NCBI RefSeq assembly: GCF_002114285.1
Contig: NZ_NEDJ01000004.1
Span: forward strand, 1 to 64,000
DNA: 64,000 bases
Reading direction: 5' to 3'
From: Halorubrum ezzemoulense DSM 17463
GTDB lineage: Archaea > Halobacteriota > Halobacteria > Halobacteriales > Haloferacaceae
A model generated the notes under the pieces. The model did no database searches. It had not been told where the DNA came from and saw only the letters and a list, made by a program, of their open reading frames with translations. Shown in pieces: positions 1-64,000 of the stretch. The translations under genes and the position numbers were made by a program. Every line of letters begins with the position of its first letter. The stretch's first letter is position 1.

Positions 1-384
1 CGTGGCGCGCCCGGGCGCGAGTAGGTGGAACCCGACGGCGGGCGGCCACGCGCGGATCGACGGAGGAAGCGTCGCGAACGGCCGCGGCTGGTCGAGGAAG
101 TACGACCACACCGGGTACCCGCCGATCCCGCCGTCGGCGCCGAGCGTCACGAATCCCCAGAGGCTCACCAGCGTCGCGGTTCCGTCGCCGCCGGGCACGA
201 CCGCCATCGGGACCGCGAGCAACGCGGCGGCGAGGAGCCATTCGACGCGCCCGCTGGTCGACGGGCCGTCCGACTTCGACGCGGGTCGGGGCCTCGATTT
301 CGCCTCCGGCCGTGCGGTCGATTCGGCCGACGACTGCGACCCCGACCCTGCCCCCGACCCCGAAGCGCCGTCCGGTCTCTCCAT
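1..384 (-). CDS. Haloarchaeal membrane protein, N-terminal part (runs off window)
   Basis: Read leftward from the ATG at 384, the frame is open for 128 codons and leaves the window, so the C-terminus is missing. About 42 residues of Gly/Ser/Pro-rich, charged low-complexity sequence come first. A probable membrane helix follows (VEWLLAAALLAVPMAVVPGG), then LVSLWGFVTLG and a segment ending WPPAVGFHLL that could begin a second helix. This layout resembles the small haloarchaeal membrane family TIGR04206, but that assignment rests on memory of the family and not on an alignment. No catalytic motif is visible. The neighbouring gene at 518 is divergent, so the two share an intergenic promoter region of about 130 bases. 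Confidence 0.55.
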   Translation of the reverse strand, partial: MERPDGASGSGAGSGSQSSAESTARPEAKSRPRPASKSDGPSTSGRVEWLLAAALLAVPMAVVPGGDGTATLVSLWGFVTLGADGGIGGYPVWSYFLDQPRPFATLPPSIRAWPPAVGFHLLAPGRAT

Positions 385-517
385 GCGAGCGGTTCGACGC
401 CCGGAAGTAAGTATGGTCGGGGCGTCGGGGCGGCGGTGCGTCGGGTCGGCGGTGCGTCGGCGCCGCCGCGCGAGCGGTCCCCGTCAAGCGTAACTCATCG
501 CCGCCCGTAAGCAGGGT

Positions 518-1285
518 GTGAACACTGACGACGGCGGCCACCACGACGCGGCGGTCGACGCGCTGGCGGCGCGAGCGTACGAGCGGGCGGGCGACCGCTA
601 CACCCGCGGGGGGCGACGCGTGCTGGCCGACCCGCGGCCGGAGGTCGACCCCTTCGAGCCCGACGAGAAGGGGTGGATCGGACAGGGGCTCCAACAGCTG
701 CTCGCCGCGGCGGTCGCGTACCGCGTCGCGGGCGCCGACGGTCGCGCGACCCAGCGCGCGGTCGAGGGGATCGCCGCGAGCCGCGACTTCGGACGCGTCC
801 TCGACGAGCCGGGGCAGGGGGCCTGCCTGAGCGAGTTCGTCGCAGACTTCCGGGTCGCCGGCGGGCTGGGCGGCGCCGACGACGCGTACGACGACGCGGC
901 GGCGCGCTACGAGGCGGCGGGCGACGGCGTCGACGCGCCGCAGGCGCTCGCGACGACGCCGCTCTTCGAGGCCGCGGCCGCGACGATCAAGCAGGTCGCG
1001 CGGGGGCAGGCGGACGGCGAGATCGCGATCAAGTGGGAGGACCTCCACGGCGCCGACCCCGACCGCCCGGGCGATTTCCTCGCGCACCGCGCCCGATTCA
1101 AGAAGCAGCGGTTCCGCGGCCTGATCGAGCGCGCGGTTGATGACGGCCACCTCGCCGCGCCCCGAGGGACGACCGAGTACAACAACGACGGGAACCGCTG
1201 TCCGAACTGCGGGTCGACCCACGTGAACTGGGCCGGCACCGGGATCCTCTGTCTGCGGTGTTCGACGCCGACCGAGAGCATTTAA
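518..1285 (+). CDS. Hypothetical protein with C-terminal zinc ribbon
   Basis: A 255-residue acidic protein that appears to start at GTG 518. The N-terminal two thirds are rich in Ala, Arg and Asp with helical character and no recognised enzyme motif (AARAYERAGDRYTRGG near the start). The last 30 residues form a clear zinc ribbon with cysteine pairs at about 228/231 (CPNC) and 245/248 (CLRC). Such ribbons usually bind nucleic acid or stabilise a small fold, but a function cannot be assigned. The steady GC3-rich codon use and the ribbon support real coding. It is followed 31 bases later by another small gene on the same strand. Confidence 0.75.
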   Translation: MNTDDGGHHDAAVDALAARAYERAGDRYTRGGRRVLADPRPEVDPFEPDEKGWIGQGLQQLLAAAVAYRVAGADGRATQRAVEGIAASRDFGRVLDEPGQGACLSEFVADFRVAGGLGGADDAYDDAAARYEAAGDGVDAPQALATTPLFEAAAATIKQVARGQADGEIAIKWEDLHGADPDRPGDFLAHRARFKKQRFRGLIERAVDDGHLAAPRGTTEYNNDGNRCPNCGSTHVNWAGTGILCLRCSTPTESI

Positions 1286-1316
1286 CGGTCGGAGTCGAAC
1301 CGGCCGATCGACACCG

Positions 1317-1613
1317 ATGTCGCCCTCCATTCCCTCGTTCGGGAGCGACGAGCGGTCGGACCTCCCGTCCGACCACCTGGCGGTCGACGCGACGGGAGCG
1401 TACGTCGCGGAGAACTCGGGCGGATTCAACGATCCCACCCGGGGGCGCATGGTCGCGCTCGGTTCCGGCGGGTCCATGCGGTGGGAGGCGCCGTTTCCCG
1501 ACGAGATCGAACCGCGGGCCCTGTTCGCCATCGGCGGCCGACTGGTCGCCGTCGAGCGCGAGAGCGCGTACGCGTTCCGCGCGGCCCCGGGCGAGCGCTG
1601 GTCGCCGCTGTGA
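1317..1613 (+). CDS. Small hypothetical protein
   Basis: A 98-residue acidic protein starting at ATG 1317. The sequence has alternating hydrophobic and polar stretches (HLAVDATGAYVAEN, LFAIGGRLVAVERES) like short beta strands, perhaps a beta-propeller-like or single-domain beta fold. No known motif is recognised. It follows the zinc-ribbon gene closely on the same strand and may be cotranscribed. Codon use is typical of the surrounding chromosome. Confidence 0.6.
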   Translation: MSPSIPSFGSDERSDLPSDHLAVDATGAYVAENSGGFNDPTRGRMVALGSGGSMRWEAPFPDEIEPRALFAIGGRLVAVERESAYAFRAAPGERWSPL

Positions 1614-1640
1614 GGACTGTGAGTTCGGGGCGTCGTCCGG

Positions 1641-1989
1641 CTACGCGGTGAGCGCGTCGAGCACATCCGGCACGTTGAACGTCGCGTTGGGCTGCCGTAG
1701 TCGGTCGATCGGAACCCACCGCGAGACGTGTTCGGTCCCTCGCTCCGGTTCAACGAGCGCGAACGAATCGCGGGCATACGGCCATTCCTCAGCGATTCGA
1801 CCCTCGTAGACGCGCCACACCTCGTGGGCAGGCTCCCCGCCGCGCTCGAAGACGCGCTCGAAGGTACCGACCGCCGTCGGGTCGAGCGGCTCCACGCCGA
1901 GCATCTCGTCGAACTCGCGGACGACCCCCTCGCGGCTGTGTTCGTCGAACGGCGCCGAGCGCGACGAAGCGAACGCCGTCGGTCATCAC
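1641..1989 (-). pseudogene. NUDIX hydrolase remnant with internal deletion
   Basis: The C-terminal 87 residues read as the second half of a haloarchaeal NUDIX protein (HEVWRVYEGRIAEEWPYARD, then WVPIDRLRQPN). Upstream, a different frame starts MTDGVRFVALGAVRR, the usual NUDIX first strand. It jumps directly to HSREGVVREFDEMLGVE, the second half of the NUDIX box, in the other frame. The segment that should hold the substrate loop and the GX5E half of the box is absent, and the box Glu after REFDE is Met. The upstream half of the second frame has stops and no good start codon. The simplest reading is an internal deletion of roughly 20-25 codons with a frame change, leaving no active enzyme. Confidence 0.7.
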
Positions 1990-2064
1990 ACGCGATACGC
2001 CGTCCGCCCGGAGGGTGACCGTGTCGGATACGCCCGCCGCGGGACGGCGGCGTCGGCGAGGTCG

Positions 2065-3408
2065 CTACGACAGCAGGCTCTCGCCGTCGAACTCGGCGTC
2101 GGCGTCGACGTCGAGCAGGTCGAGCACCGTCGGCGTCACGTCGAAGAGGTTCGCGTCGGCCAGGTCGAGGTCTGGATCGGTCGCGTACAGCAGCGAGTTC
2201 TCGAACTTGTGCATCCCGTTGCGCGGTCCCTCGGTGAACACCGCCTCCTTGCCGGAGAAGCCCGACTTGAGGTCGAACCCGTCCGCGGGGATGACGACCA
2301 GGTCGGGGGCGATGTCGTCGTGGGCGCCGTCGAAGGCGTCCTCGCCTTTCACGATCCGCTTACACACCTGTCGGCCGTCGGGGCCGGTGAGCGATTCGAG
2401 GTCGTCGATGAGCTCCTCGCGCGTCGCCTCGTACTCGTCCTCGGGCACGACGCCGTTCGGCTCGCGGCCCTCCACGTTGAGGTAGAAGCGCCCGGGAATG
2501 AGCGAGTACGCGCGCGCCTCGTCGTCGATGTCGGTCAGCGAATCGTGGTCGTCGTCCTCGTATGAGAGCCACCCCTCGTCGGCGAGGAACTGGTTACAGT
2601 TCACCTCCCACTCCAGCCGAGTGAAGCCGTGGTCGGAGGCGACGACCAGGGTGGTGTCGTCGTCGAGCGAGTCGCGGATCGCGCCGATGTACTCGTCGAG
2701 CGTGCGGTAGAACTCGAGGAACTCCTCGGCGTACTCGCCGTCCGTCGCGTAGTCGCCGAAGAGGAAGTGGTTCACGCGGTCGGTGCTCATGAACACGCCG
2801 AAGAAGAGGTCCCCGTCGTCCTCGGCGAGGTAGTGGTCGAACGCCTCGTACCGGGCGTCGAGGGTCGCGTGCGCGTCTTCGATGAACTCCGTCTTGTCGT
2901 CGTCGTGGCCGAGCTTGGCGTTGACGTCGATCTTGTAGTCGAAGCCGTCGAGCGTCTCGCGGAGCGACTCGTCGCTCGTAGCCGACTCGAGGTCGGGCGA
3001 GAGGAAGCCGGAGGCCATCCGCTGGATCCGCGTCGAGGGCGGGAAGGTGACCGGGACGTTGAGGACGGTCGCGTCGCGCCCGGCGTCGGTGACGCGGTCC
3101 CACAGCCGGGTCGCCTGTACGTGGCGCCCGAGCGGGACGTACGTCTCGTAGGAGTCGACCTCGCGGTCCTGGAAGCCGTACACGCCCGTTTCGCCGGGGT
3201 TCACGCCGGTCGTGAGGCTCGGCCAGCAGGCGCTCGACTCCGGCGGCACGATGCTCTCCAACCGCCCGCCGGAGCCGGTCTCGGCGATGTCGGTCAGGTT
3301 CTCGAAGACTTCCGGGTGGTCCTCGACGAGGTCGAGCGGTACGCCGTCGATGCCGAGGAAGACGACGCGGTCGTCGTCCTCGCCGCGGAGCCGGTCGAAC
3401 AGACCCAT
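2065..3408 (-). CDS. Alkaline-phosphatase superfamily phosphodiesterase/nucleotide pyrophosphatase
   Basis: A 447-residue protein of the type I phosphodiesterase/nucleotide pyrophosphatase branch of the alkaline phosphatase superfamily, which hydrolyses phosphomono- or diesters with two metal ions. Visible family marks are FLGIDGVPLDLV near residue 17 (first metal Asp), PPESSACWPSLTTGVNPG (nucleophile loop, Ser in the position usually held by Thr or Ser), DRVNHFLF and VVASDHGF (metal Asp/His). No signal peptide is visible, so it is probably cytoplasmic. The start MGLFDRLRG at 3408 is chosen because the family core begins soon after it; longer upstream reading is antisense to the divergent gene at 3544. 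The substrate is not predictable. Confidence 0.85.
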   Translation of the reverse strand: MGLFDRLRGEDDDRVVFLGIDGVPLDLVEDHPEVFENLTDIAETGSGGRLESIVPPESSACWPSLTTGVNPGETGVYGFQDREVDSYETYVPLGRHVQATRLWDRVTDAGRDATVLNVPVTFPPSTRIQRMASGFLSPDLESATSDESLRETLDGFDYKIDVNAKLGHDDDKTEFIEDAHATLDARYEAFDHYLAEDDGDLFFGVFMSTDRVNHFLFGDYATDGEYAEEFLEFYRTLDEYIGAIRDSLDDDTTLVVASDHGFTRLEWEVNCNQFLADEGWLSYEDDDHDSLTDIDDEARAYSLIPGRFYLNVEGREPNGVVPEDEYEATREELIDDLESLTGPDGRQVCKRIVKGEDAFDGAHDDIAPDLVVIPADGFDLKSGFSGKEAVFTEGPRNGMHKFENSLLYATDPDLDLADANLFDVTPTVLDLLDVDADAEFDGESLLS

Positions 3409-3543
3409 GACCGACGATTCCGGGGCGGTCGGCATATCCCTTGTGTTCCGCGAGGGCGCGGCGACGACGGCCCGGCAACGGACCGGCGGCCCCCGGCCGC
3501 GATTCAGAAGGCCTATCTCCTTTCGCGGCGACATCTCGGGCGT

Positions 3544-4515
3544 ATGAGCGACGACTTCCCGGCGAGCGTCGACGTCGATTACGCCGACGGCGAGGGGGAG
3601 ACCCCCGACGACTACCCGTCGATCCAGCACAAAATCGAGAAGGCGGTCGAGGTCACGCGCCGCGGGCTCGAACAGTACGACAACCCCGCCGTGATGTGGA
3701 CGGGCGGGAAAGACTCCACGCTGACGCTGTACTTCATCAATCAGGTGGCCGAGGAGTACGGCTACGAGAAGCCGACGGCCGTGTTCATCGACCACTTCCA
3801 GCACTTCGACTCGATCACCGACTTCGTCGAGCACTGGGCGGACGAGTGGGAGATCGACCTCGTGTACGCCCGCAACGACGACGTGGGCGCGTACGTCGAG
3901 GAACACGGCCTCGAACCCGGCGACGACATCCCCGTCGACGCGCTCTCGGAGCACAACCAGCACCACATCCGGGAGATCCTCGAGTTCGAGGAGGACACGT
4001 TCCCGTTCCTGCTCGACACCTACGTCGGCAACCACCTGCTGAAGACGGTCGCGCTCAACGACGCCCTCGAGGAGTACGATATCGACGGCGTCATCTCCGG
4101 CGTCCGCTGGGACGAGCAGGAGGCCCGCGCCGACGAGACGTTCTTCTCGCCGCGCCACGACCCCGACCTGTTCCCGCCGCACGACCGCATCCAGCCTATC
4201 CTCCAGTTCGCCGAGGCCGACGTGTGGGACGCCTTCTGGAACTTCGTCGTCCCCGACACCGTCGAGGCGTTCCCCGACGAGGGGTACATCCCGCAGGCCG
4301 ACGACGACCTGCCGGAGGGTGTCACGCAGGAGGACATCCCGATCTCGCCGAAGTACTTCGCCGGGTTCCGCTCGCTCGGCAGCGAGGTTTCGACCGAGAA
4401 GACGACCGAGGAGCCCGCCTGGCTCCAGAACCTCGAAGGCACGACCGAGCGCGCCGGCCGCGCCCAGGACAAGGAGGACCTGATGGAGCGCCTGCGCGAC
4501 CTCGGCTACATGTAA
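3544..4515 (+). CDS. Phosphoadenosine phosphosulfate reductase-family PP-loop protein
   Basis: A 323-residue cytoplasmic protein with the adenine-nucleotide alpha-hydrolase fold. The PP-loop WTGGKDST lies at about residues 52-59, followed by FIDHFQHFDS and the conserved GVRWDEQEAR. It resembles CysH/CysD-type enzymes that bind adenylylated sulfate. The C-terminal ECGLH motif of true PAPS reductases is not present, so activity on APS/PAPS as a reductase is doubtful; an ATP-sulfurylase small-subunit-like or other sulfur-transfer role is as likely. It is divergent from the phosphoesterase at 2065-3408, with a 135-base shared promoter region. The ATG at 3544 lies just after the gap and gives the family's usual length. 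Confidence 0.85.
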   Translation: MSDDFPASVDVDYADGEGETPDDYPSIQHKIEKAVEVTRRGLEQYDNPAVMWTGGKDSTLTLYFINQVAEEYGYEKPTAVFIDHFQHFDSITDFVEHWADEWEIDLVYARNDDVGAYVEEHGLEPGDDIPVDALSEHNQHHIREILEFEEDTFPFLLDTYVGNHLLKTVALNDALEEYDIDGVISGVRWDEQEARADETFFSPRHDPDLFPPHDRIQPILQFAEADVWDAFWNFVVPDTVEAFPDEGYIPQADDDLPEGVTQEDIPISPKYFAGFRSLGSEVSTEKTTEEPAWLQNLEGTTERAGRAQDKEDLMERLRDLGYM

Positions 4516-4551
4516 TCGACGGGCGGGAGCGGTCCGCCCGATACGCTTCTT

Positions 4552-5805
4552 TTACGACTCGCCGACCGCTGCGGTGAACCCCACGTCGCGGAGTCGCTCC
4601 GCGAGCGGGAGCCCGATCCCCGACGCCGGCGTCAACACGCCACCGTCGAACGGGGAGTCGACGTCGTCGCGCGCCAGACAGACGGCCGACTCGCCGAGCA
4701 TCCGCGCCGTCGCGCCGTAGCCGGGGTCTCGGTCGGCCCCGAACTCGGCCTCGACGGTGAACGGCCCGTCAGCGCCCGTCCCGCGGCCCAACACCCGGAT
4801 CAGGAAGCTCCCCGCTTCCGCCTCCTCCCGCGTCGGCCCCTCGCCGGGGTCGGGGAAGACGTAGCGCCGCAGCGCGTCGCGCACCGGCCCGACCGACATG
4901 GCCGCGGAGAACAGCCCGAGTCCGCCGGCGGCGGCGGTCGCGGTCGCCGCGCCGACCGGTCCCGACCCGGTCGGCACGACCTCTCCGCACTTGAACTCGC
5001 GGCCCCACGGGTAGCCGAGCAGGGCGTTGCTCCGCCGGACCACGCGCTCGTTCACCGGCGCCATCGGCGACGGGGCGGTCCACTCGCCCCGGAGCGGATC
5101 GCGCCGCGGCCAGCGCTGCTCGCCGGGGTCGACGCCGCTCCGCTCGCCGCGGGGGGCCAGCGAGTACGGGTTCCGGAGCGCCTCGCGGGCGAGCGGGTCG
5201 GTCGCGGCCGCCTCGAACAGCTCGCCGAAGCTCGCAAGCGTGCCGCCGCTGACGCTCCCGCTCCCGCCGTCGAGGTAGATCCGGACTGACTCGCAGGGCG
5301 CGCCGTGGGCCTCCGCCGCGAACGACTGGACGAGCAGCGTCCCGATGTCCGCCGGCACGGAGTCGAACCCGCAGCTGTGGACGATCCGCGCCTCGTTCTC
5401 GACGGCGGCCTCGTGGAACCGGTCGACCGTCTCGCGCACCCAGTTCACCTCGCCCGTGAGGTCGCAGTAGTCCGTCCCGGTCTCGACGCAGGCCTCGACC
5501 AGCGGCGTTCCGTACGCCGTGTACGGGCCGACCGTCGTACAGACGACCTCGGTGTCGCGGGCGATGGCGCGCAGGCTCTCCGGGTCGGTCGCGTCGCCGA
5601 CGACGACGGGCACGTCGTCCCACGCGTCGCTCCGCCGCGTGAGGTCGTCGACGAGCGCGTCGAGCCGCTCTCGACTCCGCCCGCCGACGGCGAGCGAGAG
5701 GGCTTCGGGGTCGTATCGCTCGGTCAGGTACTCGGCCGCGAAGCGCCCGGCGACGCCGGTCGCGCCCCACACCACCACGTCGTGTTTCCGATCCGCGTTC
5801 GTCAT
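4552..5805 (-). CDS. Saccharopine dehydrogenase-like NAD(P)-binding oxidoreductase
   Basis: A 417-residue protein with an N-terminal Rossmann fold (VVVWGATGVAGRFAAEYL, residues ~10-27). The saccharopine-dehydrogenase/trans-acting enoyl reductase pattern follows: VVGDATDPESL, TVGPYTAYGTPLVEACVE, TDYCDLTGE and HSCGFDSVPADIG. Family members reduce C=C or imine bonds, and in actinobacteria one acts on polyketide-type lipids. In haloarchaea the substrate is unknown, and a lipid-related role is only inference. A Gly/Ala-rich segment around residues 280-300 (AATATAAAGGLGLFSAAMS) may contact membrane. It is transcribed alone, leftward, ending 36 bases from the convergent gene at 4515. Confidence 0.8.
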   Translation of the reverse strand: MTNADRKHDVVVWGATGVAGRFAAEYLTERYDPEALSLAVGGRSRERLDALVDDLTRRSDAWDDVPVVVGDATDPESLRAIARDTEVVCTTVGPYTAYGTPLVEACVETGTDYCDLTGEVNWVRETVDRFHEAAVENEARIVHSCGFDSVPADIGTLLVQSFAAEAHGAPCESVRIYLDGGSGSVSGGTLASFGELFEAAATDPLAREALRNPYSLAPRGERSGVDPGEQRWPRRDPLRGEWTAPSPMAPVNERVVRRSNALLGYPWGREFKCGEVVPTGSGPVGAATATAAAGGLGLFSAAMSVGPVRDALRRYVFPDPGEGPTREEAEAGSFLIRVLGRGTGADGPFTVEAEFGADRDPGYGATARMLGESAVCLARDDVDSPFDGGVLTPASGIGLPLAERLRDVGFTAAVGES

Positions 5806-5937
5806 CCGTGAGCGCGTACGGGCCGGCCGCCTAAACCAACGGGGGTACGCGTCGCCGGAACCGGGACGCCGCCGAACCCGACGCGGCAGGACGCTGTGAC
5901 GCGCTACCTCTTTACACTGGCAGCCGCAACGGATCGC

Positions 5938-6201
5938 ATGGCCGTTGGCACTCGGTTATCACTACAGCTCGCCGACTTCGGCACCCGATCGCTCGTCACC
6001 CACGCGCTCATGGCGGTGGGGTTCGTCGGCGCGGTCGTCACGGGGTTGTTCGTCGACGGACAGCTCGGCGTCGTCTCGATGGCGGCGTTCATCAACTTCA
6101 CCGCCGGCTTGTGGATCTGCCAGTCGATCCACTCGCTCGGCAACGCCGCCACCGAGGACGAGTATCAGGGCGTGCTCAAGGAGATATTAAATCGTGTCTA
6201 G
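5938..6201 (+). CDS. Small two-helix membrane protein
   Basis: An 87-residue protein with two probable membrane helices (THALMAVGFVGAVVTGLFV and MAAFINFTAGLWICQSI). The ATG at 5938 is preferred over an in-frame GTG at 5896, because a TATA-like CTCTTTACAC sits about 25-30 bases before 5938 and haloarchaeal genes are often leaderless. It overlaps the next small membrane gene by 8 bases, so the two are probably cotranscribed and may act together. No functional family is recognised. Confidence 0.6.
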   Translation: MAVGTRLSLQLADFGTRSLVTHALMAVGFVGAVVTGLFVDGQLGVVSMAAFINFTAGLWICQSIHSLGNAATEDEYQGVLKEILNRV

Positions 6202-6403
6202 CGAGCCCGGCATCGACACGGGCCGTTTCGGGCGAACGCTCGTGCTCATCGGCTTCGTCACGACCGTCTTCCTGTTTCTCATCGCCGAGCGCCTCTCCGG
6301 CGACACGTTCCGGATCGGCGCTATCGCGATCGGGACGGTGGCGCTGATCACCGCGATCACCGGATTCCTGATCGCCGCTGGCAGCGCGGTCGAGGGGCAC
6401 TAG
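6194..6403 (+). CDS. Small two-helix membrane protein
   Basis: A 69-residue protein beginning at GTG 6194, inside the end of the upstream gene (8-base overlap). It has two hydrophobic helices: LVLIGFVTTVFLFLIAERL and IGAIAIGTVALITAITGFLI. The short polar ends suggest a hairpin in the membrane. The overlap and shared style with the 87-residue neighbour suggest translational coupling. No family is recognised and no catalytic residues stand out. Confidence 0.6.
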   Translation: MSSEPGIDTGRFGRTLVLIGFVTTVFLFLIAERLSGDTFRIGAIAIGTVALITAITGFLIAAGSAVEGH

Positions 6404-6539
6404 CCCGGCCGCGACCCGCGACGCGCCCGTCTCGACAGGAGCAGCCCCCGCGCGCTCGCGTCGCCGCACGCGTCGGCCCGCATCGCCGTGCGCGTCGGGC
6501 CGCGCCGGAAATTGTCGGATCACCCGCGTTCTGCCCGAA

Positions 6540-6568
6540 ATATTATTGTGTAGTGACCACAATAATAT
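6540..6568. promoter_or_regulatory. Perfect 11-bp inverted repeat operator over the transporter promoter
   Basis: ATATTATTGTG (6540-6550) and CACAATAATAT (6558-6568) are exact inverted copies with a 7-base spacer. The left arm lies where a TATA box is expected for a leaderless start at ATG 6574. The arms are AT-rich in otherwise very GC-rich DNA. The size and symmetry suit a dimeric winged-helix repressor such as an ArsR/SmtB-type protein, but no such gene is adjacent. Confidence 0.75.
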
Positions 6569-6573
6569 ACACG

Positions 6574-7578
6574 ATGATACGGCGGTTCCTCACAGGGATC
6601 AAGTCGAACCTGATCTACGTCGTGGTCGGGTCGCTGGCGGCGGGGCTGATCGTCGGGCAGTTCACCGGGGCGTCGTTCAAGCGACTCCTCCAGTCCGCGG
6701 TGGTCCCCGTGCTGTTCCTGATGATCTACCCGATGATGATCAACATCGACCTCAGGGAGGTGGTGAACGTCCGCAGCCACGCGCGGGTCGTCGCGCTCAG
6801 TCTCCTCGTCAACTTCGGGGTCGCCCCGCTACTCGCGGTCGGGCTCGCGCGGCTGTTCTTCGACGGGAGCGTCGGCTACGCGTTCGGGCTCTACTTCATC
6901 GCGCTCATCCCGACCTCCGGAATGACCGCCGCTTGGACCGGGCTCGCCAACGGCGACTTGGAGTCCGCGCTCGTGGCGATGGCGGTGAACCTGCTGGTCG
7001 CCGTCGCGGTCCTGCCGACGTACCTCGCCGCGCTGATCCCGGCGAGCGTCGGCTTCGACGCCGCCGCGCTGTACGGGCAGCTCGCCCGCGTGGTCGTCCT
7101 CCCGATGATCGCCGGCACGCTCACGCGGCGGGTGCTGCTCGGTCGGCTGGGCGCGGACGGGTTCAGGCGACTGAAGCCGACGCTCGGCGGGCTCAGCTCC
7201 TTCGGCGTCATGCTGATCGTGTTCATCGCCATGGCGATGCGATCCGAGAGCATTCTCGCCGACCCCGTCGCATCGGGGGCCACGATCGTCCCCATCGTGG
7301 CGTTCTACGCGCTCCTGCTCGCCGTCGGGTCGGGGCTCGGACGCGCGCTCCGGGACGCCGCCAGCGGCGTCGCGCTCGTGTACGCCACGAGCATGCGCAA
7401 CCTCTCGATCGCGGTGGCGGTCGTCGTCGCCGCGCCGGCGGTCCCCGAGACCGCCGTGCTGCCGATCACGTTGGCCTACGTCGTCCAACCGCCGCTGGGC
7501 GCGGTGTATATGCACTACCGCCGCGACGTCGCCGACGGCGACGCGTCGCTCTCCGACGCGGTCGCCTCGATCATCTGA
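6574..7578 (+). CDS. Bile acid:sodium symporter / ACR3-type membrane transporter
   Basis: A 334-residue integral membrane protein with about ten helices, matching the BASS/ACR3 superfamily in its overall layout. Visible marks are VVPVLFLMIYPMMINIDL in the third helix region, LIPTSGMTAAWTGLANGD in the fourth, and the repeat-like MRNLSIAVAVVVAA late in the chain. ACR3 arsenite exporters carry an essential Cys in the fourth helix, but here that stretch reads TSGMTAAW without Cys. Export of arsenite is therefore uncertain, and an organic anion or other oxyanion is possible. ATG 6574 is preferred over GTG 6553 because the perfect palindrome at 6540-6568 then covers the promoter and transcription start. 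The palindrome suggests tight, probably inducible control. Confidence 0.8.
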   Translation: MIRRFLTGIKSNLIYVVVGSLAAGLIVGQFTGASFKRLLQSAVVPVLFLMIYPMMINIDLREVVNVRSHARVVALSLLVNFGVAPLLAVGLARLFFDGSVGYAFGLYFIALIPTSGMTAAWTGLANGDLESALVAMAVNLLVAVAVLPTYLAALIPASVGFDAAALYGQLARVVVLPMIAGTLTRRVLLGRLGADGFRRLKPTLGGLSSFGVMLIVFIAMAMRSESILADPVASGATIVPIVAFYALLLAVGSGLGRALRDAASGVALVYATSMRNLSIAVAVVVAAPAVPETAVLPITLAYVVQPPLGAVYMHYRRDVADGDASLSDAVASII

Positions 7579-7638
7579 GCCGTCGAGCGGCCGGTCGTCG
7601 CCGGAGGCCGCGGCCCTCCCTACCGGGCCGTCGTCGCG

Positions 7639-8550
7639 CTACTGATACGGTTCGCAGACCCTCTCGACGCCCTCCTCGAAGCCGATCTCGGGCTCCCAGC
7701 CGGTGGCCTCGTGGAACGTCGAGTAGTCGGCCATCGTGTCGTGGACGTAGCCGTCGAACGGGCACTCGATGTACTCGGGGTCGACGTCCGTCCCGAGCAC
7801 GTCGTTGATCATCGCGACCATCTCGTTGAACGTGTACGCCTCCTGGGTGCCGACGTTGTACACGCCCGTCAGCTCGTGGTCGGCGGCGAGTTCGCAGGCG
7901 CGGGCCACGTCCGAGACGTGCGTGAAGTCTCGGGTCTGGCTCCCGTCGCCGAACAGCTCGGGCGCCTCGCCGGAGGCGATCGCGTCCGCGAACTGCGCGA
8001 CCGTGTTCGCGTACTCGCCCTTGTGCTCCTCGTTGCCGCCGAAGCCCTGGTACACCGAGAAGAAGCGCAGGCCGGCCACGTTCATGTCGTGGTGGTTGGC
8101 GAAGTACTCGGCGTAGCGTTCGCGGGCGAGCTTCGAGGCCTCGTAGGCGGTGTGCGCCTCCACGTCCATGTCGACGGGCGAGGGCTCGGTGCGGCTCCCG
8201 TAGATCGAGGAGGTGGAGGCGTAGACGACCGTCTCACAGCCCGCTTCGCGGGCACGCTCGACAGCGTTGACGAACCCCTCGACGTTGACGCGGCAGCCGC
8301 GCTGGGGGTCGTTCTCGTGCATGTTCCGCGAGGAGAGCGCGGCGAGGTGGAAGACGACGTCGACGTCGACGGGGTAGTCGTCGTCGACCACGGAGGCCTC
8401 GACGAACTCGACGGCGTCGTCGAGGTTCTCGGCGGCGCCGAGGTAGAGGTCGTCGACGGCGATCACGTCGTTATCGACCGCGAGGCGGTTCGCGAGGTTC
8501 GAGCCGATGAACCCGGCGCCGCCCGTGACGAGGACGCGTTTGCCTTGCAT
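7639..8550 (-). CDS. NAD-dependent nucleotide-sugar epimerase (UDP-glucose 4-epimerase type)
   Basis: A 303-residue extended short-chain dehydrogenase. It has the NAD-binding VLVTGGAGFIGSNLANRL at residues 7-24, VDDLYLG, the catalytic STSSIYG and the YEASK (YxxxK) pair. The later DGSQTRDFTHVSDVARA is typical of UDP-hexose epimerases and dehydratases. It likely interconverts UDP-sugars for surface glycan synthesis. The start MQGKRVLV at 8550 is chosen because the Rossmann strand begins at once; the upstream in-frame extension is Arg-rich and lies in the intergenic gap before the next gene. It stands alone, convergent with the transporter gene. Confidence 0.85.
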   Translation of the reverse strand: MQGKRVLVTGGAGFIGSNLANRLAVDNDVIAVDDLYLGAAENLDDAVEFVEASVVDDDYPVDVDVVFHLAALSSRNMHENDPQRGCRVNVEGFVNAVERAREAGCETVVYASTSSIYGSRTEPSPVDMDVEAHTAYEASKLARERYAEYFANHHDMNVAGLRFFSVYQGFGGNEEHKGEYANTVAQFADAIASGEAPELFGDGSQTRDFTHVSDVARACELAADHELTGVYNVGTQEAYTFNEMVAMINDVLGTDVDPEYIECPFDGYVHDTMADYSTFHEATGWEPEIGFEEGVERVCEPYQ

Positions 8551-8639
8551 GATCGAGTGTCCTCGGAGGCGACAATTCAGCGCTTCGGTTTCGCGCGGGA
8601 GCGCAGGTCGCCGCTGTCGACAACGGCGACGCCGACGGC

Positions 8640-9536
8640 TCACGCCCGGATCGTGATGTCGCCGTCGCGGGTCCGGGCTGTCACCGCGGCGTCGCCGCCG
8701 TTGACGGCCGCTCGGAGCCGAGACTCCGTCCGCTCGCGGACGCTGACCGCGCCGCCGCCGTCCGTGACGACGAACTCCCCGTCGTCGGTTCTCGCGGTCA
8801 GGGTCGCGCTCAGATCGTCGCCGAGCCGGAGCAGGAGGTCGCCGTCGGTCGACGCGACGACCGCGTCAGACGCCGCGGCGGGCACGTCCGCGACGACATC
8901 GCCGTCCCGCGTCCGCAGGGCGTCGACGCGGGCGGGGTCCCGCGCGCGTATCTCGCCGTCCACGGTCGTCGCCGAGAGCGTTCCGTCGGTCCCGTCGACG
9001 AGAACGTCGCCGTCGCGGGACTCGGCGCGCACGTCGCCGCGGGCGTCGGTGACCGACACGTCGCCGTCCGTCGTCGCCAGCGTCGCGCCGTCGGGGACCG
9101 ACTCCGCCCGCACGTCGCCGTCGGCGGTGCGGACCTCGTCGACCGCGACGCTCGGCGGCGCGCGGATCTCGAGGTCGACGCGGCCGCCGCCGAACCCGAC
9201 GACCCGCGGCTCGTCCGTCGTCACTTCGAGGCGGTCGCCGACGGTCCGCACGGTCACGCCGAGTTCGTCGAACGAGACGCGGCCGAGGGCGCGCTTCCGG
9301 GCGACGACCGCGATGTCGTCGCGGGACTCCGCGCGGAAGTCGATATCGCCGGTGGCCTCCGTCACGGCGAGCGTCGAGACCGTCGAGGGGTCGACGCTGC
9401 GCCGCTCCGTCTCCGTCCGGCGGTCGACGTCGACGACGCCGCTACAGCCGGCGAGGGTCGTTCCCAGTCCAACACCGACCGCGCCGAGCAGTCGCCGCCG
9501 CGTCGACGACCCGTCGGCTGCCGAACGGTCACGCAT
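8640..9536 (-). CDS. DUF4097-like beta-repeat lipoprotein, Tat-exported
   Basis: A 298-residue protein with a twin-arginine lipoprotein signal: TRRRLLGAVGVGLGTTLAGC, where the Cys near residue 31 would be lipidated. The rest is a run of short beta strands with the recurring pattern TxDGDVxAES (VRTADGDVRAES, LATTDGDVSVTD, AESRDGDVLVDG, LRTRDGDVVADV). This is the stacked, right-handed beta-helix style of DUF4097/adhesin-like proteins. It is anchored outside the membrane, with a probable structural or scaffold role. Its start overlaps the end of the sensor-domain gene upstream by 8 bases, so the two form an operon. Confidence 0.75.
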   Translation of the reverse strand: MRDRSAADGSSTRRRLLGAVGVGLGTTLAGCSGVVDVDRRTETERRSVDPSTVSTLAVTEATGDIDFRAESRDDIAVVARKRALGRVSFDELGVTVRTVGDRLEVTTDEPRVVGFGGGRVDLEIRAPPSVAVDEVRTADGDVRAESVPDGATLATTDGDVSVTDARGDVRAESRDGDVLVDGTDGTLSATTVDGEIRARDPARVDALRTRDGDVVADVPAAASDAVVASTDGDLLLRLGDDLSATLTARTDDGEFVVTDGGGAVSVRERTESRLRAAVNGGDAAVTARTRDGDITIRA

Positions 9537-10212
9537 CGGCCGCCTCCGCGGACCGCGCCGCGCCGCCGAGCAGCGCGTCGGTGAGGAAGCCGCCGAACCG
9601 GGCGACGCCGTTGGTCACGTGGAGCGACACGAGGACGAGGAGGACGCCGAGGCCGCCCCCGGCGACCGCCTCGCCCAGCGTGTCGACCACGTACGGGCCG
9701 AACGTGTAGGTGACGCCGGGCGCGTCGTAGAGCGCCGGCGCGGCGAGCAGCGTCGCAGACACCGCGAACGCGGTGACGAGCGCGGTGAACGCGACGACGC
9801 CGTAAACGAACTTGAGCCCGACGAGCAGCAGCCCGGTCCACGCCGCCGGCGCGGTGAGGACCCGCTTCGTCGTGCCGATCGCCTCCTCGACCGACCCGAA
9901 GGCGAGTTCGATCCCTCCGTCGTCGCCGTCGACCTCGACGTCGAGGAGGTGGTCGGCGAGCCGGCGCTCGAACGAGCTGATACCGAGCGTCACGACCAGC
10001 GTCGCGAGGACGATCGGGACGCCGGCGAACGTGACGAGGAGCCCGAGTCCCGTCGAGAGGCCCGTCGTGACGACGGTGAAGTAGGCGATGCCCAGCGGGA
10101 ACGCTAACAGGAGGTACGCTAGGTTGCGATACGTCTGCGCGTCGAACGGCACACCGACGAAGCGCGCGAGCGCCGCGACCGGTGAGCGTGGGGACCAGCG
10201 GTGATCGCTCAT
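9529..10212 (-). CDS. Sensor-domain membrane protein (putative sensor family)
   Basis: A 227-residue protein with four to six membrane helices in two pairs (YLLLAFPLGIAYFTVVTTGL, LLVTFAGVPIVLATLVVTLG, WTGLLLVGLKFVYGVVAFTA). The phrase NLAYLLLAFPLGIAYF is characteristic of the Putative sensor domain found at the N-terminus of some histidine kinases, here standing alone. The start MSDHRW at 10212 is preferred because TTTATATG on the minus strand (10242-10249) lies about 30 bases upstream. It overlaps the lipoprotein gene, suggesting a membrane sensor paired with an exported beta protein. No kinase or DNA-binding domain is attached. Confidence 0.75.
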   Translation of the reverse strand: MSDHRWSPRSPVAALARFVGVPFDAQTYRNLAYLLLAFPLGIAYFTVVTTGLSTGLGLLVTFAGVPIVLATLVVTLGISSFERRLADHLLDVEVDGDDGGIELAFGSVEEAIGTTKRVLTAPAAWTGLLLVGLKFVYGVVAFTALVTAFAVSATLLAAPALYDAPGVTYTFGPYVVDTLGEAVAGGGLGVLLVLVSLHVTNGVARFGGFLTDALLGGAARSAEAADA

Positions 10213-10324
10213 GCTGTACCTACCGCTTGCGACCGAGCTCACATATAAAGAATCGAACGCTGCTCAGCGGGCAACGCCACCAAAAATATAAGTACGATGT
10301 TTTTCGCAGCGGGCGAACGCCGGG

Positions 10325-11083
10325 TCAGTCGTCGCTCACCGGCGAGGTGCCAGCGCCGAGCGCGAACTCTGCCCACCGCGCGCAGAGCCAGCCGGCGGCG
10401 CTCACGACGTTCAGCCCGACGAGGGCCGCCAGCACGCCGAACAGAGACATGAGGAGCGCGCCCGGCAACGTCGACACCTCCCACGACGTGAGTCGGACGA
10501 TGAACGAGACGCCGACCTCGAACTGCTCCCACGGGACGACGACCGACAGCTCCCGACGGATCGGCTCCGGGAGGATGAGCCCGACGGACGCGCCGGGCGC
10601 GTCGTAGTACAGCGGCGCCGCCAGCAGCGACGCGCCGACGCTGAGCACGACCGTGAGGAGCGTGAAGCCGGCGACGCCGATGATCAGCTTCGACAGGACG
10701 AACAGGAGGGCGCCCCACACGGCGAGGTCGGTCGCCGCGGCGAGGGCCCGGTCGGCGATGCCCGACGCCTCCGTCACCTTCCACGACGGGTCGGCGATGT
10801 CGGCGCCGAGGAGCCGACGAGCGAGCACGCGTTCGCCGATCGACACCAGCACCACGCCGCCCAGCGTCGCCGCGAGGATCGGTACGCCGACGAGGAGTAC
10901 GGAGAGGCTGACACCGAGCGACAGCCCGACCACGGTACAGACGAAGTACGCGATCCCGAGGGGAAACGACAGCGCCAGGTACGCCGCAGCGGCGTAGGTC
11001 CGAATCCGGAACGGCGCTGAGAGCACCGCTTCGGCGACCCGTCTGTTCGCGGGGGGATCCGAGAGCGCGTCCGAGAGGGCCAT
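10325..11083 (-). CDS. Sensor-domain membrane protein, paralogue of the neighbour
   Basis: A 252-residue protein clearly related to the gene just downstream. It shares the phrase AYLALSFPLGIAYF, followed by LSLGVSLSVLLVGVPILAAT and a later pair of helices (AVWGALLFVLSKLIIGVAGF). A region of about 60 residues between the last helices (YYDAPGASVGLILPEPIRR) is longer than in its neighbour and probably extracytoplasmic. The two genes are tandem duplicates on one strand, separated by 112 bases that contain AT-rich TATA-like sequences. A shared role in sensing envelope state is plausible but not shown. Confidence 0.75.
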   Translation of the reverse strand: MALSDALSDPPANRRVAEAVLSAPFRIRTYAAAAYLALSFPLGIAYFVCTVVGLSLGVSLSVLLVGVPILAATLGGVVLVSIGERVLARRLLGADIADPSWKVTEASGIADRALAAATDLAVWGALLFVLSKLIIGVAGFTLLTVVLSVGASLLAAPLYYDAPGASVGLILPEPIRRELSVVVPWEQFEVGVSFIVRLTSWEVSTLPGALLMSLFGVLAALVGLNVVSAAGWLCARWAEFALGAGTSPVSDD

Positions 11084-11244
11084 CGGCTGAGTGGAGCGTC
11101 GGCCAGCAGCCGTAAGAAATCTCGGTCTCGTCAGCGATCCGACGGTTCTCGTGACGCGGACCGACGCTGCGCGCCGGACTGCGGCGCGACCGAACTCAGT
11201 CCTCGGCGGGAAGACTAAGTTTCCCGATTACGAGGTTCGACCGA

Positions 11245-11601
11245 ATGGGCACGGAGGCGTCGGTCGATCCGCGGGAAGTGTACTCGCTGCTCGACGACGA
11301 GTACGCCCGGCAGATCCTCATCGAGACCTACGAGGAGACGCGGTCGGCGAGCGCGCTCAGCGAGGCCTGCGACGCCTCCGAGGCGACCGTCTACCGCCGG
11401 CTCGAACGCCTCCGCGAACAGGACCTCGTCGAGACGGTACAGGAGGTCGACCCGGACCGCGGTCCCCAGCAGGTGTACGCCGCTCGGCTCAACCGCGTCT
11501 CCGTCGACCTGACCGCGAGCGGGTTCGAAGTGAGCGTCGACTACGTCGAGGAGACGGCCGCCGACCGACTGACGCGGCTCTACGAGGAGCTTTCGGGATG
11601 A
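11245..11601 (+). CDS. Winged-helix transcriptional regulator (ArsR-like)
   Basis: A 118-residue regulator. Residues 8-70 form a winged helix: YSLLDDEYARQILIETY, the recognition region CDASEATVYRRLERLREQ and a wing ending DRGPQQVY. The short C-terminal tail (SVDYVEETAADRLTRLYEEL) is helical and may dimerise. It starts a three-gene unit: its stop overlaps the next start (ATGA at 11598), and that gene in turn overlaps the third. This arrangement with two small membrane proteins is common in haloarchaea and suggests the regulator senses or controls something at the membrane. The ATG at 11245 leaves a short upstream gap with its own promoter. Confidence 0.85.
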   Translation: MGTEASVDPREVYSLLDDEYARQILIETYEETRSASALSEACDASEATVYRRLERLREQDLVETVQEVDPDRGPQQVYAARLNRVSVDLTASGFEVSVDYVEETAADRLTRLYEELSG

Positions 11602-11981
11602 TCGGAACGTGGCCCGTGGCGACGGCGCTTGCGGCGGTCACGGAGCAGAGCGTCTCGGTAATCGGGCGACAGAGTCTCCCGATTCAGGTCGACGTGGTCG
11701 GCGGCGGCGGTGGGCTCGCCGCGATCACGATCGCCGCGTTCTTCCTCTCGGTGCTGCTCGCGGTGTTCGTCACCTACCGCTTCGCGCGTGGATACCTGCG
11801 AACGCGCCGCCGGCCGCTGCTGTTCCTGACGCTCGGGCTACTGCTGTTGGCGCCCCTCCCGATGTTCCTCCGGCTGGCGTCCGGCAACGTCGCGTGGGTG
11901 ACCGCCACCGAGCGGACCGTGGTCGTGACCGCGAGCAAGCTCTGCGGGCTCCTGCTGATCCTCGGGGTGGTCTACCGGTGA
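11598..11981 (+). CDS. Small membrane protein (DUF7521-like)
   Basis: A 127-residue protein with three probable membrane helices (ITIAAFFLSVLLAVFVTYRF, PLLFLTLGLLLLAPLPMFL, VVTASKLCGLLLILGVVY). The start at ATG 11598 overlaps the TGA of the regulator gene, so translation is likely coupled. The pattern YRFARGYLRTRRRPLLFLTLG is typical of small haloarchaeal proteins found next to winged-helix genes. The function is unknown; a partner or signal input for the regulator is an inference from position. Confidence 0.7.
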   Translation: MIGTWPVATALAAVTEQSVSVIGRQSLPIQVDVVGGGGGLAAITIAAFFLSVLLAVFVTYRFARGYLRTRRRPLLFLTLGLLLLAPLPMFLRLASGNVAWVTATERTVVVTASKLCGLLLILGVVYR

Positions 11982-12250
11982 CGCTCTCCGTCGTCGCGAC
12001 CGCGGGCGGGGTCGCCACCGCCTGCCTCGGGGCGTACGTGTCGTACCTCGCCTACGACGGCTGGCGCCGGAACGAGAGCCGGACGATGCTGCTTCTGGCC
12101 GTCGGCGTCGCCTGTATCGCGGTCCTCCCGTACGTCGTCGCGTACGGCCTGACGCCGCTGTTGGGGCTCTCCGACGCGGCGACCGTGTTCGGCGTCACCG
12201 TGGCGCACCTAATTGGACTCGGCGCGCTGGCGCGGTCGGTGACCGACTGA
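11978..12250 (+). CDS. Small membrane protein, paralogue of the preceding gene
   Basis: A 90-residue protein starting at GTG 11978, overlapping the TGA of the upstream gene. It has three helices (VVATAGGVATACLGAYVSYL, MLLLAVGVACIAVLPYVVAY, FGVTVAHLIGLGALARSV) and the motif YDGWRRNESRTMLLLAVG, which parallels FARGYLRTRRRPLLFLTLG in its neighbour. The two look like diverged duplicates. It ends the three-gene unit headed by the winged-helix regulator. The function is unknown. Confidence 0.7.
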   Translation: MTLSVVATAGGVATACLGAYVSYLAYDGWRRNESRTMLLLAVGVACIAVLPYVVAYGLTPLLGLSDAATVFGVTVAHLIGLGALARSVTD

Positions 12251-12308
12251 CGCGGTCGGGCGTGCCGGCGGCCCGTCGCCCCCTCGACGGCCGGAGCGCC
12301 GCGGCCGA

Positions 12309-13673
12309 TCAGTCGGGGTCGAGAATCGCGTCCCGTAGCGGCGGGAACGCCTCTAATTTGGCGCGCCCGACCAGCGCGTAGAGGTACGCCTCCAACCGTT
12401 CGCGCCACATCGGCCGGTCGCGGCCGCCGCCGAACCCGACCTCCGCGACCTGGAGGTCCTCGACCGCGCGGCCGATCTGCGTGACGAGCAGGGGTTCAGG
12501 GGCGGAGCCGACGACCGACTCGTAGGTCGCCTGCGCCCGGCGCTTCGCGGCGAGGGTGTGGCCCGAGTCGAACGCGGTGTCGTCCGGCTCGACGACGAGC
12601 CGGTCGACTGCCGTCCCGTGGGCACGACGGCGCGCTACCCCGATCGAGAGCGCGACGGTCCGCAACGCGAGCAGGTCCGTGTCGATCGGCGTCCGCCACG
12701 GAACGGGCGCGGTCGATCCGAGACACCACCGCGCCAGCCGCGAGTGCGCGAACTCCCACGGCCCGTACTCGTCGACCTCCCCGACGTACCGGTCCCGGAC
12801 ATCGTCCCGGGACGGGTACTCGCGGAGGTCGGCGCGGAAGCGCTCGGCGGCCGCGCGCAGCGCCTCCGCGTGCGGGCCCGTGTCGCTCCCGAGGCGGTCG
12901 AAGAGGGTGTCGCGGTACCGCTCCGCGGTCATGGCGTCGACCTCGCCTCGGAGCAGCGCGGCCGTCACCTCACCTGCGACTTCCGGGTCGACCGCGTCGG
13001 CGGAGGCGTCGCTTTCGCCCCCAGAATCGGCGTTTTGCCCTGAGTCGGAATCGTCCGTGAGCGCGCGGGCCGCCAGCGCGCTCGCCGACTGCACCTCGCC
13101 CTCGATGCGGACGTACCCCCCGAGGTCGCGCGCGGGATCCGTCGTCGGGTAGGGCTTCAGGTCGTCCGCGACCGCCCGCGCGCGGTCCGTCAGTACGGCG
13201 GCGCGGTCGCGGAGCGTCGCCCGGTCGACCGCGTCCTGCTCGGCGCGGGCGTACCCCAGCGCCTCGCCCGCGAACTGGAGGCCGTACCGCGCTCGGAACA
13301 GGGCCGTGTCGTGGTCGGCCTCGTCGAGCGCCTCGCGGGCGTCCTCGAGCCAGCCGCCCGCATCCGTCGTGATCGGCGCGGCGTCGTCCCCGACGGAGTC
13401 CATCTCGGCCCACCGGCGCCGGCTCTCCGCGACCGTTTCCGCGAGCGTCTCGACGGCCTCGCGGGCGTGCGCCTCGGTCACCGGCGGCCGCCAGAGGGCG
13501 CCGACCTCCGGCGGGGTCGGGTAATGCGTCGTCGCCGCGTCCGTGATCGAGTCCGGCAGCGCGGTCGGTTCCGTCACGCCGACGACCGCGGTGCCGCCGG
13601 CGAGTACCGCGGCGCCGCCGCCGAGCGTCGCCAAAACCGTCCGTCTGCTAACCGAGGAGGGGTCGGGGACCAT
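12309..13673 (-). CDS. Secreted hypothetical protein with Tat signal
   Basis: A 454-residue protein. The N-terminus VSRRTVLATLGGGAAVLAGG is a twin-arginine signal followed by a hydrophobic stretch. No lipobox Cys follows, so it is secreted or held by the signal helix. The mature part is alpha-helical and acidic, with a Ser/Asp/Gly-rich linker near residues 205-225 dividing it into two halves. Repeated phrases such as ALDEADHDTALFRARYGLQF suggest a helical bundle. No enzyme motif is recognised. It stands alone, divergent from glmM, separated by about 100 bases that hold both promoters. Confidence 0.7.
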   Translation of the reverse strand: MVPDPSSVSRRTVLATLGGGAAVLAGGTAVVGVTEPTALPDSITDAATTHYPTPPEVGALWRPPVTEAHAREAVETLAETVAESRRRWAEMDSVGDDAAPITTDAGGWLEDAREALDEADHDTALFRARYGLQFAGEALGYARAEQDAVDRATLRDRAAVLTDRARAVADDLKPYPTTDPARDLGGYVRIEGEVQSASALAARALTDDSDSGQNADSGGESDASADAVDPEVAGEVTAALLRGEVDAMTAERYRDTLFDRLGSDTGPHAEALRAAAERFRADLREYPSRDDVRDRYVGEVDEYGPWEFAHSRLARWCLGSTAPVPWRTPIDTDLLALRTVALSIGVARRRAHGTAVDRLVVEPDDTAFDSGHTLAAKRRAQATYESVVGSAPEPLLVTQIGRAVEDLQVAEVGFGGGRDRPMWRERLEAYLYALVGRAKLEAFPPLRDAILDPD

Positions 13674-13771
13674 GCGCGAGGCTGCGGGGTTCGATCGGTA
13701 AAAGCCTTGGAGCGATTCCGTTCTGGCCGCCGTCCCGAACCGTCTTTGCGGTGGCCGGCGATCGCCTCGGT

Positions 13772-15112
13772 ATGTTCGGCACCAGCGGCGTTCGCGGCCC
13801 GGTCGGCGACGAGGTCACGGCGGCCCTCGCGCTCGACGTGGGGCGCGCGCTCGCGACGGACGGCGCGGAGACGGTCGTGATCGGGCGCGACGCCCGGGAC
13901 AGCGGCGCGATGCTCACGCGGGCGCTCGCCGCGGGACTCACCGAGTGCGGGAGCGACGTGATCGACGTCGGCGTCGAGGCGACCCCGACGGTTGCGCGCG
14001 CGGTCGCCCGGGAGGGCGCGAACGCCGGCGCCGTCGTCACGGCCTCGCACAACCCCGCGCCCGACAACGGTATCAAGCTCTGGACGGCGTCCGGGCGCGC
14101 CTTCGACGAGGACCGGAACGATCGGGTCGCCGAGATCATCGGGACGGAGGCGTTCGATCTCGCGGGCCACGACGGGATCGGCACGGTCGAGACGCGCGAC
14201 GCGGTCGCGGGCGGCGACGCGCGACGACGCCACGAGCGCGCGCTGCGCGAGACCGTTCCGCTGCCGGACGACCTCTCTGTCGTCGTCGACCTCGGCAACG
14301 GCGTCGGGCGCGTCACCGCCGACGCGCTCCACGCCGCGGGCTGCGACGTCGAGACGCTCAACGGGCAGCGCGACGGTCGGTTCCCGGGGCGACCGAGCGA
14401 GCCGACCGCGGCGAACTGCGAGACCGCCTGCGAGGTGGTCGCCGCGACCGACGCCGACCTCGGGCTGGTCCACGACGGCGACGCCGATCGCCTGATGGCG
14501 GTCGACGAGCGCGGGCGGTTCGTCGCCGGCGACGCGCTACTCGCGCTGTTCGCCCGCCGCGAGGCCGGCGCGGGCGACCGCGTCGCGGTCCCGGTCGACA
14601 CGAGCCTCCTCGTCGCGGACGCGCTGAGCGAAGTCGACGCCGCGGTCACGTACACGCCCGTCGGCGACGCGTACGTGGCCGCGGAGGCGGCGAAGCCCGG
14701 CGTCGCCTTCGGCGGCGAGCCGAGCGGCGCGTGGATCTGGCCGGACCGGACGCTGTGTCCCGACGGCCCGCTCGCGGCCTGTATCCTGACCGCGCTCGTC
14801 GGCGCGGAGGGATCGCTGGCGGCGCTCGTCGACGGCCTCCCCGAGTACCCGATCCGCCGCGACTCCGTGCGCACGGGCCGGAAGTCCGAGACCGTCGAGC
14901 GCGTCGGCGAGGCCGCGGCCGCCGAGTACGACGACGTGTCGACCCTCGACGGCGTCCGTGTCGAGACGGACGCGGGCTGGTTCCTCGTGCGCGCGAGCGG
15001 AACCGAGCCGCTGGTGCGGATCACGGCCGAAGCGCGCGACGAGGCCGACGCAGACGCGCTGTTCGAGACGGCGCGCGGGCTCATCGATCGAGCGGACGCG
15101 CGCCTCGACTGA
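13772..15112 (+). CDS. glmM: Phosphoglucosamine mutase / phosphohexomutase
   Basis: A 446-residue alpha-D-phosphohexomutase that converts glucosamine-6-phosphate to glucosamine-1-phosphate, or a related hexose phosphate. Family marks are MFGTSGVRGPVG at the start, the phosphoserine loop VVTASHNPAPDNGIKLW (Ser ~92), the magnesium loop VHDGDADRLMAV, the sugar-binding GGEPSGAWIW and the phosphate-binding RASGTEPLVRI near the end. ATG 13772 is preferred to an upstream GTG because all family members begin with this FGTSGxRG motif. It lies 53 bases before glmU on the same strand, so both probably serve UDP-N-acetylglucosamine synthesis, with glmS further along the window. Confidence 0.9.
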   Translation: MFGTSGVRGPVGDEVTAALALDVGRALATDGAETVVIGRDARDSGAMLTRALAAGLTECGSDVIDVGVEATPTVARAVAREGANAGAVVTASHNPAPDNGIKLWTASGRAFDEDRNDRVAEIIGTEAFDLAGHDGIGTVETRDAVAGGDARRRHERALRETVPLPDDLSVVVDLGNGVGRVTADALHAAGCDVETLNGQRDGRFPGRPSEPTAANCETACEVVAATDADLGLVHDGDADRLMAVDERGRFVAGDALLALFARREAGAGDRVAVPVDTSLLVADALSEVDAAVTYTPVGDAYVAAEAAKPGVAFGGEPSGAWIWPDRTLCPDGPLAACILTALVGAEGSLAALVDGLPEYPIRRDSVRTGRKSETVERVGEAAAAEYDDVSTLDGVRVETDAGWFLVRASGTEPLVRITAEARDEADADALFETARGLIDRADARLD

Positions 15113-15165
15113 CGCCCCGGATCCGACCGCAGTCAATAAACCTCGGCCCGCCGTCGGCTCCGCAC

Positions 15166-16374
15166 ATGTACGGAGTCGTGCTCGCGGCCGGCCGCGGGAC
15201 TCGGATGCGACCGCTGACGGACCGCCGCCCGAAACCGCTGCTGCCGGTCGGGGACCGCTCGCTGCTCGAACGGGTGTTCGACACGGCCCGCGACGTGGTC
15301 GACGAGTTCGTCGTCGTGACGGGGTACCGCGGCGACGCGATCCGCGATGCCGTTGGCGAGTCGTACCGCGGCCGCCCGGTCCACTACGTCGAGCAGGCCG
15401 AGGCGCTGGGGACGGCCCACGCCGTCGCGCAGGCCGAACCGGTCGTCGACGACGACTTCCTCGTGCTCAACGGCGACGTGGTCGTCGACGCGTCGCTCCC
15501 GGACGCGCTCGCCGAGGCCGGCGCCCCCGCTATCGCCGCCACCGAGGTCGAGGACCCACGGGCGTACGGCGTGCTCTCGGTCGGCGACGACGGAGCGCTC
15601 GCCGGGATCGTCGAGAAGCCTGACGACCCGCCGACGACCCTCGCGAACGTCGGCTGTTACGCGTTCGAACCGGAGGTGTTCGAGTACATCGAGGACACCC
15701 CGGAGAGCGAGCGCGGCGAGTACGAGATCACGACGACGATCGACCGATTGCTCGGTGACGGTCGGCGGATCGCGGTCGCGACCTACGACGGGACGTGGCT
15801 CGACGTGGGGCGCCCGTGGGAGCTGTTGGAAGCGAACGAGCTGGCGCTGGCGGCACTCGACGACGGAACGGCGATCGGCGGTACCGTCGAGGACGGCGTC
15901 GAGCTCCGCGGCCCGGTCGTCGTCGAAGACGGCGCGCGCGTCCGCTCGGGGGCGTACGTCGAGGGGCCGGCGCTGATCCGCGAGGGCGCGGACGTGGGGC
16001 CGAACGCCTACCTGCGCGGGGCCACCGTTGTTGGACCGGACGCCCACGTCGGCCACGCCGTCGAGGTGAAGAACTCGGTGCTAATGGCCGGCGCGTCGGT
16101 CGGGCACCTCTCGTACGTCGGCGACTCCGTGCTGGGCCGCGGCGTCAACTTCGGCGCGGGAACGAACGTCGCCAACCTCCGCCACGACGGCGAGAACGTG
16201 CGGCTGACGGTGAAAGGCGAGCGCGTCGACACCGGGCGCCGCAAGCTGGGCGCGATCGTCGGCGGCGGTGCGAAGACCGGCATCAACACCGCCCTGAACG
16301 CCGGCGTCCAACTGGGGGCCGGCGAGACCACCGGGCCGGGTGAGTCGCTGACGCGGGACCGGCTCTCCGAATAG
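15166..16374 (+). CDS. glmU: Bifunctional sugar-1-phosphate nucleotidylyltransferase/acetyltransferase
   Basis: A 402-residue two-domain enzyme. The N-terminal nucleotidyltransferase has VVLAAGRGTRMRPLTDRRPK (residues ~4-23), then GTAHAVAQAE, LNGDVVVD and the metal and sugar contacts YEITTTIDRLL and WLDVGRPWELL. The C-terminal third is a left-handed beta helix of hexapeptides (VGPNAYLRGATVVGPDAHVG) with KNSVLMAGASVGHLSYVGDS and NFGAGTNVANLRHDG, as in GlmU/ST0452-type acetyltransferases. It should make UDP-GlcNAc (or UDP-GalNAc) from hexosamine-1-phosphate. The start MYGVVLAAG is fixed by the domain edge. It follows glmM directly, consistent with consecutive steps. Confidence 0.88.
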   Translation: MYGVVLAAGRGTRMRPLTDRRPKPLLPVGDRSLLERVFDTARDVVDEFVVVTGYRGDAIRDAVGESYRGRPVHYVEQAEALGTAHAVAQAEPVVDDDFLVLNGDVVVDASLPDALAEAGAPAIAATEVEDPRAYGVLSVGDDGALAGIVEKPDDPPTTLANVGCYAFEPEVFEYIEDTPESERGEYEITTTIDRLLGDGRRIAVATYDGTWLDVGRPWELLEANELALAALDDGTAIGGTVEDGVELRGPVVVEDGARVRSGAYVEGPALIREGADVGPNAYLRGATVVGPDAHVGHAVEVKNSVLMAGASVGHLSYVGDSVLGRGVNFGAGTNVANLRHDGENVRLTVKGERVDTGRRKLGAIVGGGAKTGINTALNAGVQLGAGETTGPGESLTRDRLSE

Positions 16375-16448
16375 GGGGCTCGGGTCGCGCTCGGCGACGC
16401 GTGAACCGGGGTCGGCCGCTCGGGACGCCTGCGCGGCGACCGCTCGCG

Positions 16449-18668
16449 TTATTCTCCGTTCGCGTAGCGCCCGAACACGTCGCCCACGATCCGACCGGAC
16501 TCCTTGAGCCGTTCCGTGTACGCCGGTCGGTCCCACGTCGGCGGCTCGAACCGGAGGGAGCGCAGGCTCCCGTCAGGGACGCCCGGAACCGCGTGCGTCA
16601 GGTTCGTCTCGGCGTCGAGTTCGGCCGCGGTCCCGTCTGCGTCGACCGGGACGTAGGAGGCCGCGGCGACGTCGATCGCCTCGAACGTCTCGTAGTCGTC
16701 GAGTCCCTCGCTCCAGAAGTCGCCCAGCCGACGGCGGCGACTCGGGTCGGCGACGTTGAGCAGCTGCCAGGGGAGCCTGACCTCGATCGCGTCGTTCGAC
16801 GGCGAGACGTGGACGTCAGCGAGCGAGTCGTACCGGTCGGAGTCCGGGTTCCCGTTACCGTAGCGGAGCCGTCCGGTCTCCACCGACTCGAACGGAACGC
16901 GCTCGCCGGTCTTCGGAACCGTGTAGCCGCGATTGATCACCAGCCGCAGCGGCGAGAAGACGCCCGGGTCCGGCTCCCGGTAGCGGTCGAGGTCGAGCCC
17001 GGCCTCTGCGCCGTACTCGTACGCGAAGGCGTCGTAGCGGGGACGGACGGTCACTCGAGAGGCATCGGGACCGCCGAGGCGGACGACGAAGTCGGCCGGT
17101 GCCGCCGCACCGAGACCGTGCGGGAGCGCTCGCTCGCCCCGGTCGGTGAGCCCGATCGCGAGGAGGTAGTTGGTCGCGTCCCAGTCGACCCCGCCGCCGA
17201 GGGCGTCCGCTTCGATCCTGACAGAGAGGTACGCCGCGTCGCTCGTGACGCGGAGCCCGGTCAGTTCGCGGCTCGCGTCCGCGCCGTCGCCGAGCCGGAC
17301 GGGGTCGCGCTCGGGCGTCGCGGTGGCCGCGTCCGCCCACGCGTCGGCCGACCCGTCGAGCGGAACGGCGCCCGCGGGGTCGAACGCGAGCAGGCCGAAC
17401 CGCTGTTCGGGCGTCTGGACGTTCGACCAGAACGGCCGACGGTCGGAGTCGGAGAACGGGGCGAGGTTCCACGTCCGCTTGAACCACTCGTCGTGCCAGC
17501 TGAAGGCGATCCCGCCGAGCGTGCCGGCCTCACGGATGTCCTCGTACATGGCGGCGAGGATCTCTCCCTGCTCCGTCTCGGTGTGTCGGCCCTGATCGCG
17601 GCCGTGAACGTCGCGCTGGGCGATTCCGCGGGAGGCCGGGACGCCGAACTCGGCGACGAGCAGCGGGTGGTCGGTCGCGCCGACGAGGTCGTTCAGGTAG
17701 CCGGCGTAGCTGTTCGGCTCGCCGCGGTGGTCGACGTAGTTCGCGTACTCGGGCGTCTCGTTCAACAGCGGCGGGTAGTAGGGGTACACGTGGTACGCCG
17801 CGAACGTGCCGGCCTCGGACGCGTCGGTCGCCTGGATCGCGTCGGGGTCGACGGAAACGGAGTCCTCGTCGTGGAACGGCTCGTACGGGTGTTCGAGCGG
17901 GTCGGTCGTCACCCAGTTCGTGAACGCCGCCGGGCGCTGCGCGCCGTACTCGTCCGCCTCGTACGCGACGGCGGCGTCGAGGCGGGCCGCGAGCCACGCC
18001 TCGAAGGGGCTCGCCGCTGGCGCGGCGAAGAACTCGCCGTCGTAGCCGGTCGCCTCGCCGAGCCGGTCGGTCTCCCGAACGACCGCCGGCGGCCACTCGA
18101 TGCCGACGACGTAGCCGAGGACGGCGTTGCTCACGTCGGCGTCGTACGTGCCGCTGGCGTACCCGGGCTCCGGGTCGATCGTCGTCGCGCCGTGGACGGC
18201 GTCGACCACCTGCCGCATTGAGCGGTCGAACGAGGGCGACAGCGCGGTCGCGTCGCCCGCCTCCCGGAGGGTCTCCTCCCCGATCCAGTTGCCGTGGATG
18301 ACGTAGATCGGGTCCGCGTGCGACCGGTTGTACGCCGCGAGCGCCCGGTAGAACGCGGGCGGGTGGACGGTGTACACCCTGACGACGTTGACGTTCAGCT
18401 CGCCCATCAGCCCCAGCCACCGGTCGTACTCGGCGCGAGTGATCGCCGCCTCGCCGGGGAACCGGCCGGGCTTGGCCATCCCGAGGTTCACGCCGCGGAC
18501 CGACAGAGAGTCGAACGCCCCGCCGTCGACCGCGACCTCGAACCCGTCGTCGCCGACGCGGAACCGGCGCGGCGGGCCCTCGCTCAAGCCGAGACCGCGG
18601 AAGCCGCAGCCGGCGGTCCCGACCGCACCGGCGACCCCGACGCGACCGAGGAATCGGCGTCTGCGCAT
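16449..18668 (-). CDS. Secreted TIM-barrel glycoside hydrolase-like lipoprotein
   Basis: A 739-residue exported protein. The N-terminus MRRRRFLGRVGVAGAVGTAGC is a twin-arginine lipoprotein signal with Cys 21. The first ~400 residues resemble a (beta/alpha)8 glycosidase: VRGVNLGMAKPGRFPGE, VNVVRVYTVHPPAFYRAL, then YVVGIEWPP and LVAEFGVPASRG, where Glu residues sit after strands as in retaining glycosidases. IAFSWHDEWFKRTWN follows. The C-terminal ~300 residues are beta-rich and may be a carbohydrate-binding or DOMON-like part. The polysaccharide-related genes on both sides suggest it acts on an exported glycan. It is divergent from the histidine kinase gene at 18778. Confidence 0.75.
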   Translation of the reverse strand: MRRRRFLGRVGVAGAVGTAGCGFRGLGLSEGPPRRFRVGDDGFEVAVDGGAFDSLSVRGVNLGMAKPGRFPGEAAITRAEYDRWLGLMGELNVNVVRVYTVHPPAFYRALAAYNRSHADPIYVIHGNWIGEETLREAGDATALSPSFDRSMRQVVDAVHGATTIDPEPGYASGTYDADVSNAVLGYVVGIEWPPAVVRETDRLGEATGYDGEFFAAPAASPFEAWLAARLDAAVAYEADEYGAQRPAAFTNWVTTDPLEHPYEPFHDEDSVSVDPDAIQATDASEAGTFAAYHVYPYYPPLLNETPEYANYVDHRGEPNSYAGYLNDLVGATDHPLLVAEFGVPASRGIAQRDVHGRDQGRHTETEQGEILAAMYEDIREAGTLGGIAFSWHDEWFKRTWNLAPFSDSDRRPFWSNVQTPEQRFGLLAFDPAGAVPLDGSADAWADAATATPERDPVRLGDGADASRELTGLRVTSDAAYLSVRIEADALGGGVDWDATNYLLAIGLTDRGERALPHGLGAAAPADFVVRLGGPDASRVTVRPRYDAFAYEYGAEAGLDLDRYREPDPGVFSPLRLVINRGYTVPKTGERVPFESVETGRLRYGNGNPDSDRYDSLADVHVSPSNDAIEVRLPWQLLNVADPSRRRRLGDFWSEGLDDYETFEAIDVAAASYVPVDADGTAAELDAETNLTHAVPGVPDGSLRSLRFEPPTWDRPAYTERLKESGRIVGDVFGRYANGE

Positions 18669-18777
18669 GAGGGCACGTGTCGGCGGACCGGAATAAGGCT
18701 GTCTTCGGCCCGGTCCGAGATGCGGTTTTATGCCGGACCCGCGACAAACCGGATCCTAGCCAGCGACCCGCTTCACC

Positions 18778-19941
18778 ATGGTATCTGACACGTCTCGTTC
18801 CGAACCGTTCAAGAGCCTGCTACAGCTGACCGCGACCGACCAGTCGACCGAGGAGCGCCTCCTGAAGGCGATAGACGTCGGCCGGGAGTACCTCGGCGTC
18901 GACAACGGCGTGCTCTCGTACACCGGCGAGGGGCGCTACGAGGTGGTCGAGACGAACATCCAGACCGGCCCCTACACCCAGGGGGGCGTCGTCGACCTCG
19001 ACGGGACGTGGTGTCGCCACGTCGTCGAAAGCGGCGAGGCGATGGGCTTCGCGGACGCGAGCGAAACCGAGTACCGCGACGACCGCGCGCTGGAGACGAC
19101 CGGGCTCCACTGCTACGTCGGCGCCGAGGTGACCGTCGACGGAGAGACGTACGGAACGCTCTGCTTCTCCGACGACGTTCCGCGAGACGACCCGATCACA
19201 GACGCCGAGCGCGACTTCGTCTCGGTGCTCGCGCGGTGGGTGAGCACCGAGCTCGAACGGCGGAAACACTACGCGGAGCTGCGCGAACAGAACGAGCGCC
19301 TCGACGAGTTCACCGGGATCGTCGCGCACGACCTCCGGAACCCGCTGTCGGGGGCCATCGGCTTCGTCGAACTCGCGCAGGAGCGCGTCAGCGGGCAGAC
19401 GGCCGAGTTCCTCGACCGCGTCCGGGGGGCGCTCGACCGGATGGAGTCGATGATCGCGGAGTGCCTGATCCTCGCGAAGGAGGGCGCCGACGTGGGCGAG
19501 CGGAGTTCGGTCGCGCTCGAACCCCTCGTCAGAGAGGCGTGGGACACGGTCCAGACGCGCGACGCGACGCTGACGGTGGACGTGGCCTCCGAGACGGCTA
19601 TCGTCGCCGACGAGATGCGCCTCCGACGGCTCTTCGAGAACCTCTTCCGCAACAGCGTGGAACACGGCGGGCCGGGCGTCTCGGTGACCGTGACCGGCGA
19701 CGCGGACGGCTTCGTGATCGCGGACGACGGGCCCGGGCTCCCGCCGGCGGTCGAGGCGGCGCTCACCGCGGCCGACGCGGAGAATGTCAAGTCGTTCGGG
19801 CTCGGGCTGTTGGTCGTCCAGCGCGTGGTGACGGGCCACGGCTGGGACCTCGCCGTCGACAGCGACGACGACGGGACGCGGTTCGCCGTGAGCGACGTCA
19901 ACGCCGCGGAGCCGGTCCACAAGGCGCTGCGCTCGGACTAA
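18778..19941 (+). CDS. GAF-domain sensor histidine kinase
   Basis: A 387-residue soluble kinase. Residues ~20-160 form a GAF domain (RYEVVETNIQTGPYTQGGVV, then CYVGAEVTVDGETYGTLCF). A short coiled coil leads to the dimerisation domain with phospho-acceptor His184 in TGIVAHDLRNPLSGAIGFVE. The ATPase domain has the N box NLFRNSVEHGG, the G1 box DDGPGLP and the G2 box GLGLLVVQRVV. There are no membrane segments, so it senses a cytoplasmic signal. It ends 3 bases inside the convergent glycosyltransferase gene. A stand-alone response regulator at 23158-23538 heads that operon and is a plausible partner, although pairing is inferred only from proximity. Confidence 0.88.
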   Translation: MVSDTSRSEPFKSLLQLTATDQSTEERLLKAIDVGREYLGVDNGVLSYTGEGRYEVVETNIQTGPYTQGGVVDLDGTWCRHVVESGEAMGFADASETEYRDDRALETTGLHCYVGAEVTVDGETYGTLCFSDDVPRDDPITDAERDFVSVLARWVSTELERRKHYAELREQNERLDEFTGIVAHDLRNPLSGAIGFVELAQERVSGQTAEFLDRVRGALDRMESMIAECLILAKEGADVGERSSVALEPLVREAWDTVQTRDATLTVDVASETAIVADEMRLRRLFENLFRNSVEHGGPGVSVTVTGDADGFVIADDGPGLPPAVEAALTAADAENVKSFGLGLLVVQRVVTGHGWDLAVDSDDDGTRFAVSDVNAAEPVHKALRSD

Positions 19942-21917
19942 CTGCCCCCGTCGAGGACCCAGACGAACCCCTCGTCGCCGGCGCCGTCCAGGGGGTCGCG
20001 AGTCCAGACGAATCCGCCGTCAGCGGGGCCGAGCGACGGGTCGGTGACCCAGACGAACCCGCCGTCACCGACCCCTTCCGAGAAGTCGGTCGTCGCCGCG
20101 GGCCGCGCGGATCCGTCGTCGTCGAGCGCGATGACGAACCCCCCGTCGCCGGCGCCGAGCGACGGGTCGGTGACCCAGACGAATCCCCCGTCGCCGACCC
20201 CCTCCGAGAAGTCGGTCGTCCAGACGAATCCCCCGTCGCCGGCGCCGGCGGTCAGCTCCCCGCTCGGGACGAACCGGCCGGTGCTCTCGTCGGCCGCGAC
20301 CCCGGCGAGCCAGCGGAACCCGTCCGTGTCCGACGCGTCGACGAGCCGGTCGACCCAGACGAATCCGCCGTCGTCCGCCGCCGCCGCGGCGGCACCCGTT
20401 TCGGACGCCGAATCGTCCGGTCCGGCCTCTGAGTCCGTCGCCGCGGCCGTTGCGACACCTGGCCCGGCGGCGCCCGCCGCCTCGGCGCTGTCGGTCCCCG
20501 CATCGCCGAAGCCCCGCCGCTCCATGGCGCCCCACGACTGGTCGCCGCGGAGGTACTCGATCAGGCCGTGCCAGGCGACGATCGTCTTCCACTGGCGGTA
20601 GCCGAAGTTCTCTAACACGCCGTACCAGAGCAGTCGGAGGACTTCCCACGGGGACTCGTAGCGGTTGTAGCTCCACACCTCGCTGAACACGCCGAACCAG
20701 GAGAGGAACACGCCGGCGCCGACCGTGAGCAGCAGGAAGAGGAGGAAGAACTCGACGTTGAGGATGCCGAGGTACCACCCCAGCGGAAGCAACACGTAGC
20801 CGAACCCCTCGATGAGCGGGCCGAGCGCCTCGGCGGCGGTGAAGAACGGTAACACGACCGTGCCGACGCGACCGTACGCCCGACGGAAGAACATCCGCCG
20901 GCTCGCGACAACGGTCTCCATCATGCCGCGGTACCAGCGCCGCCGCTGGCGCCCCAGCGTCCGGAGCGTCTCCGGGACTTCGGTCCACGCGACGGGCTCC
21001 GGGACGAACTCGATCCGGTAGTCGACGTCGTTGTCCGAGAGGTGTTCGTGGAGGCGGACCACCACGTCGAAGTCCTCCGTGATCGTGTCGTGGCGGTAGC
21101 CGCCGATCTCGCGGACGCGGTCGGTCCGAAACACGCCGAACGCGCCGGAGATGAGGATCAGCCCCTTCAGCCGGGCGAGCCCGAGCCGCCCCGAGTAGAA
21201 CGCCCGCAGGTACTCCATCACCTGAACGCCCGCGAGCCCGGTCTTCGGGAGGTTCACCTCCTTGACCTGTCCGTCCTGAACGACGCACTCGTTCGCCACG
21301 CGGATCGTGCCCCCGCTGGCGACCGTCCGCGAGGGCTCCTCGAGGAACGGCGCGACGACGTCTAACAACGCGTCGCGGTCGATCACGGTGTCCGCGTCGA
21401 CCGCGCAGAACAGCTCTTGGTCGGTGAGCCAGACGCCGGCGTTGAGCGCGTCGCTCTTCCCGCCGTTCTCCTTGTCGACCACGAGGAGGTCCTCGTGGGT
21501 CGCGGAGCGGTACACGCCCCGGATCGGCTCCGAGGGCACGTCGTACGGCACCTCGGCGTCGACCGGGCGGAGCCCGAACGCCTCTTCGAGCCGTTCGAGC
21601 GTGGCGTCCGAGGAGCCGTCGTTGACCACGACGATCTCCTGGTCGGGGTAGTTGAGCGCGAGCATCGAGCGCACGCTCTCGACGATGCTCGCCGCCTCGT
21701 TGTACGCCGGCACGACCATCGCGACGCCGGGGTAGAACGGGCTGTCGAACGCGCGGAACGACGGGGTCCACTCCGACTCGCGGACGCTGTCCCGGAGCTG
21801 TACCAGCGCGAGCACGTGGATCAGCAGGTAGCCGACGTTGATCAGCAGGTAGTACGTGACGATGAACACGCCGGACCCGACGACGAGCGTCGTCCCGAGG
21901 GCTTCGAGCGTCGTCAT
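19938..21917 (-). CDS. Membrane glycosyltransferase family 2 with C-terminal GGFVW repeat tail
   Basis: A 659-residue processive-type glycosyltransferase. A first helix (FIVTYYLLINVGYLLIHVLA) precedes the catalytic GT2 domain: MVVPAYNEAASI, VVNDGSSDATLE, CAVDADTVID, TITEDFDVVVRLHEHL and the Q/RxxRW motif GRQRRRWYRGMM. Two or three membrane segments follow around residues 385-460. The remaining ~170 residues hold an Ala/Asp-rich linker and then about seven strong and two weak copies of DGGFVW with spacing 12-25. The start ATG 21917 overlaps the TGA of the HEAT gene, so it is translationally coupled. It likely polymerises an exopolysaccharide across the membrane. The repeat tail is unusual for this family. 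Confidence 0.85.
   Translation of the reverse strand: MTTLEALGTTLVVGSGVFIVTYYLLINVGYLLIHVLALVQLRDSVRESEWTPSFRAFDSPFYPGVAMVVPAYNEAASIVESVRSMLALNYPDQEIVVVNDGSSDATLERLEEAFGLRPVDAEVPYDVPSEPIRGVYRSATHEDLLVVDKENGGKSDALNAGVWLTDQELFCAVDADTVIDRDALLDVVAPFLEEPSRTVASGGTIRVANECVVQDGQVKEVNLPKTGLAGVQVMEYLRAFYSGRLGLARLKGLILISGAFGVFRTDRVREIGGYRHDTITEDFDVVVRLHEHLSDNDVDYRIEFVPEPVAWTEVPETLRTLGRQRRRWYRGMMETVVASRRMFFRRAYGRVGTVVLPFFTAAEALGPLIEGFGYVLLPLGWYLGILNVEFFLLFLLLTVGAGVFLSWFGVFSEVWSYNRYESPWEVLRLLWYGVLENFGYRQWKTIVAWHGLIEYLRGDQSWGAMERRGFGDAGTDSAEAAGAAGPGVATAAATDSEAGPDDSASETGAAAAAADDGGFVWVDRLVDASDTDGFRWLAGVAADESTGRFVPSGELTAGAGDGGFVWTTDFSEGVGDGGFVWVTDPSLGAGDGGFVIALDDDGSARPAATTDFSEGVGDGGFVWVTDPSLGPADGGFVWTRDPLDGAGDEGFVWVLDGGS
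19960..20390. repeat. Degenerate direct repeats encoding the GGFVW tail
   Basis: The DNA encoding the glycosyltransferase tail is a family of diverged direct repeats. The longest near-identical pair starts at 20031 and 20157 (both GAGCGACGGGTCGGTGACCC), an offset of 126 bases or 42 codons, and the match continues for over 60 bases with only a few third-position differences. This suggests recent tandem duplication within the coding sequence and potential for copy-number change. Confidence 0.75.
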
Positions 21918-23155
21918 CCGCGCACCTCGTCGTGGAGCCGGTCGCGGTCGCGGGAGATGTCTCGCGCGAGCCGATCGAAGCGGGCGTGCTCGACCGCCCA
22001 CGCCCACGCGACGTCGAATGCGGCGGTCTCGTCGACGGAGCGACCGTTGGCGGACGCGGTTCGGTCCGCCCCGAGGTCGGCGCGCGGCGGGTCGTTCGGG
22101 TCCACCGCTTCCGCCGAGGTCCGCTGTGAGACCAGCGTCTCGGCCGCGGTGACCCGCGCCCGCGCGTCGGGGTCCGCGGTCCCGGCGGCCTCGATCGCCG
22201 CGATCGCCTCCGCGTCCCCCCACGTCCCGAGCGCTCGGTACGCGCTCGCGCGGACCGGCGGGGTCGGGTCGGCGGCGATCGCGGCGAGGTCGACGGTGTC
22301 CCTGACCGCCCGGTTCCACCCGTACGCGCCCAGCGCCCGCCACGCTGCCGACCGGACGCTCGGGTCGGGGCTCGACAGCGACCCGACGACCCACGAGAGA
22401 TCGGCATCCCCGACCACGGTGGTGAGGTGGCGGACGACGAGCAGCGCCTGCCGCTGGAGCGCCGGCGGCCACCTCGCGAAGTCGGCGGCCGCCCGCTCGA
22501 AGAACGGGCTCGGGTCGCGCTCGGCGACGCGGTACAGCGTGTCGACGCCGAACACCGAGAACGACTCCGGCTCGTCGCGGAGGAGCAGGTCGACGCCGGT
22601 CGTCGCGCAGTCGTCCGTCTCGGCCGCGTACAGTATCCGAGCGGCCGCGGCGCGCTCCCGCGGCGTCTCGGTACAGTGCGTTCTGAGCAGGTCGCGGTCG
22701 GGCGCGTCGCGGAGCAGGGCGAGCCAGACGAGCGCGTGGGTGCGGTCCCAGTAGCCGCCGTTCGCGATCTCGCGGCGGGCCCGCTCGTGGACGCCCAGTG
22801 CTCGCCCGAGTCCGGCCAGCGCGTCGGCGTCGCGACCGTCGAGCTCGCGGAGGTACACGTCGAGCAGCGACTCCAGTTCGTCCCGCTCCGCCGCCGAGAG
22901 GCCGGCGACCCACTCGTCCCACGCCGGGTCGTCGCGGCCGTAGAGCCGGTCGAGGAGCTCCGACCGCAGCGCGGCGCGCATCGGGACGCGACGTCGACGT
23001 CGCCGGGCCGCGAGAAGCGAGTACCCGAGCGTGAGGACGGCGGCCGCGAACAGCAGCGAGCCGAGCACGACGACGGCGAGCGAGAGCGTCCCCGACTGAG
23101 GACCCGCGAGCGGACCGTACACGGACGTCGCCGTGGTCGGGGCCGCGAGCGGCAC
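21914..23155 (-). CDS. Membrane-anchored HEAT-repeat protein
   Basis: A 413-residue protein that appears to start at GTG 23155, two bases after the response regulator stop. One N-terminal membrane helix (LSLAVVVLGSLLFAAAVLTL) and a basic stop (AARRRRRR) give a cytoplasmic body. That body is a helical repeat domain: RALGVHERARREIAN, SPDPSVRSAAWRALGAYGW and DPTPPVRASAYRALGTWGD are clear HEAT-type units. Such scaffolds bind partner proteins. It sits between a response regulator and a glycosyltransferase, overlapping the latter's start. It may therefore pass the phosphorylation state of the regulator to the synthase; this is inferred from gene order only. Confidence 0.78.
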   Translation of the reverse strand: MPLAAPTTATSVYGPLAGPQSGTLSLAVVVLGSLLFAAAVLTLGYSLLAARRRRRRVPMRAALRSELLDRLYGRDDPAWDEWVAGLSAAERDELESLLDVYLRELDGRDADALAGLGRALGVHERARREIANGGYWDRTHALVWLALLRDAPDRDLLRTHCTETPRERAAAARILYAAETDDCATTGVDLLLRDEPESFSVFGVDTLYRVAERDPSPFFERAAADFARWPPALQRQALLVVRHLTTVVGDADLSWVVGSLSSPDPSVRSAAWRALGAYGWNRAVRDTVDLAAIAADPTPPVRASAYRALGTWGDAEAIAAIEAAGTADPDARARVTAAETLVSQRTSAEAVDPNDPPRADLGADRTASANGRSVDETAAFDVAWAWAVEHARFDRLARDISRDRDRLHDEVRG

Positions 23156-23157
23156 GG

Positions 23158-23538
23158 TTACGCCTCGACCAGTCGGTCTATCCGGGCCAGCAGTTCGTTC
23201 GGGCTGAACGGCTTCGTGGGGTACTCGTCGGCGCCGGAGTCGAGCCCCTTCAACACGTCGGCCTCTTGGCCGCGCGAGGTGAGCATCACGACGGGGACCT
23301 CGGGGTCGACCGCGAGCTCGCCGCGCCGGATCGTCCGCAGCAGCTGAGTACCCTTCATCCGCGGCATCATCACGTCGAGGACGACCACGTCGGGGGCGGC
23401 GTCGGCCTCGTCTAACGCCTGCCGGCACTCCTCGCCGTCGAGACACACCGTTAGGTCGTACCCCGCGTTCGACAGTTTGTACTGGAGGATCGACCGGATC
23501 GTCTCGTCGTCGTCCGCGATGACGGCCGATTTAGCCAC
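23158..23538 (-). CDS. Stand-alone response regulator receiver protein
   Basis: A 126-residue CheY-like protein made only of a receiver domain. The acidic pair IADDDE is near residues 7-12, the phospho-acceptor Asp55 lies in VVVLDVMMPRMKG, the conserved Thr in VVMLTSRG and the Lys in PTKPFSP. No output domain is attached, so it must act by protein contact, plausibly on the HEAT protein encoded two bases downstream. The ATG at 23538 faces the divergent nucleotidyltransferase gene. The GAF histidine kinase at 18778 is the nearest candidate kinase. Confidence 0.9.
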   Translation of the reverse strand: MAKSAVIADDDETIRSILQYKLSNAGYDLTVCLDGEECRQALDEADAAPDVVVLDVMMPRMKGTQLLRTIRRGELAVDPEVPVVMLTSRGQEADVLKGLDSGADEYPTKPFSPNELLARIDRLVEA

Positions 23539-23600
23539 GTCAGAAATATGTTCGGTTGGCCACTTTACTTTTCGGCACCGACGCTCGGTCCCACGAACGA

Positions 23601-23608
23601 TTTAAATC
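23601..23608 (+). promoter_or_regulatory. TATA box for leaderless sugar nucleotidyltransferase gene
   Basis: TTTAAATC lies about 23-30 bases before the ATG at 23631 in otherwise GC-rich DNA. This is the spacing expected of an archaeal TATA box for a leaderless transcript, and it supports the chosen start. Confidence 0.6.
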
Positions 23609-23630
23609 GCGGCGGACGGACCGTTCCCGT

Positions 23631-24806
23631 ATGGGAAGCGAATCCGTGACCGCGGTGATCCTCGCCGCGGGCGAGGGACGGCGCCTGACGCCGCTGACGA
23701 ACCGGCGGCCGAAGCCGATGGTGCCGGTGGCGAACCGGCCCCTGCTCGAACACGTGGTCGAGGCGATCACGGCGACGGCGATCGACCGGATCGTCCTCGT
23801 CGTCGGCTACGAGCAGGAGCGCATCCGGAACCACTTCGGCGACGGCGACGACTGGGGGGTGACGATCGAGTACGTCGAGCAGTCGACCCAGCTGGGAACC
23901 GGCCACGCCGTGTTACAGGCCGAGCCGGTCGTCGACGGCCCGTTCGTCGTGCTCAACGGCGATCGGATCGTCGACCCCGCCGTCGTCTCGCAGGTCCGCG
24001 ACCGGGCGATCGACGACGACCTCCCCGCGATGGCCGTCACGACCGCCGCGAACCCGCGCCAGTACGGCGTGGTGACGCTCGACGGCGACCGCGTGACTGA
24101 CATCGACGAGAAGCCGGAGGGGGCCGTCGAGACGAACCAGATCAACGCCGGCGTCTACGCCTTCTCCCCGGCCGTCTTCGACGCGATCCGCGAGACGCAC
24201 GTGGCCGGCGAGCTGGCGATCACGGCGACGCTCGACGACCTCGCCGCGACCGAAACGCTGTCCGCCGTCCGGTACGACGGCCGCTGGCTCGACGTGTCGA
24301 ACCTGTGGGACCTTCTGACCGTGAACGCGGCACTGATCGGCGATTTCGGGGCGTCGGACGCCGACGGTCCCACCTTCGGCGACTCGGTGACCGTCGCCGA
24401 CGACGCCGCGCTCGCGGGTAACGTCCGCGTGGGCCCGAACGTGACGATCGGCGGCAGCACCGCGGTCGGCAGTAACGCGACCGTCGAGGCGGGCGCGGTC
24501 GTGGAGAACGCCGTGATCTTCCCCGACGCCGTGATCGGCGCCGGGGCGGTGGTCAGGGACGCGATCGTCGCCGGCAACGCCCGGATCGGTCCGAACGCGA
24601 CGGTCGCCGGCGGCCCGGCGACGGTCGTCGTGGGCGACACCGTCCACCGCGGCGTTGAGCTCGGCGGCGTGGTCGGCGACAACGCCACCGTCGGGAGCGG
24701 CGCGACGCTCGCCGACGGCGCGGTCGTCGGCGACGACGTCACCGCCGACGCGGGGGTCGTGATCGACGGGCGGATCGAGTCGGGCGCGGTCGTTCGGAGG
24801 GGATAA
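23631..24806 (+). CDS. Sugar-1-phosphate nucleotidyltransferase with beta-helix C-terminus
   Basis: A 391-residue paralogue of the enzyme at 15166. The nucleotidyltransferase half has VILAAGEGRRLTPLTNRRPK, GTGHAVLQAE, LNGDRIVD and WLDVSNLWDLL. The C-terminal ~140 residues are hexapeptide beta helix (VGPNVTIGGSTAVGSNATVE). The acetyltransferase signature seen in the 15166 protein (NFGAGTNVANLRHDG) is missing and the helix looks simpler, so it may only transfer the nucleotide. It probably supplies UDP- or dTDP-activated sugar. It ends 2 bases before glmS, pointing to amino-sugar supply. The start MGSESVTAVILAAG agrees with the TATA box at 23601. Confidence 0.85.
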   Translation: MGSESVTAVILAAGEGRRLTPLTNRRPKPMVPVANRPLLEHVVEAITATAIDRIVLVVGYEQERIRNHFGDGDDWGVTIEYVEQSTQLGTGHAVLQAEPVVDGPFVVLNGDRIVDPAVVSQVRDRAIDDDLPAMAVTTAANPRQYGVVTLDGDRVTDIDEKPEGAVETNQINAGVYAFSPAVFDAIRETHVAGELAITATLDDLAATETLSAVRYDGRWLDVSNLWDLLTVNAALIGDFGASDADGPTFGDSVTVADDAALAGNVRVGPNVTIGGSTAVGSNATVEAGAVVENAVIFPDAVIGAGAVVRDAIVAGNARIGPNATVAGGPATVVVGDTVHRGVELGGVVGDNATVGSGATLADGAVVGDDVTADAGVVIDGRIESGAVVRRG

Positions 24807-24808
24807 CG

Positions 24809-26701
24809 ATGTGTGGAATCACCGGCTACATCGGCGACGGTATCGCGCTGGACGACGGAGAGTCGGCCGCGAACGACGGGGCGACCGGCGACGCCGCGGG
24901 CGACGGGGGCGGGTTCGCCCGCGTGGGCGACATCGTCCACGAGGGGCTCCGCAATCTAGAGTACCGCGGCTACGACTCGGCGGGGGTCGCGCTCGTCGGC
25001 GAGGCGAGCGGGCTCACCGTCGCGAAGCGGTCGGGCGAGGTCGACAACCTCACCGTGCCCGACGTGGCCGACGCGGCGCTCGGGATCGGGCACACGCGCT
25101 GGAGCACGCACGGTCCGCCGACGGATGAGAACGCCCATCCGCACACCGACTGCGTCGGCGACATCGCCGTCGTCCACAACGGGATCGTCGAGAACCACGA
25201 GGCGCTCAAGACGGAGCTGTCCGACCACGAGTTCACGAGCGACACCGACACCGAGGTCATCCCGCACCTGATCGAGGAGGAACTCGCGGCGGTGTCGGGC
25301 GCCGGCGGCCTCCTCGACGCGGTGCGGGCCGTCGAGAGCCGGCTGGAGGGGAGCTACGCGATCTGTGCGGTCCGCGATGGCGACGACCGGATCGTCGTGG
25401 CGCGCCGGGGCAGCCCCCTCGTGTTGGGCCACGACGAGGACGCCACCTTCGTCGCCAGCGACGTGACGGCGTTCCTCGAACACACCCGGGACGTGACCTA
25501 CCTCGAAGACGGCGACGTGGCGTCGCTGTCGGCCGAGGGCGTCGAGGTCTACGCCGACGGCGAGCTGGTCGACCGCGAGACGGAGACGGTGACGTGGGAG
25601 GCCGACGCGGCCGAGAAGGGCGGCTACGAACACTACATGCGGAAGGAAATCCACGAGCAGCCGGAGTCGCTGCGCCAGACCATCGCGGGACGGCTCGACG
25701 TCGACGCCGGTGACGCCGACCTCGACGTCTCCTTCCCGCCGGGCTTCCTCGCGGACCTCGAAGAGATCCAGATCGTTGCCTGCGGCACCTCAAACTACGC
25801 CGGGCGGTACGCCGCGCGGCTGTTCGAGGACCTGTCCGGCGTGCGCGCGACCGTCGAGACCGCGAGCGAGTACGAGTTCGGCGCCGGGCGCAGTCCGGAC
25901 CGGACGCTCGTGGTCGCGGTGACACAGAGCGGTGAGACCGCGGACACGCTCGGCGCGGTCCGGCGCGCGAATGCCGCCGGCGCGCGGACGTTCGCCGTGA
26001 CGAACACCCTCGGCAGTACCGTCACACGCGAGGTCGACGATACCGCGTTCATCCGCGCCGGCCCGGAGATCGGCGTGGCCGCGACGAAGACGTTCGCCTC
26101 GCAGGTGGCGACGCTGACGATGCTCGCGGTGGCGATCGGCCGCGAGCGCGGGGCCTTGGCCGCCGCCGACGCGCGGCCCGTGCTGGAGGGGCTCCGCGAC
26201 CTCCCCGGCGCGGTCCAGCAGGTGCTTGACAACGAGGACGCGGTGCGCGAGGCCGCGACCGAGTACGGCGACAGCGGGGCGTTCTTCTTCGTCGGGCGGC
26301 AGCTCGGTGTGCCCGTCGCCCTGGAGGGCGCGCTGAAACTCAAAGAGATCTCCTACGACCACGCCGAGGGATTCCCCGCCGGCGAGCTGAAACACGGCCC
26401 GCTCGCGCTCGTGACGCCCGACACCCCCGTGCTGGCCGTCTTGACCGACGGCGCGCGCGCCGATGAGACGATGAACAACGTGACCGAGGCGCAGACGCGC
26501 GGCGCGCCCGCGATCGGGTGTGTGTCCGCTGGCGAGGAGTACGCCACGCTGGACGTGTCGCTTCCGGTCCCGGACGTTGGGATCGCAGAACCGCTCGTCG
26601 CGAACGTCTACCTCCAGCTGTTCGCGTACCACGTGGCGAACGATAAGGGCCGATCGATCGACAAGCCGCGGAACCTCGCGAAGAGCGTCACGGTGGAGTA
26701 G
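24809..26701 (+). CDS. glmS: Glutamine-fructose-6-phosphate aminotransferase
   Basis: A 630-residue enzyme that makes glucosamine-6-phosphate, the first step to UDP-GlcNAc. The glutaminase domain starts MCGITGYIGDG with nucleophile Cys2, then RNLEYRGYDSAGVAL, HTRWSTHGPPTDENAHPH and the LEGSYAICAV strand. Two SIS sugar-isomerase domains follow: VACGTSNYAGRYAAR, VAVTQSGETADTLGAVR, and FFVGRQLGVPVALEGALKLK with the C-terminal DKPRNLAKSVTVE. An acidic Gly/Asp/Ala-rich insertion of roughly 20 residues lies between GYIGDG and VGDIVHEGLRN. This is longer than in most family members. It is probably cotranscribed with the nucleotidyltransferase 2 bases upstream. Confidence 0.92.
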   Translation: MCGITGYIGDGIALDDGESAANDGATGDAAGDGGGFARVGDIVHEGLRNLEYRGYDSAGVALVGEASGLTVAKRSGEVDNLTVPDVADAALGIGHTRWSTHGPPTDENAHPHTDCVGDIAVVHNGIVENHEALKTELSDHEFTSDTDTEVIPHLIEEELAAVSGAGGLLDAVRAVESRLEGSYAICAVRDGDDRIVVARRGSPLVLGHDEDATFVASDVTAFLEHTRDVTYLEDGDVASLSAEGVEVYADGELVDRETETVTWEADAAEKGGYEHYMRKEIHEQPESLRQTIAGRLDVDAGDADLDVSFPPGFLADLEEIQIVACGTSNYAGRYAARLFEDLSGVRATVETASEYEFGAGRSPDRTLVVAVTQSGETADTLGAVRRANAAGARTFAVTNTLGSTVTREVDDTAFIRAGPEIGVAATKTFASQVATLTMLAVAIGRERGALAAADARPVLEGLRDLPGAVQQVLDNEDAVREAATEYGDSGAFFFVGRQLGVPVALEGALKLKEISYDHAEGFPAGELKHGPLALVTPDTPVLAVLTDGARADETMNNVTEAQTRGAPAIGCVSAGEEYATLDVSLPVPDVGIAEPLVANVYLQLFAYHVANDKGRSIDKPRNLAKSVTVE

Positions 26702-26720
26702 TCGAACAGCATTCCGGCTC

Positions 26721-28031
26721 TTACCAGGTCAGCCCTTCATAGATAATCCCGTCGCGGCGCTCGATAATCCGCCGCCCGTCGACGACGATCGGGGTCGCCA
26801 TCGCGTCGAACTCCTCGTCGAGCGCGGCGAACTCGTCCCAGTCCGTGACGATGACTGCGCCGTCGGCGCCCTCAAGCGCCGCCGCGGCCGAGTCGACGTA
26901 GGTCACGTCGTCGACGTAGTCGGGAGCGTTGTCGGCCGCGACCGGATCGTAGGCGGTGACCGTCGCGCCGCGCGCCTGAAGATCGCGGATCACCGGAATC
27001 GCGCGTGAGTTCCGCATGTCGTCGGTGCCGGGCTTGAACGCGAGGCCGAGGACGGCAATCTGTGCGCCCTCGAACTCCCCGTCGAGATGGTCCGCAAGCA
27101 GGGCAACTAGCCGTTCCGGCTGTCGATTGTTAACATCGATAGCCGCATTGAGGACTGCCGGATCGTAGCCCGTCCCCTCCGCAGCCGAGATTATTGCGCG
27201 AACGTCTTTTGGAAAACAACTCCCCCCAAACCCCACGCCGCTCTGAAGGAACTGCTCGCTGATCCGGTCATCCAAACCGATCGCGTCGGCCACCTCGTAC
27301 GCGTCGACACCCAGCTCTTTACAGATGTTCCCGATGTCGTTGATGAGACTCACCTTTGCCGCGAGGAAACTATTGTTAGCGTATTTGATCATTTCGGCGG
27401 TCCGCGTATCGGTCTCGACGACCGGCGCGTCAGCCGCCTCGACGAGCGGGTCGAACACCGATCGCATGTCCTCGAGCGCGCGGTCATCGTCCGCGCCGAG
27501 GACGACCTTGTCCGGATTGAGGAAGTCATGGACAGCCGTGCCTTCGCGCAGGAACTCCGGATTCATCCCGACGCCGAAGTCCTCGCCGGCGGTCTTGCCG
27601 CTTTCTACCTCCAGGATCGGCGTGATCGTGTCCGGGGTTGAGCCGGGAACGACTGTGCTCTTCACGACGACGGTGTGCCAGTCAGCCGCGTCGGCGAGCG
27701 TCTCGCCAAGTTGGCTGGCTCCCGCTTCCATGATCGACAGGTCGATACTGCCGTCGTCATTCTGCGGGGTCGGGAGACAGAGGAACGTCACCTTGGTGTC
27801 GACCACGGCGTCGTAGTCGGTGGTCGCGCGGAGGCGACCGGTGCCCTCAGGCCCGGCGTGTTCGACGATGAGTTCCGAGAGGCCTTCCTCGTGGATCGGG
27901 GCCTCGCCGGCGTTGATCGTCTCGACGACCGTCTCGTCGATGTCGATGTTGATCACGTCGTGGCCGAGGTCCGCGAAACACGCCGCGACGGTCGTCCCGA
28001 CGTAGCCGCTGCCGACGACGGAGATGCGCAT
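26721..28031 (-). CDS. aglM: UDP-glucose 6-dehydrogenase
   Basis: A 436-residue nucleotide-sugar dehydrogenase that oxidises UDP-glucose to UDP-glucuronate. Marks are the Rossmann start MRISVVGSGYVGTTVAACFA, CLPTPQNDDGSID, KSTVVPGST, the catalytic GFGGSCFPKDVRA with Cys272, and the C-terminal GLAFKPGTDDMRNSRA. Haloferax AglM has this activity in N-glycosylation and works with AglF; a fragment of an AglF-like gene lies about 3.4 kb away at 31445-31621. The ATG at 28031 begins directly with the first strand. Convergent with glmS, 19 bases apart. Confidence 0.9.
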   Translation of the reverse strand: MRISVVGSGYVGTTVAACFADLGHDVINIDIDETVVETINAGEAPIHEEGLSELIVEHAGPEGTGRLRATTDYDAVVDTKVTFLCLPTPQNDDGSIDLSIMEAGASQLGETLADAADWHTVVVKSTVVPGSTPDTITPILEVESGKTAGEDFGVGMNPEFLREGTAVHDFLNPDKVVLGADDDRALEDMRSVFDPLVEAADAPVVETDTRTAEMIKYANNSFLAAKVSLINDIGNICKELGVDAYEVADAIGLDDRISEQFLQSGVGFGGSCFPKDVRAIISAAEGTGYDPAVLNAAIDVNNRQPERLVALLADHLDGEFEGAQIAVLGLAFKPGTDDMRNSRAIPVIRDLQARGATVTAYDPVAADNAPDYVDDVTYVDSAAAALEGADGAVIVTDWDEFAALDEEFDAMATPIVVDGRRIIERRDGIIYEGLTW

Positions 28032-28182
28032 CTTTGCCGTCCCTTCGGGAATCACCGATAAGAAACGTGTGATCGGGGGAGCGGCCGTACGGTTAGTCGG
28101 GCGACCGTACCGTATTCGTAGAAACGCTTACGAACGACGATCCCCTCGAGCGGTCACCCGATCACGCGGCTGGTACCGGGTC

Positions 28183-29004
28183 TCACCCGTCCGATCCATC
28201 TACCAGTTCCTCTTTCAGGTCAGCCGTCGCCCGCTCGAACTGGTCAGCGAGATACGGCGTCCCCGACTCTATCCGTTCCTCGAGGAAGGCGACGGCGTCC
28301 GTGGCTCCGTCGGCCTCTCGGTCTGCGGCCGCCGCGCAGTCGACGTACCCATCGAGCGCTCGCGTGAACGCCCGCGAGAAGTGGTCGTACGCGCCGTCGA
28401 CACGCTCCATGTTGTCGTCAAGCGACTCGACGAGCGCCCGGTAGACCGCAGCCGCCGACGCGTCACGGCCCTGCTTACGGTACTCGTCCGCGAGATCGAA
28501 CCACTCCGAGAAGTCGATCGGCTCGAAGACGACGTAGTACTCGGGGTTCGTCTCCTCGAACCGCCGATCGATGGCAGCGCGCAGCTCGTCGACCGACCGC
28601 GTCGAGGACTCCCCGAAGCTGGCGAAAAACTGCTCGCGGAGGGCGGCGTCGGTCGCCAACGCCTCGCGAAAGAACTCTCGCAAGGCGTCGGGGTCAGCAG
28701 GGTCGAGCGCGGCGTCGAGACGGTCTCCCTCGTCGGCCGGAAGGTCGTTGAGACAGCAGAGCAATACGGCGACGACGTGCTTACATGCTCCCGGTCCGTC
28801 GTACGGACAATTGCACCACGGGTCGAATCCGTCGGCCGCGAAATCGACGCGAACGTCGTACTGGCGGCTCCCGCTCACGACGGCGGTTACGGTAGTGTCG
28901 ACGCGGTGGATCTCGCGGATACGACCCTCGGTGAGGTAGTTCTCACCGCGCTCGAAGACCGCATCCGTACAGATTTCCCGAATCGCATCCTCGGTCACGC
29001 CCAT
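28183..29004 (-). CDS. SWIM zinc-finger protein
   Basis: A 273-residue protein with a SWIM zinc finger: CxC at residues 64/66 (WCNCPYDG) and CxH at 74/76 (ACKHVVAVLLCC). The region before it (VFERGENYLTEGRI and SGSRQYDVRVDF) is the usual beta part of SWIM proteins. The C-terminal 180 residues are helical and acidic and have no assigned family. SWIM domains bind DNA or proteins in replication, repair and chromatin contexts. It is the last gene before the origin region at 29-31 kb, and its GC content still resembles the chromosome, so it may mark the edge of the ancestral locus. Confidence 0.8.
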   Translation of the reverse strand: MGVTEDAIREICTDAVFERGENYLTEGRIREIHRVDTTVTAVVSGSRQYDVRVDFAADGFDPWCNCPYDGPGACKHVVAVLLCCLNDLPADEGDRLDAALDPADPDALREFFREALATDAALREQFFASFGESSTRSVDELRAAIDRRFEETNPEYYVVFEPIDFSEWFDLADEYRKQGRDASAAAVYRALVESLDDNMERVDGAYDHFSRAFTRALDGYVDCAAAADREADGATDAVAFLEERIESGTPYLADQFERATADLKEELVDGSDG

Positions 29005-29430
29005 GGTCGCAAGGAATATTCCGTCGCCACCTCGAAAAATTTGCGCTTGGATCGCTAGAACCCGTCAGGATCAGCGTCGTTGCGGATCTTCAGGACAGCG
29101 GGCAGCGACTCGATGGCCTACACGGCGTGTAAATCGGTGCGACCGCCCGCGCACAGTATGGATCGGTTCTGACGGCGAACATCGATCACTTCGAGCGTCT
29201 CGAGAACATGCGGGTGATCGACTGGACTACGACTACGTTTTGGCGCGTGGCAGCTGGGACTGAAAGAGTCCATTTCGTTTGTCTTTGCCGAGTGTCACAG
29301 AGAGAGCCGTGTCAGCTTCATGGCGTTTTTCGAGGGCAATCTCCGGATCGAGATCGGCTTGGTACCCGCAGTACCAAACACCGTCTTTGTTGTGGGTAAG
29401 TCTGCTTGGCAGCGATACTATGGCTCTCGG

Positions 29431-29453
29431 ACACCCCTCGTTTCGTCTGTTCT
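29431..29453 (+). promoter_or_regulatory. Origin recognition box 1
   Basis: ACACCCCTCGTTTCGTCTGT (first 20 bases) matches the boxes at 29785, 29847 and 29909 exactly. Reversed, it reads as the haloarchaeal ORB pattern of a GAAAC core followed by a G-string (GACGAAACGAGGGG). Confidence 0.7.
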
Positions 29454-29620
29454 CCGGTATAGAACTAGTATGATTCGATCGAAGTCGGCCAGCATGGGAA
29501 GAACAAGCTAGATACACCCAGTTTTACAAGTGAAACTGGGACGAGTGGACCTGAAGAACTAACTTCACTTACAAAGGTGAAGTGTCTCTCGGCTTTTGAC
29601 AGCGTGTCACCCAAGAGTGA

Positions 29621-29703
29621 GAGAGTACGTTTCGTCTGTCTTTGTGAGTAGCTTTTTGCTGTCATCCCGCTATCGCTGTCACAGACAGACGAAACGTACT
29701 CTC
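29621..29703. repeat. Perfect 21-bp inverted repeat with ORB-like cores
   Basis: The arms lie at 29621-29641 (beginning GAGAGTACGTTTCGTCTG) and 29683-29703, with a 41-base spacer. Each arm contains GTTTCGTCTGTC, the core of the origin boxes without the G-string. The inverted layout is typical of Orc1 sites facing each other around an unwinding element. Confidence 0.75.
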
Positions 29704-29784
29704 TATTGTGGGGACGGGGAGAGTACTTTACTTTTAAAGACTACAACACTCTACCGCCGGTCGATAGTGATCTCGAGGTCTCGA

Positions 29785-29931
29785 ACACCCCTCGTTTCGT
29801 CTGTTCTGTTCTCTACAATGAGTGGTGGCTCTGTCTCATTCGAATCACACCCCTCGTTTCGTCTGTTCTGTTCTCTACAATGAGTGGTGGCTCTGTCTCA
29901 TTCGAATCACACCCCTCGTTTCGTCTGTTCT
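29785..29931 (+). repeat. Tandem 62-bp repeats, each starting with an origin recognition box
   Basis: Two identical 62-base units (29785-29846, 29847-29908) and a partial third unit (29909-29931) each begin with ACACCCCTCGTTTCGTCTGT. A 62-base period is close to six turns of B-DNA, which would place the bound initiators on one face of the helix. Confidence 0.85.
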
Positions 29932-29944
29932 TCGGTTTAAACAG

Positions 29945-31141
29945 CTACGGCTGATTCTCAATCGACTCGCGCGTCTCCAGGATAATGTCGGGATCTAACG
30001 CGAGTTCGTATCGGTAGTGAACACCACCTGCGCGTCCTTCGTTCTGTTCGGTTCGTTCGAGAAACCCGAGCATCGTGAGATCCGCGAGATGGTTCTGGAT
30101 ACTTTTTAATGTAGTCAGCGGATCGTGATCCCAGTTTCGTGCGACGCGTTCGTACGCCGCCTGAATCTCTTTTGACCGTGCAGGAATATCCTCGTTCACT
30201 TCGATCCGTGCGAGCGACTCTAAGATGAGCTGCCCGTGCATGGTCTGGTCGCGCAGCTTGTCTTGGACACGGCCTCGCTGGACACGCGCCGCAGCCACCT
30301 CGATATGGTCGTCGGTGATCGCCGTCGCTCCCTGTTCTTCAGCGACATCGCCGCCCTCGCGGAGGAGGTCAATCGCCTGCCGTGCGCTTCCGGTATCTTT
30401 CGCGGCCTTCGCGGCTGCGAGCCTAATAGCGGAGTCTTCACATGCTCCATCAACAAGTGCCTTCTCAGCTCTAGCGGTGAGGATCGACTGGAGTTCATCT
30501 GCGTCGTACGGCGAAAAGGCCAGTTCCTTCTCCATCAGCGTGTCTTTGACTTTGGGACTCAGTGACGAGCGAAACGTGTAATTATTGCTGATCCCGATCA
30601 CGCCGACTCGCGCCGCGTTGAGGTGGTCATTCGCTCGTGCACGAGGGAGTTCGTACAGTAACGAATCAGGATCAGAAAGGTGGTCGATCTCGTCCAGAAT
30701 GAATAGAAACGTGCCACCACGCGACTCCATTTCCTCGTACAACGTTTCGAGGGCGTGCGACGTCGAGAGGCCGGTTTCCGGAAATTTCTCTCCGGCATCT
30801 CCACGGAGACTATTTATAAGCGATCGAACCGTTCTGTACACGCTGTCGTCGTTACAGTTCCGGAAATGAACGTGGAGTTCCTCGGCTTCATCCCGCCGCT
30901 TTACTTCCGTCTGGAGGGCGCTCATCATGTACTCCGTGACCGCCGTCTTCCCGACACCGGTTTTCCCATAAATGAACACGTTTGCGGGATTTCGGCCGAA
31001 AAGCACGTCTTTGAGTGCCGATCGATACGCGTCAATTTCATCGTCTCGTTCGACGATAACGTCCGGACGATACTCCTCCGAGAGAATAGATTTGTCCTCA
31101 AAAAGGGTTTCAGTCATCTCCGTGAAGAGATCTTCAGACAT
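29945..31141 (-). CDS. orc1: Orc1/Cdc6 replication initiator
   Basis: A 398-residue AAA+ initiator that binds origin boxes and loads the MCM helicase. Walker A is GKTGVGKT at residues 59-66, Walker B ILDEID at 148-153, sensor 1 VGIGISNN and sensor 2 in DTGSARQAIDLLREGG. The C-terminal winged helix covers about residues 290-390 (TLKSIQNHLADLTMLGFLER), ending at YELALDPDIILETRESIE. The start MSEDLFTEM at 31141 is preferred over one seven codons upstream because it leaves AT-rich promoter sequence (minus-strand CTTAAGTTAGTAAG) at the right distance. Origin boxes lie on both sides, so this gene and its flanks form a self-contained replicon. Confidence 0.92.
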   Translation of the reverse strand: MSEDLFTEMTETLFEDKSILSEEYRPDVIVERDDEIDAYRSALKDVLFGRNPANVFIYGKTGVGKTAVTEYMMSALQTEVKRRDEAEELHVHFRNCNDDSVYRTVRSLINSLRGDAGEKFPETGLSTSHALETLYEEMESRGGTFLFILDEIDHLSDPDSLLYELPRARANDHLNAARVGVIGISNNYTFRSSLSPKVKDTLMEKELAFSPYDADELQSILTARAEKALVDGACEDSAIRLAAAKAAKDTGSARQAIDLLREGGDVAEEQGATAITDDHIEVAAARVQRGRVQDKLRDQTMHGQLILESLARIEVNEDIPARSKEIQAAYERVARNWDHDPLTTLKSIQNHLADLTMLGFLERTEQNEGRAGGVHYRYELALDPDIILETRESIENQP

Positions 31142-31199
31142 TGTTGATATTCTGAGTAACACTACTTACTAACTTAAGAGTGACGTTTGTCTGTTTACT

Positions 31200-31347
31200 G
31201 TGTTTCGTCTGTTTTCTCGATACAGCCGGAGGGAGGATCAGTACCCGAACTCCGTGATACAGAACAGACGAAATGAGGGGTGAGGTTGATCGCCACCAGT
31301 GATGCACCCCATCGCCCTACTGCGAGAACAGACGAAATGAGGGGTGT
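31200..31347. other. Origin boxes upstream of orc1
   Basis: The gap upstream of orc1 has a forward box core (GTGTTTCGTCTGTTTTC, 31200-31216) and two inverted boxes (AGAACAGACGAAATGAGGGG, starting at 31261 and at 31325). A weaker inverted match, GAAACAGACGAATTGG, begins at about 31384. These inverted boxes face the forward boxes beyond the other end of the gene. Confidence 0.75.
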
Positions 31348-31395
31348 CTGCCCGACATGCCCCGACCCTCGGTTACTAACACGGAAACAGACGAA

Positions 31396-31420
31396 TTGGC
31401 ATCTTCTCCGCCCTGAAGGC
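31396..31420. other. Short GC hairpin followed by T-run
   Basis: CCGCC-CTGAA-GGCGG followed by GGTTTT forms a small hairpin with a T-rich tail, seen in minus orientation at the broken end of the aglF relic. It resembles the structured right ends of haloarchaeal IS200/IS605-type elements but could equally be a terminator; no transposase gene is next to it. Confidence 0.35.
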
Positions 31421-31444
31421 GGGGTTTTAGCCTTGTAAGTTCCA

Positions 31445-31621
31445 TACTCTGCTCGACCTCGTAGCCGACGACGGTGAGTTCGGTGGCTTCCGAGTCGATC
31501 AGGCTCTCGAAGACATCCTCTATCAGGGACGTTCCGATACCTTCGACGAGCGCCTTCGGCTTGTCTTCCGTGAGGGCTGGAGGCGCGTACTCTTGCTCGC
31601 GGCGAGGACGACTGCTTGCAT
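31445..31621 (-). pseudogene. Relic of AglF-like sugar-1-phosphate nucleotidyltransferase, N-terminal fragment
   Basis: Read leftward from ATG 31621 the sequence gives MQAVVLAASKSTRLQP. After a one-base frame change near 31573 it continues LTEDKPKALVEGIGTSLIED, then VFESLIDSEATELTVVGYEVEQ. This is the conserved start of glucose-1-phosphate nucleotidyltransferases (LAAGxGTRLxPLTxxxPK, then a VVGY strand). The usual Gly residues of the nucleotide loop are replaced by Ser, and similarity stops after about 58 residues at the hairpin near 31420. It is therefore a dead fragment. Haloarchaeal AglF partners AglM, whose gene is at 26721-28031. Confidence 0.75.
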
Positions 31622-31698
31622 GGGTGCGAGGTCTGACCGTTCTCCAAACGTCCACATGCGGCGCAACATGTATTGTGTGTGAGCTTGGACTGCTGCGT

Positions 31699-31968
31699 AT
31701 GGCGACTGAAGGAACTCCCGAGGAAACCAAGGTCAGCGATCGGGGTATGGTCACGATCCCGGCGGACCTCCGTCGACGTCTTGACATCGAGCCCGGCGAC
31801 AAACTCCGGTGGAACGTTGATGAAAAAGGGAACCTCTCTGTGGAGATCGTCAAGCAGTGGTACGGCTCGTTCGACGACTTCGATCCAGTCTCGATGGAGG
31901 GCGGTGGGTCTGAAACCCATGACCTCGCAGGTCACGAGGACGATCCCGTCTTCTCGGAGACCAACTGA
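31699..31968 (+). CDS. AbrB/SpoVT-type antitoxin or regulator
   Basis: An 89-residue protein with a swapped-hairpin AbrB domain at residues ~8-50: ETKVSDRGMVTIPADLRRRL then DIEPGDKLRWNVDEKGNLSV. The acidic C-terminal tail (WYGSFDDFDPVSMEGGG) is the part that in VapB/PhdYefM-like antitoxins wraps a PIN toxin. A vapC gene usually follows, but the next gene (31972) runs on the other strand and encodes an HNH protein. It is therefore an orphan, either a remnant of a toxin-antitoxin pair or a lone regulator. The start MATEGTPEE at 31699 gives the usual length. Confidence 0.8.
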   Translation: MATEGTPEETKVSDRGMVTIPADLRRRLDIEPGDKLRWNVDEKGNLSVEIVKQWYGSFDDFDPVSMEGGGSETHDLAGHEDDPVFSETN

Positions 31969-31971
31969 TGA

Positions 31972-32655
31972 CTATCCTACTGTTCGGTTCGATCGCTTGC
32001 CATCGTTAGCGCCGTACTCGAGGATGACGTCGACATCAGCGATCGGTTTACGGTCGACGGGGTGCCAGACACTATCGGTCCATTTATCGACGACACGCCA
32101 CCACCCCGGGCCGTCGTGACGTTCAACGAACCGTATTCGGTAGCGTCCGGAGTCTTCGAGTGTGTACTCGATGGTGGCTTCCTGGATATCTGCTGGCTGT
32201 TCACGGTGGCCGCCGTCACTCCAGATTGCGTCCGCGTTGAACTCGCCATTGGAGTCAGTGACGTCTCGTTCGTATCGGAGATACGACGTACTCCGGGGGG
32301 TGCCGTCGTCGTCTCCGTACCGCCACGCAGCTTCTTTTGCTGTCAGCTGTGGCGTCTCGGCGTATTCTTTCCGGTGGGCGTTCCACGCATGCCGATCCGA
32401 GATTGGGAGCTGGCGGTGCCACTGCCGGTACGGCGGCTCGTCTACCCGGTGGATATGGACATGACAACTCTGACACAGCGGGATGGCGTTCGCGACTCGA
32501 TCATCTGTATCGTCGCCGTTGAGATGGTGTAACGAGAGTTTGTCCTGTTGTCCCCCGCCGACAGCCGCTTGGAGCCAGCCTTCCGGCGACCGCCCGCAGA
32601 TCAAACACTCACGGCCCCATGCATCATACACTGCTTGTCGGAATTCGTCTGTCAT
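31972..32655 (-). CDS. HNH endonuclease with C-terminal GWWR domain
   Basis: A 227-residue protein. The N-terminal half is an HNH nuclease: CLICGRSPEGW, the catalytic LSLHHLNGDDTDDRVAN and the zinc pair PLCQSCHVHIH. The C-terminal ~55 residues (IEYTLEDSGRYRIRFVERHD, then GPGWWRVVDKW and WHPVDRKPIADV) match a small stand-alone protein encoded at 48543-48827. This suggests a separate domain that recurs in the element. The start MTDEFRQAVYD at 32655 is the first ATG before the HNH core; an in-frame GTG lies 13 codons upstream. It could nick or cut foreign or plasmid DNA; its target is unknown. Confidence 0.82.
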   Translation of the reverse strand: MTDEFRQAVYDAWGRECLICGRSPEGWLQAAVGGGQQDKLSLHHLNGDDTDDRVANAIPLCQSCHVHIHRVDEPPYRQWHRQLPISDRHAWNAHRKEYAETPQLTAKEAAWRYGDDDGTPRSTSYLRYERDVTDSNGEFNADAIWSDGGHREQPADIQEATIEYTLEDSGRYRIRFVERHDGPGWWRVVDKWTDSVWHPVDRKPIADVDVILEYGANDGKRSNRTVG

Positions 32656-34167
32656 CGTGATCGAGCTGGTGAGCCGTTCAGATGTGAGCCCCACACGGTA
32701 CCGGTCGCGTTGGTTGATGTCGATTCAGGTGTCCATAGCACGCCCGAAATCGACAAACGAGATACGGAGCACTCGCTGTCAATTTGAGGCGTGACTCGTT
32801 GGGTGTTCCAACTCATTACACTGAGGGGGCGAACGGGAGGCTTTGCTTCCCCTTTCTTTCGCCCTCTCACTTTCACCGAGGGATACAAACAGATCGGCTG
32901 GACCGATCTCGAAATACGGGATATCCACCTATATATAGAGATCAGGCTGATACCTCCAGCTCTAGGTGGAAGTACAGTCCATCGAGTTCGTCTCTTTCTT
33001 TTTGGCCGATCAGAAGAGAACACTCACTGTACTATACTCACAGATAGTCGAAAAATACCACTCAAATTAGGGTACTCCAGCGGTACTTCTAGTATGTGTT
33101 AAGCTTATACTTAGTGTGAGAAGGGTGAGTACCATTCCACGCTAAATCCCATGACGGGGTGGTTCACACACTATCTGTGACCGATTGAATATAAGAATAA
33201 CAACCCCCTCACCGGAACTGAGTGTGAGAAAGCCACCAAGCCAGCGGGCCACCACGGAGGGAAAAAGAAACAGATCGAACGCACCCAGACACCGCCATCT
33301 AGAAAACCCTCCCACTAGCGTCGGCGACGGCGTCCGTACAGGCTGACGGGATCGACACCCGTAGAAACGACCCCACGACTGTACTGCGACGCAAGGATAG
33401 ACATCCCACCTGACGGGCCCCCGCTCTCACGAACGGACTGGGTAATCGAATCCCCGTGCTCCCAAAGCGGTCCTGACTCAGAGAGACCGATTGGACGCAT
33501 GACACAGACGCATCGATGATGGTGGCGGCGTGTTCACCAATCCTGGCTTGCGAAGGGCATTCACACCGATCTGAGAACCACCGTGGTGTTACTTTTTTTG
33601 CTGCGTGTTGAGATACTGCGACGACCCTCGATCTCCCCTCCGATTACCGACATCGGCTATCCGTTCACTAGGGGGTGGGTGCACCAACAACTGCGGTTTA
33701 GATCAGCGAAATACTCAGATTTTATAGATACGGGATCGAGACTCAGAACTTTCCTGAAGAGCGCGGGTGAAACCCGAATCGGATCTGCGTTGGCGCCCGC
33801 CAGCATCTACCATTGGTTGTGTTGGTTGTCCCTTTTTGCTTTTGATATCACATCTCAGATATATAGTGCGACAGCAGGTGGATTCCTTTGGCTGGTTGGT
33901 CATTGTTATTCTTATATCCAATCGGTTCCAGCTAGGATGACTCGCTGTCGTCTTGCGGTTTAGTGTTCTGTAGGGTGACGCGTGTACACCCTACTCTGTC
34001 GTAGATTCACCCTAGTATATGGAGGCCTCACAGTAGTATGTCCAGCTGATCGTCTCCGAAAGAGAATATGTTTCTGCTGTCTGGACCCTCGCTGTCGTCG
34101 CAGTTGTCACCAAGCGCTGTCTAAGCCAATAGTCGATCCACAAGACGACGATTCGATGACGGCAATA
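32656..34167. other. Gene-poor low-GC stretch with scattered repeats
   Basis: About 1.5 kb without a convincing gene. It is visibly richer in A and T than the chromosome (for example ATCCACCTATATATAGAGAT near 32921). It holds an 11-bp inverted repeat TCACAGATAGT (33038-33048) / ACTATCTGTGA (33170-33180) and recurring AGTGTGAGAA words near 33114 and 33219. One short minus-strand frame (33315-33500) is listed separately. This could be a decayed gene region, a regulatory region or a second, plasmid-type origin; nothing decides between these. Confidence 0.5.
33315..33500 (-). CDS. Possible small protein, uncertain
   Basis: A 61-codon frame starting at ATG 33500 reads MRPIGLSESGPLWEHGDSIT and later GMSILASQYSRGVVSTGVDP, ending in a run of Arg. 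Its composition is balanced and its GC content is higher than the surrounding DNA, which suggests a real or recently lost gene. There is no recognised family and no partner gene. It may be a fragment. Confidence 0.3.
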   Translation of the reverse strand: MRPIGLSESGPLWEHGDSITQSVRESGGPSGGMSILASQYSRGVVSTGVDPVSLYGRRRRR

Positions 34168-34938
34168 TCAACACGACTCAGAATATTGATATCCTGCCTT
34201 CAGCTGATCGAGAATCTCGACAAACGCGGCAGCGATTCCGATCGAGAACATCGCCCAGAGGACACCGGCGACGGGGAGTGTCACAGTTCCGTCAGCGATC
34301 GTGATCAGTCCAACGGATAGGGCTGTCAGTGCCACACCGGCGGTGCTGAAGCTCATCCCAGCGCCCCAAGGATTCGAAAGCCGACCACCCGCGAGTTGCG
34401 CGGGAATCACTGCTGGTCGATCAGCGGTCTCAGGGAGGGGCCAGACTGTCGTCTTGACGTCGTCTCTTGGGCTCGGATCGTCCATCGTGATCTGATCTCG
34501 GATGTCGTCAGGGTGTGTTCGATCAAAGGCTGGGGCGACGTCCCGTTCCGCTGGGAGCCCCAATTTCTTATCTGAGCCGTCTTCGACCTGTTCGAGAATC
34601 CCAACCGCAACCAAATTCTTGAATGTCGTCCTGTTGGTGTCTCTCCCTGGTTTTTTTGTATGGTTGAGCTGGAACTTTTTGTGTTGATCAATGAGGGTCT
34701 GGAGCCGAAACCACCGTTGATCTGTCGCACCCGTCCGCAGTTGGACTAAATGGAAGGCGGTTATTGGATAGAAACAGTGGTGGCGTTGTCCTTCCGTACG
34801 GATGCCTGCTAGGCTCGGAAAGATATCCTTGAGGGCGTGTGTCTCGCTCTGGTCAATTTCATCGAAGACCCAGTCTGGTAAGTGATCGCCCAGATCCTGA
34901 TCGAGTGCTCGATCAATATTGATAGTGTCTGTAGTCAT
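34168..34938 (-). CDS. Hypothetical protein with two C-terminal membrane helices
   Basis: A 256-residue protein starting MTTDTINIDRALDQ at 34938. The first 180 residues are soluble, with a helix-turn-helix-like stretch (TTFKNLVAVGILEQVEDGSD) after a basic, polar segment. The last 75 residues hold two helices (AGVALTALSVGLITIADG and LPVAGVLWAMFSIGIAAAF). A soluble winged-helix-like part joined to a membrane anchor could tether DNA or sense the membrane, but no family is recognised. An upstream in-frame extension of 40 codons is possible but AT-rich and Ser/Arg-rich. It is isolated on both sides. Confidence 0.6.
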   Translation of the reverse strand: MTTDTINIDRALDQDLGDHLPDWVFDEIDQSETHALKDIFPSLAGIRTEGQRHHCFYPITAFHLVQLRTGATDQRWFRLQTLIDQHKKFQLNHTKKPGRDTNRTTFKNLVAVGILEQVEDGSDKKLGLPAERDVAPAFDRTHPDDIRDQITMDDPSPRDDVKTTVWPLPETADRPAVIPAQLAGGRLSNPWGAGMSFSTAGVALTALSVGLITIADGTVTLPVAGVLWAMFSIGIAAAFVEILDQLKAGYQYSESC

Positions 34939-35359
34939 TAGTTTCTGTACCGCAGTGCGTCGTTTTGAATCTTTTTCTGAAAATGATAGACGTGTGACTA
35001 GCCCGCATATGTGTGCTGCGGGTTTTGATCTCGATCGTCTTGAGAACAGACTCTCCATATTTCACAGAAGATTATTTCTATCACTAGATAGTTCTCCGAG
35101 AAAATCGGATGTTGTCGTTTTCTCCTTCTGAATATTGACGTATCGGTTCTCTTTGCTCACTAAACTAATGAGTGGTTAGTGTCCTCTATCAATATAAATA
35201 CATCGACTAATAGAGACTCGTCGATCGGTCGGCGCGGATTATCTTCCTCCCGTCACTCTCTCTAGTCACACGAGAGGGCAACTGCCACACCAACGGACGA
35301 ACCGAGAGCTCACAACTGACTGCGTCGGCAGACTCTAACGCACCGACACTCCGATATAC
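34939..35359. other. AT-rich intergenic region
   Basis: No convincing gene is seen. The stretch is AT-rich around 34940-35200, then becomes GC-rich. It must carry the promoters for the leftward gene at 34938 and for the rightward operon starting at or after 35360 (GATATACA just before ATG 35360). Confidence 0.5.
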
Positions 35360-35515
35360 ATGACCAATTACACTGTCGCTTTCCCCCCACGCCGGCTGGC
35401 TGCGGCGAGGATGACCCAACTGGCAGCACCGGGGAACACGATCGGCAACGACCAGAACGCCGCGCTCGCGAGAAGGATCGACACCATCACCGACGGACGC
35501 CTCGGGCACCGCTAA
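35360..35515 (+). CDS. Possible small protein upstream of the large-protein operon
   Basis: A 51-codon frame from ATG 35360 reads MTNYTVAFPPRRLAAARMTQ, later ALARRIDTITDGRLGHR. GATATACA sits just before the start. It ends 23 bases before the 717-residue gene on the same strand. The composition and GC-rich third positions are consistent with coding, but there is no family match, so it is only a candidate. Confidence 0.35.
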   Translation: MTNYTVAFPPRRLAAARMTQLAAPGNTIGNDQNAALARRIDTITDGRLGHR

Positions 35516-35538
35516 CCGAGCACGGATACACTGTACAG

Positions 35539-37692
35539 ATGTTCAAACGCGTTCCAAACGCGGCTGATCCGCCGGACGCACAGACGCCAGCGATCGCGCG
35601 ACATGGCGCAGTTCACGCTTGCGAAAGCGGTGTCGACGATCCCTCATACCGGATCTCTACGTCGCTTGCTCTGGCACTATCCCGGGTCCTGACACGCGGA
35701 CTCGGAGAAACAGGGTATCCGTCGATCGAGCTGCTCGGGCTGACCGGCGTCGAGGTTCCCACTGTCGTGCTCCACGGGAGCGGAACAGAGATGCATAATA
35801 CGGGGTGGATAGGTCCCGTGTCGACGCCGTCGACACAAGAGCCGAGCGAGGCGTTAGCGGCGATCTGTACCGAGGAGTTCCCGGACTGGTACGGCATCGA
35901 AACGGGAACGCTCGTTCTCGATACGGTCGGGCTGGCCGCGGTCCCGACAAGTCGGCTCGTCGTTCGCGAGGGGGCACCTGATGCGGCAACGCTCGATTCG
36001 CTACTGCGGACGATTCTCACCCGTAACCACAATCGCAACGTCCCGACGCTCTGTCAGCTGCTCGTCCGTCTCGCAGGAACCGATCAGTATCAGGTGACGG
36101 CTCGCGTCGCCGAACTCGGGGTCCCGTGCCGCCCCCTCGGTCGGTACGGGCTGGCGTCGTCGCTGGCGTCGCCGGCGCCCTGTCCGATCGATCGCGAAAC
36201 GCCGTCGGAGATCACCTCTAGTCGGTGTCTGGCGACCGACAGGTGGGAGACCAGCATTGAGTCCGGTCATACTCGGACACCAGGGCTGGCGGCGAGCGAC
36301 GGACTCACGCCCGCATCGGACGCGGCGGTGACGGCCTTAGAGCTCCGGACCAGCACCCACGAGTTCGCGTCGTTGCTGGCGGGGACGGCGGGTGCGGAAC
36401 CGTATACATCGCTGGGGGTTGCGCCGACGATGACCCTCTCGGAGCCGGGGTTGGCGGCGCTTGTTGACGTCACGCCGCACTACGAATCCTGCGACTGGCC
36501 GGTAGCACCGTCACGGTTCGCGCCGCGGTTCATCCGCGACACGGTCCATTCTGACGCCGCTGGGACGGACAACGAGTCAGTCCTCGCCGGTCCACAACGG
36601 CTCATGACGTTGCTTGGCGTCCAAGACGGGAACTCGATTCCCGACTTTGTCGACGGGTGGCTCTCGGAGAGCGGTATTACTCACGAGTCGGTCGCTGACC
36701 GCTCACGTGGTGACCCGCACTTTCGGGGACATCCGCATGACCCGGAGGGACCTGTCGTGGTCGCCGACCCGGAGGCCGACCCGACGGAGAATATCCTCAC
36801 GTCTGCTGGGGGACTCATTATGGCGGCGAATCGGGCGCGCCGATCAGACGCACATCTCCTCGTGATCACGCCCTCAGAGCAGACTGCCGAGTGGGCCAGA
36901 GACGTGCTGACAGTCCCTTATCTTCGCCGTCAGGGCGATACCGCGCAGCTGTACACCGTCCCGATGGACATCCAGACAGTACAAGGTGATGTCGTCGTTG
37001 CTCCCCGGGAGTCGGACCCCGTCTACTGGACCGTCTCCGATACTGGCCGCCGAGCGGTCTATCAAGGGGATCGGTGTCTCGCGTCGGGGCCGGTGACGGA
37101 GCCGATCGCCTCGTACGCCTTCGAGGCGCCGCGGGTGCGCAAGCGCGACGGCTCGCTGTACGTCATGACTCCCGAGGGAGACGTTCGAAAACGGTTCGCC
37201 TCTGCCGAGGCTCTCCATGCCGAGTATTTGGGCGTGCCGCGTCCGATCATGCCAGTCCGACCGCTGTTCTGTACGGATGTCACGGTCGCCGCCCGGGATG
37301 GCAGTTCTCTCCGTGAACCGCCCGTCCCATTCGGCCAGTTCGAGGGGTCGGATCACCAGCGCCGCCCAGAACATTACAAGCGCGGACTCGTGGAGTTCAT
37401 CGAGACTTACACGCGACGGACATCGACGCAACCGTCCGCTGACACCAGCACCGCACCGCGGTTCGTCGAGCAGTTCCGGCGTTGGTATGACGGACATTCG
37501 ACCCGATCACCACCGTCGCGATTGCGCGTTGCTGATCAGATAGATCAGCTCCGGGGGCGCAGCGAGATCACCGACGCCGGGGCATTGACCCGCCATTCGT
37601 GGTGGACCCCGGCTGACTCGCTCCCGCTCGCACTCGCACACGGCCACGCTGACGACACAATCGTCGCAGCTGACCACCCGAACACAAACTAA
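35539..37692 (+). CDS. Large hypothetical protein A of a paired operon
   Basis: A 717-residue protein of unknown family starting MFKRVPNAAD at 35539. The C-terminal half is homologous by eye to the protein at 37897. EPIASYAFEAPRVRKRDGSL here parallels QPVESYEFHTPRVKKDGSDW there. VVVADPEADPTENILTSAGG followed by HLLVITPSEQTAEWA parallels the nuclease-like segment of its partner, but without the PD and ExE residues. A short helical end (FIETYTRRTS, FVEQFRRWYDGHS) fits the winged-helix tail of the partner. No signal peptide or helix is seen. It may be a catalytically dead paralogue in a complex with the partner, with only a 65-codon gene between them. Confidence 0.75.
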   Translation: MFKRVPNAADPPDAQTPAIARHGAVHACESGVDDPSYRISTSLALALSRVLTRGLGETGYPSIELLGLTGVEVPTVVLHGSGTEMHNTGWIGPVSTPSTQEPSEALAAICTEEFPDWYGIETGTLVLDTVGLAAVPTSRLVVREGAPDAATLDSLLRTILTRNHNRNVPTLCQLLVRLAGTDQYQVTARVAELGVPCRPLGRYGLASSLASPAPCPIDRETPSEITSSRCLATDRWETSIESGHTRTPGLAASDGLTPASDAAVTALELRTSTHEFASLLAGTAGAEPYTSLGVAPTMTLSEPGLAALVDVTPHYESCDWPVAPSRFAPRFIRDTVHSDAAGTDNESVLAGPQRLMTLLGVQDGNSIPDFVDGWLSESGITHESVADRSRGDPHFRGHPHDPEGPVVVADPEADPTENILTSAGGLIMAANRARRSDAHLLVITPSEQTAEWARDVLTVPYLRRQGDTAQLYTVPMDIQTVQGDVVVAPRESDPVYWTVSDTGRRAVYQGDRCLASGPVTEPIASYAFEAPRVRKRDGSLYVMTPEGDVRKRFASAEALHAEYLGVPRPIMPVRPLFCTDVTVAARDGSSLREPPVPFGQFEGSDHQRRPEHYKRGLVEFIETYTRRTSTQPSADTSTAPRFVEQFRRWYDGHSTRSPPSRLRVADQIDQLRGRSEITDAGALTRHSWWTPADSLPLALAHGHADDTIVAADHPNTN

Positions 37693-37699
37693 CCACTTC

Positions 37700-37897
37700 A
37701 TGAACAACACTGAACTCGAATTGATCGATCTGCTAAGCGGGAGTCACCACAGCCTATCACGGCTGGGGGGGCTCCACGCTCTGCGGACATCAGTAGCACG
37801 ACGTATCGTCCCCGATCGGCGGCACAGCTATCAGGCGTTGCTGTGCCTATCTGTGCTTGCCGTCGTGATACCGACGCAGGAATCCACCATCAGATAA
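37700..37897 (+). CDS. Small protein between the two large paralogues
   Basis: A 65-residue frame starting MNNTELELIDLLSGSHHSLS, 7 bases after the stop of protein A. Its TAA overlaps the ATG of protein B (TAATG at 37895-37899). It has a helix-like N-terminus and a hydrophobic stretch near the end (LLCLSVLAVVIP). The tight spacing on both sides supports translation as the middle gene of a three-gene operon. No family is recognised. It could alternatively be only a leader that couples the two large genes. Confidence 0.5.
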   Translation: MNNTELELIDLLSGSHHSLSRLGGLHALRTSVARRIVPDRRHSYQALLCLSVLAVVIPTQESTIR

Positions 37898-40263
37898 TGC
37901 AACGAAACCCCAGCAGCCGACTGTATGTTGATAAAAACGGGAATCTTCGGGCGTATCGGCTTGATGCCGTTCGACTGATCTTCCCTGGGATTGCCGACGA
38001 TACCGACGAGCGGCGCCTCGATGGCCTGCTGCCGTTGGACGATGTCGCCGAAGATATTCTTGACGAGTACGGGATCGACCTGCTTGAGTTGTTGACGTGG
38101 CCCGGGAAAGCCCAGCAGGAGTATTTCCTGATCGGCCACAGTAGCCAGGGCAGAGCAGACTCCCGACTTAAGAATCCGGAGGAATCGGAATCAGACACTA
38201 CCGATGACGCTGATGTGAGTACCACGGACACGCAAACGACGCTCTCAGCCGCAACCGACGGTGGCAACGGTGAAGACGATGCCGACAGTGAGGGTGACAC
38301 TACGGGATCGTCGGACGGAGAGCCCGACCAACCCGTCTCAGACGGGCGAGACGGAGACCGAGACACGCGGGCTGAGCGCATCAAAGCGATCGTCGACGAT
38401 CACTACGGTGATAAACTCGGCACTGAGATCTGTACCGTCGATCTCGGCCCCATCGGGAAGATGCCGGTTCCCACAAGTCGGCTGCTCCAACCGGCAAATC
38501 TCTCGATCACGTCGCCAGAGGTCTCTCGAAAGTCCGCGACGGCTGACCTCGTTCACGACCTCAACGACGAACGGATTTCGTATCTACACCAGAGTCTGCT
38601 GGGGCCGGCCGGGAGTTCGGCGCCGCACGATTATCTCATTACCTCACGACTCGCGCCGTTTGGAACCGGCCACGGGATCGTCACCGAAGACGACCTCACG
38701 CGGCATGTTGAGGCGGACAACGACTACCGAATCTCCGATTACGTGCCGGGGCCGTCCACAGATAACTGGGGGCTCCCAATCGAGAAACACAAGCGATACG
38801 CGAACAAGCAGACCACACACCCGTCGCAACTCGAACAGCTCGATGAGATGAGCCTCCGCGATGGATCGATCGAAGCACTTGCTGCGGGCGACCCCGAGTT
38901 CCGCGCGATGCTTGGTGGGCGCGTCCATAACGACGATCGCTACGAAGAACTCTTCGGGGCCTACGGCCGGATCCCAATTGAGAAATCCGAACTGAAACAC
39001 CTCTTCGCCGCCCTCCCCACGTATTTCGAGGCGAGTTCGTTTGGCCGACTCACGACCATCGATGAACCAGACTTCTCGACGGAGCAACTCGGGAGCCATG
39101 CACCCGGTACGCGTCAGTCCTACGGCACGGATCATCCCGGTGATTCGACAACACTGTCTGACAGCTCTGACGAAGAGTCAGACAGGCACAAAGAGTTGGT
39201 CATCGAGCGGATCAAGTTTCTCCTTCGGCACGGTCACAAGATTATAGCCGTGGATCAGGACGTTATCGAGGTTGACCTCTCAGATCCCGATCCAACCGAG
39301 TCACAATATCTGAGCGGCGAGTCTCGGCCTGATATTGTGAGCAAAAAAGACGGCGAGATTCTCTTTCATGAGATCGAAGTCGAAAACGACTCGAAGCCGG
39401 CAGCGCTGCTCACGAATCTCGCACGGGGCGTCTATCACGATCATCCTGTTCACGTCATCACCGAATCCCAGTCTGAGGCGCAAGGCAAACTGTGGTCGGA
39501 TCCGCCCACCGCCAAAGATGGTCCTGTCAGTATGGCATTCAAAGACACTGACGAGAGAGGGACAATCATGTACAACCAACAGAAAGATGTCTCGACTGAA
39601 GCGTGCTGGTATCTCTTGCCCCGCGATCTCTCCGAATCAACGTGGCGGGTACTACCAACGGATACTGTCCAGTTGGTTGGCAAAGACGGATCCATCCTCG
39701 CAGAAGGCGACGCGGAACAGCCGGTTGAGTCGTACGAGTTCCACACGCCCCGCGTGAAAAAAGACGGCAGCGACTGGGTACTGGAGTCGGCCTCCGGCGA
39801 GGAACTTCGCCGGCGACGGAGAAAAGACGCCGCCACAAGCGGCTACACGTTCGTCTGGAAGCCGCTTATTCCGACGCAGTTCGAGTACCTCGCGAACACG
39901 ACCGTCGAGTTCCAGTCGGAGAACGGCTTCACGATCTTCGAGAAGCCCCCGCTGTGGGAGCAACCACAGCAAAACGCGTCAATTCGGTACGAAGATGCTG
40001 CGAAAGCATTCGTCGAGTTATTCACGATCGAAGACGAAGGCGCCGAGATCCCAATTCCCACGCTTCGCCGGCGGTTCAAAGCCTGGTACACCGAACAGAC
40101 CGATCTGAAGGAGCCGAATGAGACCTGGTTCGGGCGCGCACTCCGCGCCTACTTCGAGGTTGACGACGAGGACGATCACAACAAGACCCTCGTCGGTCGG
40201 ACGTTCCGGTTCTCTGAGGGGCTCGAGTCACCGGATCTGTCCTTTATCGAGGACGCCGAGTAG
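37897..40263 (+). CDS. Large hypothetical protein B with PD-(D/E)XK-like and winged-helix-like domains
   Basis: A 788-residue protein starting MQRNPSSRLYVDKNGNLRAY. Residues ~90-160 are an acidic Ser/Asp/Gly linker. Around residues 475-500 it has SRPDIVSKKDGEILFHEIEV, with PD followed by E-x-E after a hydrophobic strand. That is the layout of PD-(D/E)XK nucleases, with a later VYHDHPVHVITES strand. The C-terminus FVELFTI, IPIPTLRRRFKAWYTE, WFGRALRAYFE looks like a winged helix and resembles the end of the protein at 46955. ATG 37897 overlaps the upstream stop and gives a natural N-terminus. Probably a DNA-acting effector or replication/maintenance protein of the element; function unproven. 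Confidence 0.75.
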   Translation: MQRNPSSRLYVDKNGNLRAYRLDAVRLIFPGIADDTDERRLDGLLPLDDVAEDILDEYGIDLLELLTWPGKAQQEYFLIGHSSQGRADSRLKNPEESESDTTDDADVSTTDTQTTLSAATDGGNGEDDADSEGDTTGSSDGEPDQPVSDGRDGDRDTRAERIKAIVDDHYGDKLGTEICTVDLGPIGKMPVPTSRLLQPANLSITSPEVSRKSATADLVHDLNDERISYLHQSLLGPAGSSAPHDYLITSRLAPFGTGHGIVTEDDLTRHVEADNDYRISDYVPGPSTDNWGLPIEKHKRYANKQTTHPSQLEQLDEMSLRDGSIEALAAGDPEFRAMLGGRVHNDDRYEELFGAYGRIPIEKSELKHLFAALPTYFEASSFGRLTTIDEPDFSTEQLGSHAPGTRQSYGTDHPGDSTTLSDSSDEESDRHKELVIERIKFLLRHGHKIIAVDQDVIEVDLSDPDPTESQYLSGESRPDIVSKKDGEILFHEIEVENDSKPAALLTNLARGVYHDHPVHVITESQSEAQGKLWSDPPTAKDGPVSMAFKDTDERGTIMYNQQKDVSTEACWYLLPRDLSESTWRVLPTDTVQLVGKDGSILAEGDAEQPVESYEFHTPRVKKDGSDWVLESASGEELRRRRRKDAATSGYTFVWKPLIPTQFEYLANTTVEFQSENGFTIFEKPPLWEQPQQNASIRYEDAAKAFVELFTIEDEGAEIPIPTLRRRFKAWYTEQTDLKEPNETWFGRALRAYFEVDDEDDHNKTLVGRTFRFSEGLESPDLSFIEDAE

Positions 40264-40298
40264 AACCACACCGTTTCCGGAACCCTCCGGAAACCCAG

Positions 40299-41455
40299 TC
40301 AACGGTGTGGGGCGCGCTCTAGGATATCGAAGATGTCGACTGCTTTGTACTCCCGGTTGCGCTGTTGGCCAGTTACCTCGATAATCAAGCCCTCTGTTTC
40401 GACTTCTTCGATCGAGTTGTAGGCTGTCTGTCGGCTCACATTAAATCGCTCCGTAATATCGTTCGCAGTGAAGTAGGGAAGCTCGAATAGATTTCACACG
40501 AGTTTGTGACTCGTCTTTTGAGCCGAATATTATGTTTCGTACTCTCGGCGAAGTTCGATCAGCTCGAACGTCCGCTCGTAGGAATTGCGGGCTTGATCTT
40601 CAATGCCGTCAATAAAGAACGTAATCCAGTCACGCCAGTTGCCCTCTTCGCTGACCGCCCGCATCTTTACAACGTACTCCTGCTTGTTCCGATTGAAATA
40701 GGCACTCGGATAGAGATACAGATCGGACAGATAGCTGGCCTCGAGGAGTTGTAACACGATCAAGATGCGTCCAAGGCGCCCATTGACATCTGACAGGGGT
40801 GAATTGTCTCGAAATGGTAATGAGTGATCGCCAGGTCAACTAACGGGTGATACTCGCCCCCTATCTGAATGTACGCCTCCAGTAAGTCCATTAACTCTGT
40901 GACGGTACTTGCTGGCGGCGGGACAAACGGCGACTGACTTCGGTGTGGTGACGGAATGTGAACGTCGCTATCTCGCCACTCTCCGACAATTTCACCTTCA
41001 TTCCGGACCCCTTTGAGAAGTGTTTCATGGAGGGATTTGAGTAGTGCTACCGAGATCGACACTCCGCTTTTGATCGCATCAGCCCCGTCTCTGAGAGCTT
41101 GTTCAGCGTTGAGTGCTTGTTGTAAGTCACGACTTACATTCTCGGTGTCGCCGGACTTGCCTCGTGTGTGATACGCGTACACCTCATCCATATCGACATC
41201 TGCGCCTTCAATTTCGGCAGTTTCGAGAGCCTCGAGGCTGAGAAGCGACGTGTACAACACCGACGAGAAATCGGTTGTTGGACTGACTCCATCAATGCGA
41301 CCGAGCGGAAACGTCGCGTCCGATATCGTCGCTGTGAACTCGTCATCGATCTCGATTGGGGATTAGACGGACAACTTCTCTGGAATGTAGTAGGGACGAG
41401 GATGTGACTCCCGGTAGTGTCCCGGTGCCTCCGAAAGCAAATATTGCGTTCTCAT
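40299..41455 (-). pseudogene. Fic-family AMPylase gene with four lesions
   Basis: Read leftward from ATG 41455 the gene begins MRTQYLLSEAPGHYRESHPR and continues as a Fic/DOC protein: SLEALETAEIEGADVDMDEV, then LVDLAITHYHFETIHP. Lesions are an in-frame TAA at 41363-41365; a frameshift near 40795 inside the Fic motif (HP in one frame, then LSDVNGRLGR in the next); TAA at 40530-40532; and TGA at 40494-40496. The last part, ELPYFTANDITERFNVSRQT, is the usual C-terminal winged helix of haloarchaeal Fic proteins, ending at 40299. Every domain is still readable, so inactivation is recent. Intact Fic proteins transfer AMP to target proteins. Confidence 0.88.
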
Positions 41456-41690
41456 TTTGAATTAGATTTTGTGTGACGTGTCTTAATCATACTATTTATA
41501 AACTAGTTTGAATAGTGGGTGCCATATCTGACACTAAGTGTAACGGGCCGTCGCTCCGCTAGCCCGTACAGGTCACAGGGTCCGATCGTATCCGCTTCCA
41601 GTAGTCGTGGAATCGCAGTCTAACGATACTCCTGAGCGATCAAAGTACCATGCTAGGATTCACGGATCTGTACTATAAAACCCAACATGT

Positions 41691-42038
41691 ATGAGCGAAT
41701 CTAATGATCACACCCCATTCCCGGTCCTTCCTGATACGGACGAGTATACAGTCCTCAGCTTTCTCGTCCGATACAGCGGTGAGCGCTTTACTCCACCTGA
41801 GATCGTCGAGCAGACGACTGTTAGTGAACGAGAAATTTCCGAAACGATGGAGTACTTACTCGAACACCAACTCATCTGCCACTCTGCGGAGACCTACTAC
41901 GTCGATCCAGATCAAGGACCTGAACTCAAACGCAGACTCAAATCAATTGATGCTGTGGTACGTCTGTTTGAATATACACCCGATGATGATATCTATAGTG
42001 AAGGAGGGTGGGAGGACCAAGTGGAATCGATACTGTAG
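41691..42038 (+). CDS. Small winged-helix protein
   Basis: A 115-residue acidic protein starting MSESNDHTPFPVLPDTDEYT. Residues 25-85 look like a winged helix: YTVLSFLVRYSGERFTPPEI, then VSEREISETMEYLLEHQLI and a wing with SAETYYVDPDQG. Similar haloarchaeal proteins precede toxin genes of the PemK/MazF type. The ~140 bases after this gene show no such toxin, so the partner may be lost. A regulatory or antitoxin role is plausible. Codon use is lower in GC than the main chromosome. Confidence 0.65.
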   Translation: MSESNDHTPFPVLPDTDEYTVLSFLVRYSGERFTPPEIVEQTTVSEREISETMEYLLEHQLICHSAETYYVDPDQGPELKRRLKSIDAVVRLFEYTPDDDIYSEGGWEDQVESIL

Positions 42039-42182
42039 TATATTCGGTTCCTCAGCGAAAAGACCCAGATCTAGAGCCCGAGAGTGGAGATCGCACGAGG
42101 CATTTTTGAGTCACCGCAGTCGTACTGGTTTCGAACACGGTAGTTTGGTCAGCCACCGTGATCAGTACATTCAGCTTCCCGT

Positions 42183-42473
42183 TCAGGCCGTGTCGTGATC
42201 TCCCGTCTCTTCGTCGAGATACCGCCAATCTTCAGTGTCCAAACGACCTTCGAGATACGCCTCGCCGTCTTCAGTGATCACATAGACCCCATTTCCAAGA
42301 TGATCGACTAATCCCTCTTCAGCTAATTTCTTACATCTCCGATCCACTTGTTGACGTGAATATCGGATTGGACCTTCTCGCTTCATCTTGGTGGGTGACC
42401 CAGATTTATGCTCAGATAGATACTCTAGAATACGGTCATCTGCCGCAGTCATCCAACTACCCGCATATCTCAT
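42183..42473 (-). CDS. PhiH1-type winged-helix repressor
   Basis: A 96-residue protein starting MRYAGSWMTAADDRILEYLS at 42473. This opening and the end (LAEEGLVDHLGNGVYVITED, then GEAYLEGRLDTE) are characteristic of the haloarchaeal PhiH1 repressor-like winged-helix family. Members act as repressors in viruses, plasmids and integrated elements. An in-frame upstream start (42518) is less typical. It is divergent from the plasmid-type operon at 42693, which has a palindrome at its start codon (42669-42692) that this repressor could bind. The binding is an inference from position. Confidence 0.85.
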   Translation of the reverse strand: MRYAGSWMTAADDRILEYLSEHKSGSPTKMKREGPIRYSRQQVDRRCKKLAEEGLVDHLGNGVYVITEDGEAYLEGRLDTEDWRYLDEETGDHDTA

Positions 42474-42668
42474 AGGTCTCTCTGTTGTTCCAAGGTCTAT
42501 ATTACGGTCGGATCGCACTCTTGAGTATTGGTGGCTACTAGAATTGTCGCCGTCATATTAATAAGACAAGAGCGTATGTGATTAATCACGGAACCCAAGT
42601 GACGAATCTTCGGCTCGTGAGAAAGTGTAGAAACCCCGACCGCGGTGCTCCAACACCCGGCCGGGACG

Positions 42669-42692
42669 GGTTCTGTGCAGTAACACAGAACC
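42669..42692. promoter_or_regulatory. Perfect 9-bp inverted repeat abutting the operon start codon
   Basis: GGTTCTGTG (42669-42677) and CACAGAACC (42684-42692) are exact inverted copies around CAGTAA, ending on the base before ATG 42693. It could be an operator covering the transcription start of a leaderless operon, or an mRNA hairpin if a leader exists. The divergent PhiH1-type repressor gene is the nearest candidate regulator. Confidence 0.65.
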
Positions 42693-42884
42693 ATGCTAAC
42701 GCTGGCAACTGCGGGGCTTAAGCCCTGCGAGACGACTGACGGATCGAACAGCAACAGCACCACCTGTCGCCGTTGTACAAACACCGCTGATGGGTACGAC
42801 GCTGTCGTCGATGGCCCACTCTGTACGACATGCGCTGAAACACGCAGTGTCGACGAAGAGACCGTGGAGGGGGACGATGCCTAA
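42693..42884 (+). CDS. Small zinc-finger protein, first gene of plasmid-type operon
   Basis: A 63-residue protein with two CxxC pairs (CRRC and CTTC in TTCRRCTNTADGYDAVVDGP and LCTTCAE), forming one treble-clef or ribbon-like zinc site. The ATG follows immediately after the perfect inverted repeat at 42669-42692. Its TAA overlaps the start of the next gene (ATGCCTAA at 42877-42884). Small zinc proteins of this kind often head operons in haloarchaeal plasmids and integrated elements. The function is unknown. Confidence 0.65.
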   Translation: MLTLATAGLKPCETTDGSNSNSTTCRRCTNTADGYDAVVDGPLCTTCAETRSVDEETVEGDDA

Positions 42885-43203
42885 CTCCCACGCCGAAAGC
42901 GACACCGCACATCCACTCGCCGGTCTCTCAGCCACCCACCGCGACCTGCTCTGGCTACTCTCACAGACTGGCCCGAGTGAACTCCCTCCACTCCGGCAAG
43001 CACTCGCCGACTACTACACCGACGGTATCGATCGAACCCACTGCTGTGACACACTTGAGGCTCTCAGAGAACGCGACCTCATTGCCAAACAGACCTACGA
43101 CACCACCACGTACCGGCTCACCGAGTCGGCTCGACGCGCACTGTCTGCCCGGCAAGCGTGGCAGGCTGGCAATCTTTCCACCACGGAGAAGGAGGACGAA
43201 TGA
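42877..43203 (+). CDS. Winged-helix DNA-binding protein of plasmid-type operon
   Basis: A 108-residue protein starting MPNSHAESDTAHPLAGLSAT at 42877, 8 bases inside the preceding gene. The core is a winged helix: HRDLLWLLSQTGPSELPPLR, then the recognition region CCDTLEALRERDLIAKQTYD and a wing TTYRLTESARRAL. Its end overlaps the next gene (ATGA at 43200). The whole operon 42693-46794 is joined by such overlaps. It may control copy number or transfer of the element, but the role is inferred only from context. Confidence 0.78.
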   Translation: MPNSHAESDTAHPLAGLSATHRDLLWLLSQTGPSELPPLRQALADYYTDGIDRTHCCDTLEALRERDLIAKQTYDTTTYRLTESARRALSARQAWQAGNLSTTEKEDE

Positions 43204-43679
43204 CGCGGCCCACCGCCGACAGGACAGTCGCAGATCGCCAGCAACTCGCACGCATCTCACTCGATACCGACAACCTGATCTGCCAAGTGTGCGGGCAACC
43301 GCTTCAGGAGGGTGCCGACGTCACCGCCTACGCCTACCGAGCGGCAGGTGACCCCGCGTACGAAATCGGCTACGTCATGTGCGGAGGCGACGGTCACGAA
43401 CATCCGACCGTCTTCACCCGCGGGGTTCGCGAGGAGGTTCTCATAGGTCACATCGGAACCTGTGCTGACGTGCGTACCCAGTCGACGACGTACATCCTCC
43501 TCGATCCAACCGTTGTCGTCAGGAGTCCGGCAAGGAGCTCGGAGCCGCACGTCCAGTCGGCCGCTCCAACACCCCGCACCCCAATCCACCCACCACAGCA
43601 GGAGCCAACGCCGTTGCTTACTGCCGTTCGCGAGCACGCCCGCTCTGATGGTGGTACGCCACGTGGAGGATCGGAATGA
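43200..43679 (+). CDS. Conserved haloarchaeal plasmid protein with CxxC motif
   Basis: A 159-residue protein beginning MTRPTADRTVADRQQLARIS. It has a knuckle at LICQVCGQPLQEGADVTAYA and a later CGGDGHEHPTVFTRGVREEV, which may complete a zinc site with His and Cys. The next strand, STTYILLDPTVVVRSPA, is a recurrent phrase in this haloarchaeal family (DUF8112-like, from memory). The Pro/Thr-rich C-terminus is disordered. It is coupled to both neighbours by ATGA overlaps at 43200 and 43676. The function is unknown. Confidence 0.75.
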   Translation: MTRPTADRTVADRQQLARISLDTDNLICQVCGQPLQEGADVTAYAYRAAGDPAYEIGYVMCGGDGHEHPTVFTRGVREEVLIGHIGTCADVRTQSTTYILLDPTVVVRSPARSSEPHVQSAAPTPRTPIHPPQQEPTPLLTAVREHARSDGGTPRGGSE

Positions 43680-46576
43680 TCCTGGCCGCTGTCGCCCACC
43701 AGCACATTCGTCGGTGATCGCTCGTGGGACCACGCCAGCCTGCGGGTCGTGAGCGGGGGATCCGGCTCATTAGCCATGAGACGGAGCGTTCCACCGAGGG
43801 ACCCGTCTGTTCAGCGGTCTCGCCGCGGCTGACCGAGTGGGTTCCACAGCTACTCAGTGAGCTCCACCCGCACACCGAACGGACGATCCGTACCTCCGCT
43901 ACCGACACAGATCCGTGACGCGCAAGTACACAAATCCTCTCGGAAAACTGCCCAGCGTGGCAGGATCTCGACCAGCCGTGGACCGATGATGTCGCCGAAG
44001 CCGTCGCGTACACCCGCGCGGTCACGGCACTCGCGCTCACCTATGAGGATGACCCCGTCAAGGAATGCTCATCGCATCACCGCCACCGACATGACGAGCT
44101 GGCTGACACCGTCACCACCATCGGGACGGGCCGTGGCCCAGTCAATGCCGGTCTCGGCGCACTCGCGAAGGGACCGGTCGCAGTACACCGCGAACTCGCC
44201 GACCAGCCTCGCGTCCTCACACTCTTGTTGGACGGCGAGGCGTGGACCACGCTCACGGGTCGACTCACGGGCGTCCGCGCAGTCGCGGCGATCACCGTGC
44301 TCGCCGACGGATTCAATGTGAGACTCGTCGCCTCGCCCGCCGTGCGACGACACCTCGCCAAGCGGTATCCTGAGTGGACCGGGATTCACCTCGGTCTTAC
44401 TGAGCGCCGGGATCGGTCCCTACAGGGTAGGCGTTCCACGCAGTGTACTCCCACCGAGACCACGGTCGATACGGTTTGGGAGGCGATCTGTGATCTCGAT
44501 AGCGAGCCGGGAAAACGACGCCTCCTCAGCAATCTCAAGCGCGCCAACGGTCGAGCCTATCGCGACCTCGCTCACGACGACGCGATCGATATCGCTCACG
44601 GCACCGTCAGCCGGTACGTCCTCGACCTCGAAGCGCGCGGCCTTGCGACTGTCGACAGTCGCGGCCAGCACAACACCGTCCGGCTCACCGATCTGGGCCA
44701 CTTGGCCGTCCAAGAGTGCCTCGACGGCGACTCTGCCCTCGTTCACCCGAATCAGCCTCGACTCGATGGGGGTCTTACTGTAACCCCTCACGAACTCACA
44801 AGTACAGTGTCGTCCCACCGGAGGGGACCAGAAGTGACTCCCAGTAGCGACGAGTGGCTGGCGACGACCGGCGACCCAGACGCGGACGCTGACTACGTCC
44901 AGTAGCTCACCGGCCCGGAGCGCACCTGCGACCACCGGCTTCACGAGCGATTCGCCACCGTCGCCACCGACGACGCGCTCACGCTCGTCGACGACCAGCC
45001 GCACTCGTTCGACGACGGCCGTGTCGCGTACCTCAGTCACAGAAACGGTGAGACGCTCATCGTCCTCTAGTGGGGCGGGCCCCTCGCCACTTTGGGACGT
45101 CTCGCGGGCACCTTACTGGGCGAGAAGGCACTCTCGACAATTCTGACGCCCTCGCGACTCGGCCACGAATTCGACGCGATCGATGAAGGCACCCACGAGT
45201 ATCCCACCGACCGCATCCTCCGCCGGGGCCACCAAGTCGGGTGGTACAGCGACGAGGAAACCACCTACGGGGCGTGGCGCGGTCGGATCACGACCGTTCG
45301 CGACCGCCTCCTTGAACGAGTCGCCGCGCTCATAGGGAGTGATGACACCGCCGCGCGCAGCGAACTGTTTGAAGATCTCCACAGCCTCATCGCCTCGGCG
45401 ACGCAGCTGTACCACGCGGTCGGCATCGATCTCACAACGACGATCAGGATCCCCGACACCGACGCGCTCGCTCGCAACGAGACTCGGCGTGCGGACCTCT
45501 GTGGGTTCCTCGCCAAAACGGCGCCCAAACAGTCCGTCTACGGGATCCACTCTGGGTACCGGATGCTGTTCGAAGACCGGCCCGCAAAGCTGTGCCGGCG
45601 GCTCCCCTCCGAAATCGATCGCAACGCGACGATGGATCTCACGATGTCGTGGGTGCTCACCGGTCCGACGGTCACTGAGCTCCGCGACGAGATCGCTGAC
45701 ACCCTCTCGACAGAGCTCACGACGGTCCGCGAGTCGATCGCCGATGGCACCGAAGCCGCACCGACTCTCGAGATTCCGGTCGTCGACGGGATGACCTACC
45801 CCGCCATCCGGCGGGTGATCGACGAAATTGCGATGAGCCACAGTGTTCAGTAGACCGCCCGCGAGCGCCAGCGGCTAGTTCGGGTGTGTCTGCGCTCGTT
45901 CGGCCTGTCGGACACGACCCCAAGAGCGTGTCCGTACGACGTTGTAGCGAGCCTCCTGCGAGCGCTGAACGAGTCTCGGACGCCGATGTGTCTCGACGTG
46001 GAACGGGCGGCGGCCACGCTCCCGCCCACGCGCTTCCGGCCCGATCTCACGCCGACGGCCACCACCCTGTACGCCGCCCTGCTTCGCGCCGGCCGGCCGC
46101 TCGGTCGGACCGACCTGATCGAGCGAGCCGGCATCTCGGCGAATAGCTACGATCGCCGTCTGAGTGCCGTCCGCAATCTCGGTCGAGTGGTTGCCGTCCA
46201 GGTGGATGGCCACCGCCGGTGGAGCACCGGCGACGCGGCGCCAGCGCCGGTCGGTCACTCACGCTCCACCAGCAAGGGGTTCATACAGGGCAGGGGCAGC
46301 TCCACCTCGAAGCCGCTGGTGCCGTCTCGGCGGCCAGCTACTCTTGTGGAAGTCCGTGGTGTTCAGACGGAGCTCCAGCCACGAAGGCATACGTCGCTTC
46401 CGGCGGGTCAAAACTGGCACCCATGGGCAGTCGCGAGCGTTCACCCCGACCAGCCGTCGCGAGTCGCACAGATCGCTCACCACTCCCTCGAACATCCAAT
46501 GACGAACCCACCCACCTCGACGACAGTCGCATCGACGACAAACGCACAGCCGACGACGAGCGAGGATCCGCAATGA
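43676..46576 (+). pseudogene. Large plasmid-operon gene with five in-frame stop codons
   Basis: From ATG 43676 (overlapping the upstream stop) to TGA 46574-46576 a single frame is readable for about 966 codons, broken by TGA 43715-43717, TGA 43916-43918, TAG 44903-44905, TAG 45068-45070 and TAG 45851-45853. No frameshift is needed anywhere. Readable parts include a winged helix (DDAIDIAHGTVSRYVLDLEA, then RGQHNTVRLTDLG), the conserved WGGPLATLGRLAGTLLGEKA, ATQLYHAVGIDLTTTIRIPD and a second helix-turn-helix near the end (DLIERAGISANSYDRRLSAV). It is the largest gene of the operon. Decay by point mutation is the simplest reading; stop-codon recoding is discussed in the findings. Confidence 0.85.
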
Positions 46577-46794
46577 GCGGCCCGGCGATCGACCTCGAGA
46601 CAACGCTCGGCGCGCGGCGAGAACCGTTCGTCCGGGAGTTGCGTGATCGGCTGCTGCTGTTGCACCGTCGAAGCTCCCTCGACATCGAGGCGCCGGTGTT
46701 CCCTGGAGCAAGCTACGGCCCGTGTTACCTCCCCGATCGGACGGGCAACAGCGAGGACGTCGGCGCCCGTGACAACGACTACGAGATCAGGTGA
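46573..46794 (+). CDS. Small conserved protein ending the plasmid-type operon
   Basis: A 73-residue acidic protein starting MSGPAIDLETTLGARREPFV at 46573, overlapping the stop of the large gene (ATGA). Further on it reads ELRDRLLLLHRRSSLDIEAP and VFPGASYGPCYLPDRTG, with no stop or frame break. It looks like the usual last gene of this operon type in haloarchaeal elements. Its intact state beside the broken 2.9-kb gene is notable. The function is unknown. Confidence 0.7.
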   Translation: MSGPAIDLETTLGARREPFVRELRDRLLLLHRRSSLDIEAPVFPGASYGPCYLPDRTGNSEDVGARDNDYEIR

Positions 46795-46954
46795 AAATGG
46801 TCCCTAAAGGGTTGTGTAACCGTCGATATCCATTCTTTCACCAGTATCGTGAAACAGTACTTTTAGTATGGGGATCTATGAATGTGTCGACCGATCGGCG
46901 ATGTTCGATCCGTCATAACCCGCATGTGTTTATGGCCTGATCCTTCGAGTGCCG

Positions 46955-47608
46955 ATGAACGGCAAGCACACAGCTGAGACAGTCGAAAAGTACGCGGCCC
47001 GGAAGTCCCTCACACGGACTATGCGGGAGATGTCGAAAGAACCGCACACCGTATCGCACGTTACCGGATCGGAAATTACCACGACCGCGCTCGAAGACGA
47101 TGGAGTCGATCACATCGAGAGTCTGCTTGAGAGGACAGAGGTGTGGCGGATCGAACCCTGCCTCAACGATATCACGGCGGCCGTCGAGATCGCTGAGACG
47201 GTCGTCGCTCATCCAGACACGATCAACACGGAGGTGCGGATCTGCTACGCAGACGATGACACGATCCGCGACCTCCAGCTCTTGGAGACGGACGGCTCAC
47301 AGAGAGAGGCATATGAGACTGCCGTCGCACAGTTCATCTCCGTGTTCACCGAGCACGCGGAGGGGGAGTCACTCAGTATTGACGAGCTGTCCGACGGCCT
47401 GAATCGCTGGTATTCGAACTTGACTGGCAACTCAATCGGTCCGTCGTGGATTAGTCGATCGCTTCTAAGTCTCGATATCGAGGTGAGCGACCTTGCGATC
47501 TCCGATCGGCGTTGGGCCGACGGTGCCCAGATATTGACGTCCGTCCGGCGCCCAACAGGAGATTCTGAACCTCTCGACGCGGCGGCTATATATGTACGAC
47601 AGGGATGA
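46955..47608 (+). CDS. Hypothetical protein with C-terminal winged-helix-like domain
   Basis: A 217-residue protein. ATG 46955 is preferred to the GTG two codons earlier because a TATA-like TTTATGG (46929-46935) lies about 25 bases upstream. The N-terminal half is mixed alpha/beta (ITAAVEIAETVVAHPDTINT). The C-terminal 90 residues, FISVFTEHAEGESLSIDELS then GLNRWYSNLTGNSIGPSWIS, resemble the end of the 788-residue protein B (FVELFTI, LRRRFKAWYTE, WFGRALRAYFE). Both may share a DNA-binding tail. It ends convergent with the PIN remnant at 47617. No known family is recognised. Confidence 0.65.
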   Translation: MNGKHTAETVEKYAARKSLTRTMREMSKEPHTVSHVTGSEITTTALEDDGVDHIESLLERTEVWRIEPCLNDITAAVEIAETVVAHPDTINTEVRICYADDDTIRDLQLLETDGSQREAYETAVAQFISVFTEHAEGESLSIDELSDGLNRWYSNLTGNSIGPSWISRSLLSLDIEVSDLAISDRRWADGAQILTSVRRPTGDSEPLDAAAIYVRQG

Positions 47609-47616
47609 CCCTATCT

Positions 47617-48057
47617 TCAGTACCGATCGAGAAACGCAGCGAATTCGCGGGCCGGCGATCGGAATCCCGCCTCGTCGATCCAGCGTTTGAAGTGCGTATC
47701 TGCGGTCTCCGCATCGAGGTCGCCTGACTCGATGGCCCGGATGAGAACGCCGATCGACCCGGTCACCGCCACTTCGCGTCGGCTCGCGATCTCGCGTGCG
47801 TCGCCATCGTCGGTGACTATCGTGCCGTCGCTCGCGTCGGCGACCGCCAGCGCTTGCGTCTCTCCCGGATCGAGGGTCTCACGCAGTTCCGCTTCGATAC
47901 GCGCCGCCGCGAGTGACGGCGCAACGACCGGGACGGTTGCGTCGAGGGCCGTGAGGGCCGTGTCGAGATACGGGTGCGTTTCGACCCCCGATGCGAGCTC
48001 TCGTTCGACGGCAGCAACGGTGACGACGCGGGGAAGGCTCGCGAGGAGGTCGAGTTT
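47617..48057 (-). pseudogene. PIN-domain toxin (DUF3368-like), N-terminus lost
   Basis: Readable residues start KLDLLASLPRVVTVAAVERE and continue through the PIN core: DPGETQALAVADASDGTIVT, DDGDAREIASRREVAVTGSI and GVLIRAIESGDLD, with the acidic residues of the active site. PIN toxins begin with a strand carrying the first catalytic Asp, and that strand is missing. At 48058 the sequence changes abruptly to the antisense of the neighbouring regulator gene. The frame stays open to 48156, but those residues (MWDIIALFPLFSAIYCRRLR) are unrelated to PIN. The toxin is therefore probably inactive. Confidence 0.72.
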
Positions 48058-48060
48058 CCA

Positions 48061-48453
48061 TCGACGCTGCGTATCACCTCGCTCCCAGCTGAACAGGCGC
48101 AGGCGGCGGCAGTAAATCGCGCTGAACAGTGGGAACAGGGCGATGATATCCCACACGTCGTCAACTTCGAAGATCGTGCTCGGCTTCGTCAGCTTCTCAC
48201 GGATCGGCAGATGGAGCTACTCGAAGAGGTGATGGAGCGACCACCGGAGAGCATCCGTTCACCGGCCGACCGACTCGATCGTGACGTACACGATGTTCAC
48301 GACGATCTCAACCTGCTGGCTGAGTACGACATCATCCACTTCGAAGAGGGGGGTCGTGCGAAGAAACCGTATGTCCCGTACGACACGGTCCGGCTTGAGT
48401 TTGAGTTTGGCCTGCCGCGCGATGAAGGGTCAGGCTCGGCCGCATCCGCGTGA
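48061..48453 (+). CDS. HVO_A0114-type helix-turn-helix regulator, start region lost
   Basis: The readable part begins STLRITSLPAEQAQAAAVNR. It continues through GDDIPHVVNFEDRARLRQLL, the winged-helix core MERPPESIRSPADRLDRDVH and DVHDDLNLLAEYDIIHFEEG, with the family end RAKKPYVPYDTVRLEFEF. No start codon precedes it in a natural place: it abuts the PIN remnant head-to-head at about 48058. Upstream in-frame starts (GTG 47974) would make it begin in antisense PIN sequence. It is probably the antitoxin or regulator of the PIN gene, joined to it by a deletion. Whether it is still translated is unclear. Confidence 0.65.
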   Translation, partial: STLRITSLPAEQAQAAAVNRAEQWEQGDDIPHVVNFEDRARLRQLLTDRQMELLEEVMERPPESIRSPADRLDRDVHDVHDDLNLLAEYDIIHFEEGGRAKKPYVPYDTVRLEFEFGLPRDEGSGSAASA

Positions 48454-48542
48454 GCTGTAAGTTGTTTCAGGAGATATCCTCTGAGAGTCCTGTTTATAAG
48501 CCCGATGGGGGTAGCGGGCTGACAAGAAAATCTCGCTATGTG

Positions 48543-48827
48543 ATGAGCGACCATACAGAACAGACGCCGGACAGCGGCGTCAACAATGAAAAGCAAGATG
48601 ACGAACCGTTCGCGATCGAGTACACGCCTACACGCGCAGGTCGATGTCGAACACGATTTGAACCACGCTCGGACGGCCCGGGCTGGTGGCGGATCGAAGA
48701 CAAGTGGACCGGCTGTACGTGGCGGCCGGTCGGCCGTGAACCAGTTGAGGATATCTGTCTCCACGACGGACGGGTCAGCGATCTGGGGGGTTCGAGTGAA
48801 GCAACTACAGACCGTCGTGATGAGTGA
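48543..48827 (+). CDS. Small stand-alone GWWR-domain protein
   Basis: A 94-residue protein starting MSDHTEQTPDSGVNNEKQDD. Its core FAIEYTPTRAGRCRTRFEPR then DGPGWWRIEDKWTGCTWRPV and GREPVEDI matches the C-terminal domain of the HNH protein at 31972-32655. This suggests a small beta domain with conserved DGPGWWR and W-x-PV. It overlaps the next gene by 8 bases. The domain may bind DNA or another element protein. It has no assigned family that I recognise. Confidence 0.68.
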   Translation: MSDHTEQTPDSGVNNEKQDDEPFAIEYTPTRAGRCRTRFEPRSDGPGWWRIEDKWTGCTWRPVGREPVEDICLHDGRVSDLGGSSEATTDRRDE

Positions 48828-49104
48828 CGAGACGTACGACGGACCCGGCGAGGGGTCGGAACTCTCACTGCTCCGCGATGATGACGTGTTCTACTTGCTG
48901 AGCCATCATCGCAAGCGGGCCGTCTTGTTGCTACTTGCGGCTGCCCCGCATTCGCGGGTTCATCTACAACAAGTGGCCCAGACGCTCACCGCGCTTGAGG
49001 AGGACTGTACACTAGATCAGGTGAACCGCCTCGGCGTCAAGCCCCGAGGCTTCCCGTGGGTCAGTCGGACACTCCCACGACACCATCGGTCTGATACCCT
49101 CTAG
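48820..49104 (+). pseudogene. Winged-helix protein (DUF7344-like) cut by the IS605 element
   Basis: The first ~66 residues (MSDETYDGPGEGSELSLLRD, DDVFYLLSHHRKRAVLLLLA, VHLQQVAQTLTALEEDCTLD) are the opening of a haloarchaeal winged-helix domain. At about 49025 the frame enters the insertion element, and the remaining codons (RLGVKPRGFPWVSRTLP) come from its end. The missing second half is not found on the other side of the element. The gene is truncated and probably inactive. Confidence 0.7.
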
Positions 49105-50335
49105 CGGTGTCGTGGGTCACGGTCGGGGCGTCCACGGCCCCCGATGCCTGCCGTCGCACCGTCCGAACAACGGGAAGGCTGTTGAGAGCAGGCACATTCC
49201 AATCGAGTTTCTTGCTGCCTTTCACGGCGATATTGACGCTTGCACCACGGTCGCTGTGGTCTTGATGTTCACAGTCCTTGCACTTGAACCGCTTCTTATT
49301 GCGGTTCGCACGCTCCGTGTGTCCGCACATCGGACACCGCTGGCTCGTGTACCCGGGGTTAATCCACGCGGTCGGAATGCCTCCGAAAGCCGCCTTGTAC
49401 GACGTATAGAACTGGAGAGCGCGGAAGGGGAGGTGATGCAAGCGTCGGTTCATTCGCGTGCCGTAGTCGATACTGTCGCGCATCTCTTTGAGGTCTTCAA
49501 AGACGATACACGGTTTCTCGAACTGACGGCTCCACTCCACGATATGCTGAGACACCTTGTGGAGTCGATCGCGGACAAACCGTTCTTCGCGCCCTTTGAG
49601 GGTGTCGTGGATGCTGTCTTTCCCCGCGTTCTGCACACGCTTCCGCATCGTGAAGTAGCGGTGACGCTCGAACTTGATTTCGGGGAAGCTGATGACCAAC
49701 GTGTCCTCAACGCCATCTTCGGACAGAGCGGTGAGGGCTACGTTGTCCTCGTTCACGTCCACACCGACGACCGTCCGCGAGTCCTGCTTGCCTCGAACGG
49801 TCTGTTCGGTGTTGGTGACGTTGACGTGCAACTCAGGGGTATCGTTGTGGAACAGGGCTTCAGCCGTCCCAATCTTCCACTCGTCGCTTTCGAGTGCGGT
49901 CTGGAGAATGTCGAGGTTGGCGTCACTTCCTTTGAGGACGCCCCTGACGTGGTTGTACGGCTTCGCGCTGATGCGGAACACCACGTCACCGCCATCGGTG
50001 AGCGACAGATTGTACCCTTCCTCGTAGTTCGCACGAAGCGGGTACGCACCGTCCTTGGTGTGACTTGGCTGGCCGAAGTCGTCGTACTCGTAGTAGTTCT
50101 CCATCGCTCCGAGTGCTTTGGCGACGACGCGCTGAGTCGTGTTCTTCACGAGGTTAGCGTCGTCGGCTACTCGGTCGGGAATGGTGTCCCAGTCCACGCC
50201 ATCTTTGGCGAGTCGGATAGTTTCGTTGTATACTGAGCGGGCTTCGAGGGTGGCATCGTATAGCAGGCCCCCGTTGTCACTCTGGATGTCGAGTTGGAAG
50301 TCCAGCGTCTTGACGAGGGCCTGTGCGTCGGTCAT
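49061..50335 (-). CDS. tnpB: TnpB RNA-guided nuclease of IS605 element
   Basis: A 424-residue TnpB. The RuvC catalytic residues are all present: Asp193 in VVGVDVNED, Glu280 in CIVFEDLKEM and Asp362 in DHSDRGASVNIA. The zinc ribbon is CPMCGHTE (Cys334/337) and CKDCEHQD (Cys352/355). The N-terminus is the usual wedge/REC region. Family members use an RNA made from the element's right end to cut DNA next to the transposon. Here that end would be the hairpin at 49028-49050, with the guide reading into flanking DNA below 49026. Its start overlaps the stop of the small gene at 50332 (ATGA). Confidence 0.93.
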   Translation of the reverse strand: MTDAQALVKTLDFQLDIQSDNGGLLYDATLEARSVYNETIRLAKDGVDWDTIPDRVADDANLVKNTTQRVVAKALGAMENYYEYDDFGQPSHTKDGAYPLRANYEEGYNLSLTDGGDVVFRISAKPYNHVRGVLKGSDANLDILQTALESDEWKIGTAEALFHNDTPELHVNVTNTEQTVRGKQDSRTVVGVDVNEDNVALTALSEDGVEDTLVISFPEIKFERHRYFTMRKRVQNAGKDSIHDTLKGREERFVRDRLHKVSQHIVEWSRQFEKPCIVFEDLKEMRDSIDYGTRMNRRLHHLPFRALQFYTSYKAAFGGIPTAWINPGYTSQRCPMCGHTERANRNKKRFKCKDCEHQDHSDRGASVNIAVKGSKKLDWNVPALNSLPVVRTVRRQASGAVDAPTVTHDTARGYQTDGVVGVSD

Positions 50336-50469
50336 CCTCCGGATTCGTCGAGCCAGTCGTTGACGAGTCCGCGCACTACGTCGGACTTGGTTTCGTCAAC
50401 CTCGATGCACTTCTTCGAGAACTCCTTGTACACATCGTCCTCGAAGTCCACGGACAGTCGTTTCGTCAT
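50332..50469 (-). CDS. Tiny ribbon-helix-helix protein within the IS605 element
   Basis: A 45-residue frame from ATG 50469: MTKRLSVDFEDDVYKEFSKK, then VDETKSDVVRGLVNDWLDES. The strand TKRLSVDF, the two helices and the KSDVVRGLVNDWL turn are a complete CopG/Arc-type ribbon-helix-helix. Its TGA overlaps the tnpB start, so the two are coupled. It lies between the divergent tnpA and tnpB, where a repressor could control both. RHH dimers bind operators with two beta strands. It is too short for routine gene callers. Confidence 0.8.
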   Translation of the reverse strand: MTKRLSVDFEDDVYKEFSKKCIEVDETKSDVVRGLVNDWLDESGG

Positions 50470-50516
50470 CTCACACTCTTACTGAAATACTTAATTCTTG
50501 TCCAAGTACTGTCTGT

Positions 50517-50915
50517 ATGGGTGAGAAGCGGTCTAACCACACGGTGTACAACGTCAACTACCACTTCGTGTGGTGGCCGAAGTACCGCCACGCGATACTC
50601 GCACCAATCGAGAAATCGCTGGAAGCAAGTTTCCGCGACGTGTGCGACGAATACGGCTACGAGATACTGTCGCTACACATCTCGCCCGACCACGTACATC
50701 TGTTTGTCTCCGCTCACCCGAAGCACTCACCGAGCGAGATTGTACGGACGGTCAAAAGCATCACAGCGCGGGAGATGTGGGAACAGCACGAAGCGTTCTT
50801 GGAAGACTACCTGTGGGGCGGTGGATTCTGGGAGGAATCGTACTACGTTGGGACGGCAGGCGATGTTTCGACCGGCACTATTGAACAGTATATCGAGCGA
50901 ACGGAACACGTTTAG
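50517..50915 (+). CDS. tnpA: IS200/IS605 TnpA Y1 transposase
   Basis: A 132-residue HUH single-strand transposase. The HUH pair is in LHISPDHVHLFVSAHP and the nucleophilic Tyr lies in the C-terminal ESYYVGTAGDVSTGTIEQYI. It starts MGEKRSNHTVYNVNYHFVWW, the standard opening. The length matches active family members and no break is seen, so the element may still move. It is divergent from the ribbon-helix-helix/tnpB pair, with a 47-base shared promoter. Confidence 0.93.
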   Translation: MGEKRSNHTVYNVNYHFVWWPKYRHAILAPIEKSLEASFRDVCDEYGYEILSLHISPDHVHLFVSAHPKHSPSEIVRTVKSITAREMWEQHEAFLEDYLWGGGFWEESYYVGTAGDVSTGTIEQYIERTEHV

Positions 50916-51007
50916 CGGAGCGTACGGCCTTCACCCTCGGGGTCAAGCCCCGAGGCACTCGGCCTGCTCCGCCTGTAGACGGCCGTCAGTTCGTAATCGG
51001 TGGCGGC

Positions 51008-51133
51008 CTACTCTCCAGAAGGATTTTCATCGCGATCGTCCGAGAGGCGCTCCCAGATCTCAGTACAGCCCGCTCCATCAGGAATGTCTGCGAGGTGAGC
51101 GTCGTCGTCTTCAGAGGGCGTATGGTTACTCAT
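51008..51133 (-). CDS. Small acidic protein divergent from the TrmB regulator
   Basis: A 41-residue frame from ATG 51133: MSNHTPSEDDDAHLADIPDG, then AGCTEIWERLSDDRDENPSG. Proteins with this DDDAHLADIPDGAGCTEIWE phrase recur next to TrmB-like genes in haloarchaea (recalled, not searched). The start codon lies inside the operator palindrome at 51125-51145, so its expression is likely controlled by the neighbouring regulator. The function is unknown. It is short but its composition and context support it. Confidence 0.6.
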   Translation of the reverse strand: MSNHTPSEDDDAHLADIPDGAGCTEIWERLSDDRDENPSGE

Positions 51134-51145
51134 TTTCTGAGTAAC
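51125..51145. promoter_or_regulatory. TrmB-type operator, site 1
   Basis: GTTACTC-N7-GAGTAAC between the divergent small gene (start codon at 51133) and the TrmB gene. The identical half-sites and spacing recur at 52164-52184. The pattern fits the TACT-N7/8-GAGTA element described for haloarchaeal TrmB, suggesting autoregulation. Confidence 0.75.
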
Positions 51146-51219
51146 CGTATTAGACGGTGGCACATAATTGTTCCGGCGCCACCAGTACGTACTTACGGAA
51201 CGAATGAGCACGAACATCC

Positions 51220-52095
51220 ATGGCTGATTCCGCAGACGACCTCTTTTCGTTGCTTGATCTGACGGAGTACGAGGCCGACGCCTTAGAGGAACTGCTACTG
51301 TTGGGGCGGACAACAGCGCCCGACCTCGCTGAGGCGACTGGCATCCCAAAGGCGCGGATCTACGGCGTACTCGACGCGCTCTCAGAGGCGGGGTACGTGA
51401 AGGTGATTCCGGGTCGGCCGAAACAGTACGAGCCACACGAGCCGGCAGCGATCGCTGAGCGGGCGGTCGAAAACCGTCGGCACGCATATGAGCGGTTCCG
51501 TGAGGATGTTGAGGCCGTCGAGGAAGCGTTCGTTGATGAATACACACCAGTCCGGGACCGCGGCGTTGATGAACTCAGCCCGACAGAGGACCTATTTCAC
51601 GTGGTCGACGTGGGCGAGCCGAGCGAACAGGAGACGCGGCGGCTCTTTCGCGACGCAGCGGAGGCGGTGTACGTGCTTTCGAAGAGCTTTGGGTACATTG
51701 ACGCGGTCCGGCCTGCGATCCGAAATGCGGTTGACCGCGGCGTCACGGTCGACGTCCTGTTGTTACATCCCGACTCGTTGTCGCCAGACAATCGGCAACG
51801 GCAGGCCGAGATCCGTGAACTGCTCGCCAACGAGTTCCCGTCAGTTACTGTCCGCGTTAGCGACCGCATGCTGCCATGGCGGGGTACGTTCGCTGATCCG
51901 AGTCTCTCGTATGAGTCGGGCCAAGGACTGCTTATGGTCGAACAAGAAGAGGTGCCGAACCACCATCGACAGGCCGCCGTCACCGAGAACCCATCGTTCG
52001 TAGCCGGGATGTGGCAGTATTTCGACCTACTGTGGCGCCATGAGAGCGTTCCAGCTGACCCAGACCCATCAGCCAGCGATACCGTTAGGGAGTGA
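51220..52095 (+). CDS. TrmB-family transcriptional regulator
   Basis: A 291-residue regulator. The N-terminal winged helix (LFSLLDLTEYEADALEELLL then TAPDLAEATGIPKARIYGVL) is followed by a coiled coil (ENRRHAYERFREDVEAVEEA). The rest is a TrmB-type effector domain: FGYIDAVRPAIRNAVDRGVT then VDVLLLHPDSLSP and a late strand GLLMVEQEEVPNHHRQ. TrmB proteins sense sugars or nucleotide-linked metabolites. The shared operator upstream of its own promoter and of the epimerase operon at 52186 suggests it controls this glycan cluster. The ATG at 51220 matches the family's start. Confidence 0.88.
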   Translation: MADSADDLFSLLDLTEYEADALEELLLLGRTTAPDLAEATGIPKARIYGVLDALSEAGYVKVIPGRPKQYEPHEPAAIAERAVENRRHAYERFREDVEAVEEAFVDEYTPVRDRGVDELSPTEDLFHVVDVGEPSEQETRRLFRDAAEAVYVLSKSFGYIDAVRPAIRNAVDRGVTVDVLLLHPDSLSPDNRQRQAEIRELLANEFPSVTVRVSDRMLPWRGTFADPSLSYESGQGLLMVEQEEVPNHHRQAAVTENPSFVAGMWQYFDLLWRHESVPADPDPSASDTVRE

Positions 52096-52163
52096 GGCGA
52101 CCGCCGCGATTCTGAATGGGGCGTTACCAGCGAACAGGATCAACCGGAAAGCCTTTACTCGTA

Positions 52164-52184
52164 GTTACTCGACTATCGAGTAAC
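52164..52184. promoter_or_regulatory. TrmB-type operator, site 2, at epimerase operon start
   Basis: GTTACTC-GACTATC-GAGTAAC ends one base before ATG 52186. It matches site 1 in both half-sites and in the 7-base spacing. An extra half-site (TTTACTCG) lies at about 52154-52161, where a TATA box is expected. Binding here would cover the transcription start and suggests repression. Confidence 0.78.
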
Positions 52185-52185
52185 C

Positions 52186-53334
52186 ATGACGGTCCTACTC
52201 ACCGGTGCCGATGGCTATCTCGGCTGGCCGACCGCGCTGCGACTAGCGGATCGCCTCGACGAGCGCATCCTCTGCGTCGACGACTTCTCGCGGCGCGACT
52301 GGGTCGCCGAGTCGGGGAGCGTTTCCGCGACGCGAATCGAGAGCCCCGAGGAGCGCTTCGAGCGCGTCGAGAACCTCAGCTTGGTCGAGGGCGACCTCGC
52401 TGACCGCGACTTCGTGCTCCAACTGCTGGACACCCACGAACCCGACACCGTGCTACACGCGGCCGCCCAACCCAGCGCGCCCTACTCGTCAATCAACGGC
52501 GAGCGCGCGCTGTACACCCAGCGCAACAACGTCTCGATGACGCTGAACCTGCTTCACGGGCTCCACGAGACGGGCCTGTCGAACACACACTTCATCGAGA
52601 CGACGACCACCGGTATCTACGGGGCGCCGCACTTCCCGATTCCCGAAGGCGGGCTGGAGGTCGACCGGAAGGACGGTTCTGATGAGGTGCCGTTCCCGGC
52701 GATGGGCGGCAGCTGGTACCACCAGACGAAGTCCTTTGATGCGGCGAACATGCGGCTCGCGGAGTCCCAGTTCGACTTCCCGATGAGCGAGGTGCGGACC
52801 GCCATCGTCTACGGCACCGAGAGCGACGAGACGCGTGCCCACGAGAGTCCGACGCGGTTCGACTTCGACTACTACTTCGGCACCGTCGTCAACCGGTTCT
52901 GCGCGCAGGCCGTCGCCGGCTACCCGATCACGGTGTACGGGAAAGGCGAACAGCGCAAGCCGATGGTGAGTCTTGAAGACGCCGTCGAAAGTCTGGTTCG
53001 GTTGGTCGAGCAGGGCCACTCCGGCGACGACGGCATCGACGTGTACAATCAGGTCACCCGGCCGATCGCGATTGTCGAACTCGCCGAGACGATCGCCGAG
53101 GTTGGTGCGGAGTTCGACCTCGACGCCGAGGTGAAACACTACGAGAACCCGCGTGAGGAGGACGAGGAACACAAGATGGAGATGGAGAACGAGCGGTTCC
53201 TCGACCTGGTCGGCGGCCAGCGGCAGGAGCTCGAAGCGGGTATCCGCGACGTGCTCGGGACGCTCGTCGAGGAGCGGGACCGGATCGCGGCCCACGAGGA
53301 CCGGTTCCTGCCGGGCGTGCTGACCGATGAGTGA
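52186..53334 (+). CDS. NAD-dependent epimerase, UDP-sulfoquinovose synthase-like
   Basis: A 382-residue extended short-chain dehydrogenase. The NAD motif is VLLTGADGYLGWPTALRLAD. The middle has AAAQPSAPYSSINGERALYT followed by QRNNVSMTLNLLHGL, which closely parallels the SQD1/SqdB pattern (QxSAPYSxxD, TQxNNVxGTLN). The catalytic part is TTTTGIYGAPHFPIPEG and YHQTKSFDAANMRLAE (YxxxK). It may therefore make UDP-sulfoquinovose or another modified UDP-sugar for the N-glycan. The operator at 52164-52184 touches its start codon. It overlaps the next gene by 8 bases and heads a three-gene operon. Confidence 0.8.
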   Translation: MTVLLTGADGYLGWPTALRLADRLDERILCVDDFSRRDWVAESGSVSATRIESPEERFERVENLSLVEGDLADRDFVLQLLDTHEPDTVLHAAAQPSAPYSSINGERALYTQRNNVSMTLNLLHGLHETGLSNTHFIETTTTGIYGAPHFPIPEGGLEVDRKDGSDEVPFPAMGGSWYHQTKSFDAANMRLAESQFDFPMSEVRTAIVYGTESDETRAHESPTRFDFDYYFGTVVNRFCAQAVAGYPITVYGKGEQRKPMVSLEDAVESLVRLVEQGHSGDDGIDVYNQVTRPIAIVELAETIAEVGAEFDLDAEVKHYENPREEDEEHKMEMENERFLDLVGGQRQELEAGIRDVLGTLVEERDRIAAHEDRFLPGVLTDE

Positions 53335-54316
53335 GTCGGGCGAGACCGACGCCGCCCGCGGCGACGGCCGGCGCGTCCTCGTCACCGGCGGCTGCGGCTA
53401 CATCGGGAGCGCGCTCGTCCCGCGCCTGCTCGACGATTCCCGCGTGAGCGATGTCGTCGTCCTCGACTCGCTGGCGGCGGGCTCGCCGGCACATCTCGCC
53501 GGTTGCGTCGGCGACCGGCTCGACTTCCGCCGCGGCGACGTGCGGGAGTACGGCGCCGTCGAGAGCGCGACTCGCGGCGTCGACGCCGTGATCCACCTCG
53601 CGGCGATCACCGGCGCCGCGTCGACGCACGACCGGCGCGAGGAGACGTTCGCCGTGAACCGCGACGGCACCGAGAACGTGCTCACGGCCGCGGGGAAGTT
53701 CGACGTCGACAGCGTCGTCGTCGCCTCCTCGTGTAACAACTACGGCCGCGCGGCGAGCCGCGACATCGACGAGACGACCGAGCAGAACCCGCTCAACCCG
53801 TACGCCGAGTCGAAGGTCGCCTGCGAGCGCCTGCTCGACGAGGCGGTCGAGGCGTACGACTTCGACGCGACCGCGCTCCGCATGAGCACGAACTACGGCT
53901 GGTCGCCGGGGGTCCGCTTCAACCTCGTGGTGAACCACTTCGTTTTCCGCGGGCTCACCGACCGGCCGCTGACGGTGTACGGCGACGGCTCGAACTGGCG
54001 CCCGTTCATCCACGTGCGCGACGCGGCGAGAGCGTACCTCGACGCCGCCTTGGATCCGGACGCGTGGCCCAAGCGGGTGTACAACGTCGGCTCGAACGAG
54101 GGCAACTACCGCATCGCGGAGATTGCGGAGATCGTCCGCGAGGAGCTCGACCGCGATCTGGACGTGACGTACTTGGAGGACGAACAGCCCGGCCCCTCGT
54201 ATCACGTGAACTTCGACCGCTTGGCCGAGACCGGCTTCGAGACGGAGTGGACGCTGCGGGAGGGCATTCGGGATATCGCGAACGAGCTGACCGGTACGGA
54301 GGCGACCCAAGCATGA
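53327..54316 (+). CDS. NAD-dependent nucleotide-sugar epimerase/dehydratase
   Basis: A 329-residue extended short-chain dehydrogenase starting MSESGETDAARGDGRRVLVT. The NAD motif is VLVTGGCGYIGSALVPRLLD, then HLAAITGAAST, VVASSCNNYGRAAS and the YxxxK pair in NPYAESKVACERLL. VYGDGSNWRPFIHVRDAARA follows. The Ser/Tyr/Lys triad is complete. It sits in the middle of three overlapping epimerase genes and probably performs one step in converting a UDP-sugar. Which sugar cannot be told from sequence alone. Confidence 0.85.
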   Translation: MSESGETDAARGDGRRVLVTGGCGYIGSALVPRLLDDSRVSDVVVLDSLAAGSPAHLAGCVGDRLDFRRGDVREYGAVESATRGVDAVIHLAAITGAASTHDRREETFAVNRDGTENVLTAAGKFDVDSVVVASSCNNYGRAASRDIDETTEQNPLNPYAESKVACERLLDEAVEAYDFDATALRMSTNYGWSPGVRFNLVVNHFVFRGLTDRPLTVYGDGSNWRPFIHVRDAARAYLDAALDPDAWPKRVYNVGSNEGNYRIAEIAEIVREELDRDLDVTYLEDEQPGPSYHVNFDRLAETGFETEWTLREGIRDIANELTGTEATQA

Positions 54317-55353
54317 CAGACACGACACAGACGGAGACGGACGGTGGGACTGGCAACAAGGAAATCGAGTCGCCGACGGTCGCGGTGACGGGCGCGGCCG
54401 GTTACATCGGTAGTCGCGTTGTCGTGGAGTTCCAGGAGGCGTATCCCGACTGGGAGCTCATCGCGATCGACAACCAGTATCGCGGGCAGGTGGATTCGAT
54501 CGGCGACGTCGACATCGAGCACGTGGACGTTCGGAACCGGGACCGGCTGGAGGACGCGCTCGCTGGCGCGGACGTGGTGTGTCACCTCGCGGCGATCAGC
54601 GGCGTCGACGACTGCGACAAGAACCCCGACCTCGCGTACGAGGTGAACGTCACCGGGACGAACAACGTGGCGTGGTTCTGCCGGAAGACGGGCGCAGCGT
54701 TGGCCTTCCCGTTCAGTATGGCCGTGTTAGGCGATCCCGAGGAGTTCCCGATCACGGCCGACCAGCCGCGGGATCCGTTGAATTGGTACGGGCGGACGAA
54801 GTTGCTCGGCGAGCGGTCGATTGAGTCGTTCGCGGACGGCGCGTTCCCGGCGCATCTCTTCCTGAAGTCGAACCTCTACGGCGAACACGGGGTTGACGGA
54901 ACAGAGGTTGGGAAGCCGACCGTGATCAACTTCTTCGTGAACCGGGCGCTCGCCGGTGAAACGTTGACGGTGTACGAGCCCGGGACGCAGGCGCGGAACT
55001 TCGTTCACGTGAAGGACGTGGCGCGGGCATACGTGCGGAGCGCGGAGCGGCTGTTGGGGCAGTTGGAGCGTGGGGAGACCGGGACGGAGACGTATGAAAT
55101 TGCTAGTGACGAGGATATGAGCGTGATGGAGGTCGCGGAGATTGTGCGGGAAACGGCGTCGGAAGAGTGTGGGATCGACGTGGACGTGGAACTGGTCGAG
55201 AATCCGCGGAGCAACGAGACGATGGTTGGAGAGTTCGGGGTTGATATTTCGGATGCGGGAGAGCAGCTTAAATGGAGAATAAAAGCGTGTGTGGCGGCAT
55301 CAGTTCAAGAACTATTGAGAGCAGAGCAAGGCACAAAAGAATGGGAAGGGTAG
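54313..55353 (+). CDS. NAD-dependent nucleotide-sugar epimerase
   Basis: A 346-residue extended short-chain dehydrogenase starting MTDTTQTETDGGTGNKEIES at 54313, 4 bases inside the previous gene. The NAD motif is VAVTGAAGYIGSRVVVEFQE. HLAAISGVDDC is near the middle. The usual SSxxVYG loop reads AFPFSMAVLGDPEEFP, and the catalytic pair is NWYGRTKLLGERSI. The last ~35 residues (DISDAGEQLKWRIKACVAAS and beyond) are encoded by noticeably more AT-rich DNA, just before the insertion-sequence remnants. The C-terminal ELLRAEQ is still family-like, so the gene is probably intact. Confidence 0.83.
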   Translation: MTDTTQTETDGGTGNKEIESPTVAVTGAAGYIGSRVVVEFQEAYPDWELIAIDNQYRGQVDSIGDVDIEHVDVRNRDRLEDALAGADVVCHLAAISGVDDCDKNPDLAYEVNVTGTNNVAWFCRKTGAALAFPFSMAVLGDPEEFPITADQPRDPLNWYGRTKLLGERSIESFADGAFPAHLFLKSNLYGEHGVDGTEVGKPTVINFFVNRALAGETLTVYEPGTQARNFVHVKDVARAYVRSAERLLGQLERGETGTETYEIASDEDMSVMEVAEIVRETASEECGIDVDVELVENPRSNETMVGEFGVDISDAGEQLKWRIKACVAASVQELLRAEQGTKEWEG

Positions 55354-55594
55354 AAAACAAGCTTCGAATTTCGCTCTTGATGGGATGAAAGCCTGCTAAG
55401 TCCCCAGCGCATGGAGTAAGAATGGGGTGCTAAAGGCCGATGCTACACAGGCGTCTTCGAACGCGTGCTCTTGATTAGTCTACGTGCCAAGGAAGCCGCA
55501 TCATGGGACGCCGCCCATCTGTCTGTCCGACAGACGGGCGGCAAGCCCGAATAGGTGTGTCTCTACTCCATGCACTCCCACTCCAGAGGTCACC
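55354..55594. other. Left noncoding part of IS110-like element, with hairpin
   Basis: No gene. A strong hairpin lies at 55510-55542: outer arms GCCGCCC/GGGCGGC and inner arms CTGTC/GACAG. IS110-family elements express a structured bridge RNA from the noncoding DNA before the recombinase gene, and this hairpin is in the right place. A motif ATGAAAGCCTGCTA at 55385-55398 recurs inverted at 56791-56804. Confidence 0.5.
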
Positions 55595-56602
55595 ATGTAC
55601 TACCTCGGAATCGACCTTCACAAGGACGAATCACACGTCGCTGTTTTGGACGATGATGCCGAGGTTGTCGAATAGATTCGTGTCAAAAACGCGAAGCTCG
55701 ACGAAGTTGCCGAAGAATACGCCGGAGCTAAAGAGGTGATCAAAGCAACCAGCAACTACTACACGGTCTACGACACCCTCGACGAACACCTCGACGTGGT
55801 TGTCGCAGATCCGAGCCAAACCAAAGCGATCGGCTATGCTGAGGTGAAAAACGACCGGCCCGACGCGAAGTTGCTCGCGCAACTTCGCCGAGCCGGCATG
55901 ATCGCTGAGAGTTATATTCCGTCCGAAGAGCTCCGACAGCGCCGCGCACTTGTGCGCGGCCGGAAGCGATTAGTTGAGAAACGTACGGACTTCAAAAACG
56001 AAGTCCACGCTCTCCTCGACAAACACGGGATCACCTACGACTGGGATCCATTCAGTGTGAACGGGCGAGACATCCGCGCCGGCGAGGATGTCTCGCTCGG
56101 GGTCGTCGGCGATCAGTCGATAGAGTCGTTCCTCTCGATCATCGACGAGTTAACCGCTCGGATCGAGGAACTCGAATCGTTGATCGAAGAAACTGCTTCG
56201 TCTCTTGAGGAGGCGCAGCTGTTGATGACGATTCCTAGCGTAAGTTTCTATTCGTCGCTGCTGATCACCTCGGAGATCGGTGAGATCGACCGATTTGATG
56301 AGGCGAAGCAGGTGGTGAGTTACCTGGGATTGGATCCGGCCGTCCGCGAGTCAGGGGACTCGCGGACGGAAGGTTCAATCTCGAAGCGCGAAAGTGGAGA
56401 ATTACGCTGGATCCTCGTTCAGTGCGTTTAAACAGCGGTTCACCGGTGTAACGATCCGTATCTTGGACGGTTTTACCCTCGATTGAAACAGAGGAAGAAT
56501 CATCAGATAGCAATCGTCGCAACGGCGCGAAAACTGCTCGTGTCAATCTTCCATATGCTGGAGCGTGAGGAAGTGTATGATTCACCAGAGGTGAGTGCCT
56601 GA
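55595..56602 (+). pseudogene. IS110-family transposase with two in-frame stops
   Basis: From ATG 55595 (MYYLGIDLHKDESHVAVLDD) to TGA 56600-56602 one frame is readable. It is broken by TAG 55673-55675 and TAA 56429-56431. The DEDD-type N-terminus (GIDLHKD, VVVADPSQTKAIG, NDRPDAKLLAQLRRAGM) and the C-terminal Ser region (MTIPSVSFYSSLLITSEIGE, then SYLGLDPAVRESGD and RTEGSISKRESGELRW) are both clear. Without the stops it would be a full-length transposase. Both lesions are in frame, so the element has decayed by point mutation and is inactive. Confidence 0.85.
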
Positions 56603-56827
56603 AGGCCGCGGCCCGGCGGCCCTCATCGGCCGGCCGCAGCGGTCGTAAGCTACAGCTGTCCCTTCACGTTCTGACCGCCTGCCGGCTGGTTCCTGAACCA
56701 CCACGGTGCCTGCTTGCGGTCTCTCTTTCGTGATCAAGATCGGATCGATCCCGGCAAAAAATATAGTATCGCAGACGTGGTTTGTTGAGCTAGCAGGCTT
56801 TCATAGGTGAAGTACGTTGTTGGTGAG
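56603..56827. other. Spacer between two broken insertion sequences
   Basis: No gene. It contains GC-rich inverted stretches just after the IS110 frame (GGCCGCGGCCCGGCGGCC near 56605) and the word TAGCAGGCTTTCAT at 56791-56804. That word begins the end of the next element and is the inverse of the motif at 55385-55398. Confidence 0.45.
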
Positions 56828-57706
56828 TCAGAGAAGTTCTCGAATAATCTGTTTCAGTGCTTCTCCTCTCGGTTTGCGGAGGATTCGTCGCTGAAGTTGG
56901 AGCGGTCTGAGATGCGCTGTCAGTTTGTTCTTTGAGACGCCTCGATGTGGCGAGAGCCACCGTCGCGCCAGCGACGCGTGGCTCTCGCACGTGTTCACGT
57001 GCGCGTCTCCATCAACGTACTCGCCGTCACCGTGAATAACTGCTTCTCGGTGGAAGTTCTCGTCACCGTCAAGCGGATCGTAGGCCCGAAATCCGTCCGT
57101 ATAGACAGTCAGCGACTCTTCCTTGTGGTTGTCGAGAAAGAGTCGTACCGTCGCTTCGTCGGCGGATTTCGCCGGGACGATGTACCGCTGACCGGTACCG
57201 CGATCAACGAGCGTGAATACCGGCGGTTTGTCCTCTTCATGCGTTCCTCGTCCGCGTTTCGAGAGCGCACGCGAGTGCGACCCTCGGTCGCGCTTGCGGC
57301 CTTTCTTCCCGGCAGAAACGTAGAACTCGTCGATCTCAACCGGGCCAACGAGAGAGATGTCTGGCGCGTCGGGCGTTCTGGCGAACTGCTCGACGCGCCA
57401 GCAGAGCGAGCGATACGAAACGTCGATTTCAGCGTCTAGCTGGCGGATACTCGTGTTGAACCGGAGGAGCGAGTAGAACGCGAACAACAGCTTGAGGCCA
57501 ATCTTCGCGTGCGCGAAGATCGTGCCGGTCTTGTCGTTGAACGTGCGGTCGCAATCCTTACACAGATACCGTTGGTACTCTCAATAGCTGCCGTGTTTGA
57601 TCACCGATTCAGACCGGCAGCGCGGGCAGAGGCCCTCGCGCCAGCGAACCTGCTCCAGCAGGTTTGCGGCGCTCGCCTCTGAGCTCAGCAATTCAAATGG
57701 GAACAT
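56828..57706 (-). pseudogene. IS1595-family (ISXO2-like) transposase with one in-frame stop
   Basis: From ATG 57706 the frame reads MFPFELLSSEASAANLLEQV, then the zinc ribbon WREGLCPRCRSESVIKHGSY. It is broken by TGA at 57581-57583, then goes on EYQRYLCKDCDRTFNDKTGT through the transposase domain: VEIDEFYVSAGKKGRKRDRG, VYTDGFRAYDPL and HVNTCESHASLARRWLSPHR. The DDN/E-type acidic residues and both CxxC pairs are visible. Only one stop separates it from an intact gene, so loss is recent. Activity would need readthrough. Confidence 0.85.
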
Positions 57707-58073
57707 TATGTTCGGGTGACGCGTTCGCGTCACGCTTGCCCGCTACGCTTTCACAGCGACAGCTCTACCCAACCAACAATCTGCTTCGGAAGAGCGTCGA
57801 ATTTCAACGTGTATTGGACCAGTGTGAGCCACATGGAATGTACTTGGTTATCAGATCTGTTTGCTTGACCTGGTTAGGATAAAAACACAGCAGTCAACAT
57901 TCGAGTGGTCCATGTCAGGAACTGGTGATTGAAGTGAGAATCCGCAGCTCTTGGTCCAGAAAGTCACTACACGAGGTGAGTAATCATATCTGTGACGACG
58001 TGAGCGCTGATAAGTCTCTATCTCACTGGTAAATACCGCGAGATATATTAATTCCCTATCCGGCTTTCATTAC
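57707..58073. other. Intergenic region with promoter for the glycosyltransferase gene
   Basis: No gene is seen in about 370 bases. The first part is probably the remaining end of the IS1595-like element; no matching terminal repeat could be placed. Near the right end, GATATATTA (58042-58050) is a good TATA box about 25-30 bases before ATG 58074. Confidence 0.55.
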
Positions 58074-59195
58074 ATGCGCGTCCTATATCTAACCGAGGAA
58101 TCTATCTCTTTTACTGGCGCGATGGTTCGAGGGGGCGCAATCCATGTCCGTAATGTCGTCACCGGCCTCCGCGAGCGAGGTCATGATGTGACACTCCTTG
58201 ACTGGAACAACACTCCTGAGCGGCCATTTCAAGTATCAATCTCTCCTCGATTTCGGATTGTCGAAGGGCCGCTCCGAACAGTTACCCACGCAGTACAAGC
58301 TGGGAAGCGACATAACGTAGATGTACTCGTGTCAAAGACACGTAAGACATATATACCGGGATTGATCGCAGCACGACGGCTGGGTGTCCCTCATGTCGTC
58401 CATGTAGGCTCGAGCCTAGATCCACCTGTCAACAGGATGTATGATCGCCTTGATCTAGCGTCGTTTTCAGCACGCTTGCGGGCACCACACGACGGTTATT
58501 TTGTTGTCTGTGAACATATTGGCAATCAGCTTCGAAACCAAGGTGTACCCGCCAAACGAATCTTCGACGTACGCAACGCTGTCGATGTGGATCGTTTTCA
58601 CCCCGATACGATTCCAGAGCCACTCGCCAATCGATTTAGAAACCGCCTCGATAGTGCTGATACAACAGATGATACGCTCAAGCTCGGGTTTGTTGGCGGC
58701 CTCCAATCGTACAAAGGACTTGATGATCTAGCGGCCGCTCTGAATCAGGCGAACAGCAAGTGGCACCTGCTAGTGGCTGGTGATGGTCCAAGACGAAACC
58801 AACTGGCCGATCGATTTGGAAATCAAGCGACATTCCTCGGGTCAGTACCGTACGAGCAGATCCCCGCTTTATACCACGAGTTCGACATATTCGTGCTGCC
58901 TTCTCACACCGAAGGGTTGCCACGGGTTATCCTCGAAGCGCAGGCGACGGCGACTCCCGTTGTGGCGACGCGAGTTGGCGGAGTCCCGAAAGTGATCAGG
59001 AACGAGGAGACTGGACTGCTGTGTGACGCCCACGATCCAGCTGGCTTGGCGACGCAGCTGGACCGGCTGGCCAACAAGGACATGCTCGCCGACTATCTCG
59101 GAAAGAACGGTCGGGCTACGGTCGAGGCCGAGTTTTCTTGGGACAAACTGTACGAGCGATACGAACGCTACCTAGATCGAGTGGTCATGCGATGA
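58074..59195 (+). CDS. Family 4 glycosyltransferase
   Basis: A 373-residue GT-B enzyme. The N-terminal domain opens MRVLYLTEESISFTGAMVRG with the glycine loop and INV..GLRERGHDVTL-style strand (VVTGLRERGHDVTLLDW). The C-terminal nucleotide-sugar domain has LGFVGGLQSYKGLDDLAAAL, GDGPRRNQLADRFG, FVLPSHTEGLPRVILEAQAT and the ATPVVATRVGGVPKVI loop, where the E of EGLPRVILE binds the donor. It adds one sugar to a lipid-linked glycan on the cytoplasmic side. The leaderless start follows the TATA box at 58042. Its stop overlaps the flippase start (ATGA), and GC content is lower than in the first 29 kb. Confidence 0.9.
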   Translation: MRVLYLTEESISFTGAMVRGGAIHVRNVVTGLRERGHDVTLLDWNNTPERPFQVSISPRFRIVEGPLRTVTHAVQAGKRHNVDVLVSKTRKTYIPGLIAARRLGVPHVVHVGSSLDPPVNRMYDRLDLASFSARLRAPHDGYFVVCEHIGNQLRNQGVPAKRIFDVRNAVDVDRFHPDTIPEPLANRFRNRLDSADTTDDTLKLGFVGGLQSYKGLDDLAAALNQANSKWHLLVAGDGPRRNQLADRFGNQATFLGSVPYEQIPALYHEFDIFVLPSHTEGLPRVILEAQATATPVVATRVGGVPKVIRNEETGLLCDAHDPAGLATQLDRLANKDMLADYLGKNGRATVEAEFSWDKLYERYERYLDRVVMR

Positions 59196-60724
59196 GCGAC
59201 CTCGATCAGGCGATTCGTGATGTCGTCAAAGGGGCGAGTGTGATCACGTTCGGGCTGGTACTACAATTGTTCATCGCCTTCGTGGCACAGGTAATTGCGG
59301 CCCGATACCTTTCAGTTGGAGACTTCGGGGGCCTGACCGCCGGGACAGCACTGCTTGACGTTGGAGCAATCGCCGGCGGCTTGGGCTTGGCGTCTGGGCT
59401 CACAAGGTACCTACCGCGGGTCGAAGCGGATAAAAAACGGACGCTAGTGACCGTATTGGTACTCATCTCGGTTGCTTCGTCGACGGCGCTCGGGGCGACG
59501 ATCGCACTCAACGCCTCGTTCATAGCGTCAGAGATATTTGGCGACCCGAACGTCACGGTTAGTATTCGTATATTTGGCGCTGCGATTCCGTTTGCTACGG
59601 TTCTCAACCTCGCCGTGGGCGGCATCCGAGGACAAGAGCGCTCAACGTACTGGGTGATGGTGAAGAATATCGTCCATCCGGTGGCACGCATCTCGCTCGT
59701 CGTCGTCGCCGTTCTATATGGGTTGGGCCAGATCGGGATCGCTGGAGCCTACGCTGTCCCGTACGTGATCAGCGGATTCGTTGGCCTGGCGCTTCTGTAC
59801 CATACCTTGCCACAGTCACGATCTGCCCTCGATCCCAACCGCACAGCAGAGGTAATTCGGTACTCATTACCGTTTACGATTAGCGGTATTTCTGGATTCG
59901 TCTACCGGAGCATTGACATTTTCTTGATCCTGTACTTTCTGACTGATGCTGCGACAGGCATATACGGGGTCGCATACGCAGCGACAAGCTTTATGGGGCT
60001 ATTCTCGACGGCTTTTAATTTCCTGAGTACGCCCATCGCGAGCAGGCTCGAGAAACAAGGAGCCGTCGACGGCGTCATGGAATTGTTTCACACGGTCGTC
60101 CGGTGGCTTCTCGTCATGAGTGTCTGTGCGCTCGTCCCGCTCGGCGTGTTCGCAACTGATTTCATTGTGATCATCTACCAGTCGAAGTACGCCGACGGCG
60201 GGATAGTTCTGTCAATCCTCGCAGTCGGGTTCGCAGCAAAAAACGTCCTGAGTGTACACAACTCCATCCTCGAGGCTGTCGGGCGATCACAGATCCTCTC
60301 GGTTAACAGCACTATCGCAGCAGTCACGAATATCCTGCTCAACTTCGCGCTGATCCCACAAATGGGTATCACCGGGGCAGCGATAGCCACAGTTGTATCG
60401 TTCATGCTCCGTGACGGACTGGCGGCAATTCAGGTATACCTCACACTGGATAAGACGCCGCTGACCTGGGGATCGGTTCGACCTCTCGTGCTCGGAATGC
60501 CCTTCCTCGCTGTTGTCTGGGCATTTCTCGCACCGGCGATCCCAACAACGTTCCTCTGGCTGGTGGGGGTTACGGTAATGACCGGACTTGTCTATGTTGC
60601 CGCCGTACTGGTCGCTTTCGGGCTTACCCCGACAGAGGTCATGCTCATCCGTTCAGCAGAGGAGCAGTATGGTCTCAGTCTGTCACGACTCGACTGGCTG
60701 ATCCGTCGTCTCGCAAATAAGTGA
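59192..60724 (+). CDS. Oligosaccharide flippase (polysaccharide biosynthesis protein)
   Basis: A 510-residue membrane protein of the MOP/MATE-like flippase superfamily, with about 14 helices. It opens with DVVKGASVITFGLVLQLFIA then ARYLSVGDFGGLTAGTALLD, typical of the Wzx/RfbX family. Helix-rich stretches continue to the end (LVGVTVMTGLVYVAAVLVAF). It should move the lipid-linked glycan to the outer face, the role of AglR in Haloferax. It is coupled to the glycosyltransferase gene (ATGA overlap) and followed 51 bases later by a sulfatase-like gene. Confidence 0.88.
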   Translation: MSDLDQAIRDVVKGASVITFGLVLQLFIAFVAQVIAARYLSVGDFGGLTAGTALLDVGAIAGGLGLASGLTRYLPRVEADKKRTLVTVLVLISVASSTALGATIALNASFIASEIFGDPNVTVSIRIFGAAIPFATVLNLAVGGIRGQERSTYWVMVKNIVHPVARISLVVVAVLYGLGQIGIAGAYAVPYVISGFVGLALLYHTLPQSRSALDPNRTAEVIRYSLPFTISGISGFVYRSIDIFLILYFLTDAATGIYGVAYAATSFMGLFSTAFNFLSTPIASRLEKQGAVDGVMELFHTVVRWLLVMSVCALVPLGVFATDFIVIIYQSKYADGGIVLSILAVGFAAKNVLSVHNSILEAVGRSQILSVNSTIAAVTNILLNFALIPQMGITGAAIATVVSFMLRDGLAAIQVYLTLDKTPLTWGSVRPLVLGMPFLAVVWAFLAPAIPTTFLWLVGVTVMTGLVYVAAVLVAFGLTPTEVMLIRSAEEQYGLSLSRLDWLIRRLANK

Positions 60725-60775
60725 CTCCCTAGCAAATCAATACAAATAAATCAGCAGGTCGGACATCGATGGGCA

Positions 60776-61636
60776 ATGAGTATTGACCCGCGAGACGCTC
60801 TCACCGAAGTAGGTAAGAACTGGAACTCCGTCAACTGGTGGCGTAATCGCGTGTTCGTTCCGTTCATCTTCGGTACTGCGACTAGGCTCTACCCTAGATA
60901 TCCGGGGTACGACGAAGCGGTCCGTGTTATGGATGAAGACTGGGACACGTTGATTGTCCTCGACGCGTGTCGGGCAGACTATTTCGAGCGCGTTGTTGAG
61001 ATTGACCGTTTCGACGAGTACGAGACGCAGGTTAGTCTTGGCAGTCACTCCAGCGAGTGGACTCGCCGAAACTTCCAAGGTCAGTCCTTCGGCGATACAG
61101 TGTACATATCTGCGAACCCGCACACGTCACTCGAGGCCAGCAACGCTTTTCACCACATCGTCGAGTTGTGGGAGACCGATACTGATGAGCGGACTGGCGT
61201 CGTGCCCCCTGAAGCTGTCCGAGATGCTGCCATTGAGACCTACAAGAATTTTGACGATAAGCGTCTAATCGTCCACTTCATGCAGCCTCACGGGCCATTC
61301 ATTGGGAGCGAGATCGGTGACGACCACGAAAATAAGTCCGAGTACTGGCAAGCCTACGCCGAAAATCTGGAGTACGTTATGCGGTTCGTCGATGATGTCA
61401 TGGAGGCCATTCCCGGAAAAACTGTCGTCACTGCGGATCACGGCCAAGCTTACGCGAGCGGTTTTTCTGAGCTGCTGGGCATCGGCGGTCACAAACCTCG
61501 ACTCCGGTTCCCATCGCTGGTCGAGGTCCCGTGGGCGGTCCTAGACGGCGAGCGGCGTGAAATTCGAGCCGGTGAGACCGGTGAATCAAAAGGAGAACAA
61601 ATCCAGGACCGCTTGAAGGACTTGGGGTACCTCTGA
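60776..61636 (+). CDS. Sulfatase/phosphotransferase-like protein
   Basis: A 286-residue member of the alkaline phosphatase superfamily, sulfatase-like branch. Metal ligands are seen in TLIVLDACRADYF and VVTADHGQAYASG, with FMQPHGPFIG between them. The nucleophile region is LGSHSSEWTRRNFQG with Ser or Thr and no CxPxR sequence, so a formylglycine sulfatase is unlikely. It is short for the family and ends LKDLGYL, a motif shared by its neighbour at 62346. Its stop codon lies inside the 8-bp target duplication of the IS6-type element that follows. Probable role: adding or removing a sulfate or phospho group on the surface glycan. Confidence 0.78.
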   Translation: MSIDPRDALTEVGKNWNSVNWWRNRVFVPFIFGTATRLYPRYPGYDEAVRVMDEDWDTLIVLDACRADYFERVVEIDRFDEYETQVSLGSHSSEWTRRNFQGQSFGDTVYISANPHTSLEASNAFHHIVELWETDTDERTGVVPPEAVRDAAIETYKNFDDKRLIVHFMQPHGPFIGSEIGDDHENKSEYWQAYAENLEYVMRFVDDVMEAIPGKTVVTADHGQAYASGFSELLGIGGHKPRLRFPSLVEVPWAVLDGERREIRAGETGESKGEQIQDRLKDLGYL

Positions 61637-61637
61637 G

Positions 61638-62335
61638 GTCGGTGTTCAGATAAGGATTGAAACGTGAGGCGGTGCGTTTTCAAAGTGATTCATGCCCGAA
61701 AACGCCCGCCTCAGCGGCTTTTTAGACGAGATCAGCTTAGAGTTTGTGGAGCGAGAAGCAACACCGAAGTTGTCGATGAAGCTCAGTATTCAGCTCCACC
61801 TTGCTGGATTATCGCTTTCGAATACTGTTTCGTTTCTTGAGATATTTGGTGTTGATCGGGTTCGATCCACTGTTCACAACTATGTTCACAAGGCCGATCT
61901 ACAGCCGGAATCTGGTCGGAGCCCGAATCACGTTGCGGTTGATGAAACGGTGATTCAGCTTGACGATGAACAATATTGGCTGTACGCTGCTGTCGATCCC
62001 GACTCAAACGATTTACTCCACACAAAGCTTGAGCCGACAAGAACGAACGTGATCGCAGATCAGTTTTTCGCGGAACTCCGCGAAAAACACGACGTGGATG
62101 ACGCGATCTTTCTCGTTGATGGTGCGGTTCCACTTCACCGAGCATGTGAAAAACATGGCCTCGATTTCAGATACGAACGACATGGAAATCGGAATAGCGT
62201 CGAACGTGTCTTCCGTGAGCTAAAACGTAGAACTGTCTGTTTCTCAAATTGTTTTAGCAACGCCGAAGCAGAAACTGCTGACGAGTGGTTGAGATCGTTC
62301 GCCTTCGCATGGAATCAGCTTATCTGAACACTACC
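61638..62335 (+). mobile_element. IS6-type insertion sequence with intact target duplication
   Basis: A 698-base element. The inner terminal repeats are GTGTTCAGATAAG (61642-61654) and its exact inverse CTTATCTGAACAC (62319-62331), each with a few more partly matching bases outward. The flanks are the direct repeat CCTCTGAG at 61630-61637 and 62336-62343, the 8-bp target duplication expected of IS6. The intact duplication suggests a recent insertion. Confidence 0.9.
61692..62327 (+). CDS. IS6-family transposase
   Basis: A 211-residue DDE transposase starting MPENARLSGFLDEISLEFVE. The helix-turn-helix LAGLSLSNTVSFLEIFGVDR comes first. The catalytic acids follow in HVAVDETVIQLDDEQYWLYA (first Asp), DAIFLVDGAVPL (second Asp) and RNSVERVFRELKRRTV (Glu). 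All are present and the frame is intact, so the element is probably active. It sits inside terminal repeats and target duplications at 61638-62335. Confidence 0.92.
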   Translation: MPENARLSGFLDEISLEFVEREATPKLSMKLSIQLHLAGLSLSNTVSFLEIFGVDRVRSTVHNYVHKADLQPESGRSPNHVAVDETVIQLDDEQYWLYAAVDPDSNDLLHTKLEPTRTNVIADQFFAELREKHDVDDAIFLVDGAVPLHRACEKHGLDFRYERHGNRNSVERVFRELKRRTVCFSNCFSNAEAETADEWLRSFAFAWNQLI

Positions 62336-62345
62336 CCTCTGAGAA

Positions 62346-63713
62346 CTAGTCGACGTACCCAAGGTCTTCAAGCTGCTGTTTCACTTCATCGCTCTCTTCA
62401 ACTTCTGGGAGGTCGGTGTCGGTCGCCTTCGCCTCGGCGATGTGATTTTCAAGCAAGGATTTGAATCGATCGACGACAGCCGGGTTCTCGTCGCTGATAT
62501 CTCGAGTCTCGCTCGGATCCGACGCGATGTCGTACAGTTCAACTTCGTCGGTCTCACGCTCCCAGAAGAGTTTCCACTTGGGCGTCCGAGTTGTCAGCAT
62601 GTCTCCGCCACGGGAAGTACAGAGGACGACGTGTTCCTCGTTCTCAGTACCATCGTCACCATCCATGGTATCCATGAAACTACGACCTTGTACGGTGTCA
62701 GGGGTATCTATGCCGACTAGGTCGTACAGTGTCGGCGGGACATCGATCAGGGAAACTTGCTGATCGATCTGAGGGCCGTTGCGACCGGGGATGTCAAACA
62801 CTAGTGGGACGTGAATCAGCTCGTCGTAGTTGTACGGGTGGTGCCCGTAACGTCCGTGTTCGCCGAAGGCCTCCCCATGGTCCGCGGTAACGATCACGGC
62901 GGTCTGCTCGCGGACACCGCAGGCCTCAAGTTGCTCAAGCAGACGGCCCAAGTTGTGGTCCATGTATCGGATCTCACCGTCGTATAGATCAAGCAGATCT
63001 GCCCGGTCCTCGGTCGTGAGCGAGTTGGGATCCTCCTGCATACGGCCGTTTAGATCCGCCGTTCTGCGGGCTGAAAGTGGATCGACCCCAATCTCCTTGA
63101 GAAAGCGCTCCGGGGGTGTGAATGGGTAATGGACGTCCATATAATGTAGCCACATAAAGTAAGGCGTCTCGCCGTCCCAGTCGGTCTGGATCCACTCTAC
63201 TGCCCGATCGGTTATATCCGCGGCTGGAGCGTAGGCTGAGGTGTCTGTTGCCATCGTCAGATAGTGCCAGCCGCGTCGCAGGAGGCTGTAAAGTTGCGAA
63301 TCGGCAGGAACGTACTCGTCGACGAGGTTTTTGATTGTGAACGCCTCGTCGTCAGACTCAGCACCGTCGTTGAATACATCGAAACCTTTGTTGTAATTTT
63401 TTTCAGGACCAAGGTGCGGATTGGAGTGAAACCCTATGGTGGTCATGCCTGCGTCTCGGAGCGTGGACGAGAGAGCAGGGCGTCGTTCGTCAAGGTAGCG
63501 GTAGCCGCCGTACATCATTGGATAGGTTCCGGTGAGAAGGGTCGGAAAACTCGACGGCGTGTTGGGACCGTTTGCGTACGCCTCCGTGAACGAATGACCG
63601 GACGCAGCGAGTGAGGTGAGAGTCGGCGCGGGGTTCATCGATCTGTCGGAGTCTAGCGCTCGGTCGTATCGGAGGCTGTCTATTGTTACCAGCAAGACGT
63701 TCTCTACGGCCAT
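62346..63713 (-). CDS. Sulfatase-family protein (non-formylglycine type)
   Basis: A 455-residue alkaline phosphatase superfamily protein. Metal ligands lie in VLLVTIDSLRYDRA, IVTADHGEAFGEHGRYGHHP and the His pair near HYMDVHYPFTPP. The nucleophile region reads ANGPNTPSSFPTLLTGTYP, without the CxPxR or SxPxR of true sulfatases. It could be a phosphoglycerol or phosphoethanolamine transferase or a phosphodiesterase. The C-terminus ends QQLEDLGYVD, like the neighbour at 60776. It is cytoplasmic by sequence, with no signal or helix. It is divergent from a third relative at 63740, with only 26 bases between. Confidence 0.85.
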   Translation of the reverse strand: MAVENVLLVTIDSLRYDRALDSDRSMNPAPTLTSLAASGHSFTEAYANGPNTPSSFPTLLTGTYPMMYGGYRYLDERRPALSSTLRDAGMTTIGFHSNPHLGPEKNYNKGFDVFNDGAESDDEAFTIKNLVDEYVPADSQLYSLLRRGWHYLTMATDTSAYAPAADITDRAVEWIQTDWDGETPYFMWLHYMDVHYPFTPPERFLKEIGVDPLSARRTADLNGRMQEDPNSLTTEDRADLLDLYDGEIRYMDHNLGRLLEQLEACGVREQTAVIVTADHGEAFGEHGRYGHHPYNYDELIHVPLVFDIPGRNGPQIDQQVSLIDVPPTLYDLVGIDTPDTVQGRSFMDTMDGDDGTENEEHVVLCTSRGGDMLTTRTPKWKLFWERETDEVELYDIASDPSETRDISDENPAVVDRFKSLLENHIAEAKATDTDLPEVEESDEVKQQLEDLGYVD

Positions 63714-63739
63714 CTTACATCTACTTGGACCAGTGTCGT

Positions 63740-64000
63740 ATGAGTATTTTCCGCTCCCGCCGTAGGAATCCGAAAGAATACATTCGGCTACTGCGATTAG
63801 TCGACAACGGAATACTAACGATGGAAAACAACCACGCGTTTCTCTTGACCGCCGACGGGTTACGGTACGATCGACTCTCCGGAGCTGGGTATGATTCTCC
63901 GACTACGCCACAACTCGACGAAATTGCGATGTCGGGAGCCGCCTGCGAACAGGCGGTGGTCACGGGGACGGGGACGCGAAAGAGTTTTCCAGGAATACTA
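63740..64000 (+). CDS. Sulfatase-like protein, N-terminal part (runs off window)
   Basis: The frame opens at ATG 63740 (MSIFRSRRRNPKEYIRLLRL) and a second in-frame ATG lies at 63821 (MENNHAFLLTADGLRYDRLS). It is open to the window end, 87 codons. The second start gives the family's usual beginning: FLLTADGLRYDRLSGAGYDS then TPQLDEIA and TGTGTRKSFPGIL, the nucleophile region of sulfatase-like proteins. It is the third member of the superfamily in this cluster. Translation may start at either ATG. Confidence 0.72.
   Translation, partial: MSIFRSRRRNPKEYIRLLRLVDNGILTMENNHAFLLTADGLRYDRLSGAGYDSPTTPQLDEIAMSGAACEQAVVTGTGTRKSFPGIL

Follow-up and report, generated by a model that had tools for sequence, protein, structure and literature searches.

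The orc1/cdc6 gene in the 64-kb Halorubrum window analysed here (the whole stretch of DNA, 64,000 nucleotides) lies between two sets of origin recognition boxes (ORBs), and the locus is probably a secondary, Orc1-specific chromosomal origin at which replication initiates upstream of the gene, with the downstream boxes binding surplus Orc1 and so damping initiation. Such a secondary origin is most likely dispensable. By computation we established the identity and specificity of the boxes, conservation, an intact gene, the asymmetry in stability and chromosomal synteny; Orc1 binding, upstream initiation, downstream titration and autoregulation are what we infer for the locus, its function as an origin being suggested by its anatomy and by published relatives.

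Six perfect copies of the 19-bp core CCCCTCRTTTCGTCTGTTC surround orc1, four downstream and two upstream (Table 1; sides are defined by the minus-strand gene, upstream being 31142–31400 and downstream 29431–29944). The first-pass annotation had described six full boxes, four forward and two inverted, in two sets facing each other across the gene. All six lie exactly where it placed them and converge on orc1, and the weaker cores it mentioned, at 29630(+), 29685(-), 31203(+) and 31387(-), are real. With up to three mismatches allowed, the core occurred in the window at these six sites only (shuffles gave an expectation of 0.05), and in the whole 3.6-Mb assembly it was found at the six locus sites and at one further site, with one mismatch, on contig C113. 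The same pattern read backwards, used as a control, gave no match in that assembly. The CCCC/GGGG (G-string) half is present in all six full boxes. Two of the downstream boxes are spanned by a perfect 62-bp tandem duplication (29785–29908) that strain Atlit-26R, at 99% identity, does not have, and the innermost one keeps its position, 15–40 bp past the gene, in most relatives. H. salsamenti, H. halophilum, H. salipaludis, G030 and G020 have an intact third upstream box at the equivalent place; the window, Atlit-26R and H. yunnanense share a stump of it, which in the window is the weaker core at 31387. Both degenerate forward cores are retained in several relatives.

Table 1. Features of the orc1 locus, in window coordinates
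Feature	Position	Strand	Remarks
Outermost downstream box (ORB)	29431..29453	+	Exact 19-bp core; also in Atlit-26R and H. yunnanense
Inverted pair of sister-type boxes, GAGAGTACGTTTCGTCTGT, in downstream array	29620..29704	.	25-bp arms, 35 bp apart
Downstream box, first copy of 62-bp tandem duplication	29785..29807	+	Exact core
Downstream box, second copy of 62-bp duplication	29847..29869	+	Exact core
Innermost downstream box, just past orc1 stop codon	29909..29931	+	Exact core
orc1/cdc6 initiator gene	29945..31141	-	ATG at 31141; stop TAG 29945-29947
Candidate DNA unwinding element, overlapping orc1 start	31128..31177	.	Nearest-neighbour stability
TATA-like element ACTTAAGA, ~31 bp before ATG	31172..31179	-	Read from sequence
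Two degenerate forward cores, TTTGTCTGT and TTTCGTCTGT, beside the likely promoter	31185..31212	+	17 bp apart; G-string half absent
Upstream inverted box 1	31261..31283	-	Exact core
Upstream inverted box 2	31325..31347	-	Exact core
Upstream inverted box 3, stump	31386..31397	-	Core retained; other sequence in place of G-string half

The initiator itself is intact. Read from the ATG, Orc1 has 398 aa (the open reading frame listing uses a GTG at 31162, giving 405 aa), with AAA+ ATPase, Cdc6 lid and C-terminal winged-helix domains and Pfam matches above the cut-off to Cdc6_lid (1.5e-18) and Cdc6_C (5.3e-17). Its dN/dS was 0.03–0.06 against five orthologues (dS 0.5–1.0) and H. yunnanense, and the protein is under purifying selection. 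The candidate unwinding element is the least stable 50 bp between 28 and 33 kb, and in 18 of 19 loci the upstream 300 bp contain a less stable stretch than the downstream 300 bp, with one tie. This AT-rich zone has the full upstream boxes on one side, with the degenerate forward cores lying in between; in the opposite direction the only boxes are those of the far downstream set, past orc1. The TATA-like element, conserved as ACTTAA/TTTAAA in relatives, is likely the orc1 promoter. Because the upstream side combines the least stable zone with degenerate forward cores beside this element, it is there that unwinding would be expected.

That boxes occur on both sides of the gene had seemed exceptional at first reading, but there is nothing unusual about the layout, nor is it confined to the window. 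Wu et al. (2012) reported ORBs in both flanks of cdc6E in Haloarcula hispanica, and two-flank ORBs are also described at genes of Haloarcula marismortui, Halobacterium and Haloferax volcanii, as well as at three predicted origins of Halorubrum lacusprofundi (Hlac_1078, Hlac_2747 and Hlac_2997), which are like the window origin in genus and in having boxes in both flanks (PMC3528665). A scan of named species genomes revealed 16 loci with Orc1 proteins 74–99% identical to that of the window, in Halorubrum, Halohasta, Halobellus, Haloquadratum and Natronocalculus, and two more at 58–65% (some of the 16 are in genomes that also bear G handles here). Boxes flanked the gene on both sides in all 16, nearly always pointing at it, and with the window, G030 and G020 included the count was 19 of 19. 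Neighbouring boxes on the same side were most often 54–66 bp apart at these 19 loci, with a tail of longer gaps. The window has four boxes downstream versus two or three in most relatives, and G030 carries a 95% identical orthologue with three boxes on each side on a contig of 2,735,295 bp. Of the genomes of the genus in which gene and box were both sought, every one of the 11 with an orthologue of at least 79% identity had a box cluster, and those that lacked such an orthologue had zero, one or two isolated sites. The earlier assignment of the boxes to this orc1 thus gains support, as box clusters occur only where this type of Orc1 occurs.

How might such a locus work? Orc1 made from the central gene would bind the boxes on both sides. 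Unwinding and initiation would take place in the upstream intergenic region, where the AT-rich zone at the promoter, the degenerate forward cores and the inverted full boxes lie together, and the cores beside the TATA-like element could let Orc1 repress its own gene. The downstream boxes, which have no comparable unwinding element, would take up surplus Orc1 and thereby damp initiation, as oriC2D does in H. hispanica. There, the region of 11 ORBs downstream of cdc6E shows no origin activity and lowers that of oriC2, it could not be deleted unless oriC2 was deleted too, and titration of Cdc6E by the cluster has been proposed (PMC3936714). Both systems would be secondary chromosomal origins with ORBs in the two intergenic flanks of the initiator gene, and both have a box cluster directly past that gene (29431–29931 in the window). 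The likeness is one of layout, and by this analogy the downstream array, smaller than oriC2D, most likely acts as a brake. Among the matches listed, the best Haloarcula plasmid Orc1 is 44.7% identical to that of the window. How strong its titration would be is uncertain, because the window has four boxes in ~500 bp, and most relatives two or three, against 11 in 722 bp in oriC2D. In E. coli, datA lies apart from the initiator gene, and its sequence and its initiator (DnaA) are unrelated to those of the window. If the brake holds, the window array would work much like datA, where clustered initiator boxes absorb the initiator. datA has been compared with oriC2D before (PMC3936714).

The downstream array also holds boxes of a second type. 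The weaker cores at 29630 and 29685 are part of the 25-bp inverted repeat with box type GAGAGTACGTTTCGTCTGT, which in other genomes lies next to sister Orc1 genes; the pair is present in Atlit-26R and absent from H. yunnanense. Window and sister boxes have the core TTTCGTCTGT in common and differ in the other half (GAGAGTAC in the sister type versus CCCCTC). Sister Orc1 proteins (in H. aquaticum, H. lipolyticum G005:C35, G024 and G030) are 57–60% identical to the window Orc1, and their origins were two-sided where examined, with H. aquaticum, G024 and G030 carrying sister boxes in both flanks of the gene. No sister orc1 was found in the window genome, where the best other Orc1 is only 41% identical. 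G030 has an orc1 gene of the window type at 1,077 kb and one of the sister type at 1,086 kb, and there (G030:C2, 1076989–1086952) two two-sided origins of sister types stand 8 kb apart with glmS and glmU between them, on a single contig of chromosome size. Boxes of related plasmid Orc1 proteins (Halocatena, Halorussus, Haloferax) look modular, with a variable G-string half (CCCCTC, AGTAC or GGGGTC) and a variable core (CGTCTGT or CGAGTGT), and such modules might be matched to Orc1 domains. On the Halocatena plasmid the boxes form a tandem array with a 56-bp period, upstream only.

The sole other window-type box of the genome (G000:C113, 16257–16275; L064) closely follows a parA-like gene and a small gene on their downstream side. 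An equivalent trio occurs in another Halorubrum genome (G017:C68, 3716; L184), with a ParA 99% identical and the same box, and no relative of the window Orc1 was found in the 7.5 kb around it. An element might in this way make use of the chromosomal Orc1.

Where a stray box occurs in another Halorubrum genome, it is often the trace of a decayed copy of the origin. In G059, G062 and G060 a C-terminal scrap of a window-type orc1 is followed by boxes just beyond the scrap end, G066 has an orc1 scrap with one box per side, and G018 and G015 have a single downstream-oriented box at the glmS site. Leaving out the strays G017:C44 and G009:C45, which have no orc1 scrap nearby, boxes remained on the downstream side only in five decayed copies, on both sides in one and on the upstream side only in none, and no intact copy was found that lacked downstream boxes. 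This survival of the downstream side matches the H. hispanica genetics, although few copies are involved and they need not stem from independent losses. One could go further and propose that the downstream array is a general, selected brake of this Orc1 lineage, and that the inverted sister-type pair could let a second initiator from another element act on the origin. Decaying copies would then keep downstream boxes, and often a C-terminal scrap of orc1, because decay is possible only from the upstream (initiating) side. We consider this extended proposal speculative and rather unlikely as a whole.

At two loci a different orc1 lies beside the remains of such a copy. At the glmS site of G015 (G015:C23, 4936–6513; L098) an orphan window-type box has as its neighbour an unrelated orc1 (32% identity) that carries different repeats of its own. 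In G060 (G060:C4, 2497–5043; L181) a sister-type orc1 origin occupies the place of the front half of a window-type orc1, whose adjoining remnant comprises residues 217–396 (76% identity) and two downstream boxes, an apparent case of origin replacement.

The repeated losses in relatives raise the question of whether the window origin is itself dormant or decaying, with gene and boxes conserved but firing seldom or never in this strain. The truncated third upstream box would fit, as would the GC skew of the G030 chromosome (the 2.7-Mb contig, sampled at about half coverage), which has no inflection at the locus. Nevertheless, the locus still has two perfect upstream boxes, the AT-rich zone and an intact gene, and the stump is common to H. 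yunnanense at a dS of 0.35, so orc1 has stayed intact since the truncation. We therefore regard dormancy as unlikely.

The arrangement had also been taken to suggest a compact, autonomous replicon now residing in chromosome-like sequence. A plasmid or other element integrated here with its own two-sided origin could account for the low-GC neighbourhood from ~28 kb on, for related Orc1 proteins (54–63% identical) on haloarchaeal plasmids and for glmS-linked empty sites in several species: G023, G017, G028, G029 and G033 have glmS near their homologue of the 51.0-kb region, with neither orc1 nor boxes. (The neighbourhood in G003 and G068 is a different one.) Rather than lying within element boundaries that are absent from relatives, however, orc1 and its boxes occupy the same position beside glmU–glmS in four other genomes (G005, G012, G020 and G030), two of them on ~2.7-Mb contigs. 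Against integration also stand the upstream-only arrays of the plasmid relatives examined and the lack of any tRNA in the 64-kb window that could have provided an attachment site. The locus is not a recently integrated replicon, and integration in the sense first proposed is quite improbable, although the family may have an ancient plasmid origin; at the glmS site gain and loss are both plausible. We also reject the idea that the locus copies an origin catalogued for a phage or plasmid, as phage records contained only distant Orc1 relatives (~25%) and no plasmid record matched most of the locus at the DNA level.

What looks foreign to this place lies next door. A ~20-kb island of lower GC (31398–51007) is missing at the corresponding site of G030 and G012, where the homologue of window 51.0–55.3 kb lies within ~400 bp of the upstream boxes; the stretch from 31.40 to 51.0 kb therefore either was inserted next to the origin or took the place of that short stretch. 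It starts within the third upstream box, outside the full boxes of the origin, which again counts against an integrated replicon, and synteny rules the island out as carrier of the origin. One of its open reading frames (49061–50335, minus strand) is TnpB-like, judged by eye. An IS200/IS605-type end was suspected at 31398 by look; the short open reading frame beside it had no Pfam match.

That both box sets form one bipartite origin, with the Orc1-bound sides joined by looping and the downstream boxes promoting initiation, would suit their convergent orientation in nearly all loci and their constant presence on both sides, but is very improbable given that the H. hispanica downstream region lowers rather than raises origin activity (PMC3936714), that the spacing between the sets varies among relatives (>600 bp beyond the gene in L090) and that the plasmid relatives examined do without a downstream set.

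The two-sided layout had been known from a few haloarchaea; here it turns out to be fixed in one Orc1 lineage across at least five genera, and the initiator-titration model of H. hispanica becomes testable by comparison across many species. This origin has been lost and swapped in the chromosome, leaving recognizable scars.
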